A model generated the notes under the pieces. The model ran no database searches. It was given only the letters and a program-made list of their open reading frames with translations, and was not told where the DNA came from. 64,000 nucleotides of DNA, taken from NCBI RefSeq assembly GCF_000419525.1, contig NZ_ATTE01000001.1, forward strand, positions 2,092,655 through 2,156,654, in the 5' to 3' direction. Below are positions 1-64,000 of the stretch, piece by piece (the first letter of the stretch is position 1; each line of letters begins with the position of its first letter). The stretch is from Leucothrix mucor DSM 2157 (GTDB taxonomy: Bacteria; Pseudomonadota; Gammaproteobacteria; Thiotrichales; Thiotrichaceae). Made by a program: the position numbers and the translations under genes.

Positions 1-1
1 C

Positions 2-1453
2 TTCCGCATGCACGTAGCCCCAAGTGAAGGCCAGCCACGTGATGTGTCGGGCAAAGTGATTGACATGCTGTTTCCACCCGGCACGCCGAGCCGCATCCCG
101 ATCGCCGCAATTACCGGCACCAATGGTAAAACCACCACCTCAAGAATGCTGGCGAATATCCTGAAATCCTCCGGCCATATTGTCGGTATGACCTCGACCG
201 ATGGCGTGTATATCGACGGCAAGCTGTCAGTAAAAGGTGATATGACCGGCCCTGCTTCCGCGCAGATTGTATTGCGTGATCCGGCGGTGGATTGTGCGGT
301 CATGGAAACGGCACGTGGCGGTATTGCGCGCTCCGGTTTGGGTTATCACGAAACTGATGTGTCCGCGATTTTGAATGTGCAGAGCGACCACCTCGGCCTG
401 CGCGGCATCAATACGCTGGAAGAGCTGGCAGAGATTAAGCGCATCGTGGTGGAGGTTGCCAATGATACGGCTGTGCTCAATGCCGATGACCCACTCTGCC
501 TGAAAATGGCTAGCCACACTCGCGCCAAGCACATTTGCTATGTCACGCTGAATATTCAACACGGCTTGGTACGCGAGCATATCCGCTCCGGTGGCCGCGC
601 GGTGGTGCTGGAGTCCGGCATCAATGGCGAAATGATTACCATCTATGATAAAGGCGCACACATTCCGCTGCTCTGGACGCATTTGATTCCCGCAACGCTG
701 GAAGGTAAAGCCACGCACAATGTGCAAAACGCCATGTTTGCAGCGGCAATGGCCTTCAGCTTAGGCAAATCGCTGGATGAAATCCGTCATGGTTTACGCA
801 CCTTCGACACCAGCTTCTTCCAAGCTCCGGGTCGAATGAATGTCTACGATGAGCATGCCTTCCGCGTGATTCTGGATTATGGCCATAACGCCGCCAGCAT
901 CACACAAATGTCGCAACTGGCTACCAAGCTGGAAGTCGCCGGTAAGCGCATTGTGGTCTTGGCTGGCCCTGGTGATCGTCGTGATGAAGATCTGGTGAAT
1001 ATTGGTAAAGCTGCGGCGGGACATTTTGATCTGTATATCTGTAAGGCGGATGATGACCGTCGCGGACGTGGCGATGATGAAGTACCACAGATGATTGCTG
1101 CCGCATTGCGCGAAGCTGGGGTTGCTGATGAGGCGATTATTATAATCCCCGATGAGCAAGAGGCGATTGATCAGGCCTTAGCTAAAGCTGAGCCTGACGA
1201 TTTACTGCTGATTTTTGGCGATGCCATTACGCGAAGCTGGAAGCAAATCACCCGCTTTAACCGCGAGCCAAATGCGGATGACGAATTAGAGGATGTTGTC
1301 GATAGCACCAAAAACGCCACCAAGCCGCCAAAGGTTGTGCCGATGCTGGATAGTGGCGAAGCAGATCCCTTTGTATTGGAAGCGGGCATGAAGCTGGTGA
1401 AAGACGAGCGCGGTGTGCGTATTGAAGCAACCGATAGCGAAGACTCGGATTAA
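2..1453 (+). CDS. cphA: Cyanophycin synthetase, C-terminal part (cut by window edge)
   Basis: This is the Mur-ligase half of cyanophycin synthetase, which extends multi-L-arginyl-poly-L-aspartate from Asp and Arg using ATP in the cytoplasm. The frame is open to the window edge. Family members are about 870-900 residues, so the N-terminal and ATP-grasp domains lie outside. Counting from the first Met (position 8), the P-loop GTNGKTTT is at residues 37-44, followed by the family blocks ETARGGIARSGL near 100, SDHLG near 130 and LDYGHN near 290. The tail from about 430 is acidic and lower in complexity. A second CphA-type ligase starts 4 bases after the stop, and iadA and cphB follow, so an operon for cyanophycin turnover is likely. 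The identification rests on strong motif and context agreement; only the missing half is unseen. Confidence 0.93.
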   Translation, partial: FRMHVAPSEGQPRDVSGKVIDMLFPPGTPSRIPIAAITGTNGKTTTSRMLANILKSSGHIVGMTSTDGVYIDGKLSVKGDMTGPASAQIVLRDPAVDCAVMETARGGIARSGLGYHETDVSAILNVQSDHLGLRGINTLEELAEIKRIVVEVANDTAVLNADDPLCLKMASHTRAKHICYVTLNIQHGLVREHIRSGGRAVVLESGINGEMITIYDKGAHIPLLWTHLIPATLEGKATHNVQNAMFAAAMAFSLGKSLDEIRHGLRTFDTSFFQAPGRMNVYDEHAFRVILDYGHNAASITQMSQLATKLEVAGKRIVVLAGPGDRRDEDLVNIGKAAAGHFDLYICKADDDRRGRGDDEVPQMIAAALREAGVADEAIIIIPDEQEAIDQALAKAEPDDLLLIFGDAITRSWKQITRFNREPNADDELEDVVDSTKNATKPPKVVPMLDSGEADPFVLEAGMKLVKDERGVRIEATDSEDSD

Positions 1454-1457
1454 GCCC

Positions 1458-3302
1458 ATGACTGATAAAGATTTAACCAACTCAGTAAGCGATGCCAGCA
1501 ATGTGTCAGCGAGTCATCCAGTATTTACACTGGATGACTCGCGCCGCCTAACGGGTAAGAACTTTTTTATGGATCGACCCGGTGCAGTGATCGATGCCTT
1601 TGTTGAAGGTGTCGATAAGCAGCAAGTGGTCGATGTCTGGCTGGCACAGTTAGCGCCGTTATTATCTGCAGTCGATTGGCAAGCTGAGCAGCGCATTTAC
1701 CGGATTTTTGAGGATGGCGTCTCGCTCGGATTTTCTGCGCCGATGGATGCTTTATATGCGGCGACTGAAATCAATGAAGCGGCATGGGCTTTAACCGTTG
1801 AGCAATTGCTTAATAGCAAAACGGTTTCTGAGATCACGCTGACTGAGCTAAGCAAAACCCTGCTTAATACACTTGAGGCCGAGCGTAATCCAAAGTTACT
1901 AGCCATTATGCAAGCGGCTGAGCAACACAAGGTCGATTGTTTGGTGGATGATGATTTTGTGTCGTTGGGCTATGGGCGCAGCGCTGAAGTCTGGCCAGTG
2001 CAGAAGTTGCCTGATCCAAAGCAATTGGATTGGTCGCATTATAAAACCATTCCCATGGCGCTAGTCACTGGCACCAATGGCAAATCAACCAGCGTGCGCC
2101 TGACCTCGCATATTATGCAACAAGCCGGTTTACGCTGTGGCGTCACCTCCACCGATTTCATTCGGGTGGGCGATACCATTATTGATAAAGGTGATTACTC
2201 AGGTCCGGGAGGTGCGCGCTTGTTACTGCGCCATCCGGAAACTGAGGTGGCTGTGCTGGAAGTGGCCCGCGGTGGCTTATTGCGCCGTGGCTTGCCTATC
2301 CCTCAGGTCAATGCCGCGCTAGTCACCAATGTCGCCTCCGATCATTTGGGCCAATATGGCATTAATACCGTCGCCGCACTCACCGCCGTGAAAATGCTGG
2401 TCGCCAAAGGAGTGGCTAAAGATGGCACGCTGGTACTCAATGCCGATGATGCAAACTTAGTGACTTTTGTTAAGCAGTTTGCCGCTCAGGAGAAAAACTA
2501 CTTAGCGCCGGTTTGTATTAGCGATGGCGACAGCAGTGAAGACGGTATTACCGTGCAGCCAGCTGCCCTTCCCGCTAAAATCACTTGGTTCTCGCTGGAT
2601 GAGAACAATCCGGTTATTGCTCAGGCTAAAAGCAAAGGACAAGCCGTGTGCTTTGTTCGTGACCAGCAGATTATCTATGTAAGCGCTGATGGCACGGAAA
2701 ACCAAATCGTCGCAGTCAACGATATTCCAATGACGCTGCAAGGCGCAGCCATTCACAATATCCAAAATGCTTTGGGTGCCGTGGCGCTAAGCACCGCCTT
2801 GGATGTGGACGCCAGTGCAATAAAATCAGCCCTAATGAGCTTTAATAGTAATGCCGCGGACAACCCGGGGCGTGGCAATTTATTTAGTTATCATGGCGCG
2901 CAAGTCATGCTCGATTTTGCACACAATGTGCATAGCATGGATGCCATGGCAACAACGCTGAAAAATATGCCCGCCAGCCGCAAGCTCCTGCTATTGTGCC
3001 TGCCCGGCGATCGCAGCGATGAAGAGGCCCGTGCCATGACTTTATCTGCAATGGCGATGAACCCCGATGGCGTGTGGGTGTGTGAGCTACCTCCGTATCT
3101 TCGTGGCAGAGCGTTAGGTGATATGCCTGCTATCATTGCAGCGGCAGTGCGAGAAACTGGGTTGGCGCAAGCTGCAATTCAGCAAGCAGATAGCCCGTTA
3201 GCGGGATTCTCCGACATACTTGAGCAGCTGCAAGCGGATGATCTGGTCTTTGTGATGGCATTGAGTCAGCGGGATGATATGGCTGCGCTACTGAGTCGAT
3301 AA
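1458..3302 (+). CDS. Second CphA-type Mur ligase without an ATP-grasp domain
   Basis: A 614-residue protein. I chose ATG 1458, just after the cphA stop, over an earlier in-frame ATG at 1413 that lies inside cphA. The Mur-ligase P-loop GTNGKS is near residue 205, followed by blocks parallel to those of CphA: GDYSGPGGA, EVARGGLLRRGL, SDHLGQYGINT and LDFAHN. The first 190 residues contain acidic and Leu-rich stretches but no ATP-grasp glycine-rich loop, so this half differs from CphA1. It resembles the second CphA-like ligase (cphA' or CphA2-like) encoded next to cphA in several proteobacteria. The presumed role is peptide-bond formation during cyanophycin synthesis or re-ligation of beta-Asp-Arg dipeptides. 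The substrate is an inference. Confidence 0.82.
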   Translation: MTDKDLTNSVSDASNVSASHPVFTLDDSRRLTGKNFFMDRPGAVIDAFVEGVDKQQVVDVWLAQLAPLLSAVDWQAEQRIYRIFEDGVSLGFSAPMDALYAATEINEAAWALTVEQLLNSKTVSEITLTELSKTLLNTLEAERNPKLLAIMQAAEQHKVDCLVDDDFVSLGYGRSAEVWPVQKLPDPKQLDWSHYKTIPMALVTGTNGKSTSVRLTSHIMQQAGLRCGVTSTDFIRVGDTIIDKGDYSGPGGARLLLRHPETEVAVLEVARGGLLRRGLPIPQVNAALVTNVASDHLGQYGINTVAALTAVKMLVAKGVAKDGTLVLNADDANLVTFVKQFAAQEKNYLAPVCISDGDSSEDGITVQPAALPAKITWFSLDENNPVIAQAKSKGQAVCFVRDQQIIYVSADGTENQIVAVNDIPMTLQGAAIHNIQNALGAVALSTALDVDASAIKSALMSFNSNAADNPGRGNLFSYHGAQVMLDFAHNVHSMDAMATTLKNMPASRKLLLLCLPGDRSDEEARAMTLSAMAMNPDGVWVCELPPYLRGRALGDMPAIIAAAVRETGLAQAAIQQADSPLAGFSDILEQLQADDLVFVMALSQRDDMAALLSR

Positions 3303-3430
3303 AAAAGCATTTCACTAAACAGCGACAAAGCGCCATGACTTGCCAATTACAATAGCCTGTCATAGCCAAAAATTAATTTAAAGCGGTCCCGATCCGCTTA
3401 CAAAAACACTCTAGAAAGGATAAGAAAACA

Positions 3431-4597
3431 GTGACGGGTTTAACCATTTTGCGCAATGCCAATGTCTATGCGCCACAGCCATTGGGGCTAAAAACCGTAT
3501 TAGTTGGCGGTGGGAAAATACTGGCCATTACCGATGAGGCGCTGGAGCTACCCGCTTCAATCGTCGCCGATGATATTGACCTGCAAGGCCGCATTCTCAC
3601 GCCCGGCTTTATCGACGCCCATGCACACATTACCGGCGGCGGAGGCGAAGCAGGCTTTGCCACACAAGTGCCCCCTGTGCCACTCAGCCAGTTCACCGCG
3701 TTTGGCGTAACGACAGTAGTTGGCTTGCTTGGCACCGATGACACTACCCGCAGCACGGGCAATTTGCTATCGCGAGTCTATGGCTTACGTGAAGAAGGCA
3801 TGAGCGCCTACTGCTGGACCGGTGGCTATCATTACCCACTCACTACGCTGATGGGCAGCGCGCGTGAAGACATTGTCTATATGGAACCCATCATTGGCGT
3901 CGGTGAGTTTGCAATTAGCGATCACCGCTCCTCACAGCCACAGTTTGAAGAAGTGATCCGCATTGCCAGCGATGCACACGTCGCCGGATTAATGACCGGA
4001 AAAGCGGGCATTGTGCATTTTCATCTGGGCGATGGCTCACGCAAACTAGCGCTGATCAAACGCGCGCTGGCAGAAACCGAGCTACCGGCACGCGTGTTTA
4101 ACCCCACCCATGTCAACCGCAATAAGCCCTTATTTGACGAAGCTTGTGAGATGTTATCGCAAGGTATTTATATCGACATTACCGCATTCCCAGATGATGC
4201 GGTGGATGATGGCTGGAGCGCCGCAGAAGCTTTATTGCTAGCAAAGGAGCGTGGCTGCCCGCTAAAGCAGATCACCATTAGCTCCGATGGCGGCGGCTGT
4301 ATGCCAGCCTTTGATGCAAGCGGAGCTGTGGTGGCAATGGACTTTGGTCGCTCAGAAACGCTACTCGCCACTTTAAAAACAGTCACAGCGCAAGGTATGG
4401 CACTGGAGGATGTGCTATCCTCGCTCACCGCTAATGTGGCTCATTTGTTACGCCTTCCTGCCAAAGGAAAGATCGCAACAGGGGCCGATGCTGATTTGCT
4501 GGTGTTAGACGCCGATTACTCGATCAACGACGTAATGGCGCTGGGGCGCTGGCATCTGCGGGATAAGGCATTAATAATGAAAGGCACTTTCGAATAG
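3431..4597 (+). CDS. iadA: Isoaspartyl dipeptidase
   Basis: A zinc-dependent amidohydrolase of 388 residues that hydrolyses beta-aspartyl dipeptides. It aligns by eye with E. coli IadA over its whole length: the metal-binding DAHAH motif near residue 62, GGGGEAG just after it, VVGLLGTD near 97, ISDHRS near 160, THVNRN near 215 and the SSDGGG block near 285. The start is GTG, preceded by a GAAAGGA ribosome site at about 3414-3420. It sits 128 bases after the second ligase and 8 bases before cphB. Cyanophycinase releases beta-Asp-Arg, so this enzyme plausibly completes degradation to free Asp and Arg. The upstream gap contains a weak 6-bp palindrome but no convincing terminator. Confidence 0.93.
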   Translation: MTGLTILRNANVYAPQPLGLKTVLVGGGKILAITDEALELPASIVADDIDLQGRILTPGFIDAHAHITGGGGEAGFATQVPPVPLSQFTAFGVTTVVGLLGTDDTTRSTGNLLSRVYGLREEGMSAYCWTGGYHYPLTTLMGSAREDIVYMEPIIGVGEFAISDHRSSQPQFEEVIRIASDAHVAGLMTGKAGIVHFHLGDGSRKLALIKRALAETELPARVFNPTHVNRNKPLFDEACEMLSQGIYIDITAFPDDAVDDGWSAAEALLLAKERGCPLKQITISSDGGGCMPAFDASGAVVAMDFGRSETLLATLKTVTAQGMALEDVLSSLTANVAHLLRLPAKGKIATGADADLLVLDADYSINDVMALGRWHLRDKALIMKGTFE

Positions 4598-4605
4598 GGG
4601 TTTGT

Positions 4606-5436
4606 ATGTGTCCAGCTAAAGTTAAAGGTGATGCAGTGCGTGGTTTTGTTATCCCGGTCGGGGGCGCAGAAGAGCGTTTTGACGATCCGGTGATTCTGCA
4701 ACGGTTTGTGGATTTATGTGGTAGCAGCGATGCGCGTATCGTTATCATTCCAACGGCCTCGCAGCTGGATGAAACCGGACCGAATTACGAACAAGTCTTT
4801 CATGATTTGGGTGCGGGAAATGCGGTGTCATTACCAATTAATACCCGCGAGGAAGCCCGTCAGGATGACTACCTCGACACACTCATGCAGGCCAACGGCA
4901 TCTTTATTACCGGTGGTAATCAATTGCGCCTGTCGACTATTTTAGGTGGCACACCGATTGCGCAAGCCATTCGCCGTCAAAATGCCAAAGGCGTACACGT
5001 GGCTGGCACTTCCGCAGGTGCGGCGATTATGCCAGAGCACATGATTGCCGGCGGCGCGAAAGGCGCATTGCCGACCGCAGAAGGCGTAACCTTTGCGCCG
5101 GGCTTGGGCTTATTAAATAAAGTGATTATCGACCAACATTTCAGTCAGCGTAATCGTTTGGGTCGTTTGCTCTCTGCAGTCTCATACAACCCCTTTGCAT
5201 CAGGCTTAGGCATTTGTGAAAACACTGCGGCCTTTATCGGACCTGATGATGTGCTGGAAGTGGTCGGCGTCGGTTCGGTCACCGTGATTGATCCATCCGA
5301 GCTGGCGCACTCGTCAATGGCAGAAGCCAGCGGTAAAGAAGCCATCACCCTACTCGGCGTGAAAATGCATATCCTATCGCAAGGCGCGACTTACAATATT
5401 TCGACACGGGAATCGCAGCCACCTGCCTCTTGTTAA
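4606..5436 (+). CDS. cphB: Cyanophycinase (serine peptidase family S51)
   Basis: A 276-residue serine hydrolase that cuts cyanophycin into beta-Asp-Arg dipeptides. Family landmarks are visible: PVGGAEE near residue 17, IIPTAS near 47, the FITGGNQ loop near 103 and the nucleophile elbow GTSAGAA near 138, with DQHFSQRNRLGRL near 175 as the expected second catalytic block. The length matches typical intracellular CphB, and no signal peptide is seen. ATG 4606 lies 8 bases after the iadA stop with AGGGG in front, so it is probably co-transcribed with iadA. Together with cphA it gives the cell both synthesis and mobilisation of a nitrogen reserve. Confidence 0.95.
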   Translation: MCPAKVKGDAVRGFVIPVGGAEERFDDPVILQRFVDLCGSSDARIVIIPTASQLDETGPNYEQVFHDLGAGNAVSLPINTREEARQDDYLDTLMQANGIFITGGNQLRLSTILGGTPIAQAIRRQNAKGVHVAGTSAGAAIMPEHMIAGGAKGALPTAEGVTFAPGLGLLNKVIIDQHFSQRNRLGRLLSAVSYNPFASGLGICENTAAFIGPDDVLEVVGVGSVTVIDPSELAHSSMAEASGKEAITLLGVKMHILSQGATYNISTRESQPPASC

Positions 5437-5464
5437 TCCCCTGATTCTGGCCTAATCTCTTGCA

Positions 5465-7192
5465 ATGATATCCAATCTAACGCCCGCCACAATCTTTTAC
5501 CGCTTTACAGTCCTCGCGGTAATGGCTTGTGTGTTGGGGGTTATTGTTTCGCTGGCGGCCATTGCCTTTGTTGAGGCCGTCGATTGGCTCAATAATGTGC
5601 TACTCATTTCTCCCCGCACACGCGTACAAGTCCAAGACCCGCTGCTACTCACTGCCGCCACTATTTTGGTGCCGACCTTAGGCGGTGTGGTTGTTGGCTG
5701 GCTACTGCAATATTGCTCCAAAACCAAACGCCCGCTAGGCCCACCCGATAGTATTAAAGCCGTGCAGTTGCGCTGTGATTTACCTGACTCACGCTCAGGC
5801 TTAGTCTCGACAATGGCGGCAGCCATCTCATTGGGATGTGGCGCATCGGTTGGCCAATATGGCCCGATGGTGTATTTGGGCTCTTTATGCGGCGGCTGGG
5901 TGGCAAAGCTAAACCTACAGATTCCCAACTTACAATCGATCGCCATTGCCAGCGGTGTGGCGGCGGCTATTTCCACCGCTTTTAATGCCCCCATTGCCGG
6001 CCTTATTTTTGCGCATGAAGTGATTTTACGGCATTACTCCTTACAAGCATTTGCACCAACCACCGTGGCGGCTGCTACTGGGTATGTGGTCGCCAATGTG
6101 ATTTTCGAGCGCCCTGCACTGTTTTTGGTGGAATTTCCGGGTGTTGAAAATGGCTATGAGTTCGGCTTATTTGCAGTGCTGGGTGTGGCTTGCGCGGCAC
6201 TGGCTACCGTGTTTATGCGCCTCACCCTATCGATGTTTAAGGTTGGGCAACGCTTACCGCTTCGCCCCATGTATCGCCCCGCACTGGCAGGATTACTCGT
6301 TGGCTTAGTCGCACTGGGATTACCCGATGTGCTGGGCATGGGTAATGAAGTGCTACGCTTTGCCACCATCGAAGGTGCCTTCACCAATTCAGAGCTCGCC
6401 TTGCTGGTTTTCTCCAAAATTGTGCTTACTGCAGTGTGCGTTGGCTTTGGTTTTGCAGGCGGCGTGTTCAGCCCGGTAATCCTGATTGGAATCCTGTTTG
6501 GAGCCTTATTCTGGTCGCTACTCGAACTCATCGGCGTGCCAAACTCCGGTCTGGCAGTCTATGCTATTTGCGGCATGATGGCATTGGCCAGTCCGGTTAT
6601 CGGCGCGCCATTAACCACCATTCTTATCGTCTTTGAACTCACTCAAAACTATCATTTAACCGTTGCCGCGATGGTGGCGGTGGTGTTTGCTAACCTCCTC
6701 GCCTTCCGCTTATTTGGTCGCTCTATCTTTGATGTGCAACTCGCTGGCAAAGGCATCAACTTAGCCTCGGGGCGTGATCGCGCCATGCTTGATGATTGCA
6801 AAGTGATTGATCGCCCGACAGGCAACTATGTCGCCTACAATATTTCACTCACCGTGGCAGAAGTTATCCAAGCTTTAGTTAAGAAAGGACACTCCGAAGC
6901 GGCCATTATTGACGATGACGGAAAGTATCGCGGCATGTTACGGATTCAGGATGTCATCGGCCAAGCCGACAGCGCTTCTCTTGAGAGCCTGCTATTTAAA
7001 GACTGGCCACAGTTTGATGAGACCACTACCATTTGGGAGGCGATGAAACAAGTTGAAGGCTTTGTAGGCGAAGCCGTTCCGGTGGTTTGCGCCAATGGCC
7101 AACTGGTGGGAATGATCACAGAAGCCAACCTAATCGTTGCCTATCTTGAAATTGTTCATGAGCTAAGGAAGGAAGAAAATGCAGCAGTCTGA
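5465..7192 (+). CDS. ClC-family chloride channel/transporter with CBS domains
   Basis: A 575-residue inner-membrane protein with about ten hydrophobic helices (residues 15-430) followed by a cytoplasmic pair of CBS-like repeats (about 445-570). ClC signatures are recognisable: the GASVGQYGPMVYLG region near 126-139 and GGVFSPVILIG near 325. The usual gating glutamate in the GREGP motif is absent: GQYGP at 130-134 puts Tyr at that place. The usual GSGIP loop is also divergent (LGPPDS at 91-96). This suggests altered coupling or gating. The gene starts 28 bases after cphB and overlaps the next gene by 14 bases, so it may be an operon member. Anion identity cannot be read from the sequence. Confidence 0.88.
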   Translation: MISNLTPATIFYRFTVLAVMACVLGVIVSLAAIAFVEAVDWLNNVLLISPRTRVQVQDPLLLTAATILVPTLGGVVVGWLLQYCSKTKRPLGPPDSIKAVQLRCDLPDSRSGLVSTMAAAISLGCGASVGQYGPMVYLGSLCGGWVAKLNLQIPNLQSIAIASGVAAAISTAFNAPIAGLIFAHEVILRHYSLQAFAPTTVAAATGYVVANVIFERPALFLVEFPGVENGYEFGLFAVLGVACAALATVFMRLTLSMFKVGQRLPLRPMYRPALAGLLVGLVALGLPDVLGMGNEVLRFATIEGAFTNSELALLVFSKIVLTAVCVGFGFAGGVFSPVILIGILFGALFWSLLELIGVPNSGLAVYAICGMMALASPVIGAPLTTILIVFELTQNYHLTVAAMVAVVFANLLAFRLFGRSIFDVQLAGKGINLASGRDRAMLDDCKVIDRPTGNYVAYNISLTVAEVIQALVKKGHSEAAIIDDDGKYRGMLRIQDVIGQADSASLESLLFKDWPQFDETTTIWEAMKQVEGFVGEAVPVVCANGQLVGMITEANLIVAYLEIVHELRKEENAAV

Positions 7193-8303
7193 AGCCCGTG
7201 TTATCCCAAAACTATCTTCATTGTTATGTGGTGTGGCACTCGCGCTGCTCGTCAGCTCAGCAGTCGCCGACGAGCAACCAAGCATCACGATTTCAACCTG
7301 GGGTGGCGCGTATCAGGCGGCTCAGCAGCAAGCTTTGTTTACGCCCTTCGAAGCACAAACCGGCATAAAAATTAACACCCAGCTGCAACAAGGCGGGCTG
7401 GATATGCTCACCGGCGACAATGTGCCTGACTTGGTCGATATGGAAGAAGCTGACGGCCAGTTAGCCTGTGAAAAAGGCTTATTGCACAAGATGGACTTTG
7501 TACCGGTAGTTGCCCCTGAAAAAGCGGGACTATCAGTTAAAGACGATTTTCTTCCTAAAGCGTTTTTACCCTGCGGCGTGGCACACATGACCTTCGCAAC
7601 CTTGGTCGCATTTAATACCAATGCCTTTCAGGATGAAAAGCCATCCACCATTAAAGACTTCTTTGACCTGAAACGCTTTCCGGGCAAACGTGGCTTACGT
7701 AAAAACTCCGGCACCATTTTAGAATGGGCACTCATGGCCGATGGCGTTCCGATCAGTCAGGTTTACGACTTACTAAGTACCGAACGCGGTTTACGCTTAG
7801 CGTTTAGACGACTGGAAAGCCTGCGCGGAAATATCGTCTGGTGGGATAAACCAGAAGAGCCGGGGCAACTCTTGTCCGAAGGAAAAGTCACCATGAGCTC
7901 AGGCTACAATGGCCGTTTTTTCGATGACCAGACCAGTAATAAAGCCATCACCTTGCTCTGGGATGGCCAAATTATTGATCGCAGTATCTGGGTGATTCCA
8001 GCGGCCATAAAAAAGCCAGGTCCTGCACTCACACAGTTTATTCGCTTTGCCACACAGCCCAAACAAATGGCGAGGTTAGCCGAACGCATTCCCTATGGCC
8101 CTTCGCGATCAAGCGCGCTGAAATACATTGGCAATCACCCTATCGAAGGAACGCTAATGATGCACCATTTACCGACCAATCCGAATCACTTGAAACGCTC
8201 GCTGTTTAGAGACACAGGCTGGTATGCAAAAACGGACACACTACGCAGCCAAGCGTTTGATCGTTGGCTGTCGCTATCCAAAGGCCTACAACACTCGCAG
8301 TAA
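7179..8303 (+). CDS. Periplasmic solute-binding protein, PotD/spermidine-putrescine type
   Basis: A 374-residue secreted protein. A signal peptide occupies about residues 1-30, with a likely AVA cleavage site. The mature start, ITISTWGGAYQAAQQQALF, followed by FEAQTGIKI, is the hallmark of family 1 extracellular binding proteins for polyamines and related compounds. Two further typical regions are seen: VAFNTNAF near 147 and the ISQVYDLL region near 190. ATG 7179 has an AAGGAAG ribosome site and overlaps the ClC gene by 14 bases, suggesting translational coupling. No ABC permease or ATPase is adjacent, so it is an orphan here; it could deliver ligand to a transporter encoded elsewhere or act in sensing. 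The ligand is not determinable. Confidence 0.82.
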   Translation: MQQSEARVIPKLSSLLCGVALALLVSSAVADEQPSITISTWGGAYQAAQQQALFTPFEAQTGIKINTQLQQGGLDMLTGDNVPDLVDMEEADGQLACEKGLLHKMDFVPVVAPEKAGLSVKDDFLPKAFLPCGVAHMTFATLVAFNTNAFQDEKPSTIKDFFDLKRFPGKRGLRKNSGTILEWALMADGVPISQVYDLLSTERGLRLAFRRLESLRGNIVWWDKPEEPGQLLSEGKVTMSSGYNGRFFDDQTSNKAITLLWDGQIIDRSIWVIPAAIKKPGPALTQFIRFATQPKQMARLAERIPYGPSRSSALKYIGNHPIEGTLMMHHLPTNPNHLKRSLFRDTGWYAKTDTLRSQAFDRWLSLSKGLQHSQ

Positions 8304-8315
8304 AGAGGCCTTTGG
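8278..8315. terminator. Hairpin between convergent genes
   Basis: A perfect 10-bp inverted repeat, CCAAAGGCCT/AGGCCTTTGG (8278-8287 and 8306-8315), spans the stop codon of the binding-protein gene, between it and the convergent glgC. There is no strong T-run on either side, so its role as a terminator is an inference. Confidence 0.4.
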
Positions 8316-8331
8316 CAGCTTCTATTGACTA

Positions 8332-9597
8332 TTATTCTTTATCTAACTTCTCGATCATCGCTGCAGTAATCAAACAAATACCGGACTTGGTACGTCTAAA
8401 GCGCTTCGCATCTAATTCAGGGTCTTCACCAACTACCAAACCTTCAGGAATGATGACTCCACTATCAATCACCACATTGGTTAGCTTGGCGTGACGCCCA
8501 ATCACTGCATCTGGCAATACCACCGCACCCGTCAGGCTTGAATACGAATGAGCTTTTACGCGAGTGAATAGCAAGCAACGCTCCAGCTGAGCACCAGAAA
8601 TAATGCAACCACCCGACACCATTGAGGAGACCGCATTACCACGGCGACCTTCTTCATTGTGAATAAACTTAGCCGGCGGCGTCAGTTCGGAGTTAGTCCA
8701 AATTGGCCATTCGTTATCATAGATATCAAGCTCAGGCGCAAAATCGGTCAGATCCATATTGGCCTGCCAGTAAGCATCAACCGTTCCAACATCGCGCCAG
8801 TAAGGCTTAGGCTCAGAGGCACTACGCACACAAGAGCGGCTAAACGGATGCGCAACCACTTTGCCATTTTTAACCAGATCCGGAATCAGATCGTGACCAA
8901 AGTCATGCGTAGAATCGGGATTCTCGCTGTCTTTTCTCAACAGGTCCATCAAGAACGCTGTATCAAATACATAGATTCCCATACTGGCTAAGGCCAGATC
9001 AGGATGACCAGGCATCGCCGGTGGATCAGCGGGCTTTTCAATAAAGTCCAAGACACGGTCAGTATCATCCACACTCATCACACCAAAGCCGCTGGCTTCA
9101 TCGCGCGGTACTTCGATACAACCGACGGTGACATCAGCGCCACTTTCGACGTGCTGCTGAATCATCACCGAGTAATCTTGCTTGTAAATATGGTCTCCTG
9201 CGAGCACCAAAATATACTTAACATTATAGGCTTCGATAATATCAATATTTTGAGTTACGGCATCGGCAGTACCCTTGTACCAGTCGGTGTCGTTCATGCG
9301 CTGCGAGGCGGGTAAAATATCTAATGATTCATTGCGCTCGGCACGAAAGAAACTCCAGCCGCGTTGCAGGTGACGAATTAAGCTGTGTGATTTATATTGC
9401 GTTGCAACGCCAATTCTCCGAATCCCGGAGTTAACTGCATTGGATAATGCAAAGTCGATAATTCGGGTTTTTCCGCCGAAGTAGACTGCGGGTTTCACTC
9501 GCTTTTCTGTCAACTCTTGTAAACGGCTGCCACGTCCTCCCGCTAAAATGAATGCCATGGTTTGCTGTGCATACTGTTGTGGCTTTTTCCCCATCAT
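8332..9597 (-). CDS. glgC: Glucose-1-phosphate adenylyltransferase (ADP-glucose pyrophosphorylase)
   Basis: Makes ADP-glucose from glucose-1-phosphate and ATP, the committed step of bacterial glycogen synthesis. The start chosen is ATG 9597, because GGGAGAGG directly precedes it; an upstream in-frame ATG at 9639 lacks such a site. The resulting protein is 421 residues, normal for the family. Visible motifs: the nucleotide loop [14 protein letters not shown] near residue 17, KPAVYFGGK, the WYKGTADAV block near 110, the AGDHIYK sugar-nucleotide site near 140, FIEKP near 190 and YWRDVGT near 270, then a left-handed beta-helix C-terminus. It stands alone on this strand, with no other glg gene nearby. 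Regulation by fructose-1,6-bisphosphate is typical of the family but not shown here. Confidence 0.95.
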
Positions 9598-9750
9598 TCC
9601 TCTCCCTTTTGACTTCGTTAATGATACTTTTTCAGGCAACTAACACCTAGTTATAGCCTATACCTAAATGGATACGTTTTCACAAAAAGTTATCCTAAAA
9701 TGTTATTATTTCCGCCCGAGGAGATCATTAATTTAGAGTGCCAGTTATTT

Positions 9751-10458
9751 ATGAGCATAATCCAGTCCAAAACTATCAGTCAGAAGGATAGATCCAACGA
9801 AAAACTCCCTGAATTCAGCGCCGCTGAGATAGGAGCCATCGCCCATCTTTACCGAGGCGAAGTTTACCGATCGACCACCTGGCGAACGCGTTTGGATAAC
9901 ACCACCAACTGGGCAATCGTCACCACTGGATTGGCACTTTCAATTACCTTTGCCAATAAAGGCTCTACCCCGCTGCCGATGATTTTAGTGGGATTATTGA
10001 TTACTGTTTTCTTGTTTTTTGAAGCGCGCCGTTATCGTTATTTCAATGTGTGGCGAGCCAGAGCGCGGCTGATTGAAACCGAGTTTTACGTGCCGCTACT
10101 GCGCAGGGAAAGGCATCAACACGATGCCGAATGGGCTGAGCTACTGGCCCACGATTATTGTCAGCCCCAGTACCATATCAGCTACATAAGAGCGATAGGC
10201 CGCCGCTTACGTCAAAACTATATTTGGATTATTAGTGTTCAGGCGATCGCTTATTACGGCAAGCTGCTGATTCACCCTACGCCATTAGAGCATTACCAGC
10301 AGCTGTTTCAGCGTGCCGATATTGGGCCAATTGCAGGTGAGTGGGTCATTCTAGGCGGCTTTATTTTCCATACCATTTGGGTGTTGCTGGCGTATATCAC
10401 TTGGCGGCAGGATTTGGCAGATCGCAAGCGCCGAAACAGCGATGTTGCAATGGGATGA
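9751..10458 (+). CDS. DUF2270 integral membrane protein
   Basis: A membrane protein of about 235 residues recognisable as DUF2270 from the block EIGAIAHLYRGEVYRSTTWR (near residues 26-45), then NWAIVTTGLALSITF and the EARRYRYFNVWRARARLIE segment. Two hydrophobic hairpin segments (about 52-90) and a C-terminal membrane helix (about 195-220) are followed by a basic tail. Function is unknown for the family. Start choice is uncertain: ATG 9751 gives a protein beginning near the conserved block, while ATG 9700 would add 17 residues; neither has a strong ribosome site. A decayed copy of its last 30 codons lies at 49285-49377 in the same orientation, about 39 kb away. Confidence 0.85.
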   Translation: MSIIQSKTISQKDRSNEKLPEFSAAEIGAIAHLYRGEVYRSTTWRTRLDNTTNWAIVTTGLALSITFANKGSTPLPMILVGLLITVFLFFEARRYRYFNVWRARARLIETEFYVPLLRRERHQHDAEWAELLAHDYCQPQYHISYIRAIGRRLRQNYIWIISVQAIAYYGKLLIHPTPLEHYQQLFQRADIGPIAGEWVILGGFIFHTIWVLLAYITWRQDLADRKRRNSDVAMG

Positions 10459-10496
10459 GGTGATAGGGTTTAGATCAAAGGGCTTGAGTAATGCTC

Positions 10497-12050
10497 TTAA
10501 TGCTCAGGCCGCTTGCCTAGCTTCTTAGCGACATACATGGCGTCATCCGCGATATGAATTAATGCTTCCGGCGTAGTTGCATCATAAGGGTACAGGGAGA
10601 TTCCAATACTGGCACCTAGTACCGCCTCTTCATCCCCTAAATCAATCGGCTCTAACATCAGATTATCGATCTTTTTCGCCATGGCAGTGACCTCGTTGAT
10701 GCTTTTCACATCCGACATGACGATGACAAACTCATCACCGCCATAGCGAGCCACGGTATCGGATTCGCGAAAGCAGGAGAGCATTCTTTCGGCTATTTTC
10801 TTGAGGATTTTATCACCCACTAAATGCCCGAGCGTATCGTTAATGGGTTTGAAATTATTCAGATCGAGAAACAATACTGCGACTCTTGTGTGATTACGAT
10901 TTGCTCTTGCCAAGGCGTGACCAAGGCGGTCCATCAGTAAAGCCCGGTTAGGCAAATTAGTGAGCATATCGTGGTTGGCCATATGCTTGATCGAATCTTC
11001 TAATTTTTTACGCGTTCTCATACTCCAAAAAGCACAAAACAATGCCAGAAAAGCGAGAGCGACAGCAATGCCTAAACTTAAGACCCACTTCCAGTGCTGG
11101 TGGATTGCTTCAATTAGCGTCACCTGCCCGTAATTTTCATAAGGGCTCACTTTTAAGGTCTTTAGCAACTCATGAACACTGTTGTAACTTAAAGGAACCG
11201 TCCACCCTACATACTTACCTGAAACCGCTGCAGCATCCGCTGGCTTAATATCCATCAGCGCACGAGCAACACTATTGGACAGTTCGTTTGAGGCTTTAGG
11301 GAATTTGGCAAATGGCCACTCAGGATACAGGCGCGTGGAATGCTTGAATGGATAACCCGCAGTCTTTCGCTCGCCAAGCACCCGAAAATCATCTAAGTTG
11401 ATCTGCCCATCAGCGGCCATACGCTCCAGCATATCGGTACGCACTGAGCCGGCATCGACAAGACCATCGCGCACCGAGATCACGATTTTCTCCTGCACGC
11501 CACCGCTGAACGTCAGCGAAGCAAAATCCTCGAAGGGATCAATGCCATAATGTGTTTTAAGCTCACCCCAAGCCACTCGCCAGCCGCCGAATCCGCCTTC
11601 GGAGACCGCCATAAAGCTTTTACCCTTAAGGTCGGGAATAGTTTGTATATCTGTATGATCTGATCGCGTAAAAATCACCGAGCCAAAGCTATTCAGCGCC
11701 AGATTCTTACGCTTATTCATCAGAGTTAGAATACGCGTTGCGCTAAGCTCAAACTCCATTTGTGTGTATGAGGAAGGACTGGTCAGCACAAAATGAAACT
11801 CGCCGCGAGCTGCCGCAGCGCTTAAGCCTTCAATACTCTCATAGGGAGATAATACAAAATGATGCTCAGGAATCCGGCTGTTTAAATAATCAACCGTCGG
11901 CTGCCACTTCTTGATTCCTTTCTCGATACCGCGATTGGCCCGCACGCCGATGGTAATCTCATCAGCAAAAGCAAAGTCCACAGACAACACGAGCAATGCC
12001 ACAACCAAGCAGTTGCATAGGTATTTGGACCAGTGTTGTAAAGTAAGCAT
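10497..12050 (-). CDS. Diguanylate cyclase with periplasmic PhnD-like sensor domain
   Basis: A 517-residue signalling protein. I chose ATG 12050 because AGGAA precedes it. An N-terminal signal/anchor (about 10-30) leads to a periplasmic-binding-protein domain of the phosphonate-binding PhnD type (about 30-295), recognised by the ITIGVRANRG start, the FHFVLTSPSSY block and DAGSVRTDMLERM. A membrane helix (about 322-345) precedes a GGDEF domain with an intact RYGGDEF active site near 437-441. An RESD inhibition site lies exactly five residues before GGDEF, so product feedback by c-di-GMP is expected. The protein likely converts binding of a small periplasmic ligand into c-di-GMP synthesis. The ligand is unknown. 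The gene stands alone. Confidence 0.9.
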   Translation of the reverse strand: MLTLQHWSKYLCNCLVVALLVLSVDFAFADEITIGVRANRGIEKGIKKWQPTVDYLNSRIPEHHFVLSPYESIEGLSAAAARGEFHFVLTSPSSYTQMEFELSATRILTLMNKRKNLALNSFGSVIFTRSDHTDIQTIPDLKGKSFMAVSEGGFGGWRVAWGELKTHYGIDPFEDFASLTFSGGVQEKIVISVRDGLVDAGSVRTDMLERMAADGQINLDDFRVLGERKTAGYPFKHSTRLYPEWPFAKFPKASNELSNSVARALMDIKPADAAAVSGKYVGWTVPLSYNSVHELLKTLKVSPYENYGQVTLIEAIHQHWKWVLSLGIAVALAFLALFCAFWSMRTRKKLEDSIKHMANHDMLTNLPNRALLMDRLGHALARANRNHTRVAVLFLDLNNFKPINDTLGHLVGDKILKKIAERMLSCFRESDTVARYGGDEFVIVMSDVKSINEVTAMAKKIDNLMLEPIDLGDEEAVLGASIGISLYPYDATTPEALIHIADDAMYVAKKLGKRPEH

Positions 12051-12212
12051 TTCCTGTGTTCCTACGTGCATCAAGTTGGGGTAACGCTGATAATGATAGA
12101 ATACCCAACACAAATACGAGCTTAACGCACGCAGAAAAACCTTTTAAAATATAAGGACACCTTGAGCAAAGTGCCCTTATAAAGCCGAAATTACAGCCTG
12201 CCAAACCTCAAA

Positions 12213-13208
12213 TCACACAAAATTCATGATTAACCAGAGGAAAGAGCACCCCATTAATGCCAACATCGGTCCATCATTGGTATGTGGGCTGAATGCTTCG
12301 GCAACCGTCATAATAATCGGCAGGAAGATCAATGAAACCAGCAGCTGTGTACTGGTAAACAAATCGTGATACATCAGCAATACAACAATCGAAATGATAT
12401 ACACCATCGCGCTGCCTTCAAGACTTCGCTGGAAATCACCACTCCAAAACTTACCGTCGTACCACAAAGAACGCGTGCGGTATTTATGCCGTCCAAAACG
12501 AATACCGACAGGCTCGGCCAAGCCATCACCAAATTCATTAATCAGGTTCGGAATCATAATGATGATTGACGCTTTACCAAATAAAACGATAAAAGGCAGA
12601 TACACTATGAATCGAAGAATATCCTCCATCATGTCGTAGCGCAGCGTATAAGGCCGGTCCTCTATGCGGTCCCAGGCAACAAAGGCGTAAGCCAAAATTG
12701 GGAATTTACGGCGCACCACATTCCACTCCGTCACAATGGTTTTGAGTTGGTCTAAGAAGAACAGCATGCAAATGATATGCACGGCATCTTTTCCGCCGAC
12801 TACAAAAAACAACGTAATGACATAGATTTTGAGTTTACGCCATGGCCTCAGCGCGAGCTTTCTCACATAGTTAATTTTTATTTTAAAGCGATGGATACAC
12901 CACGAGAAAATAACTTTACCTAATAGCTCAATAAACACGGCAAAGATAAAGGCATAATAAATAATTGGATCAATCTCGGGAATGACTCCCTTTATCTCAA
13001 GCGCCAGAAGAATGCCGATACCGGTGAGGTAAACCGCCAAGGCAAAATAGATAAAGGTATTCTCCCCTGCCCAGTCGTACTTCTTGTTTTTTAATCCGTA
13101 TGGATCAGCAAATAATGTTTTGAAATAAATGTCTCGCGACTCGTGTGCAGACATCGTTGCTGATTTCAAACCACGCATTTTTTCCAGCATCGTGCTTATA
13201 TTTTCCAT
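12213..13208 (-). CDS. Polytopic membrane protein, dolichol/phytol-kinase-like CTP transferase
   Basis: A 331-residue protein with about eight hydrophobic segments. The C-terminal half carries the pattern INEFGDGLAEPVGIRFGRHK (near 220-239), then RSLEGSAMVYIIS (near 262) and VAEAFSPHTNDGPMLAL (near 300). This order (GDG..A..G..FG.H, then S.EG, then EA.S....D) is what I recognise from the CTP-dependent dolichol/phytol kinase family, so a polyprenol-type lipid kinase is a reasonable guess. The N-terminal half is unlike the short bacterial members and is unassigned. It precedes the propeller/glycosyltransferase region, where a lipid-carrier function would make sense, but that link is an inference. 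Confidence 0.5.
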   Translation of the reverse strand: MENISTMLEKMRGLKSATMSAHESRDIYFKTLFADPYGLKNKKYDWAGENTFIYFALAVYLTGIGILLALEIKGVIPEIDPIIYYAFIFAVFIELLGKVIFSWCIHRFKIKINYVRKLALRPWRKLKIYVITLFFVVGGKDAVHIICMLFFLDQLKTIVTEWNVVRRKFPILAYAFVAWDRIEDRPYTLRYDMMEDILRFIVYLPFIVLFGKASIIIMIPNLINEFGDGLAEPVGIRFGRHKYRTRSLWYDGKFWSGDFQRSLEGSAMVYIISIVVLLMYHDLFTSTQLLVSLIFLPIIMTVAEAFSPHTNDGPMLALMGCSFLWLIMNFV

Positions 13209-13523
13209 TTAACCTCCATGATTTTGATAGGGACATCCTGTCAATCGGTTCATATGACTTCCATACCCATAGATTAAGCCATAATTCGCCGTTATGAATT
13301 TTAGGGTTGGAATGGAAGTGACGATGAGCCTAGGCCATCATAGGGTAAGCAGAATAGAGGTCACAAGAGTGCTGGAAAGCCAAACTTAGGCAAGTTGCAG
13401 GTAGCTCATTGTGTTGTCTTTCCTCCAAACTAGCCTATAACTAATTTTGTGCAACTGCCTATCACTAAACTCCGTTAAGGATAGGCACATGAAAATGAAA
13501 AAACTTTAGCAATCTATTAAAGT
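13209..13523. other. Intergenic stretch without recognised genes
   Basis: Between the kinase-like gene and the first propeller gene lie 315 bases. I see only short open stretches and no clear RNA structure. The promoter of the kinase-like gene should be at its left end. The propeller gene on the right ends here, but no strong terminator hairpin is visible. Confidence 0.5.
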
Positions 13524-15293
13524 TCAGAGCTCTTCATCAGTTACTTCGTAGCCAAAAATATCTACACCTCTAATTGGTGTGTCTGATGGACCGAAGATCC
13601 TTGCAAACTTCATCTGGCTAGTGACCTCCCCTTCAATCAAGATAAAATAAACGGAGGATTGTTGGCCATCTTCATCAGTAAATGAAAACTCGATAATATT
13701 TTCAAGCGAGGGGACTTGCGCAAGCGTCATCTGGGTTTCGTATTTTTTCTCACTACCATCTTCCTGCTTGCATAGCTCTTTTCTAACCGCTGTAGAGCCG
13801 GTGATTTTTATGGTTCCCCTACAGATATCGGCTGTAACCGAGGAATCACGGATAATTAGCCCATCCAGGTCCGCCACTTTAAACGGTAACGCCTTTAGCA
13901 GCTCACCGACACCACCTTCACCATCGGATTCCTCGGCGACCAATGTATACTGATTACCACTGATACTAACAAGACTAACAACACCTGAATCACTCTGTGA
14001 TCCTGGCGGATAACTAATCAATAATTTTCCATCCGTTATCTGCCACGTATAATCATCAGTATATGGGTCGGGAGCATCACTAAACTCACCGTCACCCGCA
14101 CTAAACTCGGTACCTGTTCCGTCGCTTGCAAAACTGAGCACGAATGGCACATCAGTTGAGACAAAGACTTGCGAGTTAATTTCATCGATCGTTAAATCCT
14201 GTAAGGAATTGCCTAGCCAGCTAGTTCCAAGATAACGGTTTGGATCGTATTGAATATCACCGACTCGAGTGGTCTCCAGAGTATCAAGGTGGGTGAGAAG
14301 TGTTTGCCGCTTTGAATCTGCGTTAATACTGTAAGTAACCAAGTCACCGGTAGAAGCGATTGTGGCATGCTCAACTCCATTCGGATTGTTCAAAACCTGA
14401 GTAAGCGTATTTTCCGAAACGTTTTTCACCATGTAGCGGTTTTGGTTTCGATTTTCCGACCAACCGATTATATTGCCGTCATCCGAGATGCTTGGGTGAA
14501 ATAGGCGTTTTCTTCGAGCAATTTTACGAATTTCTTTATATTTTTTGTTTTCAATATCGTAGCGCATTACGGCAAAGTAGCTTGGGCGGAGTTGCACAAA
14601 GACCATCCATTTGCCATTAGCACTCAGGCTAGGCTGAACGAAGGGGCTGGCACTTGCTAAAGATCGTGTTATCGGCAAACCACCATCTGGGTTTTCAATA
14701 CCCATTAAGATGGCCTGACGACCATCGGCTAAGCGTTGCTGCCAAGCAATGATGCTACCATTCCTGTCGGCGGTGACATCCACATCATCGGTATTGTTAT
14801 TGGTGACTTGGTAAATCGACTCATCCTCTCCAGGATTGAGTATGTAGATTTCATAGTCTCCTCGCAGAGATTCTTTCATTGAAAATACAATACCAAAACC
14901 GCTGGGGCTACACGCAACTGACTGAATCTTTCGGTTGTTACTTACTCCAAACAGCGTTTCTACTGTATCCGTAGCCAAGTCATACTGATTGATTGACCAC
15001 TTCAGGCTCCCGTTTGGTGTATGAACGATATTGCAGACTTTGCCCCAAACTTTAGCTCCAGCGTATTCCTTACTTAATAACACCGGAGAGTTAGGTATAA
15101 CAGTGTCAGCCTCCGTTCCATTAGTAGTCTCAGCATACTCAGGAGCTTCTTCAATGCTTGAGGGTGGAAGCACCTTCATTTTCACATTTTCTAAACTCTT
15201 GTCGCCAAATGCTGCCTCAGGAAAGTCTGCAATGGCTAGAGAGCTTGCGAGCATGAGGCCAAGTATTGTTGAGCCTAAAAGGATTTTATTCAT
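13524..15293 (-). CDS. Secreted TolB-like beta-propeller protein with tail domain
   Basis: A 589-residue protein: a signal peptide (about 1-22), a linker of about 60 residues, then the propeller module shared by this cluster (about 85-380). The module reads CNIVHTP, KWSINQYDL, IQSVACSPSG, DDVDV, WQQRLADGRQA, FVQPSLS, QLRPSYFAVMRYDI, HPSISDDGN, GVEHA and RYLGTSWLG in order. The repeated blades, with an SxDG-type turn followed by a hydrophobic strand, are TolB/WD40-like. After it comes the tail domain also found in the two long proteins at 17120 and 20689 (FASDGTGTEF, then YTWQITDGKLLIS), and here an additional unassigned C-terminus of about 110 residues. No enzyme domain is present, so this is the simplest form of the module. 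Function unknown; probably periplasmic or surface-exposed. Confidence 0.82.
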   Translation of the reverse strand: MNKILLGSTILGLMLASSLAIADFPEAAFGDKSLENVKMKVLPPSSIEEAPEYAETTNGTEADTVIPNSPVLLSKEYAGAKVWGKVCNIVHTPNGSLKWSINQYDLATDTVETLFGVSNNRKIQSVACSPSGFGIVFSMKESLRGDYEIYILNPGEDESIYQVTNNNTDDVDVTADRNGSIIAWQQRLADGRQAILMGIENPDGGLPITRSLASASPFVQPSLSANGKWMVFVQLRPSYFAVMRYDIENKKYKEIRKIARRKRLFHPSISDDGNIIGWSENRNQNRYMVKNVSENTLTQVLNNPNGVEHATIASTGDLVTYSINADSKRQTLLTHLDTLETTRVGDIQYDPNRYLGTSWLGNSLQDLTIDEINSQVFVSTDVPFVLSFASDGTGTEFSAGDGEFSDAPDPYTDDYTWQITDGKLLISYPPGSQSDSGVVSLVSISGNQYTLVAEESDGEGGVGELLKALPFKVADLDGLIIRDSSVTADICRGTIKITGSTAVRKELCKQEDGSEKKYETQMTLAQVPSLENIIEFSFTDEDGQQSSVYFILIEGEVTSQMKFARIFGPSDTPIRGVDIFGYEVTDEEL

Positions 15294-15438
15294 ATAATGT
15301 AAGAAGCTAGTTAATAAGGTTAAATAAATGTAACATATGGCTTATCCTTAGGCTAATTTTGTTTTCTTTTTATCGCTAATAAGCAGCCATAGCAGGCCAC
15401 TTAAACAAATTCAATTCCCAACCACCTCTAAAAGTGTA

Positions 15439-16347
15439 TTGGTAAGAGTCATCAACATATTGAAAATAATAATCACATACGAAGATAAAATGGCTAACCT
15501 TGGTTCGGTTCAGCTGCGTGCATTTCAGGTAGTTCAGGAGTTGAAACAACACATATCACTCGAAGTAAAACCACTGTCAGCCTGCGACCAAGTAAAAAAC
15601 TCACTCTTAATTTTAGTAAAACTCCGTAACTACACCAAGCTTCGTCGATTAACAGGCCGTGGTAATATTTTGGTGCTGGATATTCTGGATACCATACATT
15701 TACTGGATCAACCGGCGACGATTTTTCAGAAAATTACCGGAAGTACAACCAAAAACTTATTAAAGGAGGTGGACGCAGCTATTTTTTGCAGTGATAAAAC
15801 ACGAAAGGCTTATCAGCACTATTTTAAGCATCCTAATTTGTGTCAAACTATTTATCATCACTGGGATAGCCGTTTTATTCGCAGGCCAAAGCCTAGTTTC
15901 GCTCAGGTAAAATCGGCTTATTTCGGGCTACCCAGAAAAGCCCATCTCGCAGAGAAGCTATCAGGAATCGACTTTCATGACCTTCGTTCATTCAACGATA
16001 TGAAGTCTGGGGTGTTTGATCAATATAATGCTCATTACATCGTCAAGCCAGATGAGGATTATTATCAATATGAACCTCTAACAAAAATAGCGACAGCGGC
16101 TTTTGCTCAATCTCCTGTGATTGCAAAAAAGGATCATGAGCAAGAGTTGCTCACAAAAGACTACCCATATTACATTTCCGGAATGACTGAAAATGATATT
16201 CTATCGGTTATAGATAAAATGCAGCTGACCTACCAAGACAAAGAATGGCATGAAGCCACTGCTATAATGGAAGATGTCTATGTTAGGACATCTCTTCAGC
16301 AAATCGCACAAGATTATTTGAAATTCATTAACCAGTTTATGAAGTAG
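15439..16347 (+). CDS. Putative glycosyltransferase (GT-B-like)
   Basis: About 302 residues when read from TTG 15439. The start is uncertain: ATG 15490 would remove the first beta strand (INILKIIITYE), which looks like the opening strand of a GT-B Rossmann domain, so a longer form with a TTG start is preferred. Supporting features are an S-x-x-LRAF segment after the first strand, ILVLDILDTIHLL near 77, a VDAAIFCSD strand near 112 and the IYHHWD segment near 138, of the sort seen in single-domain glycosyltransferases of polysaccharide clusters. It is followed after 8 bases by another glycosyltransferase-like gene in the same direction, suggesting a two-gene operon. No specific donor or acceptor can be named. 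Confidence 0.5.
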   Translation: MVRVINILKIIITYEDKMANLGSVQLRAFQVVQELKQHISLEVKPLSACDQVKNSLLILVKLRNYTKLRRLTGRGNILVLDILDTIHLLDQPATIFQKITGSTTKNLLKEVDAAIFCSDKTRKAYQHYFKHPNLCQTIYHHWDSRFIRRPKPSFAQVKSAYFGLPRKAHLAEKLSGIDFHDLRSFNDMKSGVFDQYNAHYIVKPDEDYYQYEPLTKIATAAFAQSPVIAKKDHEQELLTKDYPYYISGMTENDILSVIDKMQLTYQDKEWHEATAIMEDVYVRTSLQQIAQDYLKFINQFMK

Positions 16348-16355
16348 ATACCTCT

Positions 16356-17123
16356 ATGTCCTCAATCGCTCAGGAACCCATCAGAATATTTGTCGCCACT
16401 TCACCAAACGGAGAAGATGCTGAAGCAGAAATGGTGTTGGAATACTCCTTAAGGAAGCACACTAGTAAACCGCTCGATATCACATGGATGCGCCAATCAA
16501 GAGATCCGCGTTCGATCTGGCATTGCGGCTGGAGAGGGTGGAATACACGTAAATGGGCGACTCCGTTTACCGGCTTTCGCTGGGCGATTCCTGAAGCCTG
16601 TGATTTCAAAGGTAAAGCCATTTACATGGATGTGGATATGGTCAACCTGCATGATATCAATGATTTAATATCTCTTGAGTTTGACAACAACAAAGCGATA
16701 ATGGCTAGAACGGGCTTTCGCTGGGATTATGAGTTCTGCGTCATGCTAATGGACTGCGAAAAGCTTCAAGACATCATCCCTCCCTTAAAGCAACTGCGTA
16801 GACTGAATAGTAACTTTCGAAATGTGCACCTGAAACTTAAGGAAGCTGACTGCATCCAGGCTCTGGATCCACGTTGGAATAGTCTCGATGGAGATGATTA
16901 CACGGTTGATGAAATTTGGCATTTACATTACACCCACATGGCATCACAACCTTGGAAGCCTGCATGGTTTACAGGAATTCCAGAGGAACATAAAAGATCC
17001 GAAATTGCTGATCTGTGGTTTCAATATAAAGCAGAAGCAATGGCAAATTCTTGGTGGCCAAAAAAGCCATCGCCTCCGTTTGGGAAATTCAAAATCCGCA
17101 AAAAAAGAAAACCGAGAAGCTAG
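16356..17123 (+). CDS. Glycosyltransferase, GT8-like with DxD motif
   Basis: A 255-residue cytoplasmic protein beginning IRIFVATSPN, followed by AEMVLEYSLRKHTS. This is the opening of GT8-type GT-A enzymes, which transfer sugars from nucleotide donors with retention. The metal-binding motif is YMDVDMV (near residue 90), and FCVMLMDC (near 128) and the WNSLDGDD region (near 173) follow the usual order. The C-terminus is basic (KFKIRKKRKPR), possibly membrane-contacting. It lies 8 bases downstream of the previous glycosyltransferase gene and ends convergently, nearly touching the end of the long propeller gene on the other strand. The substrate is unknown; modification of a surface glycan or of the neighbouring secreted proteins is possible. 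Confidence 0.7.
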   Translation: MSSIAQEPIRIFVATSPNGEDAEAEMVLEYSLRKHTSKPLDITWMRQSRDPRSIWHCGWRGWNTRKWATPFTGFRWAIPEACDFKGKAIYMDVDMVNLHDINDLISLEFDNNKAIMARTGFRWDYEFCVMLMDCEKLQDIIPPLKQLRRLNSNFRNVHLKLKEADCIQALDPRWNSLDGDDYTVDEIWHLHYTHMASQPWKPAWFTGIPEEHKRSEIADLWFQYKAEAMANSWWPKKPSPPFGKFKIRKKRKPRS

Positions 17124-20100
17124 TGTTGGGAGACTGTAACTTCCTCTCGATAAAGAGTATCCATCTGCCGGGCAACGCCACCGCTTCCATCCGGTGAAAT
17201 GATGGATACTGAATACTGTCCTCCGGTTGCAGCCAATAAGTGGATCACCCAAGCCGATTTAGCACCCGGCTCGCTTATAGTCACTACACCATCATCCAAC
17301 TCCCAGATAAAAGCTACTTCATCAGCACCCGAAGTATAGCGCACACCACTCCCGTTATTTCTAAACCAGAAAGTCATGGATTGATCAAGGCTTCGAAGGT
17401 GCCTCCCCGTCACTTGATTAAGCTCAAAGCCACTACTTCGCAAGCTACCTAACCAGTTATTCGACAGATAACGTATTGGGTTCGTTAAGGTTTCACCGAT
17501 GATGGTAGTATCCAACGTGTCTATTTCCATCAGATACGTCTGTGCATGACCGGAGGTATTAACACTGTAAATTACGTGCCTACCATCCCCAGAAAGCACT
17601 GCGTGTTCAACACCATTAACCTCATAGATCACATCAGTCGTGATGTCCTCCGTCAAGTCCTTTACCCGGTAACGAAGCATTGAGGTCCGCTCAGACCAAC
17701 CCACTTTATTACCATCATCCGTAATACTTGGGTGGTAGAGCTTTTTACGACGCGCGATCACTCTTACTTCTGTGTACGTCGTATTCAAAATATCATAACG
17801 CATCACAGCAAAGGAACTGGGGCGCAATTGCACAAATGTAAGCCACTCACCATTGGGGCTTAATGATGGCTGCACAAAGGGGTTAGCACTAGCCAGAGTA
17901 GTACCAGTGAACTCACCATTCTCTTGATACTGACGCAACTCAAGCGCCTGACGGTCATCCGGCAACCTCTTCTGCCAAGCGACCGTAAGGCCATCACGGC
18001 TACGAGTCACATCGACATCATCGGTATCATTATCCGTGATTTGAGTGACAAGCCCGCTGGTCACTTCCAGTTCATAGATCTCGTAATCACCTTGAACTGA
18101 ATCTTTCATGGAGAATAAAATATTCTCACCAGCCGGATCACAAGCTACCGATTGGATGGTACGATTTTTACCCATACTATAAACGGACTCAGTCACCGCA
18201 TTTGGCAGGCCCGCTAAATCATATTGGTTAATTCCCCAACGTCGCGTATCGCTGTTCGGGTCATTCACCACATTGCAGGCGTAACCCCAAAGTCCGCTAC
18301 CGTTCACCTCATCAAGATCATCAGTAATGCCGTCACCGTCAGAGTCCTGAAGCTCAGGGTTTGTCTGTGCTAAGTACTCATTGAGATTAATCACATTATC
18401 ATCATCAGCATCCGTAGTCGCATCAGACGCATCCAGTGGGTCTAAACCATACTCCAACTCCCAGGCATCCGGCATGCCATCGTTATCATCGTCGGTATCT
18501 GAATTATTGCCAACGCCATCCAAATCAGTATCTGACCACTCAGAGCGATCATCCGGGAATTCATCATCACGATCATAAACACCATCGCCATCGCTATCGA
18601 CCGGAATCGTGTCATCCCACCACGGCCCTAACATGGACTCCTGAAACGTCATCGCTGCATCGTATTTTGGTGCTTCTGAACGAGGCTGACTTAAATATTC
18701 TTTTACGCCCCAATTACCGAAGTAATAAGGCAGTTGTGGCATCGAGTACAACATAAACAGTGTCGTGACATGCTTTGTCTCTGATTGCCAAGCGTTTAAC
18801 AAATCCAAATAACGCTGCTTCATTCTGGGGTCATTATTAGCGGCTTTGATTAACTCTCTTAAATCCCCGTCGTTTGAAGTGAAATGCTGCCCTCCCTCAT
18901 AGGCTAGGAGTTGCACGTTATAATCACTCGCGATTTGAGCCTGAGCTTTTATTTTTCTGATCGTGCCGCTCAGCCCATCTGTTGATGACTCCCAATCAAT
19001 CACTTCAAACAAGTCATCAACCGTTTCAGCCTCTGTTGTTACCTTAGGTGCGCCAGCACATAAGTCACTCGAGCGATTCACGCAGCCTGAAAAATACGGT
19101 GCTATCGCAAGCGCATCCACCTTAGAGCGGCCTACAGCATTCTCAAACTCCAGAATTTTTTCTGAAAATACCTTGTCTCCAATTTGAGTTCCCATCACTC
19201 GAATCAGACGCTCCTTACCAGAAAATGCAGCTTCCCATAGGTCGAAAATTTCAACCGACCGCTTGGAGTAATATCTAAGCCTCGAAAAATAATCTGCCCC
19301 GCGAGCTGTATAATTTATAAATTCATCAGGTACTGTATCGAAGCCCAGCTCATTCCCTTTCAACTCCGCATAGAAATGTCCAATAAACCTGAAGTTCCAA
19401 ACCTCATTGGAGTACTCAATGTATACACGCAAATGGCTATTCAGATGCTCTCTGACATATTTTGCAAACAAACGAATATAATTATCATCCGCAGCATGCG
19501 GCATGTTGAACCATGGATTCACGTTAGCCTGATTCGCCAATTCAACCGCCACCTCAACCGGCACCCCCTTTCTGGACACTCGGTTGTATACGCCACTCTT
19601 AGTCGATAACGAAGTAAGATCTGACCCACCCCAAACGGCATCACCCAGTAACGCCCGCTCATCCCAAGTATCAACATGAGTGATGCATGACTCAATCAAC
19701 TGCCTCAGATTATCCTGGCAAGTAGACTGTCCGGGGCTTGCTTCCATGAGGTTCATCATTCGCACTGTATTAAAGTCTTTCAGAAAATTCAGATAGTCCG
19801 GGTTGAAGATAATCGCCTCCCGATCGTTCTTCAATCGGTCGACAAATGATGTAAACGGCTGACTATCACTGCAAGAAGATTCATCGGCAACCCAAAGGTG
19901 GTTAATGCCTTCACAGGTTCCACCAGGCATAATCACGCGAATATCCTTAATGTAATTCCCTTTACCTTCTTCGATACCGGCAACCTGTAGAGTCACTTCG
20001 GAAACACCAGCCTCAATTTTGATTATCCTACCTTGAAACCCTTCATTTTTAAGGGAAACCGGCAAGGGGCTTGCGATGACATTGCTACTAAAACCAATCT

Positions 20101-20572
20101 CACCTTGCCCCTCATAGAGCACAGTGTAATCACCATAGGGAATGGAACCTTCGGGTACAAGCCCAACCAGAAGCTTGGTTCTTGCATTTCCCCCCTCCTC
20201 AATACTCGTCACCCAACCTGACTGATCGGTCGTGATGCCAATAGAGAGTTCTTTGAACGGTCTGGCGATTCGGAAGATATCCACAAATGGGATCGCCAAG
20301 CCTACAGAAGATGTTTCCTCTAACTCAGAGTCAGCACTCTCACGATAACCAGCCTCGGGCTGAGGAGATGAAGTATTAATACCCAGAGAAGGCGCAAATG
20401 CGACTGTCAACGTGCGCTCTTCGAATTGGACGGTGGTTGTTTTTTGGAGTAGCTCAGTTTCTTCCTCGGATGAATCGCTAACACAGCCGGCTACTAAGCC
20501 AGATATCAAGAAAAGCATCGTTAGTAAGTAGACTTCCTTAAGTACTGCTATAGTTTTGATCTTAAAGTACAT
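17120..20572 (-). CDS. Lipoprotein: glycoside-hydrolase-like domain, TSP3 repeats, beta-propeller, tail
   Basis: A 1,150-residue predicted lipoprotein: lipobox LVAGC with Cys at residue 30, GGAG ribosome site before ATG 20572. Residues 50-210 form an unassigned beta-rich region. Residues 210-650 resemble a TIM-barrel glycoside hydrolase of clan-A type: VYIEYSNEVWN (near 382-392) offers the acid/base Glu and LLAYEGGQH (near 556-564) the nucleophile. This block is related to proteins often labelled cellulose-binding or GH-like. Residues 655-760 are calcium-binding thrombospondin type 3 repeats (DSDGDGVYDRDDE pattern). Residues 765-1055 are the shared propeller module and 1060-1150 the shared tail. 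The propeller is very close in protein sequence to those at 20689 and 25305. Predicted to be an outer-membrane enzyme acting on a polysaccharide; substrate unknown. Confidence 0.83.
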   Translation of the reverse strand: MYFKIKTIAVLKEVYLLTMLFLISGLVAGCVSDSSEEETELLQKTTTVQFEERTLTVAFAPSLGINTSSPQPEAGYRESADSELEETSSVGLAIPFVDIFRIARPFKELSIGITTDQSGWVTSIEEGGNARTKLLVGLVPEGSIPYGDYTVLYEGQGEIGFSSNVIASPLPVSLKNEGFQGRIIKIEAGVSEVTLQVAGIEEGKGNYIKDIRVIMPGGTCEGINHLWVADESSCSDSQPFTSFVDRLKNDREAIIFNPDYLNFLKDFNTVRMMNLMEASPGQSTCQDNLRQLIESCITHVDTWDERALLGDAVWGGSDLTSLSTKSGVYNRVSRKGVPVEVAVELANQANVNPWFNMPHAADDNYIRLFAKYVREHLNSHLRVYIEYSNEVWNFRFIGHFYAELKGNELGFDTVPDEFINYTARGADYFSRLRYYSKRSVEIFDLWEAAFSGKERLIRVMGTQIGDKVFSEKILEFENAVGRSKVDALAIAPYFSGCVNRSSDLCAGAPKVTTEAETVDDLFEVIDWESSTDGLSGTIRKIKAQAQIASDYNVQLLAYEGGQHFTSNDGDLRELIKAANNDPRMKQRYLDLLNAWQSETKHVTTLFMLYSMPQLPYYFGNWGVKEYLSQPRSEAPKYDAAMTFQESMLGPWWDDTIPVDSDGDGVYDRDDEFPDDRSEWSDTDLDGVGNNSDTDDDNDGMPDAWELEYGLDPLDASDATTDADDDNVINLNEYLAQTNPELQDSDGDGITDDLDEVNGSGLWGYACNVVNDPNSDTRRWGINQYDLAGLPNAVTESVYSMGKNRTIQSVACDPAGENILFSMKDSVQGDYEIYELEVTSGLVTQITDNDTDDVDVTRSRDGLTVAWQKRLPDDRQALELRQYQENGEFTGTTLASANPFVQPSLSPNGEWLTFVQLRPSSFAVMRYDILNTTYTEVRVIARRKKLYHPSITDDGNKVGWSERTSMLRYRVKDLTEDITTDVIYEVNGVEHAVLSGDGRHVIYSVNTSGHAQTYLMEIDTLDTTIIGETLTNPIRYLSNNWLGSLRSSGFELNQVTGRHLRSLDQSMTFWFRNNGSGVRYTSGADEVAFIWELDDGVVTISEPGAKSAWVIHLLAATGGQYSVSIISPDGSGGVARQMDTLYREEVTVSQH

Positions 20573-20688
20573 AAGCTACTCCAATAAAAAAGACACCAAT
20601 CATATATCAGAAATTCATCCGATATCGACTAATGTCTTTTATTGGGTACTAAATTGAGCGGATAACAGTCGCTACCGCTCTGCTAAAG

Positions 20689-23600
20689 CTACTCTTGATA
20701 CAAGGTATCAATCTGGCGAACCACCCCACCCTGCCCATCCGGTGAAATCATCGATACCGTGAACTGATTCCCCGTTGCGGCGAGTAGTCGGATCACGCTG
20801 ACCGAGGCGCCACCTTGCTCTGTTAAGGTCAATATGCCGTTAGCTAATTGCCAATTAAACGCAACCGCATCATCACTGCCTAAGGGGTAGCGCACACCAC
20901 TGCCGTTATTTTTCAACCATAGGGTCATGGATTGCTTAACACTGCGAAGGTATCTTCCGGATACTTGGTTCAGCGCAAAGCCATTACTACCCAAACTGCC
21001 CAGCCAGTTATTTGAAAGGTAACGCACGGGACTGTTTAAGGTCTCACCAATCACCGTGGTCTCGAGGGTTTCCAGAGCCGTCAGATACGTTTCTGCATGA
21101 CCTGCGGTATTAACACTATAGATCACATGCTTACCGTCACCAGAGAGCACGGCATGTTCCACACCATTGACGTTATAAACCACATCGGTTGTCGTATCTT
21201 CTGCTAGATCTTTAACGCGGTAGCGCAGCATTGAGGTGCGCTCTGACCAACCGATCTTATTCCCATCGTCAGTAATGCTTGGGTGATAAAGCTTTTTACG
21301 ACGCGCAATCACCCGCACTTCTTTGTACTTGCCATTCACAATGTCGTAACGCATTACGGCAAAAGAACTGGGGCGCAACTGCACAAAGGTGAGCCACTCG
21401 CCATTGGGGCTTAGTGAAGGCTGTACAAACGGATTGGCACTGGCCAGTATCGCACTGGTGAACTCGCCATTATCCTGATACTGCCGAAGTTCAACGGCTT
21501 GACGGCCATCAGCTAGCCGCACCTGCCAGGCGACAGTACGGCCATCGCGACTGCGAGTGACATCGGCGTCATCGGTATCGTTATCGGTGATTTGAGTGAC
21601 AAAGCCACTCGCGGTTTCCAGCTCATAGATTTCGTAATCGCCTCGAACGGCATCCTTCATAGAGAACAGAACACTCTCACCTGACGGCGCACAAGCCACT
21701 GACTGGATGGTGCGGTTCTTACTCATGCTGTAAACCGGCGTACCGGTTGCGTTAGGGAGGTCAGCCAGGTTGTATTGGTTAATGCCCCAGCGGCGTGTGC
21801 TGCTGTTCGGGTCATTGACTACGTTGCAGGCATAGCCCCAAAGCCCTTTGTTGAAGACAGTATCTTGGTTGTCGATAATGCCATCGCCATCAGTGTCTTG
21901 TAACTGAGGGTTAGTATTGGCTCGATACTCATCAAGGTTAGTTAGGTTATCGCCGTCTGCATCAGCAGCTGCATCACTCTCATCTAGCGGGTCTAAACCG
22001 TTAGCGATCTCCCATGCATCAGGCATGCCGTCATTGTCATCGTCGGTATCTGCATTGTTCTCAATACCATCACCATCATTATCGGTTACAACTAGGCCAC
22101 TAAGCGTTAGCACAATATTTGCAAACTCAAAATCATCATAATCAAGAAAGCCGGACATTTGGCTAATCACTGCTAAATCATTACTACCTAATTGATAGCC
22201 GCTTTTTTCCAGTGCGATAGTATAAGTTTTATAACTACCATCGGAGGGAGACGCATCAAGCTTAAAGGAACTACTATTCACCGATAGCATACCGCCGGTT
22301 TGGATACCTTTCGCTTTAAAACTTAGACTTGCTTTTTCATAACCATTGTATTGAAGGGCACTCACATCAAACGACTTACTAAATTGAGTTCCTTCCGTTA
22401 CCTTTTGAAATTGAGAGTTAGCACTACCACTGTAACCGTCGTCCCCCAAGTGATGAACCTTAGGCTCAATCTCTAACACTACCTCATTGGCCTTAATGGG
22501 ATTAATCACAAAGTCCACCTGGTAACTATCTTCAGAGCTAATCTGCAGTGTTTCCGTTGCGGGATGGTAACCTTCCTGAAAAGCATAGATTAAGTACGTC
22601 GTAGCTGAAGCGTCGTCGAAATAAGACTTATCAACCTTAATTTCGTAATTTCCAGAAGTATCAGTAACAGCGGTTGCACTCTGTTCTTCGCCATCCACTA
22701 GGTACTCAAACTTTACATTGATGCTTGGAACCGCCTCACCAGTATCATTACTAATAGTGCCTGTAATCACTTTCTTAAACGTTGCTTCTTCTTCCCCTAA
22801 TTTGTAAAGTGCTTGGATTTCTCCCTCATTTAAAGTTCGATCATAGATCCTTACTTCATCAATTAGCCCATAAAAAAACTCAATCTGACCGTTACCAGGA
22901 CCTGCTTGGCCTATGGTAACAGGCGTGTTTTTAATGATTAAACTACCTAGATCATTTATTACTGAGTCTCTCTTAACTTGTGAAACACCATCAACAAAAA
23001 ATAATAAAGTAGTGCCATCGTAGGACATCGTCACGTTGTGCCATGTATTTGCAGTCCCCTCATATCCAATGTAATCCCAAGTTTTAGGACTTGCTAAGGT
23101 ACTAACGCCTCCCCCTAATTGCTCTCCATTCTGCTCATCACCCATTCGGATTTCCCAACTGCCGCTGGTATAATACCCATTATTTACGATACCCTGATAA
23201 GTTTGAAACTGTCCCGTTCTCTTAAACCAAACCGACACTGAGAAATTTTCTCCCCAGTTTGTGTTTTTAAATGAATCAACTGATATTTTACTAGCACCAT
23301 CAAAGCTCCCCGCCTTTCCAGTAATACCGTTAGCATAAGTAACTGAGCCACTCTCTACACCATCGTTTTCGTTACCAGAACTATCATTAGCATTACCTTC
23401 AAACTCGTAGTAAGCAACTAAACCCTCTTGTAAGTTAACACTATTAGAACCTCTAACAGTAACCACCAAACTATCACTTACTATCGCACCATCATCATCA
23501 GTGATGGTTAAAACCAACGTATGTTTTCCAACGGTCGTCGGGGTATAGGCAAACTCAGCCGTATTAGCTAACACCGTGTTTCCTTCTCTCCACTCGTAAC

Positions 23601-24102
23601 TAACAACCATACCATCACTATCTGTTGCCGTTCCGGTAATCTTTATTGAAGTATTTACTACAGGTAATATTTTATCTTCGCCAGCACTAACAATTGGTGC
23701 TTGGTTACTAACACTTCCGGGATAGTCATCTTTATCTTTGGGGTCAGTGCCCTCGGTTATTTCCTCTTCGTCACTAACACCATCGTTATCGTCATCAAGA
23801 TCACAAGCATCACCCTGCCCATCTTGGTCAAAATCTAATTGGTTAGCATTAGCAAGGTATTTACAGTTGTCCGTATCATTATTAACACCATCATTATCAC
23901 CATCAGGTAGTGGATAATAAATGGTAATATCCACTGGAGTAACAGTAACATTGATTGGCTCCATCACAACATCAATAGGGTTCACAGTAACATCTATGGG
24001 CACATAGATAGGTTTCCCGTCAGTATGAAGGTCTAAACTAAAAACTGGTGCGCCATATAATATACATAGCGCCGACCCTAAAATAATATTTTTGAATGAC
24101 AT
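20689..24102 (-). CDS. Secreted PKD/LamG/TSP3 beta-propeller protein
   Basis: A 1,137-residue secreted protein with signal peptide (about 1-22) and an unusual short repeat of alternating PI-x-V-T/V-x-P strands (32-62). Domain order: TSP3 calcium repeats (68-130), PKD-type Ig fold (133-218, SYEWREGN and LTITDDDG), LamG/concanavalin-like domain (225-425, LVAYYEFEGNANDSSG to GLIDEVRIYDRTL), a carboxypeptidase-regulatory-like domain (440-530), an unassigned beta domain (530-655), a second TSP3 block (658-745), the shared propeller module (750-1040) and the shared tail (1045-1137). No catalytic motif is seen, so it looks like an adhesin or carbohydrate-binding member. It follows an independent small secreted gene upstream (24161). 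Confidence 0.85.
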   Translation of the reverse strand: MSFKNIILGSALCILYGAPVFSLDLHTDGKPIYVPIDVTVNPIDVVMEPINVTVTPVDITIYYPLPDGDNDGVNNDTDNCKYLANANQLDFDQDGQGDACDLDDDNDGVSDEEEITEGTDPKDKDDYPGSVSNQAPIVSAGEDKILPVVNTSIKITGTATDSDGMVVSYEWREGNTVLANTAEFAYTPTTVGKHTLVLTITDDDGAIVSDSLVVTVRGSNSVNLQEGLVAYYEFEGNANDSSGNENDGVESGSVTYANGITGKAGSFDGASKISVDSFKNTNWGENFSVSVWFKRTGQFQTYQGIVNNGYYTSGSWEIRMGDEQNGEQLGGGVSTLASPKTWDYIGYEGTANTWHNVTMSYDGTTLLFFVDGVSQVKRDSVINDLGSLIIKNTPVTIGQAGPGNGQIEFFYGLIDEVRIYDRTLNEGEIQALYKLGEEEATFKKVITGTISNDTGEAVPSINVKFEYLVDGEEQSATAVTDTSGNYEIKVDKSYFDDASATTYLIYAFQEGYHPATETLQISSEDSYQVDFVINPIKANEVVLEIEPKVHHLGDDGYSGSANSQFQKVTEGTQFSKSFDVSALQYNGYEKASLSFKAKGIQTGGMLSVNSSSFKLDASPSDGSYKTYTIALEKSGYQLGSNDLAVISQMSGFLDYDDFEFANIVLTLSGLVVTDNDGDGIENNADTDDDNDGMPDAWEIANGLDPLDESDAAADADGDNLTNLDEYRANTNPQLQDTDGDGIIDNQDTVFNKGLWGYACNVVNDPNSSTRRWGINQYNLADLPNATGTPVYSMSKNRTIQSVACAPSGESVLFSMKDAVRGDYEIYELETASGFVTQITDNDTDDADVTRSRDGRTVAWQVRLADGRQAVELRQYQDNGEFTSAILASANPFVQPSLSPNGEWLTFVQLRPSSFAVMRYDIVNGKYKEVRVIARRKKLYHPSITDDGNKIGWSERTSMLRYRVKDLAEDTTTDVVYNVNGVEHAVLSGDGKHVIYSVNTAGHAETYLTALETLETTVIGETLNSPVRYLSNNWLGSLGSNGFALNQVSGRYLRSVKQSMTLWLKNNGSGVRYPLGSDDAVAFNWQLANGILTLTEQGGASVSVIRLLAATGNQFTVSMISPDGQGGVVRQIDTLYQE

Positions 24103-24160
24103 ACTGGAAACCCTATTTTGAAGCGATAATCTAAATGCTACTAAACTCTTTATTCAGTGT

Positions 24161-24769
24161 TTACTTAGAGCCTATAATTAAACTATTAACACGATCGTAA
24201 TCAGAACCAGTACTATTGTCATCCTCATAAATAGCTTGTACATCTACATATTTCAGTTTTCCAAATGTTGCTCTTGTGGCTGTTCCTGCGATTACACCAT
24301 TTATGACCAACCCTATTTCATTAGAATTTTGCGTTATTGCAACGGTCATTCTTTGTCGCTCGCTAGGGGTATGAACCTTTACGCCATTAAAAGTAACTGC
24401 TAAATTTTTAAATGAAACTAAGACACTTTCTCCATTTTCTGAGGTCACTTTAATAGTTCTTGTTTTGTACTGAGAATTTCCCATCACATAAAAGGCATCA
24501 ACAGAAACAGACCAATCAGGAATGGGAGTTTTTACTTCAACATTTAAAACCCCAGACTCATTTTTCGTGACGTAAGCACCATCTTCATACTTCAGATTGG
24601 TTGTCACAAAAGCTTTAGGCAGCTCATACCTTGCGCCCTCATATTGGCCAGCAATCGCTTTTGAAAAGTGCTGCGCATGCAGGTCAAATGCAATTTCTGC
24701 TGCAAAAACATTACTTCCAAGTACGCTCAGAATTCCAAAAATTGCTACTCTAGCTTTTAACGATCCCAT
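24161..24769 (-). CDS. Small secreted protein of unknown family
   Basis: A 202-residue protein. ATG 24769 is chosen because AGAGGG lies 7-8 bases upstream; an in-frame TTG one codon earlier is ignored. The signal peptide spans about 1-24 (VLGSNVFAAE). The mature part is beta-rich, with a regular alternation of strands (VLVSFKNLAVTFNGVKVH, EIGLVINGVIAG) and an FDLHAQHF segment near the start. It looks like a single jelly-roll or LamG-like fold, but I do not recognise a family. It has a separate ribosome site and lies 58 bases upstream of the LamG/propeller gene in the same direction, so the two could be co-expressed. The rest of the fold assignment is an inference. Confidence 0.6.
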   Translation of the reverse strand: MGSLKARVAIFGILSVLGSNVFAAEIAFDLHAQHFSKAIAGQYEGARYELPKAFVTTNLKYEDGAYVTKNESGVLNVEVKTPIPDWSVSVDAFYVMGNSQYKTRTIKVTSENGESVLVSFKNLAVTFNGVKVHTPSERQRMTVAITQNSNEIGLVINGVIAGTATRATFGKLKYVDVQAIYEDDNSTGSDYDRVNSLIIGSK

Positions 24770-25131
24770 CAAAAATACCCTCTGTAATAATTTAAAAGTC
24801 CACTCATAAAGTCACCTAGTTATACTAATTTTTTACGAGATTGCCTTCACTGTGAAATACAGGCAAATTATAGGATGAAAAAAGACAAATTGGTATCTAT
24901 ACAAACCATTTGAGCAAATTAAACTATTTTTTAGACTTAAAGATATAAATTCATTAGTAATACACCAGACCAACCAAAAGAGGCATCCGCTAGTCTAGTT
25001 ATTTATTAACAACTAATTAATTGATAGAGAATCATAAATGCTTGATTATTAATCATTTTTTATGCAAGAATCATACTCTGTATTTTTTGGTAAAATGCTG
25101 CTTTATTTTACTGCATCAGTCAGGGTCCACT

Positions 25132-25304
25132 GTGAAATATGTTAATCCGTTAACTGAACAAGATCTTAAAATACTTGATTATATCTACAAAACACATACC
25201 ACCACTTTGACCATCAAAAACAATGCACGACAATGGAATCACCACTGCCGTGCATTAATCAATCTACGTGCTGTTTTATCGGTAACTACTCTACATAAAA
25301 CACA
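25132..25304 (+). pseudogene. Remnant of an IS630-family transposase 5' end
   Basis: Beginning with GTG 25132, the frame reads KYVNPLTEQDLKILDYIYKTHT, matching the start of the IS630 transposase fragment at 43544 (KYVNPLSPQDKKALTRVYQTHT) with about the same spacing. After some 35 codons the similarity is lost in low-quality sequence, and the frame stops at the border of the metalloprotease gene. The 50 bases upstream also resemble the leader of the other IS630 copy (GGTAAAAT...CTTTATTT). It is a decayed insertion-sequence end, not a functional gene. Confidence 0.65.
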
Positions 25305-28300
25305 TTAATCAGCAGAGCCTCCAACCCAATTATTCGACAAATAACGCACAGGATTGATTAACGTCTCTCCAATCACCTGCGTATCCAGCGCTTCCAGATG
25401 AGTCAGATACGTTTCCGCGTGGCTATCCGTATTCACGCTATAAATCACCTGCTTACCATCACCCGATAACACCGCATGCTCAACGCCATTTACGTTGTAC
25501 ACAACATCCGTTGTAATATCCTCAGCCAAGTCCTTAACCCGATAGCGCAGCATAGAGGTACGCTCCGACCAGCCCACTTTATTGCCATCGTCCGTAATAC
25601 TTGGATGATAAAGCTTTTTACGACGCGCGATTACTCTCACTTCCTTGTACTGCCTATTTAAGACGTCATACCGCATCACGGCAAAAGAGCTAGGGCGTAA
25701 TTGCACAAACGTGAGCCACTTACCATTCGGGCTTAGCGACGGTTGCACAAAGGGATTGGCACTGGCAAGCGTGACGCTACTTATAAGCTCACCATCAGCT
25801 TGATATTGGCGTAGCTCAAGCGCCTGACGGTCATCTGGTAATCTCATCTGCCACACGACAGTACGGCCATCTTGGCTGCGTGTAACATCCGCATCGTCGG
25901 TCTCGTTATCGGTGATTTGAGTAACTAATCCGCTTGCCGTTTCAAGCTCATAAATCTCGTAATCGCCCCGAACCGAATCCTTCATGGAGAATAAAATATT
26001 GCTCCCTGCCGGGTCACACGACACCGATTGGATGGTGCGGTTTTTACTCATACTATAAACGGGTTCAGCGACGACATTAGGCAAGTCAGCCAAGTTGTAT
26101 TGATTAATCCCCCAGCGACGATCACTACTATCAGGATCACTCACTACATTACAGGCATACCCCGAGATCCCGTTATCAACGTCATCATTAATGCCGTCAC
26201 CATCAGTATCTACATTGTCAGGATCGGTTCCAGCCAAGTACTCTTCCAGATTCGTCAAGTTATCCCCATCCAAATCCAATTGAGCATCCAGCGCGCTTAA
26301 CGAGTTCAAGCCATACTGAATTTCCCAAGCATCTGGCATTCCGTCGTTATCATCATCTAAATCAGTTGCATCGCTAATCCCATCATTATCATTGTCGTCA
26401 TTTACAGGGCGTGTGGATGTTGCGTTTGATTGGTAAATTTTTCCTTGGTCACCCACCGAAACGAAGCTGCCTCCAAAATAGACCACCGCATTACGTGTTG
26501 TTTGTACCTGGGCATCAAACGCTGTCCAGTTGTATCCATCCAATGACAGGTAGCTATCAGCAGTACCTCCCATTGCGATATACACGCCATTGGCGAACGT
26601 AAGGGCTTCTGGTCCATAGTTACTGTCAACGCTTCTTGCCAGAACAAAGCCTTGCTGTTCACTCACCCGGTATTGAATGCCCGTGTAAAAGCCTGCGCCA
26701 ACAAAACGATCGTTTAAGTAAGAGATTGCGGTAATCGTTGATAAGTCACCGGAGTTATCGGCTGCTTGCCATGCTGCGCCATTAGTTGAGGTGTACAGCA
26801 CACCATCGGTGTCTGAGAAACGAGTGCTTTCATTAACACCCACAATAATGAATTCATTATTACCGAAGGCAACACCGGAAAGGTCTGCTGACCCTAACGT
26901 GGAACTTGTCCAAGCGCTCCCACTGTTGGTCGACCTCAATACTCGGCCTTCATGACCAACCGCCACCAGCACATTATTATTCGCTGCGATGTCGTACAGT
27001 GGCGATCCACCATAATATTGAACGGTCCAATCTTTTGCATTACCAGCACTTAGAATGACACCAACCCACTGATTGAGACTGAAATCATAATCCTTTCCAA
27101 CTGCAAACCATGTTGTGCCATTGTGAATTAACGACTCAAAGTGGAAGTTGTAAGTGGAGAAAGTGCTACCATTTTTATACTTCCAGGTAGTAGCTGCCTT
27201 TTCCCACTCCCTGCCGTTATCTGAGTGTAAAACAACAAGCCCACCAGCACCGCCTCCGTCACCGACCGCAACTAATGTATTGCCATCGGTCGCAATGGCG
27301 CTCAGGTCGCTGGATGTCATTCCACTCGCCCGCTGATTCCAAGACAATAGTGGGTCTTGCACCGACACACTCAACTCATGAGTAGCCGTCTTGCCCTTGG
27401 TATCACTTACCGTGACTTTAACGTTGTAGTCTCCCCCAACCACCCAAGTTTGCTCAACAGAAGCACTGTTTGAATGCACAACACGATCACCAAAATCCCA
27501 TTGATAGGCTAGTTCATCACCATCCGGATCACTAGCAACCGCCGTAAAGGTAGCGGGTGTACGAGCATAGGCTTGAGATACGTTCTGAATACTGACGGTT
27601 GGTGCGGCATTACCCGTAAAACTGCCAAGCTGAACACGGACATCAATCCACTCACTCCCCACAGCCCCCCCTTTAGCGATAGGCGTGATATGAACGCCCG
27701 CACTGGTGTCGGAATAAGTCTGGCCGATGACGACCCCGGCATCTTGTTTATCTTCGTCATGATCAGAAAAGGAGTTTGGCGTGGTATCAATCAACCAGCT
27801 TTGTTCATAGCCTGCTGGTTGCCAGATGAGATAAATTCCGCTTTCCAACCATGGATTGCTGTCATAGTTTTCACGGTGCCCTAGCCAATAAAAGTCGCCA
27901 TTACCACGGCTTATTTTAAGTCCTTGTAATCCAGTGGCCTCTTTATCATCAAAGCGCCTCACTCGGTAAGTACCGGAGCTGCTCACGGTCTGCCACTCGC
28001 TGGTGCTTAACCAATCAAGCTTACTTAAAGCCTGTGGATGAAAGTGCCCCGATTCTGCACTGCCGCTTCCCATAATGTCGTAGGAGTCACCATACTCTTC
28101 ACTCAACCCATTTCCGCCAACAACGCCACCATCATCCAATGTCCAAAAATTGGCATGGAGTAAACCGTAGTTGTGACCAAACTCATGAACCACGACTCTT
28201 GGCGATGAATCGCCTTGCAGCCACTGCCGATCGCCACCAACACTTGCAAGCCCGGCATACCCTGAGCCAATACCGATTTTGTCAAAATAAATACCAACGA

Positions 28301-29543
28301 TATCGTAGTCAGCAAGATCAATCCCACTACCTGATGCCTCAAACGCTGTGATCGCCTCATCGTATAATGTTGTACTGCCCGCAGAGACGTAATAGCCCGT
28401 CTGTCTAGGTAACCGAATAACAGAATCGCTCACCTCGGCCTGAAGACTGGTTTTACCGCGAGACATATTACTGAGCATGAGCGAGGCGCTGCCATTCAGT
28501 GCTTGCTTGAGAGACGCTTTGCTAATTGGCTCGCCACTCAGATTAGAGAAATCGATGCGGATGAAAAATACTTTTTTCTGGCTAGTCGTCCAATCATTCG
28601 ACACTCTGTTCTGTAACACCAAACGCTCGCTAAGAGGCAAGCCTGTTTCCGATGAAGACTCTGTGCTAGCCGCCATTTCAAACAATATTTGAGAGCCGGT
28701 ATTAGGGCCAAGCTTTTGCTCAAGCTCCAACAGTGCCCGATTAAGCTTGTCGACATTTTCCATCGCTGAAAAATAGAATACTTTGCCACCCGCAAGTGCG
28801 AGGACTGGCGAGCCACTGATAGACTCTCCAGTATAAAAATCCACTGATGTGTTTTGTGCTGCGGAGGGGAAGTTATCCAGTACATAAGACTGATCGCGAC
28901 TGCTAAGTACCTGCAATGGCTCGTCACTCAGCACGGCTTCACCATCTAGCGAGATACCCTGCCCTGCGATACCTTTCTTTGAGGTGATTGCCTGGCGCTC
29001 TCCATAGCGATTTAACGTTAAATACGTTGATTCGCCTTGTAGCTTAATCTCTGTCGTTAAACCAGGTGCGCCAAGCCCCACGCTGTGGCTGCCGATTTCA
29101 CCTTCATTGGGTAGAACGACTAAGTCAACTTGGCGACTAAACGGTTTTTCCACCCATTGCGCGATCTCTGGAGGAAGTTTGGCATACTCAGATAAGCTGA
29201 GTGACTGCCGCAATGCGCGCTCAGGATCACTTTTCATTAGCGCTTTTATCTTTACAGACCGCTGTTTGGCAAGCTCGACCCCTTTATCAAGGCTGGCTTG
29301 ATCACTTGTAGAAGCTGCTGATTGCAACCAAGTATCGAACGCATCGACACTAGTATCCGCTTGGTCCGTTTGAGCAGAGGGATCGGCCAAAGCCTCCTCA
29401 ATTAACTCACTACGAACCGTTTCGTTAGTGGGCGCCGGTACCGGCCCCTCTCGCGTCATAAAAAGGAGACTGCCAACAATGGCAGCTCCTACTATTCCGA
29501 TAACGATATACTTTAATGTGACGGACTTTGATAATGGCTGCAT
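25305..29543 (-). CDS. Metzincin-type protease with PKD, BNR-like, TSP3 and beta-propeller domains
   Basis: A 1,412-residue protein with an N-terminal membrane anchor or uncleaved signal (about 10-30). A pro-region reaches about 320. The zinc protease domain (about 320-520) has the HEFGHNYGLLH zinc site at 453-463 and a YDIMG Met-turn near 487-491, the metzincin arrangement (M11/M12-like). Then come a beta region, PKD (about 660-735, YQWDFGD), a BNR/YCF48-like propeller of stress-sensor repeats (740-1065, VAVGDGG, VLRSTNSG), TSP3 repeats (1070-1165) and the shared propeller module (1170-1405). The protein stops abruptly after SNNWVGGSAD, where the paralogues continue into the 90-residue tail; the stop coincides with the IS630 remnant. 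Probably a cell-surface or secreted protease. Substrate unknown. Confidence 0.85.
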   Translation of the reverse strand: MQPLSKSVTLKYIVIGIVGAAIVGSLLFMTREGPVPAPTNETVRSELIEEALADPSAQTDQADTSVDAFDTWLQSAASTSDQASLDKGVELAKQRSVKIKALMKSDPERALRQSLSLSEYAKLPPEIAQWVEKPFSRQVDLVVLPNEGEIGSHSVGLGAPGLTTEIKLQGESTYLTLNRYGERQAITSKKGIAGQGISLDGEAVLSDEPLQVLSSRDQSYVLDNFPSAAQNTSVDFYTGESISGSPVLALAGGKVFYFSAMENVDKLNRALLELEQKLGPNTGSQILFEMAASTESSSETGLPLSERLVLQNRVSNDWTTSQKKVFFIRIDFSNLSGEPISKASLKQALNGSASLMLSNMSRGKTSLQAEVSDSVIRLPRQTGYYVSAGSTTLYDEAITAFEASGSGIDLADYDIVGIYFDKIGIGSGYAGLASVGGDRQWLQGDSSPRVVVHEFGHNYGLLHANFWTLDDGGVVGGNGLSEEYGDSYDIMGSGSAESGHFHPQALSKLDWLSTSEWQTVSSSGTYRVRRFDDKEATGLQGLKISRGNGDFYWLGHRENYDSNPWLESGIYLIWQPAGYEQSWLIDTTPNSFSDHDEDKQDAGVVIGQTYSDTSAGVHITPIAKGGAVGSEWIDVRVQLGSFTGNAAPTVSIQNVSQAYARTPATFTAVASDPDGDELAYQWDFGDRVVHSNSASVEQTWVVGGDYNVKVTVSDTKGKTATHELSVSVQDPLLSWNQRASGMTSSDLSAIATDGNTLVAVGDGGGAGGLVVLHSDNGREWEKAATTWKYKNGSTFSTYNFHFESLIHNGTTWFAVGKDYDFSLNQWVGVILSAGNAKDWTVQYYGGSPLYDIAANNNVLVAVGHEGRVLRSTNSGSAWTSSTLGSADLSGVAFGNNEFIIVGVNESTRFSDTDGVLYTSTNGAAWQAADNSGDLSTITAISYLNDRFVGAGFYTGIQYRVSEQQGFVLARSVDSNYGPEALTFANGVYIAMGGTADSYLSLDGYNWTAFDAQVQTTRNAVVYFGGSFVSVGDQGKIYQSNATSTRPVNDDNDNDGISDATDLDDDNDGMPDAWEIQYGLNSLSALDAQLDLDGDNLTNLEEYLAGTDPDNVDTDGDGINDDVDNGISGYACNVVSDPDSSDRRWGINQYNLADLPNVVAEPVYSMSKNRTIQSVSCDPAGSNILFSMKDSVRGDYEIYELETASGLVTQITDNETDDADVTRSQDGRTVVWQMRLPDDRQALELRQYQADGELISSVTLASANPFVQPSLSPNGKWLTFVQLRPSSFAVMRYDVLNRQYKEVRVIARRKKLYHPSITDDGNKVGWSERTSMLRYRVKDLAEDITTDVVYNVNGVEHAVLSGDGKQVIYSVNTDSHAETYLTHLEALDTQVIGETLINPVRYLSNNWVGGSAD

Positions 29544-29677
29544 CCCTGATCCTTAGCGTAGTAACCCTTAACGCTGCATGAACACAATCGTTAAAAGTAG
29601 ATTCCCAAGCTTTGATAATAGGACATAACCAATCAAAATAGAACCGAATAACGGGTTTTTACCAATAGCAGAACTTA

Positions 29678-29767
29678 TTACTCCAGATATAATCTCTGAA
29701 TCTCAGATATAGATAGTTCTCGGTTATACATTTTAATATCATCAAGCCGCCCAGAACCATTACTCAA
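29678..29767 (-). pseudogene. Ghost of a LamG domain C-terminus
   Basis: Just downstream of the RCC1-like gene, and in a different frame from it, the minus strand encodes GRLDDIKMYNRELSISEIQR followed by a few residues and a stop codon at 29678-29680. This matches the final strand of LamG domains, such as GLIDEVRIYDRTLNEGEIQA in the protein at 20689. No start codon or rest of the domain is present. It looks like what is left of a former 3' end, displaced or replaced by the present RCC1-like C-terminus. Confidence 0.65.
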
Positions 29768-31998
29768 TCAAGCGCTAACTCAGGAGGCACAAAGTTTCCT
29801 CTTAATCCAATCACACGACCAGCTGATGTCAATGCAAGCGAGGGGGTCATTGCAACAATCTCCTCATCACCTTCCCACAACACACTTATAATACCTTCCG
29901 ACCAAGTTACAATCGTTCCATTACTTCTAAGAACAACTGCCTCGTTACCTGCTCCTGCAATTGCTACCGCATCATTTAACTCAGCGGGTACAGGGCCAGG
30001 GTCCTGATAAGTAGGTGATGAATAAACGATAGTTCCATCTCTCTTTAGTGCCATTATGGAGCTATCAAGATTTGTAGATATGGCAGCTATATCACTCCAG
30101 TCTTCTGGCACCTTTATAAAATCATAACCCCAATGACTCACCGTTCCATCTGACTTTAAGGCGACACCGCTCCAATACCCTGCTGCGACAGCGACCACAT
30201 CACTCAAGCCTTCAGGTATCTTATTGGCTCCTATGCCATAGCCCTTCACGGTACCATCGGCGAATAAGATCACCGTAGTATCGCCGCCTGTTGCTACAGC
30301 TACAACCCCTTCTATTGGGGAATCTCCTGACCAATTAAGTTGCCCGGCAATATTATCTCCCCAGCCTACAATTGTGCCATCGGATTTCAATGCCACAAAA
30401 TGATCACCAGAGGTCGAGACCGCCACTATATCACTCACGCTATCTGGTTGTGGAATTAGTGGTGATCCGTAACCGCCATATCCCTCTCCCCAATACATTA
30501 ATGTGCCATCTTCTAAAACAGCAAGGTCGTCTCCAGCAATTCCGATGGCATTAACCTTCACTAAGACTTTGAAATTTGCAGTTACTTCTACATTGTTTTG
30601 CGGCATGACAAATGAACAGGTAGTTTGCTCTCCTGAGCACTCTCCTCCCACGCTTTCCCATGACTCAAACACGTAACCAGAGTCGGCTACCGCTGTTAGG
30701 GTAATTGAATCCCCCTCCTTGTAACCTTCTTCAGATTCGGGGAAAACATTGACAACGCCATTCGCTGCAAGAACCTTTATATTGTGCGTCTCAATATCTA
30801 CAACTGCGCTCAACTGATTACCTAGATACTGATTTTCTGCACGAAGCACTTTTCCTAGCCGATAGGTGCTTCCCGTACGCAATACCCGCATAAAAGTCTG
30901 CCGTTTATTCGGCGCATTAATGCTATATATTGCAGCCTCACCATCACCACTTAACATCGGATGTTCCAGCACATGCTGATCAGCATGGGAAATCTTGAAA
31001 AGCCTCTCGCTGGTATTTTTGGTCAGATCAGTCAGGATTAGCCATTGATACCAATGCTCTTCTCCCCATAGCGCCTTTGTTCCATCATTACTGATACTTG
31101 GATCGACAACATCAATATTAAACAACCGAGTATAAACTATTCCTAAAGTGGTGAACTCACCAGTGGACAATTGATAACGCAAAACATGTTTTCGGTTACG
31201 CTCATTGACCAAAATCAACCACTCACCATTGTCACTTAAAGAAGGCTGCGTCATTGGATATTTGCTGCCCAGCGCGATATCTGAATAGCTACCATCCTCA
31301 GCAATAGTGCGCACAAAAACCGCTTTACGGTCATCAGCCAAACGGCCTTGCCAGGTAATAACCCGACCATCCTGACTCATGCTGACATCCAGATCGTCGG
31401 TATCATTATCGGTCAGTCGCAGGATTTCATTATTGGTCTGGTCAATCAGGTAAATCTCGCTATCGCCACCCACTCCGTCCTGAGTCGCCATTAATACTTG
31501 GCTGCCATCGGCACTGCAAGAAACGGACTGTATCGTCGTGTCTTCATCGGATACAAACACCGCGGTTTGATTATCCGTATCCAGGCTCAGATCGTATTGA
31601 AGAATGCTCCAGCGATGTTTTCCAATCGGGGTATGCAAAATATTGCAGGCCAATCCGTCGATACTAACGCCGGGGCTCAGTGTGGTTTTGCTGAGTAACT
31701 CAGGTTCAGAGACCTCATCGGCGGTACTCCCGATCTCAGAAGATATTGCAGGGACAGATGCAACCGCTAACGGATCACTCAATAACACAGTATCAGTCAT
31801 GACCGCAGACACTGCCGGCGTCATGATTTGAAGTGGTGCTGCACTGGCCTTATCCAAATCCGATAATTGGTAGGGTGCATTGGACGGTTTCATAGGCGTG
31901 GTATCAGCCATTGCGGCACCAATCACGCTTATTAAAAGAAGGGCAAGTAAGCTGATTAACGAAACTTGCCGTAGCTTAATAGAGTAATGACTTATCAT
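29764..31998 (-). CDS. Secreted beta-propeller protein with InlB-type repeat and RCC1-like domain
   Basis: A 744-residue protein with a GGGAGC ribosome site and a signal peptide (about 1-31, ending IGAAMAD). After a linker of about 80 residues comes a variant of the shared propeller module (about 110-400: CNILHTPIGKHRWSILQYDL, IQSVSCSADG, DDLDVSMSQDG, WQGRLADDR, QPSLSDNGEW, HPMLSGDGEA). It belongs to the same subgroup as the module at 35008. A bacterial InlB B-repeat-like domain follows (about 405-475, GYKEGDSITLTAVADSGYVF), then about 265 residues of RCC1-like repeats (VALKSDGTIVGWGDN, VALKSDGTVSHWGYD). The RCC1 part forms a second propeller. No enzyme motif is seen. A LamG ghost lies just after the stop codon, hinting that the C-terminus was exchanged. 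Confidence 0.85.
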   Translation of the reverse strand: MISHYSIKLRQVSLISLLALLLISVIGAAMADTTPMKPSNAPYQLSDLDKASAAPLQIMTPAVSAVMTDTVLLSDPLAVASVPAISSEIGSTADEVSEPELLSKTTLSPGVSIDGLACNILHTPIGKHRWSILQYDLSLDTDNQTAVFVSDEDTTIQSVSCSADGSQVLMATQDGVGGDSEIYLIDQTNNEILRLTDNDTDDLDVSMSQDGRVITWQGRLADDRKAVFVRTIAEDGSYSDIALGSKYPMTQPSLSDNGEWLILVNERNRKHVLRYQLSTGEFTTLGIVYTRLFNIDVVDPSISNDGTKALWGEEHWYQWLILTDLTKNTSERLFKISHADQHVLEHPMLSGDGEAAIYSINAPNKRQTFMRVLRTGSTYRLGKVLRAENQYLGNQLSAVVDIETHNIKVLAANGVVNVFPESEEGYKEGDSITLTAVADSGYVFESWESVGGECSGEQTTCSFVMPQNNVEVTANFKVLVKVNAIGIAGDDLAVLEDGTLMYWGEGYGGYGSPLIPQPDSVSDIVAVSTSGDHFVALKSDGTIVGWGDNIAGQLNWSGDSPIEGVVAVATGGDTTVILFADGTVKGYGIGANKIPEGLSDVVAVAAGYWSGVALKSDGTVSHWGYDFIKVPEDWSDIAAISTNLDSSIMALKRDGTIVYSSPTYQDPGPVPAELNDAVAIAGAGNEAVVLRSNGTIVTWSEGIISVLWEGDEEIVAMTPSLALTSAGRVIGLRGNFVPPELALD

Positions 31999-32147
31999 GA
32001 GATGCTCCCAATGAGTAAAGGTAGCTTCTCAGATTACTATTCTATCAAAGCTACGGAGCCAGAATAAAACAACTATAAGACATAAAAGTTGATATTTATC
32101 AAGATTTAGTCATAAACCCAAGAGACCAATACAAACACCCCTCAAAA

Positions 32148-32783
32148 CTAACCTCCCCGAATGGCGTAAACACGCTTCCATTTTGAAGGCTCTGTATCAT
32201 TATTTGTGCCACTCAATTCATAATCTAACGGGTCTGTATACACCTGAGAGCCAACGACTTTCCCATCCCTGAACACGGCATAAGCAGAGTCATAATAACT
32301 ATCTGTATAAGGAGCCGTTAGCGTAGATGACCAGGATAGATAAGCAACAGTGAGAGGGAAAACCTCCAAGTTTCTCGCAGGATCCGTGCAGGCCCGCTCA
32401 ACCACCGTAGCCAGCTCCTTGATATTTGGCATGCGCCAATCATAAACAACGGTGCCGTCATAACCCGCCAACCCCGTTGAGTTGATGCTGGACACACGAC
32501 TATTAGCACTCTGCCAAGTCGTTCTTGTTGCTCCTTGAGGGGTACACTCATCGTCGGTAACGTTATCTGGTGTTCCGTTATCATCAAAAACATGTCCTAG
32601 TGGGCAACGAGTCCATTCAAACCCCGTTGCATGATCTAGTGCAATTGCTCCGTTAATGGAAAAGCGAGCAGTCGGAGCCGTCTCTACAATGGACGCCTTA
32701 TTACAATACTGATCAGCACTGACAACAGAGTGATAAACAATGAATGAAAGAACAACCAGCCCTTTTAATGTATGTGTATGCAT
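32148..32783 (-). CDS. Small secreted DUF1566 (Lcl C-terminal-like) protein
   Basis: A 211-residue protein with an AAGGAG ribosome site and a signal peptide (about 1-23, VVSADQ). The remaining part is one DUF1566 domain: DHATGFEWTRCPLG near 52, then WRMPNIKELATVVERAC near 115 and YLSWSSTLTA near 148, with the usual conserved Cys residues, ending in VYAIRGG. DUF1566 is the C-terminal domain of the Legionella collagen-like adhesin Lcl and is widespread in secreted proteins of aquatic bacteria. The gene is directly downstream of the DUF1566 lipoprotein at 32816 (32-base gap), so the two are probably co-transcribed. A role in adhesion is inferred from the family only. Confidence 0.8.
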   Translation of the reverse strand: MHTHTLKGLVVLSFIVYHSVVSADQYCNKASIVETAPTARFSINGAIALDHATGFEWTRCPLGHVFDDNGTPDNVTDDECTPQGATRTTWQSANSRVSSINSTGLAGYDGTVVYDWRMPNIKELATVVERACTDPARNLEVFPLTVAYLSWSSTLTAPYTDSYYDSAYAVFRDGKVVGSQVYTDPLDYELSGTNNDTEPSKWKRVYAIRGG

Positions 32784-32815
32784 ACTTAATCTCCTTTAGA
32801 TAGAGCAGTAGCGAT

Positions 32816-34357
32816 CTATCGACTACTCACTGCCCGAACAAAATGAGGAGTGACTTTCGCATCCCATGAAGAAACGCTCACCCATGCGTTATCAGCATCG
32901 AACGTTGGAGAGGCTGTCCAATAAGATGCGGATTGACTATTCGGGAAGTAGCTGGTGTCGATTGACATATCACTACCATAAATACGAAGGGTGTGTAGCT
33001 CATCCACCGTAGGCATTCGCCAGTCACTAATACCACAAAGCGCTGAGGCATTGACTCTGCGGATAAAGTAATCGGTATTACAGAACGAGCCAAGCTTATC
33101 AGCACTATACCCAAAGCAAATATCGAGAGCACCAGTATCACCCGAACTACCGCCATTATTATGTGCTTCCGTGTTGTACCAGGTAAACATATCCCCGGAG
33201 TCATGTAAGCCACCATCAGTAGTCTTAACCTCCCAGGTTAACCCGGTTACATTGTCTTTTACGCAGGCCCAGTCCGCTGCATCGGCCGCCAGAGCAACAC
33301 CTTCTGAAGAAAGCTTCGTAAAACTAAATCCCCGGTAACCGTCACTATCATCGTCATCAGTAACATCTCGCCCGACCGCACCATCGACTCGATAACTCAC
33401 CCCCGTGTCGTTTAACGCGATCTTAAGTGTGGATGCCACCTCATCACTCATATCTCCTATTAACCCGTCATCACTGACTGCTGCAGCCCTAAAATAATAC
33501 GGCATACCATGATCTGGTGATTCAACCGTAATAAAATTTGACGTGACTGATTGAACGAGCTGTCCCTGATAAAGCGTTTGACAAGCAGATAGACTGCTAA
33601 TGGGTTGTTTTGCGTAACACACGGTGTAATTTGCCGCCCCCTCAACCGCTGCCCAACTAAACACAATATTCTCACCATCAACTACACTGCCGGCCTCTTG
33701 AGGCGCAGCCACGACCGGTGCTATCGTGACAGTTACCCGAGCAGTCTCCGAGTTAACGGTTCCGTCATTCGCGAGGTATGTGAATGTATCACTGGATGTA
33801 TAAACAGTGCCGGGAGTGTAACTGACGACACCATTTGTGAGTGCGCTAAGCGTGCCACTTTCAGGCCCTTGCACAATCTCGAATGTCAGTGCATCGCCAT
33901 CGACATCGGTTGCGATGAGATTAATATCAACTGCTTCATTATGGGCTGTGCTGACTGTAACGGTACTTGACACTGGTGGGTCATTTTGAGGACTGATCGT
34001 AAGACTTACTAAGCCTGACGTCGAATCCAATTCACCGTCACTAGCCTTAAAAGTAAACGTATCACTACCCGCGTAATTCGCATCAGGCGTGTACGTAGTC
34101 ACATTATCCACTAAGGCACTTAACGTGCCATGCTGTGGCTGACTTGTAATCGTGTAGGTAAGCGTGTCACCTTGAGGATCCGTTGCAGTCAGTCTTAGCA
34201 TGGTAGTGGTATCTTCATCTAGCGTGACTGTGATGCTCTCAGGAACAGGGGAGGTGTTGGTGACCTCCTCGCTTTTTTTATCAGAGCCACAGCCGCTCAT
34301 GATACCAAGTAACAATAAATACAGCGCTGCATGAGTTACTGTCCGATCACTTTTCAT
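32816..34357 (-). CDS. Lipoprotein with two cadherin-like Ig repeats, FN3-like region and DUF1566 domain
   Basis: A 513-residue predicted lipoprotein: signal peptide with lipobox IMSGC (Cys near residue 23). Two tandem Ig-like repeats (about 38-125 and 127-215) share TLTYTITSQPQHGTLSAL-type and DTFTFKASDG-type strands, as in bacterial cadherin-like/VCBS repeats. An FN3-like domain follows (about 220-312, ENIVFSWAAVEGAANYTVCY), then a DUF1566 domain (about 318-513: FTKLSSEG, WACVKDNVTGLTWEVKT, CGISDWRMPTVDELHTL, YWTASPT), ending HFVRAVSSR. There is no propeller module. It lies between two small DUF1566 genes in the same orientation. Probably surface-attached through its lipid anchor; a ligand-binding role is an inference. 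Confidence 0.84.
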   Translation of the reverse strand: MKSDRTVTHAALYLLLLGIMSGCGSDKKSEEVTNTSPVPESITVTLDEDTTTMLRLTATDPQGDTLTYTITSQPQHGTLSALVDNVTTYTPDANYAGSDTFTFKASDGELDSTSGLVSLTISPQNDPPVSSTVTVSTAHNEAVDINLIATDVDGDALTFEIVQGPESGTLSALTNGVVSYTPGTVYTSSDTFTYLANDGTVNSETARVTVTIAPVVAAPQEAGSVVDGENIVFSWAAVEGAANYTVCYAKQPISSLSACQTLYQGQLVQSVTSNFITVESPDHGMPYYFRAAAVSDDGLIGDMSDEVASTLKIALNDTGVSYRVDGAVGRDVTDDDDSDGYRGFSFTKLSSEGVALAADAADWACVKDNVTGLTWEVKTTDGGLHDSGDMFTWYNTEAHNNGGSSGDTGALDICFGYSADKLGSFCNTDYFIRRVNASALCGISDWRMPTVDELHTLRIYGSDMSIDTSYFPNSQSASYWTASPTFDADNAWVSVSSWDAKVTPHFVRAVSSR

Positions 34358-34406
34358 CTCAAATACCGGCAGTTATAGTTTGATTAAGCATAAATAGAGT
34401 ACCGAC

Positions 34407-34922
34407 TCAGTCATCGAGTCCTGAGGCCTCCTGTCCGCCCCGAACTAACCGAACATACTCATCGGCGTCCTCACCCTGCATGTAATCGTAGCCGTAGAAG
34501 AACTGGACGTGCCACGCGCTATTACTACTGTCAGCAGACGGCGAAGACGACCAATACATCCGGCTTTCTGTCGCAGGAAATACAGTCAAGTTAACTGCTG
34601 GCTCAACACAAGCTGCCTCAGCAATACTCATTAGTTCTTTTATATTTGGCAAACGCCAATCGCCTGCAGCCATTGCTAGTGCTAGTGCTTCTGACCAATT
34701 ATGTGTTGTTGCACTACCAGAGCAAGTCGTGCCGTCCCAGCTTTGTCCCACCGAGCAACGCTGCCAGATTAAACCGGTTTGCAAATCAGTCACCTCATCC
34801 CCTGAGACTGAAAAACGCGTATCCGGTGTTGAAGGAGAGACACGTTCATCGCACGTTTGTGCAGTCGCAGCGACACTAAGCAATAGCAAAAGAGCCGCGA
34901 ATGGTAAAAAACAAACTTTCAT
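34407..34922 (-). CDS. Small secreted DUF1566 protein
   Basis: A 171-residue protein. The start ATG 34922 is chosen because GGAAG precedes it and a clean signal peptide (FLPFAALLLLLSVAATAQT) begins there; the reading frame extends 33 codons further upstream without support. The single DUF1566 domain contains DLQTGLIWQRCSVGQSW near 48, WRLPNIKELMSIAEAAC near 90 and MYWSSSPSADS near 123, ending YVRLVRGGQEASGLDD. Four Cys residues match those in the small paralogues at 32148 and 40304. It lies downstream of the large propeller-DUF1566 gene at 35008, with an 85-base gap. Likely co-transcribed with it and with the lipoprotein that follows. Confidence 0.8.
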   Translation of the reverse strand: MKVCFLPFAALLLLLSVAATAQTCDERVSPSTPDTRFSVSGDEVTDLQTGLIWQRCSVGQSWDGTTCSGSATTHNWSEALALAMAAGDWRLPNIKELMSIAEAACVEPAVNLTVFPATESRMYWSSSPSADSSNSAWHVQFFYGYDYMQGEDADEYVRLVRGGQEASGLDD

Positions 34923-35007
34923 AATAAACTTCCTATTAACCTGGTGTACGGACACACGCACTGACAAGTCTTCATGCCTTGCTGACGTATCCTTGCAAAA
35001 AGCACAA

Positions 35008-37218
35008 TCACTGTCCGCCACGAACTAAACGAACATAGTAGCCGCTGCCCTCATTGCGCCCGAGGGTGTTGCCAGAGTAGAAATTGACGAGCGACGCATA
35101 GTCACTAAGGTCAGCATACGGCGAGGACGCCATCAGCGAGGACGACCAATACCCGCTATTTTTTGTATTAGGAAAATAGTCCGTATCAATAGACGGATTC
35201 ACCCGGTCATAACTGACAATAGAGCGTAGCTCCTCAAGCGCGGGTAAACGCCAATCTGAAGCGCCGCATAGACGCTGTGTATTAACACGGTTGATATAGG
35301 CCTCAGTATTGCAGTAACTCGTTGCGTCACCGGAGTAATAACCGTGACAGTTTTCACTGGTGTCATCAAAACCCGCAAAACCACCATCATTATTCGTATC
35401 AGTGCTATACCAAGTATAGGAGTCATCCGCATCGTGGAGGCCTTCATCGCCCACCGTGCCATTTCCACCCTGCTTAACCTCCCAGATTAAGCCCGTCACA
35501 TTATCTTTGACACAGGACCAACTCTCAGCGTTCGCAAGGAGTGTATTACCATTGATATCTAGCTTGGTATAGCTAAAACCAGCATGACCATCAGAGTCAT
35601 CATTATTATTAAAGTCGCGACCGTATTGGGCATCCTGGTCTGGGTAATCAGCTACGGGACAGGATAAACCGTTGGTACTGCCATCTGCGCATTGGGTAAT
35701 ACCGGTATCGTTGAGTTTGCCTGTGGCAATCGGTGTCTCAGCCAGAACAGTCTCCTGAAAGATGGCCATCATCTCGACATCCTTCGCTGGCATTACAAAA
35801 CTGCAGTCATAAAATGTTTCGCACAGATCAGTATCCGACCAACTAACAAACCGATAGCCTACATTGGGGGCCGCAGTCAGTCTAACCATGCTACCCTCCA
35901 GGTAGCCATTATCGGATTCCGGTGACACGACCACAGAGCCGTTAGGAGCTGTAATTGTTAACTTGAATAGTTGTAGCTCTTCAAAAGTCGCCGAGACACT
36001 CAGGTTTTCTTCCGTAACAACAAGCGTGCAAACTGGCTCCTGATCACATTGATCAACACCGACCCAACCACTAAAGACATAGCCCGCATCCGCTGTTGCC
36101 GTCAGGGTTACAGTATCCCCAACCAAATACCCGTCTGCGGATTCAGGAGAAAGACTAACGGAACCGTCATCGACCACCGAAATGGCGACGCTGTAGGTAT
36201 CAATCTCAACCGCTGCACTTAACTGACTCCCCAAATAACGATTTTCCGGCCAAAGCACTTTACCCAATCGAAAGATAGACCCTGAACGCAAAATCCGTAG
36301 AAAGGTTTGTCGCTTAGTCGGGGTGTCAATACTGTAAATTACCGCGGCCCCATCACCACTCAGCATCGGATGACCCAAGCCATCCCCCTCAGCGTAGCTA
36401 CCCTGTAGGAGCACGTCACTGGTCTGTGTCGACAGGTCAGTCAGCACCAACGCCTGACCGACGTCGACTCTAACCCAAAGGACGTTTGTTCCATCATTGC
36501 TAATACTGGGCGCGATGACGTCGTATCGACGATTATTGATTACTTCTACAATAGTGTACTCACCCGTAGATACCTGATATCGCACGAGATGGTCTACTGA
36601 GTTTCGCTCATTCACCATGATCAACCACTCGCCATTATCGCTTAGAGAGGGTTGGGTCATTGGAAACTTACTGCCGAGCGCCACATCCGTGTAACTACCA
36701 CCTTCGCCAATGGTTCTGACAAATACGGCCTCACGATCATCCGCCAAACGGCCTTGCCAGCTAATCACCTTACCATCCTGACTCATACTGACATCCAGAT
36801 CTTCAGTCTCATTATCCGTCAGGCGTTGGGTTTCATTATTGGTCTGGTCAATGAGATAAACCTCACTATCGCCACCTACGCTATCCTGAATAGCCATTAA
36901 TACTTGGCTGCCACCGGCGCTACAAGCCACTGATTGAATCGTTCTGTCTTCATCCATGACGAACACGGCTTTCTGGTTATCTGTATCGGTACTCAGATCG
37001 TATTGAAGGATGCTCCAGCGATGCTTACCAATGGGAGTATGGAGAATATTGCAGGCCAGACCCTCAATGGGGATACCGGGGCTAAGCGTGGTTTTACCAA
37101 GCAGTTCTGGTTCCGCAACTGAAGTATCCGCCATAACAGTACTCGACACACTCAGCGCTAAAACAGTAACCGTACTAATTAACCACCTAGCCAGAGGATG
37201 AAGACAATAACCGTTCAT
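35008..37218 (-). CDS. Secreted beta-propeller protein with two InlB-type repeats and a DUF1566 domain
   Basis: A 736-residue protein. ATG 37218 is chosen for its GGAG ribosome site and the signal peptide that follows (WLISTVTVLALSVSSTVMA). The propeller module (about 50-345) is of the same subgroup as that at 29764, with CNILHTPIGKHRWSILQYDL in common and QPSLSDNGEWLIMVNER in place of the QLRPS block. Two InlB B-repeat-like domains follow (about 350-425 and 427-495: GYLVGDTVTLTATADAGYVF and GYLEGSMVRLTAAPNVGYRF). The C-terminal DUF1566 domain (about 510-736) has WSCVKDNVTGLIWEVKQ, CGASDWRLPALEELRSI and YWSSSLM. It is the intact counterpart of the interrupted gene at 37384-40282, with the same propeller-DUF1566 architecture plus repeats. 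Confidence 0.85.
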   Translation of the reverse strand: MNGYCLHPLARWLISTVTVLALSVSSTVMADTSVAEPELLGKTTLSPGIPIEGLACNILHTPIGKHRWSILQYDLSTDTDNQKAVFVMDEDRTIQSVACSAGGSQVLMAIQDSVGGDSEVYLIDQTNNETQRLTDNETEDLDVSMSQDGKVISWQGRLADDREAVFVRTIGEGGSYTDVALGSKFPMTQPSLSDNGEWLIMVNERNSVDHLVRYQVSTGEYTIVEVINNRRYDVIAPSISNDGTNVLWVRVDVGQALVLTDLSTQTSDVLLQGSYAEGDGLGHPMLSGDGAAVIYSIDTPTKRQTFLRILRSGSIFRLGKVLWPENRYLGSQLSAAVEIDTYSVAISVVDDGSVSLSPESADGYLVGDTVTLTATADAGYVFSGWVGVDQCDQEPVCTLVVTEENLSVSATFEELQLFKLTITAPNGSVVVSPESDNGYLEGSMVRLTAAPNVGYRFVSWSDTDLCETFYDCSFVMPAKDVEMMAIFQETVLAETPIATGKLNDTGITQCADGSTNGLSCPVADYPDQDAQYGRDFNNNDDSDGHAGFSYTKLDINGNTLLANAESWSCVKDNVTGLIWEVKQGGNGTVGDEGLHDADDSYTWYSTDTNNDGGFAGFDDTSENCHGYYSGDATSYCNTEAYINRVNTQRLCGASDWRLPALEELRSIVSYDRVNPSIDTDYFPNTKNSGYWSSSLMASSPYADLSDYASLVNFYSGNTLGRNEGSGYYVRLVRGGQ

Positions 37219-38645
37219 ATGAAATACTCCAAAACACCAATGTTTGCGTGACCAGCCGAGCTGATCCATAAAAGCCATACTCTTAAAATACCACAATTAC
37301 AGGCCACAAATTATTAACATTAATCTAAAATATTTTTATGTCAGACCATACTAGCAGCGCGAATGATTTTTCTACATTCCCTTTTATCTTGTTCCACTAA
37401 CTAAACGGGTACTGTGGGCAGCGCTCTTAGGGTAAATAAAGTAATTACCGTTATAAAAATCAATGTTCCAGGCACCTTCAGCATCAGCAGAATTTGAATC
37501 CGCAGACCAAATATGTAAATCCGTCACCAGGGTGTTAACGTCATTAAAGTAATTGAGGTCAACTGCTGCATTTTTATTCCCATAATTGAGCGTTGAAATA
37601 ACTTCATGTCGCGAGGGCAAGCGCCAACTCGAAATACCACAGTATCCCGCTTGATTGACGCGGGCAACGTAAGCTTCGGTATTGCAGTACGTTGATGGGT
37701 CTGTAGCTTCATACCCGGAGCAATCATCCCTCTGGCTGTTCGCATATCCTTCGCTTCCAGCATTCGTATCAGCCGTCGTGCTGTACCAGGTAAATCGGTC
37801 ATCTGAGTCATGAAGCCCCTGATCACCTACACGATTATTCATACCTGTTTTAATCTCCCAGACTAAACCACTCACATCATCCCGCACACAGCTCCAATCA
37901 GACGCTGTTGCAGGCAAGGCCTTGCCATGCTCGTCAAGCTTAGTATAAGTAAATCCCGCCACGCCATCCGTATCGTCATTAAGCGTCACATCACGTCCAT
38001 ACGCCTGATCCTGATTTGGATGCGCAGCGCAATCATCAGGCAGACTCCACCAATCCTGCGTATCGACACAACGAGTAATGCCGGTATCATTTAATGGCTG
38101 ATACAGAGAGTTAGAATAAAAGGAGGCTAAATAGCGATCCGGCCCTGACAATGCAGCGCCTATAGGAATTATTTGCTGTGGCTCTGCCCACAGGCTCGCC
38201 AAATAAGATTGTCTGTCGCCATCAACCTCATTAACACTGAAGATCAGGGACTCACCCTCTCCAGATAGCATAGGGTGTTCAATGCCGTGTTCATTGGTAA
38301 CAACTTGATGAGATGTTTGACTTAAAACGTCTTTAACAATATAGCGATTACTTTGTCTTCCCTCTGTCCAGCCAACAAAATTACCATCATCACTAATGCT
38401 AGGATTGGAAATCCTTTTTCGGCGAGGCACCCGCCGTATTTCAGTAAACGCCTCTGTCGCCACCTGGTATCTGAGCACACTATAGTTGTTGGCACGCAAT
38501 TGAATAAACGTTAGCCACTCACCGTTTTGACTCAAAGAGGGTTGCAGGAAGGGGAATGCACTCGCTAAGCGCTTGGTGAGACGGTAGCTACCGTCTAATT
38601 TCAGTTGATTTATGTTAATTGCTTGCCGACCATCACTTAGCTCCG

Positions 38646-39860
38646 CAGGGCAAACGCATGAACATAAAATAATCAATTTCAGGGCCAGGTATCCTATAAA
38701 ATGAAGATTTTTCTTCATGAGTCAGCGCTCACTCTTAGAATACATCGAACAACTCCCCGACCCTCGTCAGTCTAACAAATGCAGCCACCGCTTTAGTGAA
38801 GCCATTTTTATGGCGGTCTGCGGTATTTTGTGCGGTGCTGATGACTGGAATAGCATCGAATTATACGCAAAAACCCGTGAAGATTGGTTTCGTCGCTATC
38901 TGAAACTCCCTGGCGGTGTTCCGTCTCATGATACCTTTAACCGCTTGTTTTCATTGCTGGATCCGGCGCATTTTCATGATATTTTTATCGAATGGGTACA
39001 GGACACATTAGTACAAACGGAGTTAGCGGGTGTCATTGCGGTTGATGGGAAAACGCAACGTGGCTCCCGCGGTCACTCTGCCCCCACCAGTCATACCGTC
39101 AATGCCTGGTCCACTGAGCTGGGTATTTGTTTAGGTCAGGAGACGGTAAATGACAAGTCAAACGAAATCACGGCAGTCCCTACCTTGCTGGAAAAGCTGG
39201 CGATTAAAGGGTGCTTAGTGACGGCGGATGCAATGAGCTGTCAAAAGAAGATTGCGAGTCAAATTGTGAAGCAGCAAGCGGATTACCTATTAGCGGTTAA
39301 AAAGAACCAACGGAGTCTGTATAACGCCATCGATACTCACTTTATGGGTTATTGGGCACAGCATCCGGAGGACTCACCGACTGATCCAGCGTTCAGTGTG
39401 ATGACGGATGCGAAACACCACCGTCAGGAGTATCGCCGTTGTTCGGTGCAAGACGCTTCCGGGTGGCCGGCACTCAAGAGCTGGGGGCTAAAACGGTTGC
39501 CGCAATTCAGTATGATCGGGAGGTAGGCGAAAAGAAAACCAGTGATATTCGTTACTTTGTGAGTAGCCGGGTGATGTCCGCCGAGGCGGTACTGATCGCC
39601 AGTCGCCAGCACTGGCAGGTGGAGAATAATCTGCATTGGGTGTTGGATGTTGCTTTCAATGAGGATCAATCCCGCGCTCGGCAGGGATTTGCCGCTAAGA
39701 ACCTGGCCACTGCCCGACAAATTGCGTTGAATTTACTTAAACAAGATACGACGATTAAGCTAGGCATCAAAAATAAACGGAAAGGCTGTGGCTGGAGTGA
39801 GAAGTACTTATGCCATATTCTGGGACTGATTGTTTGATTTATGTTCATGCGTTTGCCCTG
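38646..39860 (+). mobile_element. ISAs1-family insertion sequence, 1,215 bp
   Basis: The ends are perfect 23-bp inverted repeats starting CAGGGCAAACGCATGAAC. The element is flanked by a 10-bp direct duplication CTTAGCTCCG (38636-38645 and 39861-39870). Length, duplication size and transposase type all fit the ISAs1 family. It is inserted in a propeller gene in the opposite orientation to that gene. The transposase is frameshifted (see separate entry). Confidence 0.95.
38717..39837 (+). pseudogene. ISAs1-family transposase, frameshifted
   Basis: A DDE transposase in two frames: 38717-39526 gives 269 residues and the frame beginning near 39439 continues to 39837. The first part has YIEQLPDPRQ at the start, VDGKTQRGSRG near 115 and VTADAMSCQ near 171; the second part has the C-terminal block DIRYFVSSR, HWQVENNLHWVLDVAF and IALNLLKQ. 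A single-base change around the GGGGGCTAAAACGG stretch near 39480-39495 would restore a normal single reading frame of about 370 residues. Family members normally have one frame, and no classical slippery heptamer is present, so this is more likely a mutation or a base-calling error than programmed frameshifting. Its start codon overlaps that of the outward-reading fragment on the other strand. Confidence 0.85.
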
Positions 39861-40303
39861 CTTAGCTCCGTTTGCCAAGAAGCAACCGTGCCCTGCCTAT
39901 TTAGGGTGACGTGTAAGTCATCTTGCTCATTGTCAGTAAGTTGAAGAACCTGCTTGCTACCGTTCAGTAAGGCATATATTTCATATTTACTGCGTGGGCT
40001 TTCCTGCATAGAAAATACAATCACATTGCCCGTATAGCTGCAGGCAACTGATTGGATTTTACGATTATTGGCAATGCCAAACGCCGACCGGGAAGTGCCG
40101 GCATTTAAATCGTAAACGTTAATACCCCACTTACGAATATCTGTTGGAGTATGTACTACATTACAAAGCACCCCGGACATCAGAACATTAGGGGCTTCAT
40201 CAACAGCAAACGCGCCTGAAGGGATTATTAGACTAAGGAACGGGATCAGTACACCAACTAACCCTCTTTTGTAGATAACCATCGAGACTCCTGCTTTGGA
40301 CTA

Positions 40304-40810
40304 TTAGCGCACCATACGAACAAAGTCAGCTGAGCTGATATCATTGATAGAGATGCCCCCGCTATCAGGATGGAAAAACCATGCCGCCATTCGTTGCTCA
40401 TGATAAATGTAGGGAGATGAGCTCCATAAGAAAGCGCCAATACTATGAGGCGTGCCTGGAAAGACCACTGTGTTAATCGAAGGGCTAAAGCATGCTACTT
40501 CTGAAATACTCTCCAGCTCTTTGATATTAGGCAGCCGCCAAGTACCATCAGATAATGCAAGTGCGGCAGGCCAATCATATTGGGCTGCGATACCAGTACA
40601 GACTGTTCCATTCCAAGCCCGCCCTTCAGGACACCGTTTCCATATCAGCCCCGTCACATTATCTCTTACTTCTTTTCCATCCAGCAAAAAATCATAGCGA
40701 CTTAGCGGTGTACTACGCGCCATATGCTCATTACAACCTTGGGTAGCAGCCAGAGCAACTTGCCCTGATAAACCCGCAACAAATACAAACCATATGATGA
40801 CTTTGTGCAC
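40304..40810 (-). CDS. Small secreted DUF1566 protein
   Basis: A 168-residue protein starting at GTG 40810 with a strong AGGAGG site at the right distance. Signal peptide about 1-22 (GLSGQVALAAT). A single DUF1566 domain: DNVTGLIWKRCPEGRAW near 49, WRLPNIKELESISEVAC near 91 and FLWSSSPY near 127, ending DFVRMVR; it lacks the terminal GG seen in its paralogues. It lies directly upstream of the interrupted propeller-DUF1566 gene (21-base gap), so the small DUF1566 gene precedes the large one here, whereas at 34407 and 32148 the small gene follows a large one. Confidence 0.8.
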   Translation of the reverse strand: MHKVIIWFVFVAGLSGQVALAATQGCNEHMARSTPLSRYDFLLDGKEVRDNVTGLIWKRCPEGRAWNGTVCTGIAAQYDWPAALALSDGTWRLPNIKELESISEVACFSPSINTVVFPGTPHSIGAFLWSSSPYIYHEQRMAAWFFHPDSGGISINDISSADFVRMVR

Positions 40811-40884
40811 TTTTTCCTCCTCTAAAGCAAGGTCATTACTTACCTACTGAATGAGGCACTACCCGAATAGTCCGGGGAAGGTGT

Positions 40885-40936
40885 ATAGCTAACCGTATTA
40901 CCCGCAACACCGTGCTGCGGTTGACCGGTTAGCTAT
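40885..40936. repeat. Palindromic hairpin in intergenic DNA
   Basis: Perfect 11-bp arms ATAGCTAACCG and CGGTTAGCTAT flank an inner 5-bp stem CCGCA/TGCGG around a short loop. It lies upstream of the small DUF1566 gene, between divergently oriented genes. A terminator is unlikely because no T-run follows; a leader structure or small mobile palindrome is possible. Confidence 0.55.
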
Positions 40937-40952
40937 GAACGCTTCACCCAAA

Positions 40953-41103
40953 TCAATCATCCCCATATAGGAAGCCAATATTTCGGAATACCCCACCAAG
41001 GCCATCCGGAGCAATTACTGACACGGCATACCGAGTCCCAGCAATACCCAGCAGACGATAAATGGTTTTCGCCCCTAATGAGTCGGCGACAGACCCTGCT
41101 TAG
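40953..41103 (-). pseudogene. Ghost of the propeller-protein tail domain
   Basis: On the minus strand the frame ending at TGA 40953-40955 reads VADSLGAKTIYRLLGIAGTR and then YAVSVIAPDGLGGVFRNIGF before its stop. This matches the extreme C-terminus of the proteins at 17120 and 20689 (RLLAATGNQFTVSMISPDGQ and so on). Upstream, the frame is closed by a stop near 41101. The rest of that gene is gone, so this is the 3' remnant of another propeller-family member. The surrounding 40811-41264 interval holds no other gene; the promoter of the plus-strand gene at 41265 must lie at its right end, which is AT-rich. Confidence 0.75.
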
Positions 41104-41264
41104 TCACTACCTTTTCCTAATAAAATAGCATAGATATGAATACTGGTTTGATTAAAAAAACAACCTTGTTAGTATTTTTTATATAGGTTAGTATCTTGTC
41201 TTAAATACATATATAAGCATTTTTGGGCGATAAGCCCTGTCCTACATGAGTAGAGGAGTTCTAG

Positions 41265-42809
41265 GTGCAAAAGTTGTTACTCTGTTTGTTTTTCGTACTA
41301 TTCACATTCAACCTTTCAGCTGACTCATCACTCGATGACCCCCGCAGTCAGATCAAAATAACGTCTTTCTCAAGCATTGCTAAAACAACACCAACTGAGC
41401 AAGGCTTGACATCTGAAGCTCCACTCTTACAAGCTCAAGCGAGCGGATTACTTCCTGAAGAAATTGGAGGTTATGCTTGCAACGTTTCACACACACCAAA
41501 TGATGAAGTGAAATGGTCGATAAACCTCTATAACCTCAACAATGGCCTTCACAGTGTAAAAACCATTTTCAGCACTAATAAAAATAAGAATATTCAGTCG
41601 GTTGCCTGCACTCCAAACGGGCGCTACATATTATTTTCGATGAAGGATAGCCCGCGAGGGGACTACGAAATATATAGCATGGATCTAACAGACACCGAGG
41701 TCGTTCAACTCACAACAAATGATACCGACGACGTTGATGTCACCATGAGTGAAGACGGCTTTACCAGAGCTTGGCAGAGTCGGCTTTCAGATGGTCGGCA
41801 AGCAATTAACCTGCGAACTTATTCGTCACCAACAGATTACTCCGATAGAACCTTAGCGAGCGCCAGCCCTTTTGTTCAACCCTCTTTAAGCCCAAACGGT
41901 GATTGGCTTGTACTTCTACAGTTAAAAAATAACTTTATTCTGAATCGATATAACATCAAGAGTAATAGCTGGTTAAGCATCAAATCAGTTCCCAGAAGAA
42001 TTAAAATGTACCACCCCACTATTTCAGATGATGGCAATAAGGTTGGCTGGCTGGAACGCAAGAATCAATCACTCTTTTTTATGAAGGATATTGAAAATAA
42101 CTCAGCTCAAATCGTTCTCAATATTCCAACGGGTATTTCCCACCCGACGATTTCTCACGATGGAAAATGGCTGTCATATGGCGTTAATGATGAAGAAGGC
42201 GGGAAGAGCCAGCTCACTTATCTGGCATCTGGCGAAACAGTACAGTTAGGTGACCCTCTTAGTTCTGGAGGTCGCTACTTGGCAACTAGTTGGATGGGAA
42301 GGTTTGTTACTGAGGATGGTAGTAGCAATGGATACGGTGGCTGCGTAACAATTGGTATGCCTGAGGCTGGTACAAGAGCTTACTTCGACTCATCAAGTAG
42401 TAGCAAGTCAAGAACATACTTAGAAGTGACAGAACTAAACGAAAAGTTCATTGATTTAGAACGTTATGATTCAACTGAAGTTTTGTATGAAAGGCGGTTC
42501 TTAATACAATCAAACCAGCGGTATCAAACACACCTTAAAGTTACTAATCTTTCGACTGGTCTGTCATATAAAAGTGAAGATTCTCCTCCAATAAGAGATT
42601 ACAAGTGGGGTCTCGTATGCTTAGGTCAAAAATTCGATGACGCGGAGGTTGCGTCTATTAATACACAATTCAATGGCTACAAAACGGTGGTCTTCCTACA
42701 TACAGAAGATGGTGAGACTTTTCCAATACGTAATGACATTTCAACAGGCATATATACTGACCACCTTCTATGGATCGACCAAGTTGATATCAGTGAATAT
42801 GGTTATTGA
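41265..42809 (+). CDS. Secreted beta-propeller protein with a distinct C-terminus
   Basis: A 514-residue protein on the plus strand, starting at GTG 41265 behind a GAGGAG site. Signal peptide about 1-19 (FTFNLSAD). A linker is followed by the shared propeller module (about 68-350: CNVSHTPNDEVKWSINLYNL, IQSVACTPNG, FSMKDSPRGDYEIY, DDVDVTMSEDG, QSRLSDGRQA, FVQPSLSPNGDWL, HPTISDDGNKVGW, GISHPTISHDGKW, RYLATSWMG). The final 160 residues do not match the tail domain of the other members and I cannot assign them; they contain Ser-rich, beta-rich sequence. It is the only member on this strand. Its direct neighbour downstream is insertion-sequence debris. Confidence 0.83.
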   Translation: MQKLLLCLFFVLFTFNLSADSSLDDPRSQIKITSFSSIAKTTPTEQGLTSEAPLLQAQASGLLPEEIGGYACNVSHTPNDEVKWSINLYNLNNGLHSVKTIFSTNKNKNIQSVACTPNGRYILFSMKDSPRGDYEIYSMDLTDTEVVQLTTNDTDDVDVTMSEDGFTRAWQSRLSDGRQAINLRTYSSPTDYSDRTLASASPFVQPSLSPNGDWLVLLQLKNNFILNRYNIKSNSWLSIKSVPRRIKMYHPTISDDGNKVGWLERKNQSLFFMKDIENNSAQIVLNIPTGISHPTISHDGKWLSYGVNDEEGGKSQLTYLASGETVQLGDPLSSGGRYLATSWMGRFVTEDGSSNGYGGCVTIGMPEAGTRAYFDSSSSSKSRTYLEVTELNEKFIDLERYDSTEVLYERRFLIQSNQRYQTHLKVTNLSTGLSYKSEDSPPIRDYKWGLVCLGQKFDDAEVASINTQFNGYKTVVFLHTEDGETFPIRNDISTGIYTDHLLWIDQVDISEYGY

Positions 42810-42832
42810 TATTCTACTAGCTAGGTAATCGA

Positions 42833-43174
42833 GTATGCGTTCACGCCTAATCTAGCGCTCTACGCACAATTATGATAGATTTTCAGTCATTCAACTGACT
42901 ATGGATGATTACTTAATGGAGATCAGTGGGATTGCAGATAGCGTTACCTCGCTGAATGAGGCCAGACAGCTCCAAAGCGCCCTCAACGGATTCTCCGGAA
43001 CAACGTCATCAGCGCAAGAAACGGCCTAAGCCATCCCGAAGTAAAGGGGCGCAACCGGGACATAAAAACACGAACGCACCCTATTGCCGGACGATCAGGT
43101 GATACCATCCATCGCTACTTTCCTCTCTCACGCTGCCAGTGTGGTGGCGTCGTGACGCCAAACGCTCAACCCAC
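42833..43174 (+). mobile_element. Truncated IS66-family remnant (left end and transposase 5' part)
   Basis: It begins with the same terminal sequence (GTATGCGTTCACGCC) as the IS66 copy at 45072 and then follows it closely through the transposase start ATG 42916 and the N-terminal coding region. About 110 bases between the start region and the Ser/Asn-rich segment are deleted. Similarity to the 46765 copy stops at CCCAC 43174, where IS630-type sequence begins. No complete frame remains. Confidence 0.85.
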
Positions 43175-43600
43175 CTAACGTGCCCTGAGACGACTTTTTT
43201 CCGGTAAACTGCTCCAGGTCTGCTTTGGCTAATCCGAGTTGCTGGGGTTGCTTATCCAGTACTTGCTTCAGATAAGTGACTTCGTCATCGTTATAAATCA
43301 TTGGGCGTCCGCTTCGGGGTTGGTCATACAAACCGGTAAGGCTCTTCTGATGCCAGCGGTCAACCCAGGCACTCACTCTATCGCGGTGTGATTCGAGCAA
43401 CCGACTAATATCAGGAATTTTGTACCCGCGATTACTCAGTAAAATAGCGTGAGATCGCTGCCGGACACGGTGATTCGTGTGGGTCTGGTAAACGCGTGTG
43501 AGCGCCTTTTTGTCCTGTGGGGACAGTGGGTTGACGTATTTCAAGGTCGCCTCTTTCAGAAGACGGTAAATAAAGGCTATTTTGCCACAGAATTTATAGT
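43175..43600 (-). mobile_element. Truncated IS630-family element, transposase N-terminal part
   Basis: On the minus strand, ATG 43544 opens a transposase fragment of about 123 residues. Its helix-turn-helix is of IS630/Tc1 type: RVRQRSHAILLSNRGYKIPD (about 26-45), then VSAWVDRWHQKSLTGLYDQP and a GRP block. The last residues of the open frame (to 43128) come from antisense IS66 sequence, so the element was cut at 43174/43175. The DDE catalytic domain is absent. The right end near 43600 is approximate. A much more decayed copy of the same 5' region lies at 25132. Confidence 0.8.
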
Positions 43601-43697
43601 TGAGTACTTATTACTATTCGCCTGAACTCTGAAGTGGTGTAAACTTTAATTATCCACCATTGCACTTAAACAGCTATTCAAAAGGAGCTCTTATGTC

Positions 43698-44834
43698 ATG
43701 TATAAGTTTTCTATTGCCTCAATTATAAAAAATGAATCTCCATACATACTAGAATGGATTGCTTATCATCTATCGATTGGGGTTGAGCACTTTTATATTG
43801 CTGACAACTGTAGTGACGATGGTCAATATCAGCTTCTTGAAGCACTACAAGATTTAGGTATAGTAACATTATTTCACCAAGAAAACTTAGAATCAAAAAG
43901 CGCTCAGGTAACAGCTTATAATAAAATTATTAAGATGACTTCTCATACATCCAAATTGGTCGCATTCATTGATGGTGATGAGTTTATCACTATTCGCAAC
44001 GTTGAAAGATTTGAAGCTCGTTTAGACTCTTTAATAAACGATGATCTTTGTGGAGCTATAGCTATAAATTGGAAAACATTTGGCTCGTCTGGGAAAGAAA
44101 GATTCGAGGAAGGATTGGTTATTGAGCGATTTCTGCATTGTGGTAGTAATGAATATAGAGGAAACAGGACAATAAAAACCATATCAAAACCTACTTTCGT
44201 GAAAAGACAGATGATTCATCATGCAATTTTAAAAAAAGGCAGGTATGAACATATTTCGTTGGATGGGGTCACATTTGAATCCGGCGATAGACAAGGACCC
44301 AGAACTACTAATTTTAGCTATGATGTAGCTCAAATAAACCACTACGTTGTTAAATCTAAAGAAGAGTTTATTACTAAAAAAATGAACCGAGGTTGTGCGA
44401 ATAGAGGTAAAGAAAAAATTAAATTTCTACAATATTTTAATAAAAACGATGTAAATGATGAATATTGCAAAATTGCGAGCAATCTTGCTCCACAGGTCAA
44501 AAGTGTCATCAATGAATTAAATGAATCGTTATCTAGATTGGGTTATTTTTCAGATTTTATTTTTAGATTTGACCGTAAAGGTGATGTTTTTTTTTCAGGC
44601 TGGGTTAAGTTCAAAGACAGGGAACAATCAGCTAAGTTGAGAGTTTTGATCGATGGGTGTTATGAGTTTTACTATGACGCAAATATCCTAAGGCCTAATT
44701 TACTTGAATCAAGTGGTGGTTCTTTTGGAAATTATGGATTTAACTTTAAGCTACAGCACATCCCAGAAAAAAGCATTATTATTAGTGTGAAAAGTAATCA
44801 CTCTAAACCAATATATTCATATGAAAAAAGCTGA
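43698..44834 (+). CDS. Glycosyltransferase of GT92/GT2-like type, possibly 3'-truncated
   Basis: A 378-residue protein. ATG 43698 is preceded by AAGGAG about 11 bases upstream; an overlapping out-of-frame ATG at 43693 is ignored. The N-terminal domain opens with IASIIKNESPYILEWIAYHL, then GVEHFYIADNCSDD, and has the DxD-type motif FIDGDEF near residue 93: the pattern of GT92 (DUF23) and related GT-A enzymes that use KNE..Y..EW. The last 100 residues form a separate beta-rich domain. The stop codon TGA 44832-44834 overlaps the first bases of a 30-bp terminal inverted repeat, so the original C-terminus may have been removed by that insertion. The sequence is clearly more AT-rich than region 1 or 3, suggesting acquisition from elsewhere. 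Confidence 0.75.
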   Translation: MYKFSIASIIKNESPYILEWIAYHLSIGVEHFYIADNCSDDGQYQLLEALQDLGIVTLFHQENLESKSAQVTAYNKIIKMTSHTSKLVAFIDGDEFITIRNVERFEARLDSLINDDLCGAIAINWKTFGSSGKERFEEGLVIERFLHCGSNEYRGNRTIKTISKPTFVKRQMIHHAILKKGRYEHISLDGVTFESGDRQGPRTTNFSYDVAQINHYVVKSKEEFITKKMNRGCANRGKEKIKFLQYFNKNDVNDEYCKIASNLAPQVKSVINELNESLSRLGYFSDFIFRFDRKGDVFFSGWVKFKDREQSAKLRVLIDGCYEFYYDANILRPNLLESSGGSFGNYGFNFKLQHIPEKSIIISVKSNHSKPIYSYEKS

Positions 44835-45206
44835 GGGTGTTCAAAATTCTGTGTCAGCGGGTGTATTGGTCAAGTGAATCCTGACACATTAATTTCAAAT
44901 TCCAGGGGTGCCAAATCGCCATTAGCTGTAAAACTCCAGACCTGATCTGACAGTTACCAATTTTCAGGAGGTGTCTGTCAGGTTCGGTTTAGTTCACAAA
45001 CTTTTCTTTCCAGGTCGATTTCCCATCGACTAATGTCTGCATGCAATCGTTCAAACAACCAGCTCAGGCACGTACGCGTTCACGCCTAATCTAGCGCTCT
45101 ACGCCTGATTGTGATAGATTTTCAGTCATTCAACTGACTGTGGATGATTGCTTAATGGAGCTTAGTGAGATTGCAGATAGCGTTACCTCGCTAGATGAGG
45201 CCAGAC

Positions 45207-46742
45207 GTAACCCTTCACGGGGTTGCATTTAGGCCACAATTCGTTATGATTAAACAATGAACAAACTAACTGAGGCGCTTTTCAATCACCAACTGCCCGC
45301 GGATCTGGCGGCGTCGCAGCGTCTCAATCGTCAGTTATTGGATTTAGTGACCCAACTGGAACAGCGTGTCGCTGAGCTGGAAGACATCGCAGGCAGCGGG
45401 AGTTCTTCCAGAAACTCCTCCAGACCACCGTCCCAGGATTCACCGGAACAACGGGCTAAGCGCGAGAAGAAGCCTAAGAGTCCTCGCAAGCAAGGAGCCC
45501 AGCCGGGTCATCAGGGTCATCAACGCGTTCGGGTAGAGCTGTCTGCGACGGATGAGCAAGTTCATTACTACCCAGGCACTCAATGCACCTGTGGTGCGGT
45601 GTGTGATGTCGCTCAGGAGCCTTATCAGCGACATCAGGTCTTTGACCTGCCTGAGGTTCGCAGTCAAGTCACTGAACATTGTCTTTATGAGGCAATCTGT
45701 CCGGGTTGCCGCAAGCGTCAGGTGGCTCGCTTGCCAGACACGGTTCCCTGTGGGCAAATGGGGCCGGGACTGGTCAGCTGGATTACGCTGATGAATGGCG
45801 CTTATGCCTTATCGGTGTCAAACATTCAACGCTTACTGAAAGATCACTGGCAACTCGCCTTCAGTACCGGTGCCGTGAGCCAGGCCACCCGCTCGGTCAC
45901 GGGATGGTTGCTGCCGCTGTATCAGCAAGTGGGTCAGGCGGTACGGAATTTACCCGTTGCTCATGCGGATGAAACCAGTCATTACCGCAATAATGAGCAG
46001 CGTTGGCTTTGGGTGCTGTGTTCCTCGCAAGTCGTCTACTTTCTAACGCATCATTCTCGGGGTAAAGGTGCCGCGAAGGGTTTACTGGATAATTTTGAGG
46101 GTATACTGGTCACTGACCAACATGGCGGCTACAACGATTATCCGGTCGAAAAGCGCCAGCTTTGCTGGGCGCATATTATCCGTAAGTTTCGGAAAATATC
46201 AGAACGTGTGGGACGGGCCGGGGTGCTGGGGAAACAACTCTGGCGATTATCCCGCTTGATTGTACACTGTCGTAATCGTTGGCGATCGGGCGGCTATTCT
46301 GATGCTGGCTACCACACACGAATGCGACGATTCAAACAGGCGATCCATACGCTACTGTGCCTGGGGTGTGAGACCGCGCCCGCTGACCCGTTAAAAAAAG
46401 CCAGCAAAACAGCCAATCAGTGCAAACGACTGCTGGCGGATGAATCGATGCTCTGGACGTTTTTGCAGGATCGCGCGATTCCCATGACCAACAATGAAGC
46501 AGAACGTGCGATACGTCCTTATGTGATCTGGCGTAAAACCAGTTTCTTCAGTCAGTCTGCCAGAGGAGATCAGTTCCGTCCGGTGATTCTGACTCTGACT
46601 GAAACCTGTAAGCGGTTGGGCTTAGGCGTTTATGGACTATTGAGAAAAGTCTGTGAACAAGGCCTGTGTGGTGAGGCTATTACCGTACGGCTACCCTTAG
46701 GTCAGCACGCTATATCAGCGTAAGCCCCCCGTGAAGGGTTAC
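45207..46742 (+). mobile_element. Inner IS66-family element, 1,536 bp
   Basis: Terminal inverted repeats GTAACCCTTCACGGGG are exact at both ends, with GTAA/TTAC termini typical of IS66. It is flanked by an 8-bp duplication GGCCAGAC (45199-45206 and 46743-46750). The uninterrupted sequence GGCCAGACAGCTC survives in the sibling remnant at 42950, confirming the insertion site. It looks complete and recent. Confidence 0.95.
45257..46723 (+). CDS. IS66-family transposase (inner copy, intact)
   Basis: A 488-residue transposase with an uninterrupted frame. It starts with a Leu-rich coiled coil (residues 15-45), then the SSRNSSRPPSQDSPEQ linker and a basic stretch, a zinc-ribbon-like segment (CTCGAVC near 112, CPGCRKRQ near 152), and the catalytic core with Asp in HADETSHY near 238, Asp in VTDQHGGY near 280 and Glu in NNEAERAIRP near 414. 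The C-terminal domain of the family is present. It is related to the outer transposase but clearly diverged. With intact ends and a target duplication, this element may still be active. Confidence 0.93.
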   Translation: MNKLTEALFNHQLPADLAASQRLNRQLLDLVTQLEQRVAELEDIAGSGSSSRNSSRPPSQDSPEQRAKREKKPKSPRKQGAQPGHQGHQRVRVELSATDEQVHYYPGTQCTCGAVCDVAQEPYQRHQVFDLPEVRSQVTEHCLYEAICPGCRKRQVARLPDTVPCGQMGPGLVSWITLMNGAYALSVSNIQRLLKDHWQLAFSTGAVSQATRSVTGWLLPLYQQVGQAVRNLPVAHADETSHYRNNEQRWLWVLCSSQVVYFLTHHSRGKGAAKGLLDNFEGILVTDQHGGYNDYPVEKRQLCWAHIIRKFRKISERVGRAGVLGKQLWRLSRLIVHCRNRWRSGGYSDAGYHTRMRRFKQAIHTLLCLGCETAPADPLKKASKTANQCKRLLADESMLWTFLQDRAIPMTNNEAERAIRPYVIWRKTSFFSQSARGDQFRPVILTLTETCKRLGLGVYGLLRKVCEQGLCGEAITVRLPLGQHAISA

Positions 46743-48210
46743 GGCCAGACAGCTCATTCGTGAGTTGGTGGCGATCAATCAAGCTCTGCAAACAGAAGTA
46801 GCGACCCTAAAAGTAGCCGTTGAGTCTTTGCAATCACAGCACGGTTCAAGTTCGCGCAACAGTTCTAAAGCCCCCTCAACGGATTCTCCAGAGCAACGCC
46901 ATCAGCGCAAGAAACGGGCCCAATCCTCTCGGAGCAAAGGGGCGCAACCGGGGCATAAAAAATACGAGCGTACCCTGCTGCCGGACGACCAGGTCGATAC
47001 CATCCATCGTTACTTTCCTCATTCACGCTGCCAGTGCGGGGGCGTTGTGACGCCAAATGCTCAGCCCACGTATCGTCATCAGGTGTTTGAGTTGCCCGAA
47101 GTGCGTTATCGCATAACAGAGCATCAGCTCTTTACAGGACAGTGCGCAAATTGTCAGCGTCAGCTAACGACCACCTTGCCGGATTGGGTCCCTAGCGGAC
47201 AAATGGATGCGGGGTTAGTCAGTACCATTATTCAATTGAGTGGGCAATTTCATTTATCCATTCGCCAGATACAAGCGTATTTGTCTGAGTGTTGGCATCT
47301 GGACTTCAGTATTGGTGCGATTAGTCAGGCACAGGGGAAAGCCAATGCCTGGTTAGGGGTGCCTTATCGGCAAATTGCTAACAAGGTGAGACAGAGCCTG
47401 ATTGCACATGCGGATGAGACCCGCCACTACCGAGGGACTGAACAGCGCTGGCTCTGGACGCTAGCCACGCAGTCACTTTGCTTTTTTATGGTGCACTACT
47501 CACGCGGCAAAGCCGCGGCCAATGAACTGCTGGGTGAGTTTACAGGGTATTTGGTGACGGATCATTACAGTGGATATAACGATGTGCCGGTTGAGCGGCG
47601 TCAATTATGTTGGTCGCACCTGATTCGTCATTTCACCAAGATCAGCGAACGCAACGGATTAGCCGGAGAGATTGGGAAGCGCTTATTATTAATCAGTGCT
47701 GCAGTGGTCAGAACGCGGCACCGACAATTGGATACACCTGATCACCTTGAACGATACCAACGCCGTTTGCGGCGTCTGCGACAAAGCTTCTCCACCACAT
47801 TGTTGCAAGGCACTGAACTCAAGCTTGCGGATCGAACCCGCAACCAATGTAGGCACCTATTGAAAGATGAAGCGATGTGCTGGACCTTCCTCAAAGACTT
47901 GTCGATTCCATTGACCAACAATCTGGCTGAACGTGCTATCCGACCGTATGTGATTTGGCGGAAGCTCTCTTTTGCCAGTCAGTCCTCTCAGGGAGATCAA
48001 TTCCGACCAATGATTTTGAGTATTATTGGAACGACACGGTGTTTGGGTATACGCACCTCAGACTATCTGAGAAACCTCTGCAACGAAGGACTTCGGGGTG
48101 ACCCGATTAGCCAATTACCGCTGGATAAAGCGCTGCAAGCCACTGTTTAGGGCATGAACGCGTACAACTGTGATGACCCGCTGACACAGAATTTTGAACA
48201 CCCTCTTGAT

Positions 48211-49158
48211 TTATGTTAATAGAGTACTTAGTCTTTTTGGGTAATTAACAAAGGGCTGTCCAAAGTCGATGGCATGGTAGCCCATAGAACACAATTCATA
48301 GGCCAAGACAGTGCCTGCCATTCCCTGACTTAAAACAATCATTTTTTTTTCAAGATCAGGGAAGCTTGTTATTTTTTTCAAAATTTCATAATAATGCTCA
48401 CTTAAGGCATTTTCCAGAACCGTTTCAATAACACAAACCGATTTAGCTGTCTTGAATATTTGGTTTATACTCAAGCCATAAAGCTCACTCGTTTGCGAAG
48501 ACCCCGTTACATACAAAATATCTTTTTCTCTCCAAAGAAATAGGTGTCTCTCGTATACTGTGTTTCTGAATATTCCTGTTTCAAAAATATGCTCTCGGGC
48601 TCTTTCTGGACATTTATAAAGTGCTAGTGCGTCATCGCGATACTCGGAGAATATAGGCATTCTTGGTAAAAATCCGGTCTTTTTAGTGCGAAAGAAAATA
48701 CTTAACGCATTAGCAAAGGTCAGTTGGTTTACAACCACATCATCTTCAATCAAGCCAATAAGGTGTTTTTTAACCGGCTTTCGCAGTACCTCTTGAAGCT
48801 TCTGTTTCGCAAAGTCAGTAGATTTATCGAAGTATACTGGTCGATCACGTTTGCTTTGGAGCATCGAATACTCACCATCTCCAAATCGGCTAAAACTGTA
48901 CCCATCCCTCAACATGTTTAATAACTTTTCATAATCGTCGCATGTTTCAGGATAGTTATTGTCTTCAAGTATTTTTTTAGACTTAACTACCAGTGATTTT
49001 CCATTTCTTGTATAGAAAAGCTTTCTTAGTTCTTTATTTTTAGAATTTAATATTTTCCGCTTAGTATAGTTGCGGTTAATTACCGGCTTGAAAATTTTAT
49101 ATATAAATACTAAAAGCAATATCTTTAAATCATCAAGCTGATTAAATTTTACAGACAT
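48211..49158 (-). CDS. GT-D fold (DUF1792-like) glycosyltransferase
   Basis: A 315-residue protein. After a basic N-terminal region with a hydrophobic stretch (about 10-27), the DUF1792/GT-D landmark SFSRFGDGEY occurs near 88-97. A later block, IVLSQGMAGTVLAYELCSMG, near 275, followed by HAIDFG, is the usual C-terminal strand of that fold. Such enzymes transfer sugars onto glycans or glycoproteins in the cytoplasm, e.g. serine-rich adhesins in streptococci. The gene is AT-rich and ends 5 bases beyond the inverted-repeat element, so its C-terminus may also have been touched by the insertion, although the family end seems present. It is convergent with the GT92-like gene across the element. Acceptor unknown. 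Confidence 0.72.
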   Translation of the reverse strand: MSVKFNQLDDLKILLLVFIYKIFKPVINRNYTKRKILNSKNKELRKLFYTRNGKSLVVKSKKILEDNNYPETCDDYEKLLNMLRDGYSFSRFGDGEYSMLQSKRDRPVYFDKSTDFAKQKLQEVLRKPVKKHLIGLIEDDVVVNQLTFANALSIFFRTKKTGFLPRMPIFSEYRDDALALYKCPERAREHIFETGIFRNTVYERHLFLWREKDILYVTGSSQTSELYGLSINQIFKTAKSVCVIETVLENALSEHYYEILKKITSFPDLEKKMIVLSQGMAGTVLAYELCSMGYHAIDFGQPFVNYPKRLSTLLT

Positions 49159-49284
49159 AGCGCAGACGTCCCTTCATACTTTATGGTGTTTGAAATATTT
49201 TTGATGAGTGCTTTGAGCGACTACTCTCTGAAGCTTATCACACCATTCTTATTGGGTCCCATTTAGACAGTCGACATATGAACT

Positions 49285-49377
49285 ATTGCTGGTGAATGGG
49301 CATTGGTGGCGTATATCACCTGGCGACAGGATTTGGCGGACCGCAAACGCCGTAATAGTGATGTTGCAATAATGTAA
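49285..49377 (+). pseudogene. Decayed 3' end of a DUF2270 gene
   Basis: An open stretch reads IAGEWALVAYITWRQDLADR followed by KRRNSDVAIM and a stop. It matches the last residues of the intact DUF2270 gene at 9751-10458 (IAGEWVI then LLAYITWRQDLADRKRRNSD) with an internal deletion of about 36 bases. About ten base differences over the final 75, mostly silent, show that the copy is an old or imported allele. It has no start. Bases 49159-49284 around it hold nothing recognisable. Confidence 0.85.
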
Positions 49378-49534
49378 GCAGGTCAGTTGCAATAATTAGT
49401 ATAAAATACAATCTTAATTGACTTAAGTTAAACCAAATAAAACACTTTTCAATATCCTGAACTATAGTTTTGATATCTGGCAAACACATTGTCAGCTATC
49501 ACAAACATCATTAAAAATGGAGATAATTAAAGTG

Positions 49535-49920
49535 ATGAAAAGGTTATTACTTACCAGCATAAGCTTCATACTTTTACTAGCAGGCACCAGTACCTATGCA
49601 GACTATCCCGTTGCCAAAGCAAGGCCTGGAACTTCAGATCTGATGACAGCTGTTTTGTTAACAGGGGACTGAATGATGTGGTGTCATCGATCATTATCAC
49701 CGCTGCCCCTGCCCGAAATCAGGAACAAGCTTGTTTCAACATGGTGCAGGGAAAAGTTGCCTGGAATCAGGCAGGAAACACAAAGTGGGGGCCAAATAAC
49801 ATAAAGAACTTATGTAAAGGTAGCCGCAATCCATCACAAACTATTTCCTGTTTCAAACAAGGTATTGCCCGCCATAATAACTGGGGGCAAGCGATATCCA
49901 GCTGTGCTGGCAAGTTCTAA
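49535..49920 (+). pseudogene. Small secreted cysteine-containing protein, broken by a frameshift
   Basis: From ATG 49535 (GGAGAT site at 49519) a clear signal peptide (LLAGTSTYAD) is followed by 22 residues and a stop at 49670-49672. One base-shift near 49635-49650 leads into a second frame that reads DDSCFVNRGLNDVVSSIIIT and later CFNMVQGKVAWN, WGPNNIKNLCKG, CFKQGIARHNNWGQAISSC, to the stop at 49920. The repeat pattern CF....W...W....LC is regular, so both parts were probably one gene of about 128 codons. The family is not recognised. The break may be a real mutation or a base-calling error. Confidence 0.65.
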
Positions 49921-49932
49921 TGTAACCAGTCT

Positions 49933-50006
49933 TCAGCGCTAGTATTAACTTCACGCAGACCTTCCGAGCAAAGCGAGGGGCGAAGTGCAGTTAATACTAG
50001 CGCTGA
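49933..50006. repeat. 18-bp perfect inverted repeat
   Basis: Arms TCAGCGCTAGTATTAACT (49933-49950) and its exact complement (49989-50006) enclose a 38-base loop that itself contains the near-palindrome ACTTC...GAAGT. It sits between the broken small gene and the C-S lyase gene, convergent to both. It could be a bidirectional terminator, a REP-like unit or a small MITE; no T-run follows. Confidence 0.7.
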
Positions 50007-50020
50007 GGACGACCTAATTA

Positions 50021-51181
50021 CTACAGAAACACACCCTTAAGCCGCTCAACAGCCTCCAGCACCATCTCACGCCGACAAGCAAAGTTAAACCTTAAATACC
50101 CTTCCCCACCAGTACCAAACATCGCCCCATGATTGGTCGCAATGCCCGCCTGCTTCTGTACCCGATCAATCACCTCAGCGCTAGACAAGCCGGTATCCCG
50201 AAAGTCCACCCAAGCCAAATACGTCGCTTGCATCGGCATCGACTTCAGCCCAGGTAGATCCTTAATCCCCTCATCAAACACGCGACGATTCTCATCCAAA
50301 TACGCCAATAGTTCTTCCAACCAGCTAGCACCATCGCGATACGCCGCAGTCGCCATCAACACCCCATAGCGAGCCGGTGAAGTACCTGATGCCAAATGCG
50401 CCGCCATAAAGCGCTTGCGCAGTGCGGCATCTTGAATAATCACATTTCCGGTTAAGCCACCAGCGATATTAAACGTTTTAGTGGTCGCGGTCAGCATCAC
50501 CAACTGCGGGATAATCGTAGGCTCAGCCACTGCCATCACCGTGTGCTTGGCTGGTGCATACACCAAGTCATGATGAATTTCATCGGCGACCATGATCAAG
50601 TCATGCGTCTTACAAAAAGCGGCTAATACCTGCAGCTCTTCAACGCTCCACACACGACCACCAGGGTTATGCGGCGAGCACAATATCAGCATTTTCTCAT
50701 GGCCTTTGAGCTGGCTGGCGAGCTTATCCAGATTCATCTCATAGCGCTGATTATTGATCTCCAGTGGTGACTCAATCACTTCACGACCATTGGCTTTAAT
50801 GATTTTGGCAAAAGCATGGTAGACCGGCGTAAACAAAATCACGCCCTCGCCCGGCTGAGTGAATGCCTGCACACACAGCGCAGTCCCCTGCACTAGCCCG
50901 TGCGTGGTGCTAATCCACTCCGCTTCAACGCTCCAGTTATGACGGCTTTGCATCCAGTTGATAATGGCTTGATGATGTTCGGTTTCATCCCCGAAATAGC
51001 CATGCACGCCATGGTCAACCGCGCCTTGTAGCGCCTGACTAACCGCTTGAGGTGGTTTAAAATCCATATCCGCAACCCACATCGGCAGGCTGGTTTCAGG
51101 CTTTAGCCCGTAGAATGGTTCTAACATGTCCCACTTCATGGAGTGAGTGTTGATACGGTTGATTGATTCGTCAAAATTCAT
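50021..51181 (-). CDS. MalY/PatB-type PLP-dependent C-S lyase
   Basis: A 386-residue aminotransferase-fold enzyme (starting at ATG 51181; GTG 51196 would add five residues with no better ribosome site). The opening INRINTHSMKWDML and LPMWVADMDF are typical of the MalY/PatB subfamily, which cleaves cystathionine or cysteine conjugates to a thiol, ammonia and pyruvate. PLP-binding landmarks: SPHNPGGRVW near 172, VADEIHHDLVY near 204 and the Schiff-base Lys in TATTKTFNIAG near 236, with a C-terminal RFNFACRRE for substrate carboxylate. It is monocistronic. The reaction in this cell is inferred from the subfamily. Confidence 0.92.
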   Translation of the reverse strand: MNFDESINRINTHSMKWDMLEPFYGLKPETSLPMWVADMDFKPPQAVSQALQGAVDHGVHGYFGDETEHHQAIINWMQSRHNWSVEAEWISTTHGLVQGTALCVQAFTQPGEGVILFTPVYHAFAKIIKANGREVIESPLEINNQRYEMNLDKLASQLKGHEKMLILCSPHNPGGRVWSVEELQVLAAFCKTHDLIMVADEIHHDLVYAPAKHTVMAVAEPTIIPQLVMLTATTKTFNIAGGLTGNVIIQDAALRKRFMAAHLASGTSPARYGVLMATAAYRDGASWLEELLAYLDENRRVFDEGIKDLPGLKSMPMQATYLAWVDFRDTGLSSAEVIDRVQKQAGIATNHGAMFGTGGEGYLRFNFACRREMVLEAVERLKGVFL

Positions 51182-51277
51182 GGGCTGTGATCTCACTTAC
51201 AGTCTGTCGGCAAAGCGCCATCATACTGCATCTTTTAAGCTGACCACAGCCACAAACTCGGCGTATTTGAGCAAGTG

Positions 51278-52057
51278 TTACAAATAGCCACCAGTAGCCT
51301 GCACTACCGTTTGGCTGCCGGGTACTGATAACCACACCGCTATAGCACTATTGCGCTGTCCGCGTTGCGGGATTTGTGGCTTAGCAAGCTGCCATGCACT
51401 CGACCCTGCGGCTACTGTTTGGGCTTGATGGCTCAGGACCACAAAGTCATGTTTAAGCGTTACGCCGTGGTTTTCACCCGCAGTTACATCCGAGCTTAAA
51501 CCCATACCCAACACCGCCACATTCAACACGTAATTTTTAGGCTTGGCGGCATTGGTTGACCAGTTATTAGTTTGCGGTTTAAAGCTTACGGTTAGTGTAT
51601 TGGATTGCTCGGGCATAGAAGCTTTCAGCACACCCACATTGGCATTACGCGGCTCCCATTGTCGGCTACCAGAAAGCCATGCAGACCACTCTTGACTATT
51701 GGCGACAAACTGCGGTGTATAGGATTGTCGGGTATTGCCATTCACCACATGACGACGCTGGCGTTGGCTAAATTCAGCGCTGGCAAAGCGATCCTTCCAG
51801 CCAATGTAATCCCAATAATCGACATGAAAAGCCATTGGCACAAAGTCTTTAAACACACCTTGCTTAGTCACCAAGGTGCTAAGCCAGCGGTCGGCACGTG
51901 GGCAGCTACTGCAGCCTTCTGAGGTATATAACTCCAGCACGTCAGTCGATTGCACGCCGCTACTAAACTCTTTAGCCGAGACGCTACCAACCAATAGCGC
52001 GGCACCAATCAAGGCGCTAACGCTGGTATATTTGAGCAATGAAAAAGGGATATTCAT
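51278..52057 (-). CDS. DUF1223 secreted thioredoxin-like protein
   Basis: A 259-residue protein with signal peptide (about 1-28, LLVGSVSAKE). The DUF1223 domain begins VLELYTSEGCSSCPRADRWL (near 40-59), with a CxxC pair in the position of a thioredoxin active site, then AFHVDYWDYIGWKDRFA near 76 and YTPQFVANS near 112. The rest is a beta-rich C-terminal part. DUF1223 proteins are periplasmic, of unknown function, often thought to handle thiol redox. The gene is on its own, with the liv terminator upstream. Confidence 0.88.
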   Translation of the reverse strand: MNIPFSLLKYTSVSALIGAALLVGSVSAKEFSSGVQSTDVLELYTSEGCSSCPRADRWLSTLVTKQGVFKDFVPMAFHVDYWDYIGWKDRFASAEFSQRQRRHVVNGNTRQSYTPQFVANSQEWSAWLSGSRQWEPRNANVGVLKASMPEQSNTLTVSFKPQTNNWSTNAAKPKNYVLNVAVLGMGLSSDVTAGENHGVTLKHDFVVLSHQAQTVAAGSSAWQLAKPQIPQRGQRNSAIAVWLSVPGSQTVVQATGGYL

Positions 52058-52144
52058 GGATGTTGCCTCCGTTACTGTGTTTCTAGTATACGAAAAGCAA
52101 GGCGCTTCAGATTAGAATCAACGCCAGCGGCAAATTTCAGGCAT

Positions 52145-52171
52145 AAAAAAGGCCCGACAATTGCCGGGCCT
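52145..52171 (-). terminator. Rho-independent terminator of the liv operon
   Basis: The palindrome GGCCCGACAATTGCCGGGCC (52151-52170) is followed, on the minus strand, by a run of six T (the AAAAAA at 52145-52150). It lies 26 bases after the stop codon of the last gene of the operon. Confidence 0.88.
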
Positions 52172-52196
52172 CTTACACTTACTTAATCGCTTAAGC

Positions 52197-53396
52197 TTAG
52201 TGTACTTTTATAGTGTTGAACTTAGGTGCGACTTCAACTTCTTTGTAAGAACCTGCTGCTTCACCCACTTCTGAGAACTCAACGTTAGACGCGCCATCGT
52301 AGTCGATCTCGCCGCCTTCAGCCAAAATCTTCAGGCCTTTAGCCAGCTCACCCGGTAGGATTTTCTCACCAGGAGCATTCGCTACTTTCATGATGTTCTT
52401 AGCAATGTCTGCACGGTCAGCTGAGCCACCCGCTTGAATAGCCAATACGATCAGCGCTGCAGCATCGTAGCTTTCTGCGCGGTAAGGACCATCGCCGTCC
52501 ATGCCGCTGGCTTTAGCCACATCCAGGAATTTCGCCGCACCGGCAGACTCAGAGCCTGGAAGTGTTCCGAAGGTACCCGTCAAGTCGCCATCAACGTTTT
52601 GGATTAGTGAGTCACCAATCATGCCGTCAGCCAGAATGAAGCGAGAGAATGCATCCGCATCCATAGAGGCCTGAATGATTCCACGGCCACCTTGGTCCAG
52701 GTAACCCAGTACCACTAGATCTTCTGCGCCAGACGCTGACAGTGCGCCAACTTCAGCCGAATAATCCGCTTTACCATCTTCATGAGCGGCAGAAATTGCA
52801 ACCTTACCGCCTTTAGCTTTGAATGCAGTACCAAATGATTCTGCTAAACCTTTACCGTAGTCGTTGTTAGTGTAAGTCACTGCAACTTCTTTGATGTCGC
52901 GGCCAATCGTTACTTCAGCCAATACTTCACCCTGACGTGCATCAGAAGGCGCAGTACGGAAGAACATGCCGTTATCATCCAACGTGGTTAACGCAGGAGA
53001 GGTTGAGGATGGAGAGATCATCGCAACGCCGTTTGGCGCAGCAACTTTAGTTGCAATCGCCGTAGATGCACCAGAACACGCTGCACCGACCATTGCCACA
53101 ACATTTTCAGAGGTTACCAAACGCTCAGCAGCAGAGCTGGCAACAGCCGCATCGACACAGGTTGTGTCAGCGCGAACAGGAGTAATTTTTGCGCCTTTCA
53201 ATAACAGGCCGCTGTCTGACGCTTCTTTAAAAGCCAGCTCAGCAGACGCTGCCATATCTGGGGTCAATGATTCAATCGGGCCAGTGAAGCCCAGGATAAT
53301 ACCAACCTTAATATCGCCACTGTGGCTTGCAGCCATAACACTCATTGTTGCTGAAAGTGCTAATGCAGTTGCCGATGCTAATAATGTTTTTCTCAT
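52197..53396 (-). CDS. Branched-chain amino-acid-type ABC transporter substrate-binding protein
   Basis: A 399-residue periplasmic protein of the LivK type. ATG 53396 is chosen for its GAGGAAAG site and the signal peptide (ATMSVMAASH); the frame runs 25 codons further upstream without support. The mature start DIKVGIILGFTGPIESL, the VGAACSGAS block near 105, MISPSSTSPAL near 127 and the AVTYTNNDYGKGLA segment near 170 are standard for Leu/Ile/Val or related small-ligand binders. It is the last gene of the operon, after the permeases. Ligand specificity cannot be assigned from sequence by eye; amides, urea or other amino acids are also served by this family. Confidence 0.92.
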   Translation of the reverse strand: MRKTLLASATALALSATMSVMAASHSGDIKVGIILGFTGPIESLTPDMAASAELAFKEASDSGLLLKGAKITPVRADTTCVDAAVASSAAERLVTSENVVAMVGAACSGASTAIATKVAAPNGVAMISPSSTSPALTTLDDNGMFFRTAPSDARQGEVLAEVTIGRDIKEVAVTYTNNDYGKGLAESFGTAFKAKGGKVAISAAHEDGKADYSAEVGALSASGAEDLVVLGYLDQGGRGIIQASMDADAFSRFILADGMIGDSLIQNVDGDLTGTFGTLPGSESAGAAKFLDVAKASGMDGDGPYRAESYDAAALIVLAIQAGGSADRADIAKNIMKVANAPGEKILPGELAKGLKILAEGGEIDYDGASNVEFSEVGEAAGSYKEVEVAPKFNTIKVH

Positions 53397-53516
53397 GAAT
53401 CTTTCCTCTATTTTCTTTAAAAATTCCGGCTTCCCGGAAGGTGACCCGCTTTTATTAACTAGCTGGTTCAAACATTACTACACTTGCCAGATTTTGTCTG
53501 CCAAGTGTAGTGAATT

Positions 53517-54881
53517 TTAGGAATGCCGCACCTTTTCAGGCAGTATCCCTCGGGGGCTGAAGCGCAATACCAACAGCAATAATAAGCCCATCAGGAACAG
53601 GCGTAAATGCGGTGCGTTCTCAACCAAATGCGTGCGAATTGGGTTCGTTGCCTCAAGGCCACTCGTCAATGTCGACATCAGTACAACCGCAATCGGCTCT
53701 GCTTCAATCCACATAAACCAGATCAGGAAGCCACCAAACACCGCACCCAAGTTATTACCACTACCGCCCACGATCACCATGACCCAAACCAGGAAGGTAA
53801 AGCGCAATGGCTGGTAACTGGTCGGCGTGAACTGGCCATCCAAGGTAGTTAGCATAGCACCGGCAATACCGATGACCGCCGAGCCTAAAATGAACACTTG
53901 CAGGTGACGACGCTTAATGTCCTTACCCATTGCACTGGCCGCTTCATCATTATCACGAATGGCGCGCATCATGCGGCCCCACGGCGAGTTCAGCGCGCGA
54001 ATACTCAAGGCCAGAATAATCAGTAGTACCACACTGAATAAGCCCGCATAACACAGTTTTACAAAGATACTGGAGCCTTCAATCACCATGCTGCGCAAGG
54101 CATCATCGTAAGCAGAATCCATTAAGCCTTCTAACTTACTCTCATTGAAGCGCTCAACCAGCGAGATAAACCACTGAGAGGATTGCAAGTCAGACTCAAA
54201 CGGCACCGGACGCTTTAAACCCGTGACGTTTTTAACCCCACGCGTTAGCCAGTCTTCGTTTTTAATGACGGCAATGACGATCTCAGAGATACCTAAGGTG
54301 GCAATCGCCAAGTAATCAGAGCGCAAGCCCAAGGCTACTTTACCGATCATCCAAGCGACGCCGGCGGCTAATACACCACCTACAAACCAAGAGAACAAAA
54401 TCGGTAAGCCCAAGCCGCCTAAATAACCGTAGGTGGATGGGTCATAAGACTCAATGCGAGAAACTGCCGGGTAGAAGGTTTGACGAATCACGTACAGGCC
54501 AGCAAACAACACCAAGGTCATCAGCAAAGTCCTCAGCTTGCCTTTCCGCATTGATTTGTGGATGAACATTAAAATGCCCACCAACACAATCAACATCAGC
54601 AGCGACAGACCAATGCCCACACCGCCGACTGACCATGCCTCGCCCACTGGCGAGCTGGAAACCAATACTGCAGCCACACCACCAATCGCCGTAAAGCCCA
54701 TCACTCCGGCATTAAACAGACCGGCATAACCCCACTGGATATTCACGCCCAGCGCCATCACCGCAGAGATCAGGCACATGCCTAAAATGCTTAAAGCCAC
54801 TGACCAGGATTGATTAACGCCGACAAACACCAACATGCCAGCCATGATTAAAAATACTAAGGGTGCTCTTAAAGCTTGCAT
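53517..54881 (-). CDS. livM: ABC transporter permease, LivM type
   Basis: A 454-residue inner-membrane permease, longer than typical LivM (about 320-430) because of a hydrophilic insert near 215-265 (DLQSSQWFISLVERFNES). The helices MALGVNIQWGYAGLFNAGVM (near 40-60) and the EAA-like loop GKDIKRRHLQVFILGSAVIG (near 325) are standard. Its ATG overlaps the stop codon of livH by one base (ATGA), so the two are translationally coupled. Confidence 0.93.
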   Translation of the reverse strand: MQALRAPLVFLIMAGMLVFVGVNQSWSVALSILGMCLISAVMALGVNIQWGYAGLFNAGVMGFTAIGGVAAVLVSSSPVGEAWSVGGVGIGLSLLMLIVLVGILMFIHKSMRKGKLRTLLMTLVLFAGLYVIRQTFYPAVSRIESYDPSTYGYLGGLGLPILFSWFVGGVLAAGVAWMIGKVALGLRSDYLAIATLGISEIVIAVIKNEDWLTRGVKNVTGLKRPVPFESDLQSSQWFISLVERFNESKLEGLMDSAYDDALRSMVIEGSSIFVKLCYAGLFSVVLLIILALSIRALNSPWGRMMRAIRDNDEAASAMGKDIKRRHLQVFILGSAVIGIAGAMLTTLDGQFTPTSYQPLRFTFLVWVMVIVGGSGNNLGAVFGGFLIWFMWIEAEPIAVVLMSTLTSGLEATNPIRTHLVENAPHLRLFLMGLLLLLVLRFSPRGILPEKVRHS

Positions 54882-55903
54882 CAGATCACCTTCCCTTTAA
54901 ACAGTCCGGTCGGTCTTATCAGTAGCACCACCACCAGAATAATAAACGATACCGCGAACTTGTAATCGGTCGATAGCAACTGCGCTAAGCCATCTGGCTG
55001 CCAGTTTTCCGGAAAAATGTAGATGAACACTTTCTTATAGGCGTAAGTCACCATCACTTCCGAGAAGGCGACCACATAACCTCCCACTACAGCCCCGACC
55101 GGATGCCCGATTCCCCCTACAATCGCTGCCGCAAAGATCGGTAGCAACAGCTGGAAATAGGTAAACGGTTTAAAGCTTTTATCCATGCCGTACAGCACGC
55201 CCGCCGTTGTAGCCAAGGCCGCCGCAATAATCCACGTAATCAGTACGACGCGATCAGGGTTGATACCCGATAGCAGCGCCAGATTCTCATTATCCGAAAA
55301 TGCGCGCATGGCTTTACCGGTACGCGAGCGCTGCAAGAACCAGAACAAAGCAATTACCACCAGAATAGTGACCGCTAAGGTCAACACCTGCGTGTAACGA
55401 ATCGACAAGCCTTCATCCAGCCCCGTCATTTTCTTGAACTCTCTGGCGCCTAGCAGGAACTTATCACCGTCGTAGAACTGCTGATCATTTGGTCCGATCA
55501 CGAAACGCACAATGGCGTTCATCATGAACATCACTCCGATCGAGGCAATGGTCAAAATCACCGGCGCACTTTTCTTAATCCGGTAAAAACGGAATACCGA
55601 GCGATCCACCAAAATGGAGAATATCGCCGTCACCAAAATACCAACCGGCAAGGCCAATAAGGCGGTGGGTAGCGGGCTAATGCTCACGCCCATTGACTGC
55701 AACCACCACGTCACCAAAATGGTCACCATGGTTCCAAATGCCATTAAATCGCCATGAGCGAAGTTGGCAAAGCGCAAAATACCAAACACCAGCGTCACAC
55801 CCAATGCGCCAAGCGCCAGCTGTGAGCCATAGGCTAAACCCGGCACCAATACAAAGTTGGCGAACAAGGTTAGCGCATTTAAGATTTCCATTGATTCAGG
55901 CAT
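54881..55903 (-). CDS. livH: ABC transporter permease, LivH type
   Basis: A 340-residue inner-membrane permease with the family start GLAYGSQLALGALGVTLVFG and RFANFAHGDLMAFG, then a SDNENLALLSGINPDRV loop near 210 that contacts the ATPases, and GGIGHPVGAVVGGY near 265. It follows the ATPase genes after a 3-base gap and overlaps livM. Confidence 0.94.
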   Translation of the reverse strand: MPESMEILNALTLFANFVLVPGLAYGSQLALGALGVTLVFGILRFANFAHGDLMAFGTMVTILVTWWLQSMGVSISPLPTALLALPVGILVTAIFSILVDRSVFRFYRIKKSAPVILTIASIGVMFMMNAIVRFVIGPNDQQFYDGDKFLLGAREFKKMTGLDEGLSIRYTQVLTLAVTILVVIALFWFLQRSRTGKAMRAFSDNENLALLSGINPDRVVLITWIIAAALATTAGVLYGMDKSFKPFTYFQLLLPIFAAAIVGGIGHPVGAVVGGYVVAFSEVMVTYAYKKVFIYIFPENWQPDGLAQLLSTDYKFAVSFIILVVVLLIRPTGLFKGKVI

Positions 55904-55906
55904 GGC

Positions 55907-56611
55907 TTAACCTCCCAGGAAGGATTTGCGCACTTCAGGGTCGGCCAATAGCGCAGCCCCAGTGTCGGTGAATCGGTTGCTACCGGTAACCAGTACGTAG
56001 CCGCGATCGGCAATTTCCAGTGCCTGACGCGCATTCTGCTCAACCATCAGCACAGCAACGCCGGTATTTCTGACCTCAATAATGCGGTCAAATAATTCAT
56101 CCATCACAATCGGTGACACTCCGGCGGTCGGTTCGTCCAGCATCAGCACGCCGGGCTGGGTCATCATCGCGCGACCAACAGCCACTTGCTGGCGCTGTCC
56201 TCCGGATAATTCGCCAGCAGCTTGCTTACGCTTGGTTTTTAAAATCGGGAACAGCTCATAGATCTGCTCCATAGTTTCAGTGATATCGTCGCGGCGCAAA
56301 AAGGCACCCATTTCCAGATTTTCCTGAACCGTCATACTGGTGAATACGTTTTGGGTTTGCGGGACAAAGGCAATGCCTTCGCCAACGCGCGCTTGAGGTG
56401 TGAGGTTGGTAATGTCTTTACCGCCCAATAGCACCTTGCCTTTACGTAAATCCAACATACCTAACAAGGCTTTCATAGCGGTCGACTTACCAGCACCGTT
56501 CGGGCCAACAATGACCGCGATCTCACCTTTATCAACGCTAATGGTCAAGTCATTTAGAATGTCCATGCCACCGTAGCCGCCGGTGATGTTTTCCCCAATC
56601 AAATAACTCAT
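55907..56611 (-). CDS. livF: ABC transporter ATP-binding protein, LivF type
   Basis: A 234-residue ATPase with Walker A GPNGAGKST near 37, Q-loop FVPQTQNVF near 84, ABC signature LSGGQRQ near 135 and Walker B VLMLDEP near 156. Its start overlaps the livG stop by 4 bases. It energises uptake through LivH/LivM together with LivG. Confidence 0.95.
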   Translation of the reverse strand: MSYLIGENITGGYGGMDILNDLTISVDKGEIAVIVGPNGAGKSTAMKALLGMLDLRKGKVLLGGKDITNLTPQARVGEGIAFVPQTQNVFTSMTVQENLEMGAFLRRDDITETMEQIYELFPILKTKRKQAAGELSGGQRQQVAVGRAMMTQPGVLMLDEPTAGVSPIVMDELFDRIIEVRNTGVAVLMVEQNARQALEIADRGYVLVTGSNRFTDTGAALLADPEVRKSFLGG

Positions 56612-57396
56612 GATTGCAGCTCCTCGCCCGGTTTATTTTTGAGGCCAGTACCCAAGTAGGACTCGATAACCTCTTCGTTATTTTTAACTTCCTCAGCGGT
56701 ACCTTCTGCTAACACGGTGCCTTCAGCCATTACGATTACCGGATCACACAAGCGCGAGATAAAGTCCATATCGTGCTCAATCATGCAAAAGGTATAGCCG
56801 CGTTCCTTATTCAAACGAATGATGGCATCGCCGATGGTGTTTAGCAGCGTGCGGTTTACACCCGCGCCCACCTCATCCAGCAACACCAGCTTGGCATCGA
56901 CCATCATGGTGCGGCCTAGCTCCAGCAGCTTCTTTTGGCCACCAGACAAATTGCCTGCCAGCTCTTGAGTGATATGGCTTAAGCCTAAGAATTCGATCAC
57001 GTCAACGGCTCGGGCGCGAATCTCAGCTTCCTGCTCACGCACTAAGGAGGGCTTAAACCACGCATCCCACAGTCGTTCGCCTGCTTGTTCGCCGGGCACC
57101 ATCATCAGATTTTCCAACACGGTAAGCGTTGGGAATTCATGAGCGATCTGGAAAGTCCTTAACAGGCCTTTGTCGAAAAGTTGGTGAGGTTTAAGTCCGG
57201 TGATGTCTTCATCGGCTAAATAAATGTGGCCAGAGGTGGGAGCAATATTACCGGCGATGATATTAAACATCGTGGTTTTACCTGCCCCATTTGGGCCAAT
57301 TAATCCGGTGATAGAGCCTGTCTCAATAGTGAGCGTAGCATTATCAACCGCCTTAACACCGCCAAAGTGTTTACTTACTGCTTCTACACGAATCAT
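56608..57396 (-). CDS. livG: ABC transporter ATP-binding protein, LivG type
   Basis: A 262-residue ATPase and first gene of the operon. Walker A GPNGAGKTT near 35, the LivG-typical RTFQIAHEFPTLTVLENLM near 84, signature LSGGQKK near 149 and LVLLDEVGAGVN near 170, followed by the C-terminal extension typical of the G subunit. The operon promoter should be in 57397-57658, which separates it from a divergent gene. Confidence 0.95.
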   Translation of the reverse strand: MIRVEAVSKHFGGVKAVDNATLTIETGSITGLIGPNGAGKTTMFNIIAGNIAPTSGHIYLADEDITGLKPHQLFDKGLLRTFQIAHEFPTLTVLENLMMVPGEQAGERLWDAWFKPSLVREQEAEIRARAVDVIEFLGLSHITQELAGNLSGGQKKLLELGRTMMVDAKLVLLDEVGAGVNRTLLNTIGDAIIRLNKERGYTFCMIEHDMDFISRLCDPVIVMAEGTVLAEGTAEEVKNNEEVIESYLGTGLKNKPGEELQS

Positions 57397-57658
57397 GCGT
57401 GGCGAGTACTCAGTTAGTTTATAGATTGCTTCTTATTCGAAACATTTGATAATTATTATCTGGATTCCTAGGGAGAAGGAATACCGGCTGGGGACGTATT
57501 GTAGTCGCCATTAAGGCTTATACTCAAGGAACGAACCTCAATTTAAACCAGAATTTAATTTGACATTTGTATAAACTAGCCTTCATGCCGGTATAAGTGA
57601 ACATAATGCCAGCCCGCCGATACCAAGGATAAAATATGCCGTTGCAGGAAATACCATC

Positions 57659-59116
57659 ATGAGTGAGCAAAACAATCAACAAGAAGTCGACTACTCAAAT
57701 AAACGCTGGTTTGTATGGGGTATTTCCGCTGCACTAGGCCTGTTAATTGTTGGATTGCTAACGCTGCTCAGCCCAAAGTCAGAACCGGAAACAGTCGCTA
57801 CCATCCCCAGCCTGTCATCTAGCCTGATGCTGCAAGAGTCTGGCGGTAAAACGAGCTTAAGCGGTGTGCTCCCCTTAAACCCCAGCTCGCAAAAATTCCT
57901 CACTAATATTAAGCAAATATTTGGCGACAAGATGGCCACCGATAAGCTGATCATCACCGCACAAGCCAAGCCGGCCGAATGGCTGACCAGTGCCGCTCAC
58001 TTTATTACGGTATTGCCCGGCACTGAAAAATTAAGCTTTAAGATTGATGATAATCAGGTGTTGCTGTCTGGCATCGTTGCCAATAACGAAGCCCGCAACT
58101 CATTACTGGATCTGGCCACGGTTCGCTTTGGCGATAAGCTCAGTGCTTCGCTGGACGTTACCCCAATGCCACCTAACCTTGCAGAACTCGCTGCCACCAA
58201 AGCCACTTGGCACGCCCGCCTTTCAGAGCAAATTCGCTTTGCCAGAGAAGCCGAAGCCCGCGCTAAAGCAGAATACGTTGCAGCAGAGCAAGACAAGTAC
58301 ATCGAGAATCAACAAACCCGGATCGATGCCTTAGAAGCGCAATTGGCCAATGAGCAGCGCGCGCGTCTAGATAACGAAGCCATGTTGAAAGCAGAAATTG
58401 AAGCCAGCTTAGCCACTCAAACTCAACAGTTAATTGTGCTAAAGCAGACCGAAGCAGATTACAGAGCTGAAATTGCACACAATAATGAACTGGGCGCGTT
58501 AATCGATGACTACCAAGCCATTGAGATAGAGCGGATTGAGGAACAGGTAAATCTTGAAATCGCCGCACAGCAAGCAGAAGCAGCACGCCTGGCTGCACTC
58601 GCTAAAGCCAAGCATGAGGCCGAGCTTGCCGAAATCGCCCGCCAAGAAAAGGCTCGGAAACTGGCCAAAGCACAAGCTAAAGCTCAACGCGAAGCAGAAT
58701 TAGCAGAGATTCAACAACGAGCGATGCAAGCTGAGCAGGTTCGCCTAGCCAGACAACAAGCCGCCACCCAAAGCCGTATTATGATTGCCAATTGCGAACA
58801 GTTATTGAACCAATTAGGCAGCCAAGCACCCTCATTGTTTGTTGCTAATAGCGCGACGATTAATGGCGCAAGTTATGGCGCGCTAGGCCTGTTAGCTCAG
58901 CAAGTCCAGCTGTGTGAGCCTGCTTTACAAGAGAATGAGTTATTTATTGGCGTTAGCGTGGCAGGCAATAGCCAGCAAACGCAGAGCCTGATTAATTATT
59001 TAGAAAATTTTTATGGGGTTTATCCGGGCTTACTGCGCGCGATTAATCACCCTGTTACACAGTCCGGCAATAATTCGCCACTGTACTTTACAATTAGCCC
59101 GCTGAAGCCAAGCTAA
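57659..59116 (+). CDS. Membrane-anchored protein with BON-like repeats, long coiled coil and a C-terminal globular domain
   Basis: A 485-residue protein with one N-terminal membrane helix (about 18-38) and no cleavable signal, so the bulk is periplasmic. Residues 45-165 contain two BON-like repeats (SLMLQESGGKTSLSGVLPL and QVLLSGIVANNEARNSLLDL followed by FGDKLSASLDV). Residues 185-370 are an Ala/Glu/Lys-rich coiled coil of striking regularity. The last 110 residues form a small domain that starts with a conserved-looking SRIMIANCEQLLNQL and SATINGASYGAL, suggestive of an OmpA/BON-type fold. An envelope-spanning or stress-related role is likely. A DUF533 gene follows 53 bases later. Confidence 0.72.
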   Translation: MSEQNNQQEVDYSNKRWFVWGISAALGLLIVGLLTLLSPKSEPETVATIPSLSSSLMLQESGGKTSLSGVLPLNPSSQKFLTNIKQIFGDKMATDKLIITAQAKPAEWLTSAAHFITVLPGTEKLSFKIDDNQVLLSGIVANNEARNSLLDLATVRFGDKLSASLDVTPMPPNLAELAATKATWHARLSEQIRFAREAEARAKAEYVAAEQDKYIENQQTRIDALEAQLANEQRARLDNEAMLKAEIEASLATQTQQLIVLKQTEADYRAEIAHNNELGALIDDYQAIEIERIEEQVNLEIAAQQAEAARLAALAKAKHEAELAEIARQEKARKLAKAQAKAQREAELAEIQQRAMQAEQVRLARQQAATQSRIMIANCEQLLNQLGSQAPSLFVANSATINGASYGALGLLAQQVQLCEPALQENELFIGVSVAGNSQQTQSLINYLENFYGVYPGLLRAINHPVTQSGNNSPLYFTISPLKPS

Positions 59117-59169
59117 GGCAGCGTGCTCAACCGATATAATCACAATGACCGTCACGTCAGGAGCAAGTC

Positions 59170-60033
59170 ATGATCGATACAGTTAAGATTTTGGGAAGTT
59201 TGTTAGGGAATGGTGCTTTATCTCAAGGCTCTGGTAGCAATGTATTAGGCAATATACTAGGCGCAGCACTCGGCGGCGGCTCCAACCAACAGTCTGGCGG
59301 CGGCATGGGTGACCTTCTTGGCAGCTTGCTCGGTGGCGGCAACACACAACAGCAATCTTCTGGCGCTGGTGGCATAGGCGATTTGCTCGGTAGCGTGCTG
59401 GGCGGCGGCAATAACCAGCAACAAGCTGGCGGCGGTTTGGGTAGTATTTTAGGTGGACTATTGGGCGGCGGCGCGCAGCCTCAACACACCAACAGCACTG
59501 CTGATTTATTGGGCGGTTTGTTTGGCGGCAACCAGCGCAATATGAATGCGCAATCCGGCGGTGGTAGCCTAAGCGATTTACTGGGTGCAGCGGTTACCAA
59601 ATACGCGCAAAGCCAGCAGCCAGCTGATGCGACTCAGCGTATTAACAACCCATTTGAAGCACAAATCAACCAAAGCGAAGCGCTGGATCAGGCTGAATTG
59701 CTAATTCGTGCGATGATTAATGCGGCAAAGGCCGATGGCCGTGTTGATCAGCAAGAACAGCAAAAAGTGCTGGGTCGTTTGGGTGAAGTAAGTCAGGAAG
59801 AAGCTGATTTTGTACGCCGCGAATTGGCTGCACCACTGGATACGCAAGCGTTTATTCGCAGCATTCCAGCAGGTTTTGAGCAGCAAATTTATATTGTGTC
59901 TCTAATGGCCATTGATCTGGATACCAATCAGGAAGCACAATACCTGCACCAGCTGGCACAAGGACTAGAGCTGCCTGCTGCACTGTGCAACCAGATCCAC
60001 GAGAAACTGGGAGCACAAAAACTTTATAGTTAA
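59170..60033 (+). CDS. DUF533 / TerB-like protein with Gly-rich repeat region
   Basis: A 287-residue protein. Residues 10-150 are low in complexity, with repeated blocks of the type GGG...LLGSLLGGGN...QQ (at least five repeats of about 25 residues). Residues 165-285 form the all-helical TerB-like DUF533 domain: AELLIRAMINAAKADGRVDQ, a calcium-like DGxVDQ loop, then RELAAPLDTQAFIRSIP and VSLMAIDLDTNQEAQYLHQL. E. coli YebE is a member of this family, of unknown function, linked to envelope stress. The repeat number may vary between strains. Confidence 0.86.
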   Translation: MIDTVKILGSLLGNGALSQGSGSNVLGNILGAALGGGSNQQSGGGMGDLLGSLLGGGNTQQQSSGAGGIGDLLGSVLGGGNNQQQAGGGLGSILGGLLGGGAQPQHTNSTADLLGGLFGGNQRNMNAQSGGGSLSDLLGAAVTKYAQSQQPADATQRINNPFEAQINQSEALDQAELLIRAMINAAKADGRVDQQEQQKVLGRLGEVSQEEADFVRRELAAPLDTQAFIRSIPAGFEQQIYIVSLMAIDLDTNQEAQYLHQLAQGLELPAALCNQIHEKLGAQKLYS

Positions 60034-60056
60034 CCCATTACTCACAGAGGCCTGCT

Positions 60057-61070
60057 ATGCCAAGCATGATCGACTACCGAAGCGACACCGTTACTAAGCC
60101 CACGGCGGTAATGAAACAGGCGATGGTCGATGCCCCTCTCGGCGATGATGTGTACGGTGAAGACCCGACCGTCATCGCGCTGGAGCAGCAGGTCGCAGCA
60201 CAATTTGGGAAAGCCGCTGGATTGTTTTTACCCAGCGGCACCCAAAGCAATTTTGTGGCGATGCTCTCGCATTGTCAGCGTGGCGAAGAAGTCATTACCG
60301 CCGAGCAATACCATGTCTTTAGTTATGAGGCGCGTGGTGCATCCGTATTAGGTGGCGTTTCACTGCACCCTCTGCCCAGCACACTTTATGGTGCGTTGAC
60401 TCCAGATCAGATTAAAGCCGCAATCAAAGAAGATGATTCCCACTTCCCTATCAGTCGTTTAGTTAGCTTGGAAAATACTGTTTCTGGTTGTGTGCAGGAT
60501 CAACAAAACCTAGACGCCATTACCACCCTAGCGCATCAGCACGGTTTAAAAACACACCTTGATGGCGCACGGATTTACAATGCAGTTGTCGCCTCAGAGC
60601 GCTCACCCGCAGAGTTAACCGCGCAAATGGACTCGGTCTCGGTTTGTTTATCTAAAGGACTTGGCACACCAGCGGGCTCAGTATTAGTAGGCGATGAAGA
60701 GTTTATCCGTTATGCCCGACGCCAGCGTAAAATGCTGGGCGGTGGAATGCGCCAAAGTGGCATGTTAGCGGCAGCAGGTTTATATGCGCTGGAGCACAAT
60801 GTGGCACGACTGGCCGATGACCATACAAATGCTAAGCGACTAGCAACAGCGTTAGCAGAGATTCCTGCTTTAAACGTCGATCTTGGTCGGGTGCAAACCA
60901 ATATGGTGTTTATTGCCCCGAAAGAAGATGAACTGACTGAGCTGGCTTCGTTTATGCAGCAGCACGATATTATTCTCAGCCGCCAACGCTTGGTATTGCA
61001 CCTTGATATTACGGCTGAAATGGTTGAGCGCACAATTAGCGCATTTCAGGCATTTTACGCCAAGCGTTGA
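60057..61070 (+). CDS. ltaE: Low-specificity L-threonine aldolase
   Basis: A 337-residue PLP enzyme of fold type I that splits threonine or allo-threonine to glycine and acetaldehyde. Start MIDYRSDTVTKPT near residue 4, GDDVYGEDPTV near 30, LFLPSGTQSNF near 57, THLDGARIYN near 167 and the PLP-binding Lys in VCLSKGLGTPAGSVLVG near 200 are all in place. ATG 60057 has AGAGGCC upstream and lies 23 bases after the DUF533 gene. It ends near a terminator hairpin shared with the convergent oxidoreductase gene. Confidence 0.95.
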   Translation: MPSMIDYRSDTVTKPTAVMKQAMVDAPLGDDVYGEDPTVIALEQQVAAQFGKAAGLFLPSGTQSNFVAMLSHCQRGEEVITAEQYHVFSYEARGASVLGGVSLHPLPSTLYGALTPDQIKAAIKEDDSHFPISRLVSLENTVSGCVQDQQNLDAITTLAHQHGLKTHLDGARIYNAVVASERSPAELTAQMDSVSVCLSKGLGTPAGSVLVGDEEFIRYARRQRKMLGGGMRQSGMLAAAGLYALEHNVARLADDHTNAKRLATALAEIPALNVDLGRVQTNMVFIAPKEDELTELASFMQQHDIILSRQRLVLHLDITAEMVERTISAFQAFYAKR

Positions 61071-61076
61071 TTGAAA

Positions 61077-61106
61077 AGACGGGGCACTAATTTCAGTGCC
61101 CCGTCT
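61077..61106. terminator. Bidirectional hairpin terminator
   Basis: A 12-bp perfect stem AGACGGGGCACT/AGTGCCCCGTCT with a 6-base loop lies between the convergent threonine aldolase and oxidoreductase genes. On the minus strand it is followed by TTTCAA (a short T-rich run), so termination of the oxidoreductase transcript is the better-supported direction. Confidence 0.8.
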
Positions 61107-61138
61107 CGTTATAGCAGCTCAATACCATTAGTTAAGTG

Positions 61139-63199
61139 TTAAGCCATAGCCCGCTTTTCAATCGCCACCAACGTATCGTTATAACAAGCACCACTCATAA
61201 TATCGGTACGCGCATCAGCCGACATTAATGCATTCACCGTTTGCCCACTGGCACTCGTCGCCTGCCACGCCCCTTTCGGGGTATACAACACTCCCGCCTT
61301 AACCGCCTCAGTCACATGAGCGCTAAACATCACCTCACCCAGCGCATTCCACACTCGGACTTCATCGCCATCAGCAATGCCTAGCACCGCCGCATCATCC
61401 GGATGAATCTCAACCGTTTGGATCCCCAGCGACTCAGCACAGCCACCAAAGGTGGCATTCGTCCGGTCATCAGACGAAGGCGAAATAATCATAAACGGAT
61501 AATCCACCTCAGCTTCCAGCGGATAATAACGCGGCACACCAAAACCATAGTCACGCTCTAGCGTCTCACTAAATAACTCAATTTTCCCCGATGCAGTCGC
61601 AGGCTTTACCGTATCGCACATAATGGTTGGCTCGCCCTGCTCGGTATTTATCAGCAGCGCTTTATCCAGCGGCAACTCACTTGGCTTGTAGCCTTGTAAT
61701 CGCGCATCATTATCAACAAAAGCCTGATCCATTAATTGCTTATCGCTTTGCTGGAATAACTCATCATCCATACCAAAGCGCGCGGCTAAGCGCCGGAAGA
61801 TTTCAGTATTTGGCAGTGCCTCGCCCACCAGCGGAATAATCGCCTCGGCACGTTGTAAATAACTGTGCCCGTAGGAGCCGTAAATATCCTCAATTTCAAA
61901 CACACTAGCGGCCGGTAAAATCACATCGGCATAGCGCATGCTATCGGTCATCACCACCTCGCAGCCGACAATAAATAAAGACTCCTGACTCAACGCCTGC
62001 TGCATACGATTTTGATCAGGATGCGTGGCTATCGGGTTGTGGTTATAAATCATCATGGCCTTAATTGGCGGAGCCAGCGCGTCATCTAAAAGCGCTTTGC
62101 TGATATCCACGATATTCAGGACACGCGTATTGGCTGGTGCTAAATCGGGACGAGATAGCCGATCGCCGGTTTTGGGAAATGCCAGTCCAGGCTTGGCCAT
62201 TACGCCAGTGCCCACTTTGCCTAAGTTACCCGTGAGCGCCTGCAAGGCCATCGCCGCCCGCAAGGCAGAACCACCACAGCGACCGCGCTCAATGCCATTG
62301 CCTAATGAAACCGATACGCGCTTTGAGCTGCTGTACAAATCAGCGAGCACATCAAATAGCTCCAAACTCAAGCCACAGATTTGCTCTACATCCTGCCGTG
62401 AATATTGCCGTGCTTGCTCAAGGTATGGCTCACTGCCCTGCACCCATTCAGCCATAAACGCCTGATCTAACGAACCACGGCGCTCCAATTCTGCAGCCAG
62501 CGCCATGGCTAACACCACATCAGTGCCCGGTTTGATTTGCAGATAATGATCGGCGCGCTCCGCAATTCGCGTGCGCTTTGGATCAATCACCACCAGCTTG
62601 CAGCCGTTTTTCTGCACCTGTGCAGCAATGCGTCCAAAGTGCAGATTAGACACAGTGACGTTATTACCCCAGACAACAATCAGATCAGAATCCAACGCTT
62701 GCTCCGGCGGCATCCCCGGCGCACTGCCAAATAAACTAGTGTAAGCCCCACCGCGCACGCCTCCGCATAATGGCCCGCGATCCAGCTGCGTGGCACCCAG
62801 CACATTAAAAAAGCGAAGATCTAAAGAGCTACCCGCCAACTCACCATGCGGGCCAGCGTAGTTAAAGCCGAGCACCGACTCCGGCCCATGTTCCGCAATG
62901 GCTTTGCTAAACCCCTCATGCACCAAATCAAGCGCCTGCTCCCAGCTAATGCGCTGATACTCGCCACTACCACGCGGCCCAACCCGTTGCAGCGGGTATT
63001 TCAGGCGCTGCTCGCCATGTACAAAGTCAGGATAAAACCGCGCCACCTTGCTGCAAATCGCATTATCGGTATAAGGGTTCGCACGCGAGCCTCGAATCTT
63101 GGTGATTTTATCATCCTGCACCGTCACCGACAGGCTACAGGTATCCGGACAATCCAGCGGACAAACCGCCGGGCGCACTTCACTAGTTACAACACTCAT
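61139..63199 (-). CDS. Molybdopterin oxidoreductase with N-terminal [4Fe-4S] site
   Basis: A 686-residue cytoplasmic member of the bis-MGD (DMSO reductase/formate dehydrogenase-like) family. Cys13, Cys17, Cys21 and Cys49 form the CPLDCPDTC...C iron-sulfur motif. Cofactor-binding regions are evident: WEQALDLVHEGF near 85, DRGPLCGGVRGGAY near 139, DLIVVWGNNVTVSN near 168, VIDPKRTRIAERAD near 199, IYNHNPIATHPDQN near 382 and the C-terminal MSxS-type DRTNATFGG (near 566). No TAT signal. No partner subunit is adjacent, unlike three-subunit respiratory enzymes, so it probably uses soluble partners. Substrate not assignable from sequence. Confidence 0.92.
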   Translation of the reverse strand: MSVVTSEVRPAVCPLDCPDTCSLSVTVQDDKITKIRGSRANPYTDNAICSKVARFYPDFVHGEQRLKYPLQRVGPRGSGEYQRISWEQALDLVHEGFSKAIAEHGPESVLGFNYAGPHGELAGSSLDLRFFNVLGATQLDRGPLCGGVRGGAYTSLFGSAPGMPPEQALDSDLIVVWGNNVTVSNLHFGRIAAQVQKNGCKLVVIDPKRTRIAERADHYLQIKPGTDVVLAMALAAELERRGSLDQAFMAEWVQGSEPYLEQARQYSRQDVEQICGLSLELFDVLADLYSSSKRVSVSLGNGIERGRCGGSALRAAMALQALTGNLGKVGTGVMAKPGLAFPKTGDRLSRPDLAPANTRVLNIVDISKALLDDALAPPIKAMMIYNHNPIATHPDQNRMQQALSQESLFIVGCEVVMTDSMRYADVILPAASVFEIEDIYGSYGHSYLQRAEAIIPLVGEALPNTEIFRRLAARFGMDDELFQQSDKQLMDQAFVDNDARLQGYKPSELPLDKALLINTEQGEPTIMCDTVKPATASGKIELFSETLERDYGFGVPRYYPLEAEVDYPFMIISPSSDDRTNATFGGCAESLGIQTVEIHPDDAAVLGIADGDEVRVWNALGEVMFSAHVTEAVKAGVLYTPKGAWQATSASGQTVNALMSADARTDIMSGACYNDTLVAIEKRAMA

Positions 63200-63220
63200 A
63201 ATTCTTCCTGTAATCTCTGT

Positions 63221-63931
63221 TTAGACCGACCGAAATTCGTTTAGCGACTGGCGCTGCTGGCCGTTTTCATCAAAATTCTCTGACGCTAGCCATTGCTCAA
63301 AACTGCTTCGCAATCGTGGCCATTCACTGTCAATTACCGATAACCACGCTGTATCCCGATTGCGGTTTTTGTAGATCGTTGCCTGCCGGAAAATACCCTC
63401 AAACTGAAAACCTAAGCGCTTAGCCGCATTTTTAGAGGGCTCATTTAAGGCATCGCATTTCCACTCATAGCGACGATAACCCAACTCATCAAACACCCGC
63501 CGCATCATTAAAAACATGGCTTCGGTGGCCAGTGGTGTGCGCTGCATCAGTGGTGAAAAGTGAATATGCCCAACCTCGATCACACCCACCGCTGGCTCAA
63601 TGCGTAGATAGCTGGCCAAGCCAACCGCCAGCCCCATCGACAGATCAATCACCGCATGAAATAAGGGATCAGACTGTTGCGATTGTGGCGTTAGCCAGTT
63701 GTTAAATGCCTCAAAACTATCAAAGGGGCCGTAGGGTAAATACGTCCAATTGGCATGATTTTTATCCTGCACAAACGCCTCATATAACGCCTTGGCATGA
63801 AGCGCAGGTTGCAAAATTTCCAAACGGCAATAACGCCCAGGCATCGGTAACAACGGCGGTGACTGGCATCGCGACCACCCATTGATCGCAACGCCAATCG
63901 GCTGGCCTAACTCGTTTAAACGCTCACTCAT
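63221..63931 (-). CDS. GNAT-family N-acetyltransferase
   Basis: A 236-residue protein of the RimJ/RimL-like subset. The domain starts YCRLEILQPALHAKALYEAF near 34 and continues with SYLRIEPAVGVIEVGHIHF near 107, the acetyl-CoA loop RTPLATEAMFLMMRRVFDEL near 131 and RRYEWKCDALNEPSKNAAKR near 153, then GFQFEGIFRQ. These features follow the usual GNAT A and B motif order, where the enzyme moves an acetyl group from acetyl-CoA to an amine. It lies 21 bases upstream of the oxidoreductase in the same direction, suggesting co-transcription. The acceptor is unknown. Confidence 0.9.
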   Translation of the reverse strand: MSERLNELGQPIGVAINGWSRCQSPPLLPMPGRYCRLEILQPALHAKALYEAFVQDKNHANWTYLPYGPFDSFEAFNNWLTPQSQQSDPLFHAVIDLSMGLAVGLASYLRIEPAVGVIEVGHIHFSPLMQRTPLATEAMFLMMRRVFDELGYRRYEWKCDALNEPSKNAAKRLGFQFEGIFRQATIYKNRNRDTAWLSVIDSEWPRLRSSFEQWLASENFDENGQQRQSLNEFRSV

Positions 63932-63944
63932 AACCCTGACACCT

Positions 63945-64000
63945 TAAGTTGATAACCGCTGCTGATCACTAAACCGCTCATTGCAATGCATCGCCACTAG
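63945..64000 (-). CDS. Possible C-terminal end of a gene cut by the window edge
   Basis: On the minus strand one frame is open from the window edge to a TAA at 63945-63947, giving VAMHCNERFSDQQRLST at its end, 13 bases before the acetyltransferase start. Only 18 codons are visible, so this could be chance; the position fits an operon with the acetyltransferase gene. Confidence 0.35.

Follow-up and report, generated by a model that had tools for sequence, protein, structure and literature searches.

The stretch 29767-29681 on the minus strand, directly behind a propeller gene of Leucothrix mucor DSM 2157, appears from its sequence to be an untranslated LamG relic, in which the C-terminal strand of the domain remains and the body is gone. 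We hold it nearly certain that a LamG domain was lost at this place, next to the 3' end of the gene (gene 29764), and we think it probable, if by no means assured, that one illegitimate deletion within a protein made the relic. The leftover tail is a gene relic of an ordinary kind, and alone it is no proof of a special domain-swapping system. All positions are those of the window, the whole stretch of 64,000 nt that was analysed (NZ_ATTE01000001.1, positions 2,092,655-2,156,654, forward strand), within a genome of 5.19 Mb in 2 contigs. The features that carry the argument are the following.

29681..29767, minus strand: LamG C-terminal relic, LSNGSGRLDDIKMYNRELSISEIQRLYLE, with secure LamG homology at 29752-29690
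29678..29680, minus strand: TAA ending the former LamG frame
29753..29775, minus strand: junction interval, the 23 bp left between RCC1 homology on one side and secure LamG homology on the other
29764..31998, minus strand: gene 29764, with an own-family propeller (aa ~116-395), an InlB-type B-repeat (aa 407-477) and an RCC1-like domain (aa ~484-744)
29767..30549, minus strand: the RCC1-like domain, of BLIP-II size
20689..24102, minus strand: gene 20689, for the one protein of the genome in which Laminin_G_3 was found, with a propeller toward its C-terminal end
35008..37296, minus strand: sister gene 35008, whose propeller and first B-repeat are related to those of 29764; a second B-repeat and Lcl_C follow where 29764 has RCC1

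The LamG relic

The relic lies in a frame other than that of gene 31998-29764, whose TGA (29766-29764) overlaps the first relic codon, and the third minus-strand frame has numerous stops around the joint. When the ends of the RCC1 units are compared, RCC1 homology ends with VPPEL, the last codon of which ends at 29776, while secure LamG homology begins at GRLDD (29752), the preceding LSNGS being not clearly LamG. The junction interval between them contains the codons for ALD and the TGA with which the gene closes (the protein ends VPPELALD), and these may be part of the relic DNA, now read in a different frame.

Against Pfam the relic matches Laminin_G_3 (PF13385) with 13.0 bits, below the whole-domain cut-off of 27.6 (E 0.12 over 24,736 models), and this is the sole Pfam name for it with E allowed up to 10. 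The match covers positions 132-151 of 151, the last 20 of the profile, without the domain body, so that what is left is no longer a domain; it reaches the profile end, and the stop comes three codons further. Laminin_G_3 was found at one place in the own genome (6 candidates), in gene 20689, where the earlier note had correctly put a LamG domain in the N-terminal part (aa 269-430, 67.1 bits, Pfam). The relic is identical to the tail of that domain at 10 of 22 residues (E 0.3 in one protein search, 0.19 in another); the first of these searches gave no match but the relic itself and 20689. At the DNA level, a 257-base query around the relic returned only that place and short chance matches from the own genome, and hence no copy of the region. 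No other LamG segment adjoins the relic in six frames, nothing else is recognisable in the 220-bp gap behind 29764, and a promoter and terminator scan of 29400-29900 gave only weak consensus matches.

The match was compared with several controls by means of a custom LamG model of 35 aligned rows; these come from 29 loci in related genomes, and the overlap of loci has duplicated several of them. With this model the relic scores 12.2 bits (E 0.025 over the 2460 six-frame window segments of at least 15 aa), ranking behind 20689 (133 bits) and ahead of segments at 9.1 and 4.1 bits. When the window was dinucleotide-shuffled 60 times, no match of any type scored above 8.7 bits, and none that ran to the profile end above 3.8. 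The 9.1-bit segment, a 13-residue inner LamG piece (27135-27088, minus strand, profile 112-124), looks like a chance match, and since it exceeds all 60 shuffles, these slightly understate real DNA. A control of 440,483 bp of real DNA from 110 loci of other genomes, some of them overlapping and with own-genome and model-training loci excluded beforehand, gave a best score of 5.7 bits for segments shorter than 60 aa and no profile-end LamG match among them. The earlier note's observation that a LamG tail lies out of frame right after the stop of 29764 is thus borne out, at 29767-29681 and above the controls.

The tail is also well preserved. Its 21 aligned residues score 27.4 bits, as against 22.8-43.3 (mean 33.7) for working LamG tails scored leave-one-out (16 distinct complete tails, 19 of the 35 rows having been dropped as duplicates or for want of the tail), and simulated neutral change, restricted to frames that stay open, gave medians of 19.7 at 10% and 11.0 at 20%. 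Because the relic falls within the range of working tails and simulated change brings the score down, the LamG loss would be fairly recent, or the tail would have been constrained until lately, as far as so short a stretch can tell.

Two readings would do away with the relic altogether. That non-coding DNA resembles a LamG tail by chance finds some support in the 21 positions that make up the match, in the Pfam E value of 0.12 taken alone and in the other, probably chance, segment at 9.1 bits; it has against it that neither the shuffles nor the real DNA yielded a comparable tail match and that the match extends to the profile end with the stop close behind, and we hold it to be extremely improbable. 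The open frame, the TTG overlapping the TGA and the slight decay could instead mean that the tail is still translated, through a frameshift or from that TTG, as an extension or a 29-residue peptide. By eye there is neither a slippery heptamer nor a purine-rich ribosome site before the TTG, and to our knowledge a lone last LamG strand has no fold or role, which we count against this reading as well; we regard it as very improbable.

Gene 29764, its RCC1-like end and its sister gene

The propeller of 29764 is PD40-like by eye and through sub-cut-off Pfam matches of its paralogues. Behind the B-repeat, RCC1_2 matches residues 484-744 with 54.3 bits (cut-off 22), and by eye this part consists of seven units, the last one short; six blades were modelled. 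An AlphaFold model built from seven aligned sequences (mean pLDDT 70.1, pTM 0.74) predicts an RCC1-type propeller fold for it, with pLDDT below 50 in the last unit (model residues 231-267; block pLDDT 25-33). Among solved structures the model (267 aa) comes closest to chains of beta-lactamase inhibitor proteins, 268-273 aa long; the first of them has TM 0.69/0.68, and 1jtd_B is named BLIP-II. BLIP-II and the bacterial RCC1_2 propellers are therefore alike to this domain in their RCC1-type units and length and in being the closest solved fold, and differ from it in that the domain here is part of a larger protein and is known from sequence and model. A free-standing RCC1 protein elsewhere (L060) has a like ending, VPESLSGG against VPPELALD, and on the strength of this ending and of the BLIP-II-like length the domain looks complete, with the joint at most 23 bp behind it.

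The RCC1 part has a low, though not unique, GC3: 0.352 over aa 481-744, where aa 1-400 have 0.453. A value as low is found in 36 of 589 like-sized overlapping windows, from 13 other genes, and the overall GC of the part is normal; the low GC3 slightly favours a separate arrival of RCC1. A protein search found no second RCC1 domain in the own genome, and the 2 unplaced matches of an RCC1_2 family search there are probably units of 29764 itself.

The sister gene 35008 provides a comparison of paralogues within one genome, in which aa 76-479 are common and the C-termini differ. The two align only over this part of 29764, to about 30562; beyond aa 479 there is RCC1 in 29764 against a second B-repeat and Lcl_C in 35008. 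Codon-wise DNA identity over aa 161-480, in steps of 40 codons, runs 0.83, 0.80, 0.75, 0.60, 0.66, 0.67, 0.57 and 0.50, and the two are old paralogues. Near 30580, where the earlier note had proposed to look for a recombination junction, the homology does stop close by, but no sharp step of identity is seen, the values before the end being 0.57 and 0.50. Lcl_C (PF07603) itself occurs at 16 places in the own genome (within the window, for example, at 32148-37296 and 40304-40810), and in at least five cases a small gene stands beside a larger one.

Among 274 class genomes RCC1_2 was found in 36 (own included) and the B-repeat family in 32. No LamG shares an ORF with RCC1 in the 30 RCC1 loci listed (at L141 a LamG-like match lies in a separate ORF), and in an overlapping second set of 22 loci none has LamG behind RCC1 in the same ORF above threshold; at L061 LamG is in an ORF other than that of RCC1, and L014 has a weak partial LamG match of 10.0 bits. 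LamG shares an ORF with B-repeats in 2 of the 28 B-repeat loci listed, one of the 28 being 29764's own gene. These two are L177, from the same class, in which B-repeats are followed by LamG close to the C-terminus, and L173, with RCC1, B-repeats, LamG and then more in one protein; at L135 B-repeats stand both before and after RCC1. As most loci extend only about 1.5 kb to each side, these counts are lower bounds. From these sequences an RCC1-LamG ancestor and a B-repeat-LamG ancestor would both be possible, neither of them common. We found no literature on LamG combined with RCC1 and DUF1566, nor on terminal reassortment together with domain shuffling.

How the domain may have been lost

Under the deletion that we favour, the ancestor would have had a LamG domain behind the RCC1 unit in the same protein. 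An illegitimate deletion, non-homologous or by microhomology, would have taken out the LamG body and fused the RCC1 end to the last ~25 LamG codons in the wrong frame, where a TGA would be met after three residues, and the tail would have been left idle in the 220-bp intergenic gap. Protein function was probably kept along with the apparently complete RCC1 domain. A 7-bp repeat, GCTTGAT, lies on either side of the joint and is suggestive of microhomology there, at 3.1% by chance and having been picked after the fact. We count for the deletion that the LamG tail match stands above the controls, that the RCC1 domain looks complete, that no DNA copy of the relic was found and that the surroundings hold two more stubs, and likewise the order of domains in L173. 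Against it we count the 30 and 22 overlapping loci without LamG behind RCC1, by which an RCC1-LamG ancestor was no common type, as well as the low GC3 of the RCC1 part, the low confidence of its last unit, the lack of domain stubs in thirteen own-genome stretches outside the window, and that none of the alleles searched for turned up to display the earlier state.

Replacement of the C-terminus, by which an RCC1-like segment would have overwritten the LamG domain of a propeller-B-repeat-LamG gene and left ~25 codons of it, is possible but in our view doubtful. The sister gene, which shares only aa 76-479 and has Lcl_C in place of RCC1, speaks for it, as do the lack of a second RCC1 domain in the own-genome protein search, the low GC3 of RCC1 and the existence of a B-repeat-LamG protein (L177) in another genome of the class, which makes such an ancestor plausible though it stands at another locus. 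It is weakened by the gradual fall of identity toward the supposed 5' joint between two old paralogues, by the B-repeats before RCC1 in L135, which mean that this joint need not have arisen here, and by the searches for a donor, a LamG-ended allele and a flanking repeat system, none of which was found; moreover, it requires two joints where a deletion requires one. The tail could also be what remains, at the 3' end, of an independent LamG gene once situated between 29764 and 29543; its deletion would have taken the original 3' flank of 29764 with it. The otherwise blank 220-bp gap and the genes cut to stubs in the gap 40811-41264 would fit such a history; the absence of an N-terminal remnant in six frames and the position of the joint, precisely where a seemingly complete RCC1 domain ends, do not, and we consider it quite unlikely. 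We therefore rank the deletion ahead of RCC1 overwriting LamG, as it accounts for the same facts with fewer steps. Of the earlier note's proposal that a LamG-ended gene had been overwritten at its 3' end by an RCC1-like cassette, two parts hold, namely that LamG ended here and was lost and that the C-terminal domain is RCC1-like and absent from 35008; the overwriting of the one by the other finds no support.

The searches among relatives gave the replacement neither a donor nor an older allele. The full 29764 protein matched 8 of 57 genomes (own included), and the 56 relatives gave no propeller orthologue, the 7 that matched showing only partial propeller matches at 26-39%. At E 1e-5 it matched 20 of 369 class genomes (own included), again without a propeller orthologue in the other 368 and with partial matches of 27-31% only, in a shallow search that scored at most 2 candidates per genome. 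Scans with the propeller alignment, made with two short exact patterns and possibly leaving out the own genome, gave 31 pattern matches in genome_contigs and 14 in viral_contigs, with 0 confirmed in either. Plasmid records matched in 11 cases, all within aa 445-728 of 29764, and an RCC1 scan of genome_contigs gave 40 pattern matches and 7 loci at 28-34% identity. LamG had no match in six congeners, three of which are only 56-69% complete, and a LamG-ended allele of the 29764 locus was not found among the relatives searched. In one congener (G006) a gene pair that is Lcl_C-like by eye (L124:8990-11032) lies beside a gene that we take to be glgC-like, one of the pair matching the DNA of 35480-35622 at 69% over 143 bp, and no propeller was found in that genome; in another (G003) other genes lie beside the glgC-like gene. 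In G006 about 102 kb of one contig separate the flanks of the array, and in G003 they are on separate contigs, so the place of the array is not strictly syntenic.

The earlier note had likened the supposed exchange to the cassette replacement of polymorphic proteins. That comparison is not supported, as no donor, DNA copy, LamG-ended allele, RVT_1 or core fragment was found. The RVT_1 reverse transcriptase (PF00078) had no match in the own genome at E 0.001 (3 candidates scored), which speaks against a diversity-generating retroelement. In the C-terminal displacement of Rhs proteins (Jackson et al. 2009, PMC2935791), a former C-terminal piece lies silent behind a gene that now carries another C-terminus, as the LamG tail does here; the displaced Rhs tips described there keep a core fragment and are arrayed behind genes of the same core clade, unlike the LamG tail, which has ~25 codons and no core fragment and whose sister core is ~50-83% alike per 40 codons. 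We rejected Rhs-type displacement on the grounds that the 220-bp gap contains no propeller or B-repeat fragment and that the tail adjoins RCC1 within 23 bp, and strings of displaced tips of the Rhs type on the grounds that only ~25 codons are present and that the other stubs lie behind no intact same-strand propeller gene. An ordinary gene relic after deletion is likewise a truncated intergenic tail, out of frame and with its own stop, and more such stubs occur in the array; beside such relics the LamG tail is notable only for its good preservation and for sitting right where a seemingly complete domain ends.

The propeller array and its other stubs

The propeller family occupies 12 places (11 genes) in the own genome, in the window from 13524 to 42809, two of the places being halves of an IS-split gene. 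The propellers stand N- or C-terminal of PKD, TSP3, LamG, B-repeat, RCC1 or Lcl_C parts, and all their PD40 matches are below the Pfam cut-off. A tblastn search with the array proteins, for which 26 genes between 8332 and 51196 had been masked and in which the LamG relic appears at E 0.19, gave two further stubs, both in the gap 40811-41264.

40956..41075, minus strand: second stub, the last 40 residues before the stop of a propeller-protein C-terminus, found by tblastn
40846..40932, minus strand: third stub, a Big_9/cadherin-like fragment matching 32816 at aa 70-102 (E 0.001)

The second stub matches 17120 at aa 1103-1144 of 1150 (E 6e-5) and 20689 at aa 1102-1135 of 1137, and neither stub has an intact same-strand propeller gene before it. 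Outside the window, 14,145 unmasked bp in thirteen own-genome stretches yielded a transposase relic only and no domain stub. Close to these stubs an IS at about 38645-39861, presumably of the ISAs1 family by its looks, has its transposase in two frames (38717-39526 and 39439-39837) and inverted ends of ~24 bp, is flanked by CTTAGCTCC repeats and splits a propeller-Lcl_C gene (37384-40282). The stubs and this split gene mark the array, with its IS elements and its genes for paralogous multi-domain proteins, as a place of decay where genes get broken and trimmed.

Other traits of the surroundings were seen in passing. A 74-bp direct repeat (10378-10451 and 49297-49370, 85% identical) brings the 3' end of gene 9700-10458 back at the opposite border of a ~39-kb block containing the array, and these repeats resemble the ends of an old island. 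Transposase genes and fragments, which we take to be IS66-type, lie at 42833-48150, with pieces 85-91% identical. Gene 20689 is possibly a mosaic, with GC of 0.40-0.41 at 22001-24000 (the N-terminal part, PKD and LamG) against 0.51 at 21001-22000 (the propeller) and GC3 from 0.284 to 0.561 over 264-codon windows.

A wider reading would make the array a reservoir restricted to the species, where a propeller module of its own is joined to exchangeable domains, among them RCC1, LamG, Lcl_C and PKD, each exchange leaving a C-terminal tail with its stop, so that the LamG tail and the tail at 41075-40956 would be footprints of one recurrent process; we consider this rather unlikely. Were it true that several stubs record one process, this locus could serve as a model of bacterial protein reshuffling without a retroelement. 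The LamG tail in itself pins one domain loss to its site: little decayed and next to an apparently complete domain, it bears on how modular proteins change their C-termini; and as such a leftover is equally the mark of a plain deletion, it corrects the over-reading of leftover tails as signs of replacement.
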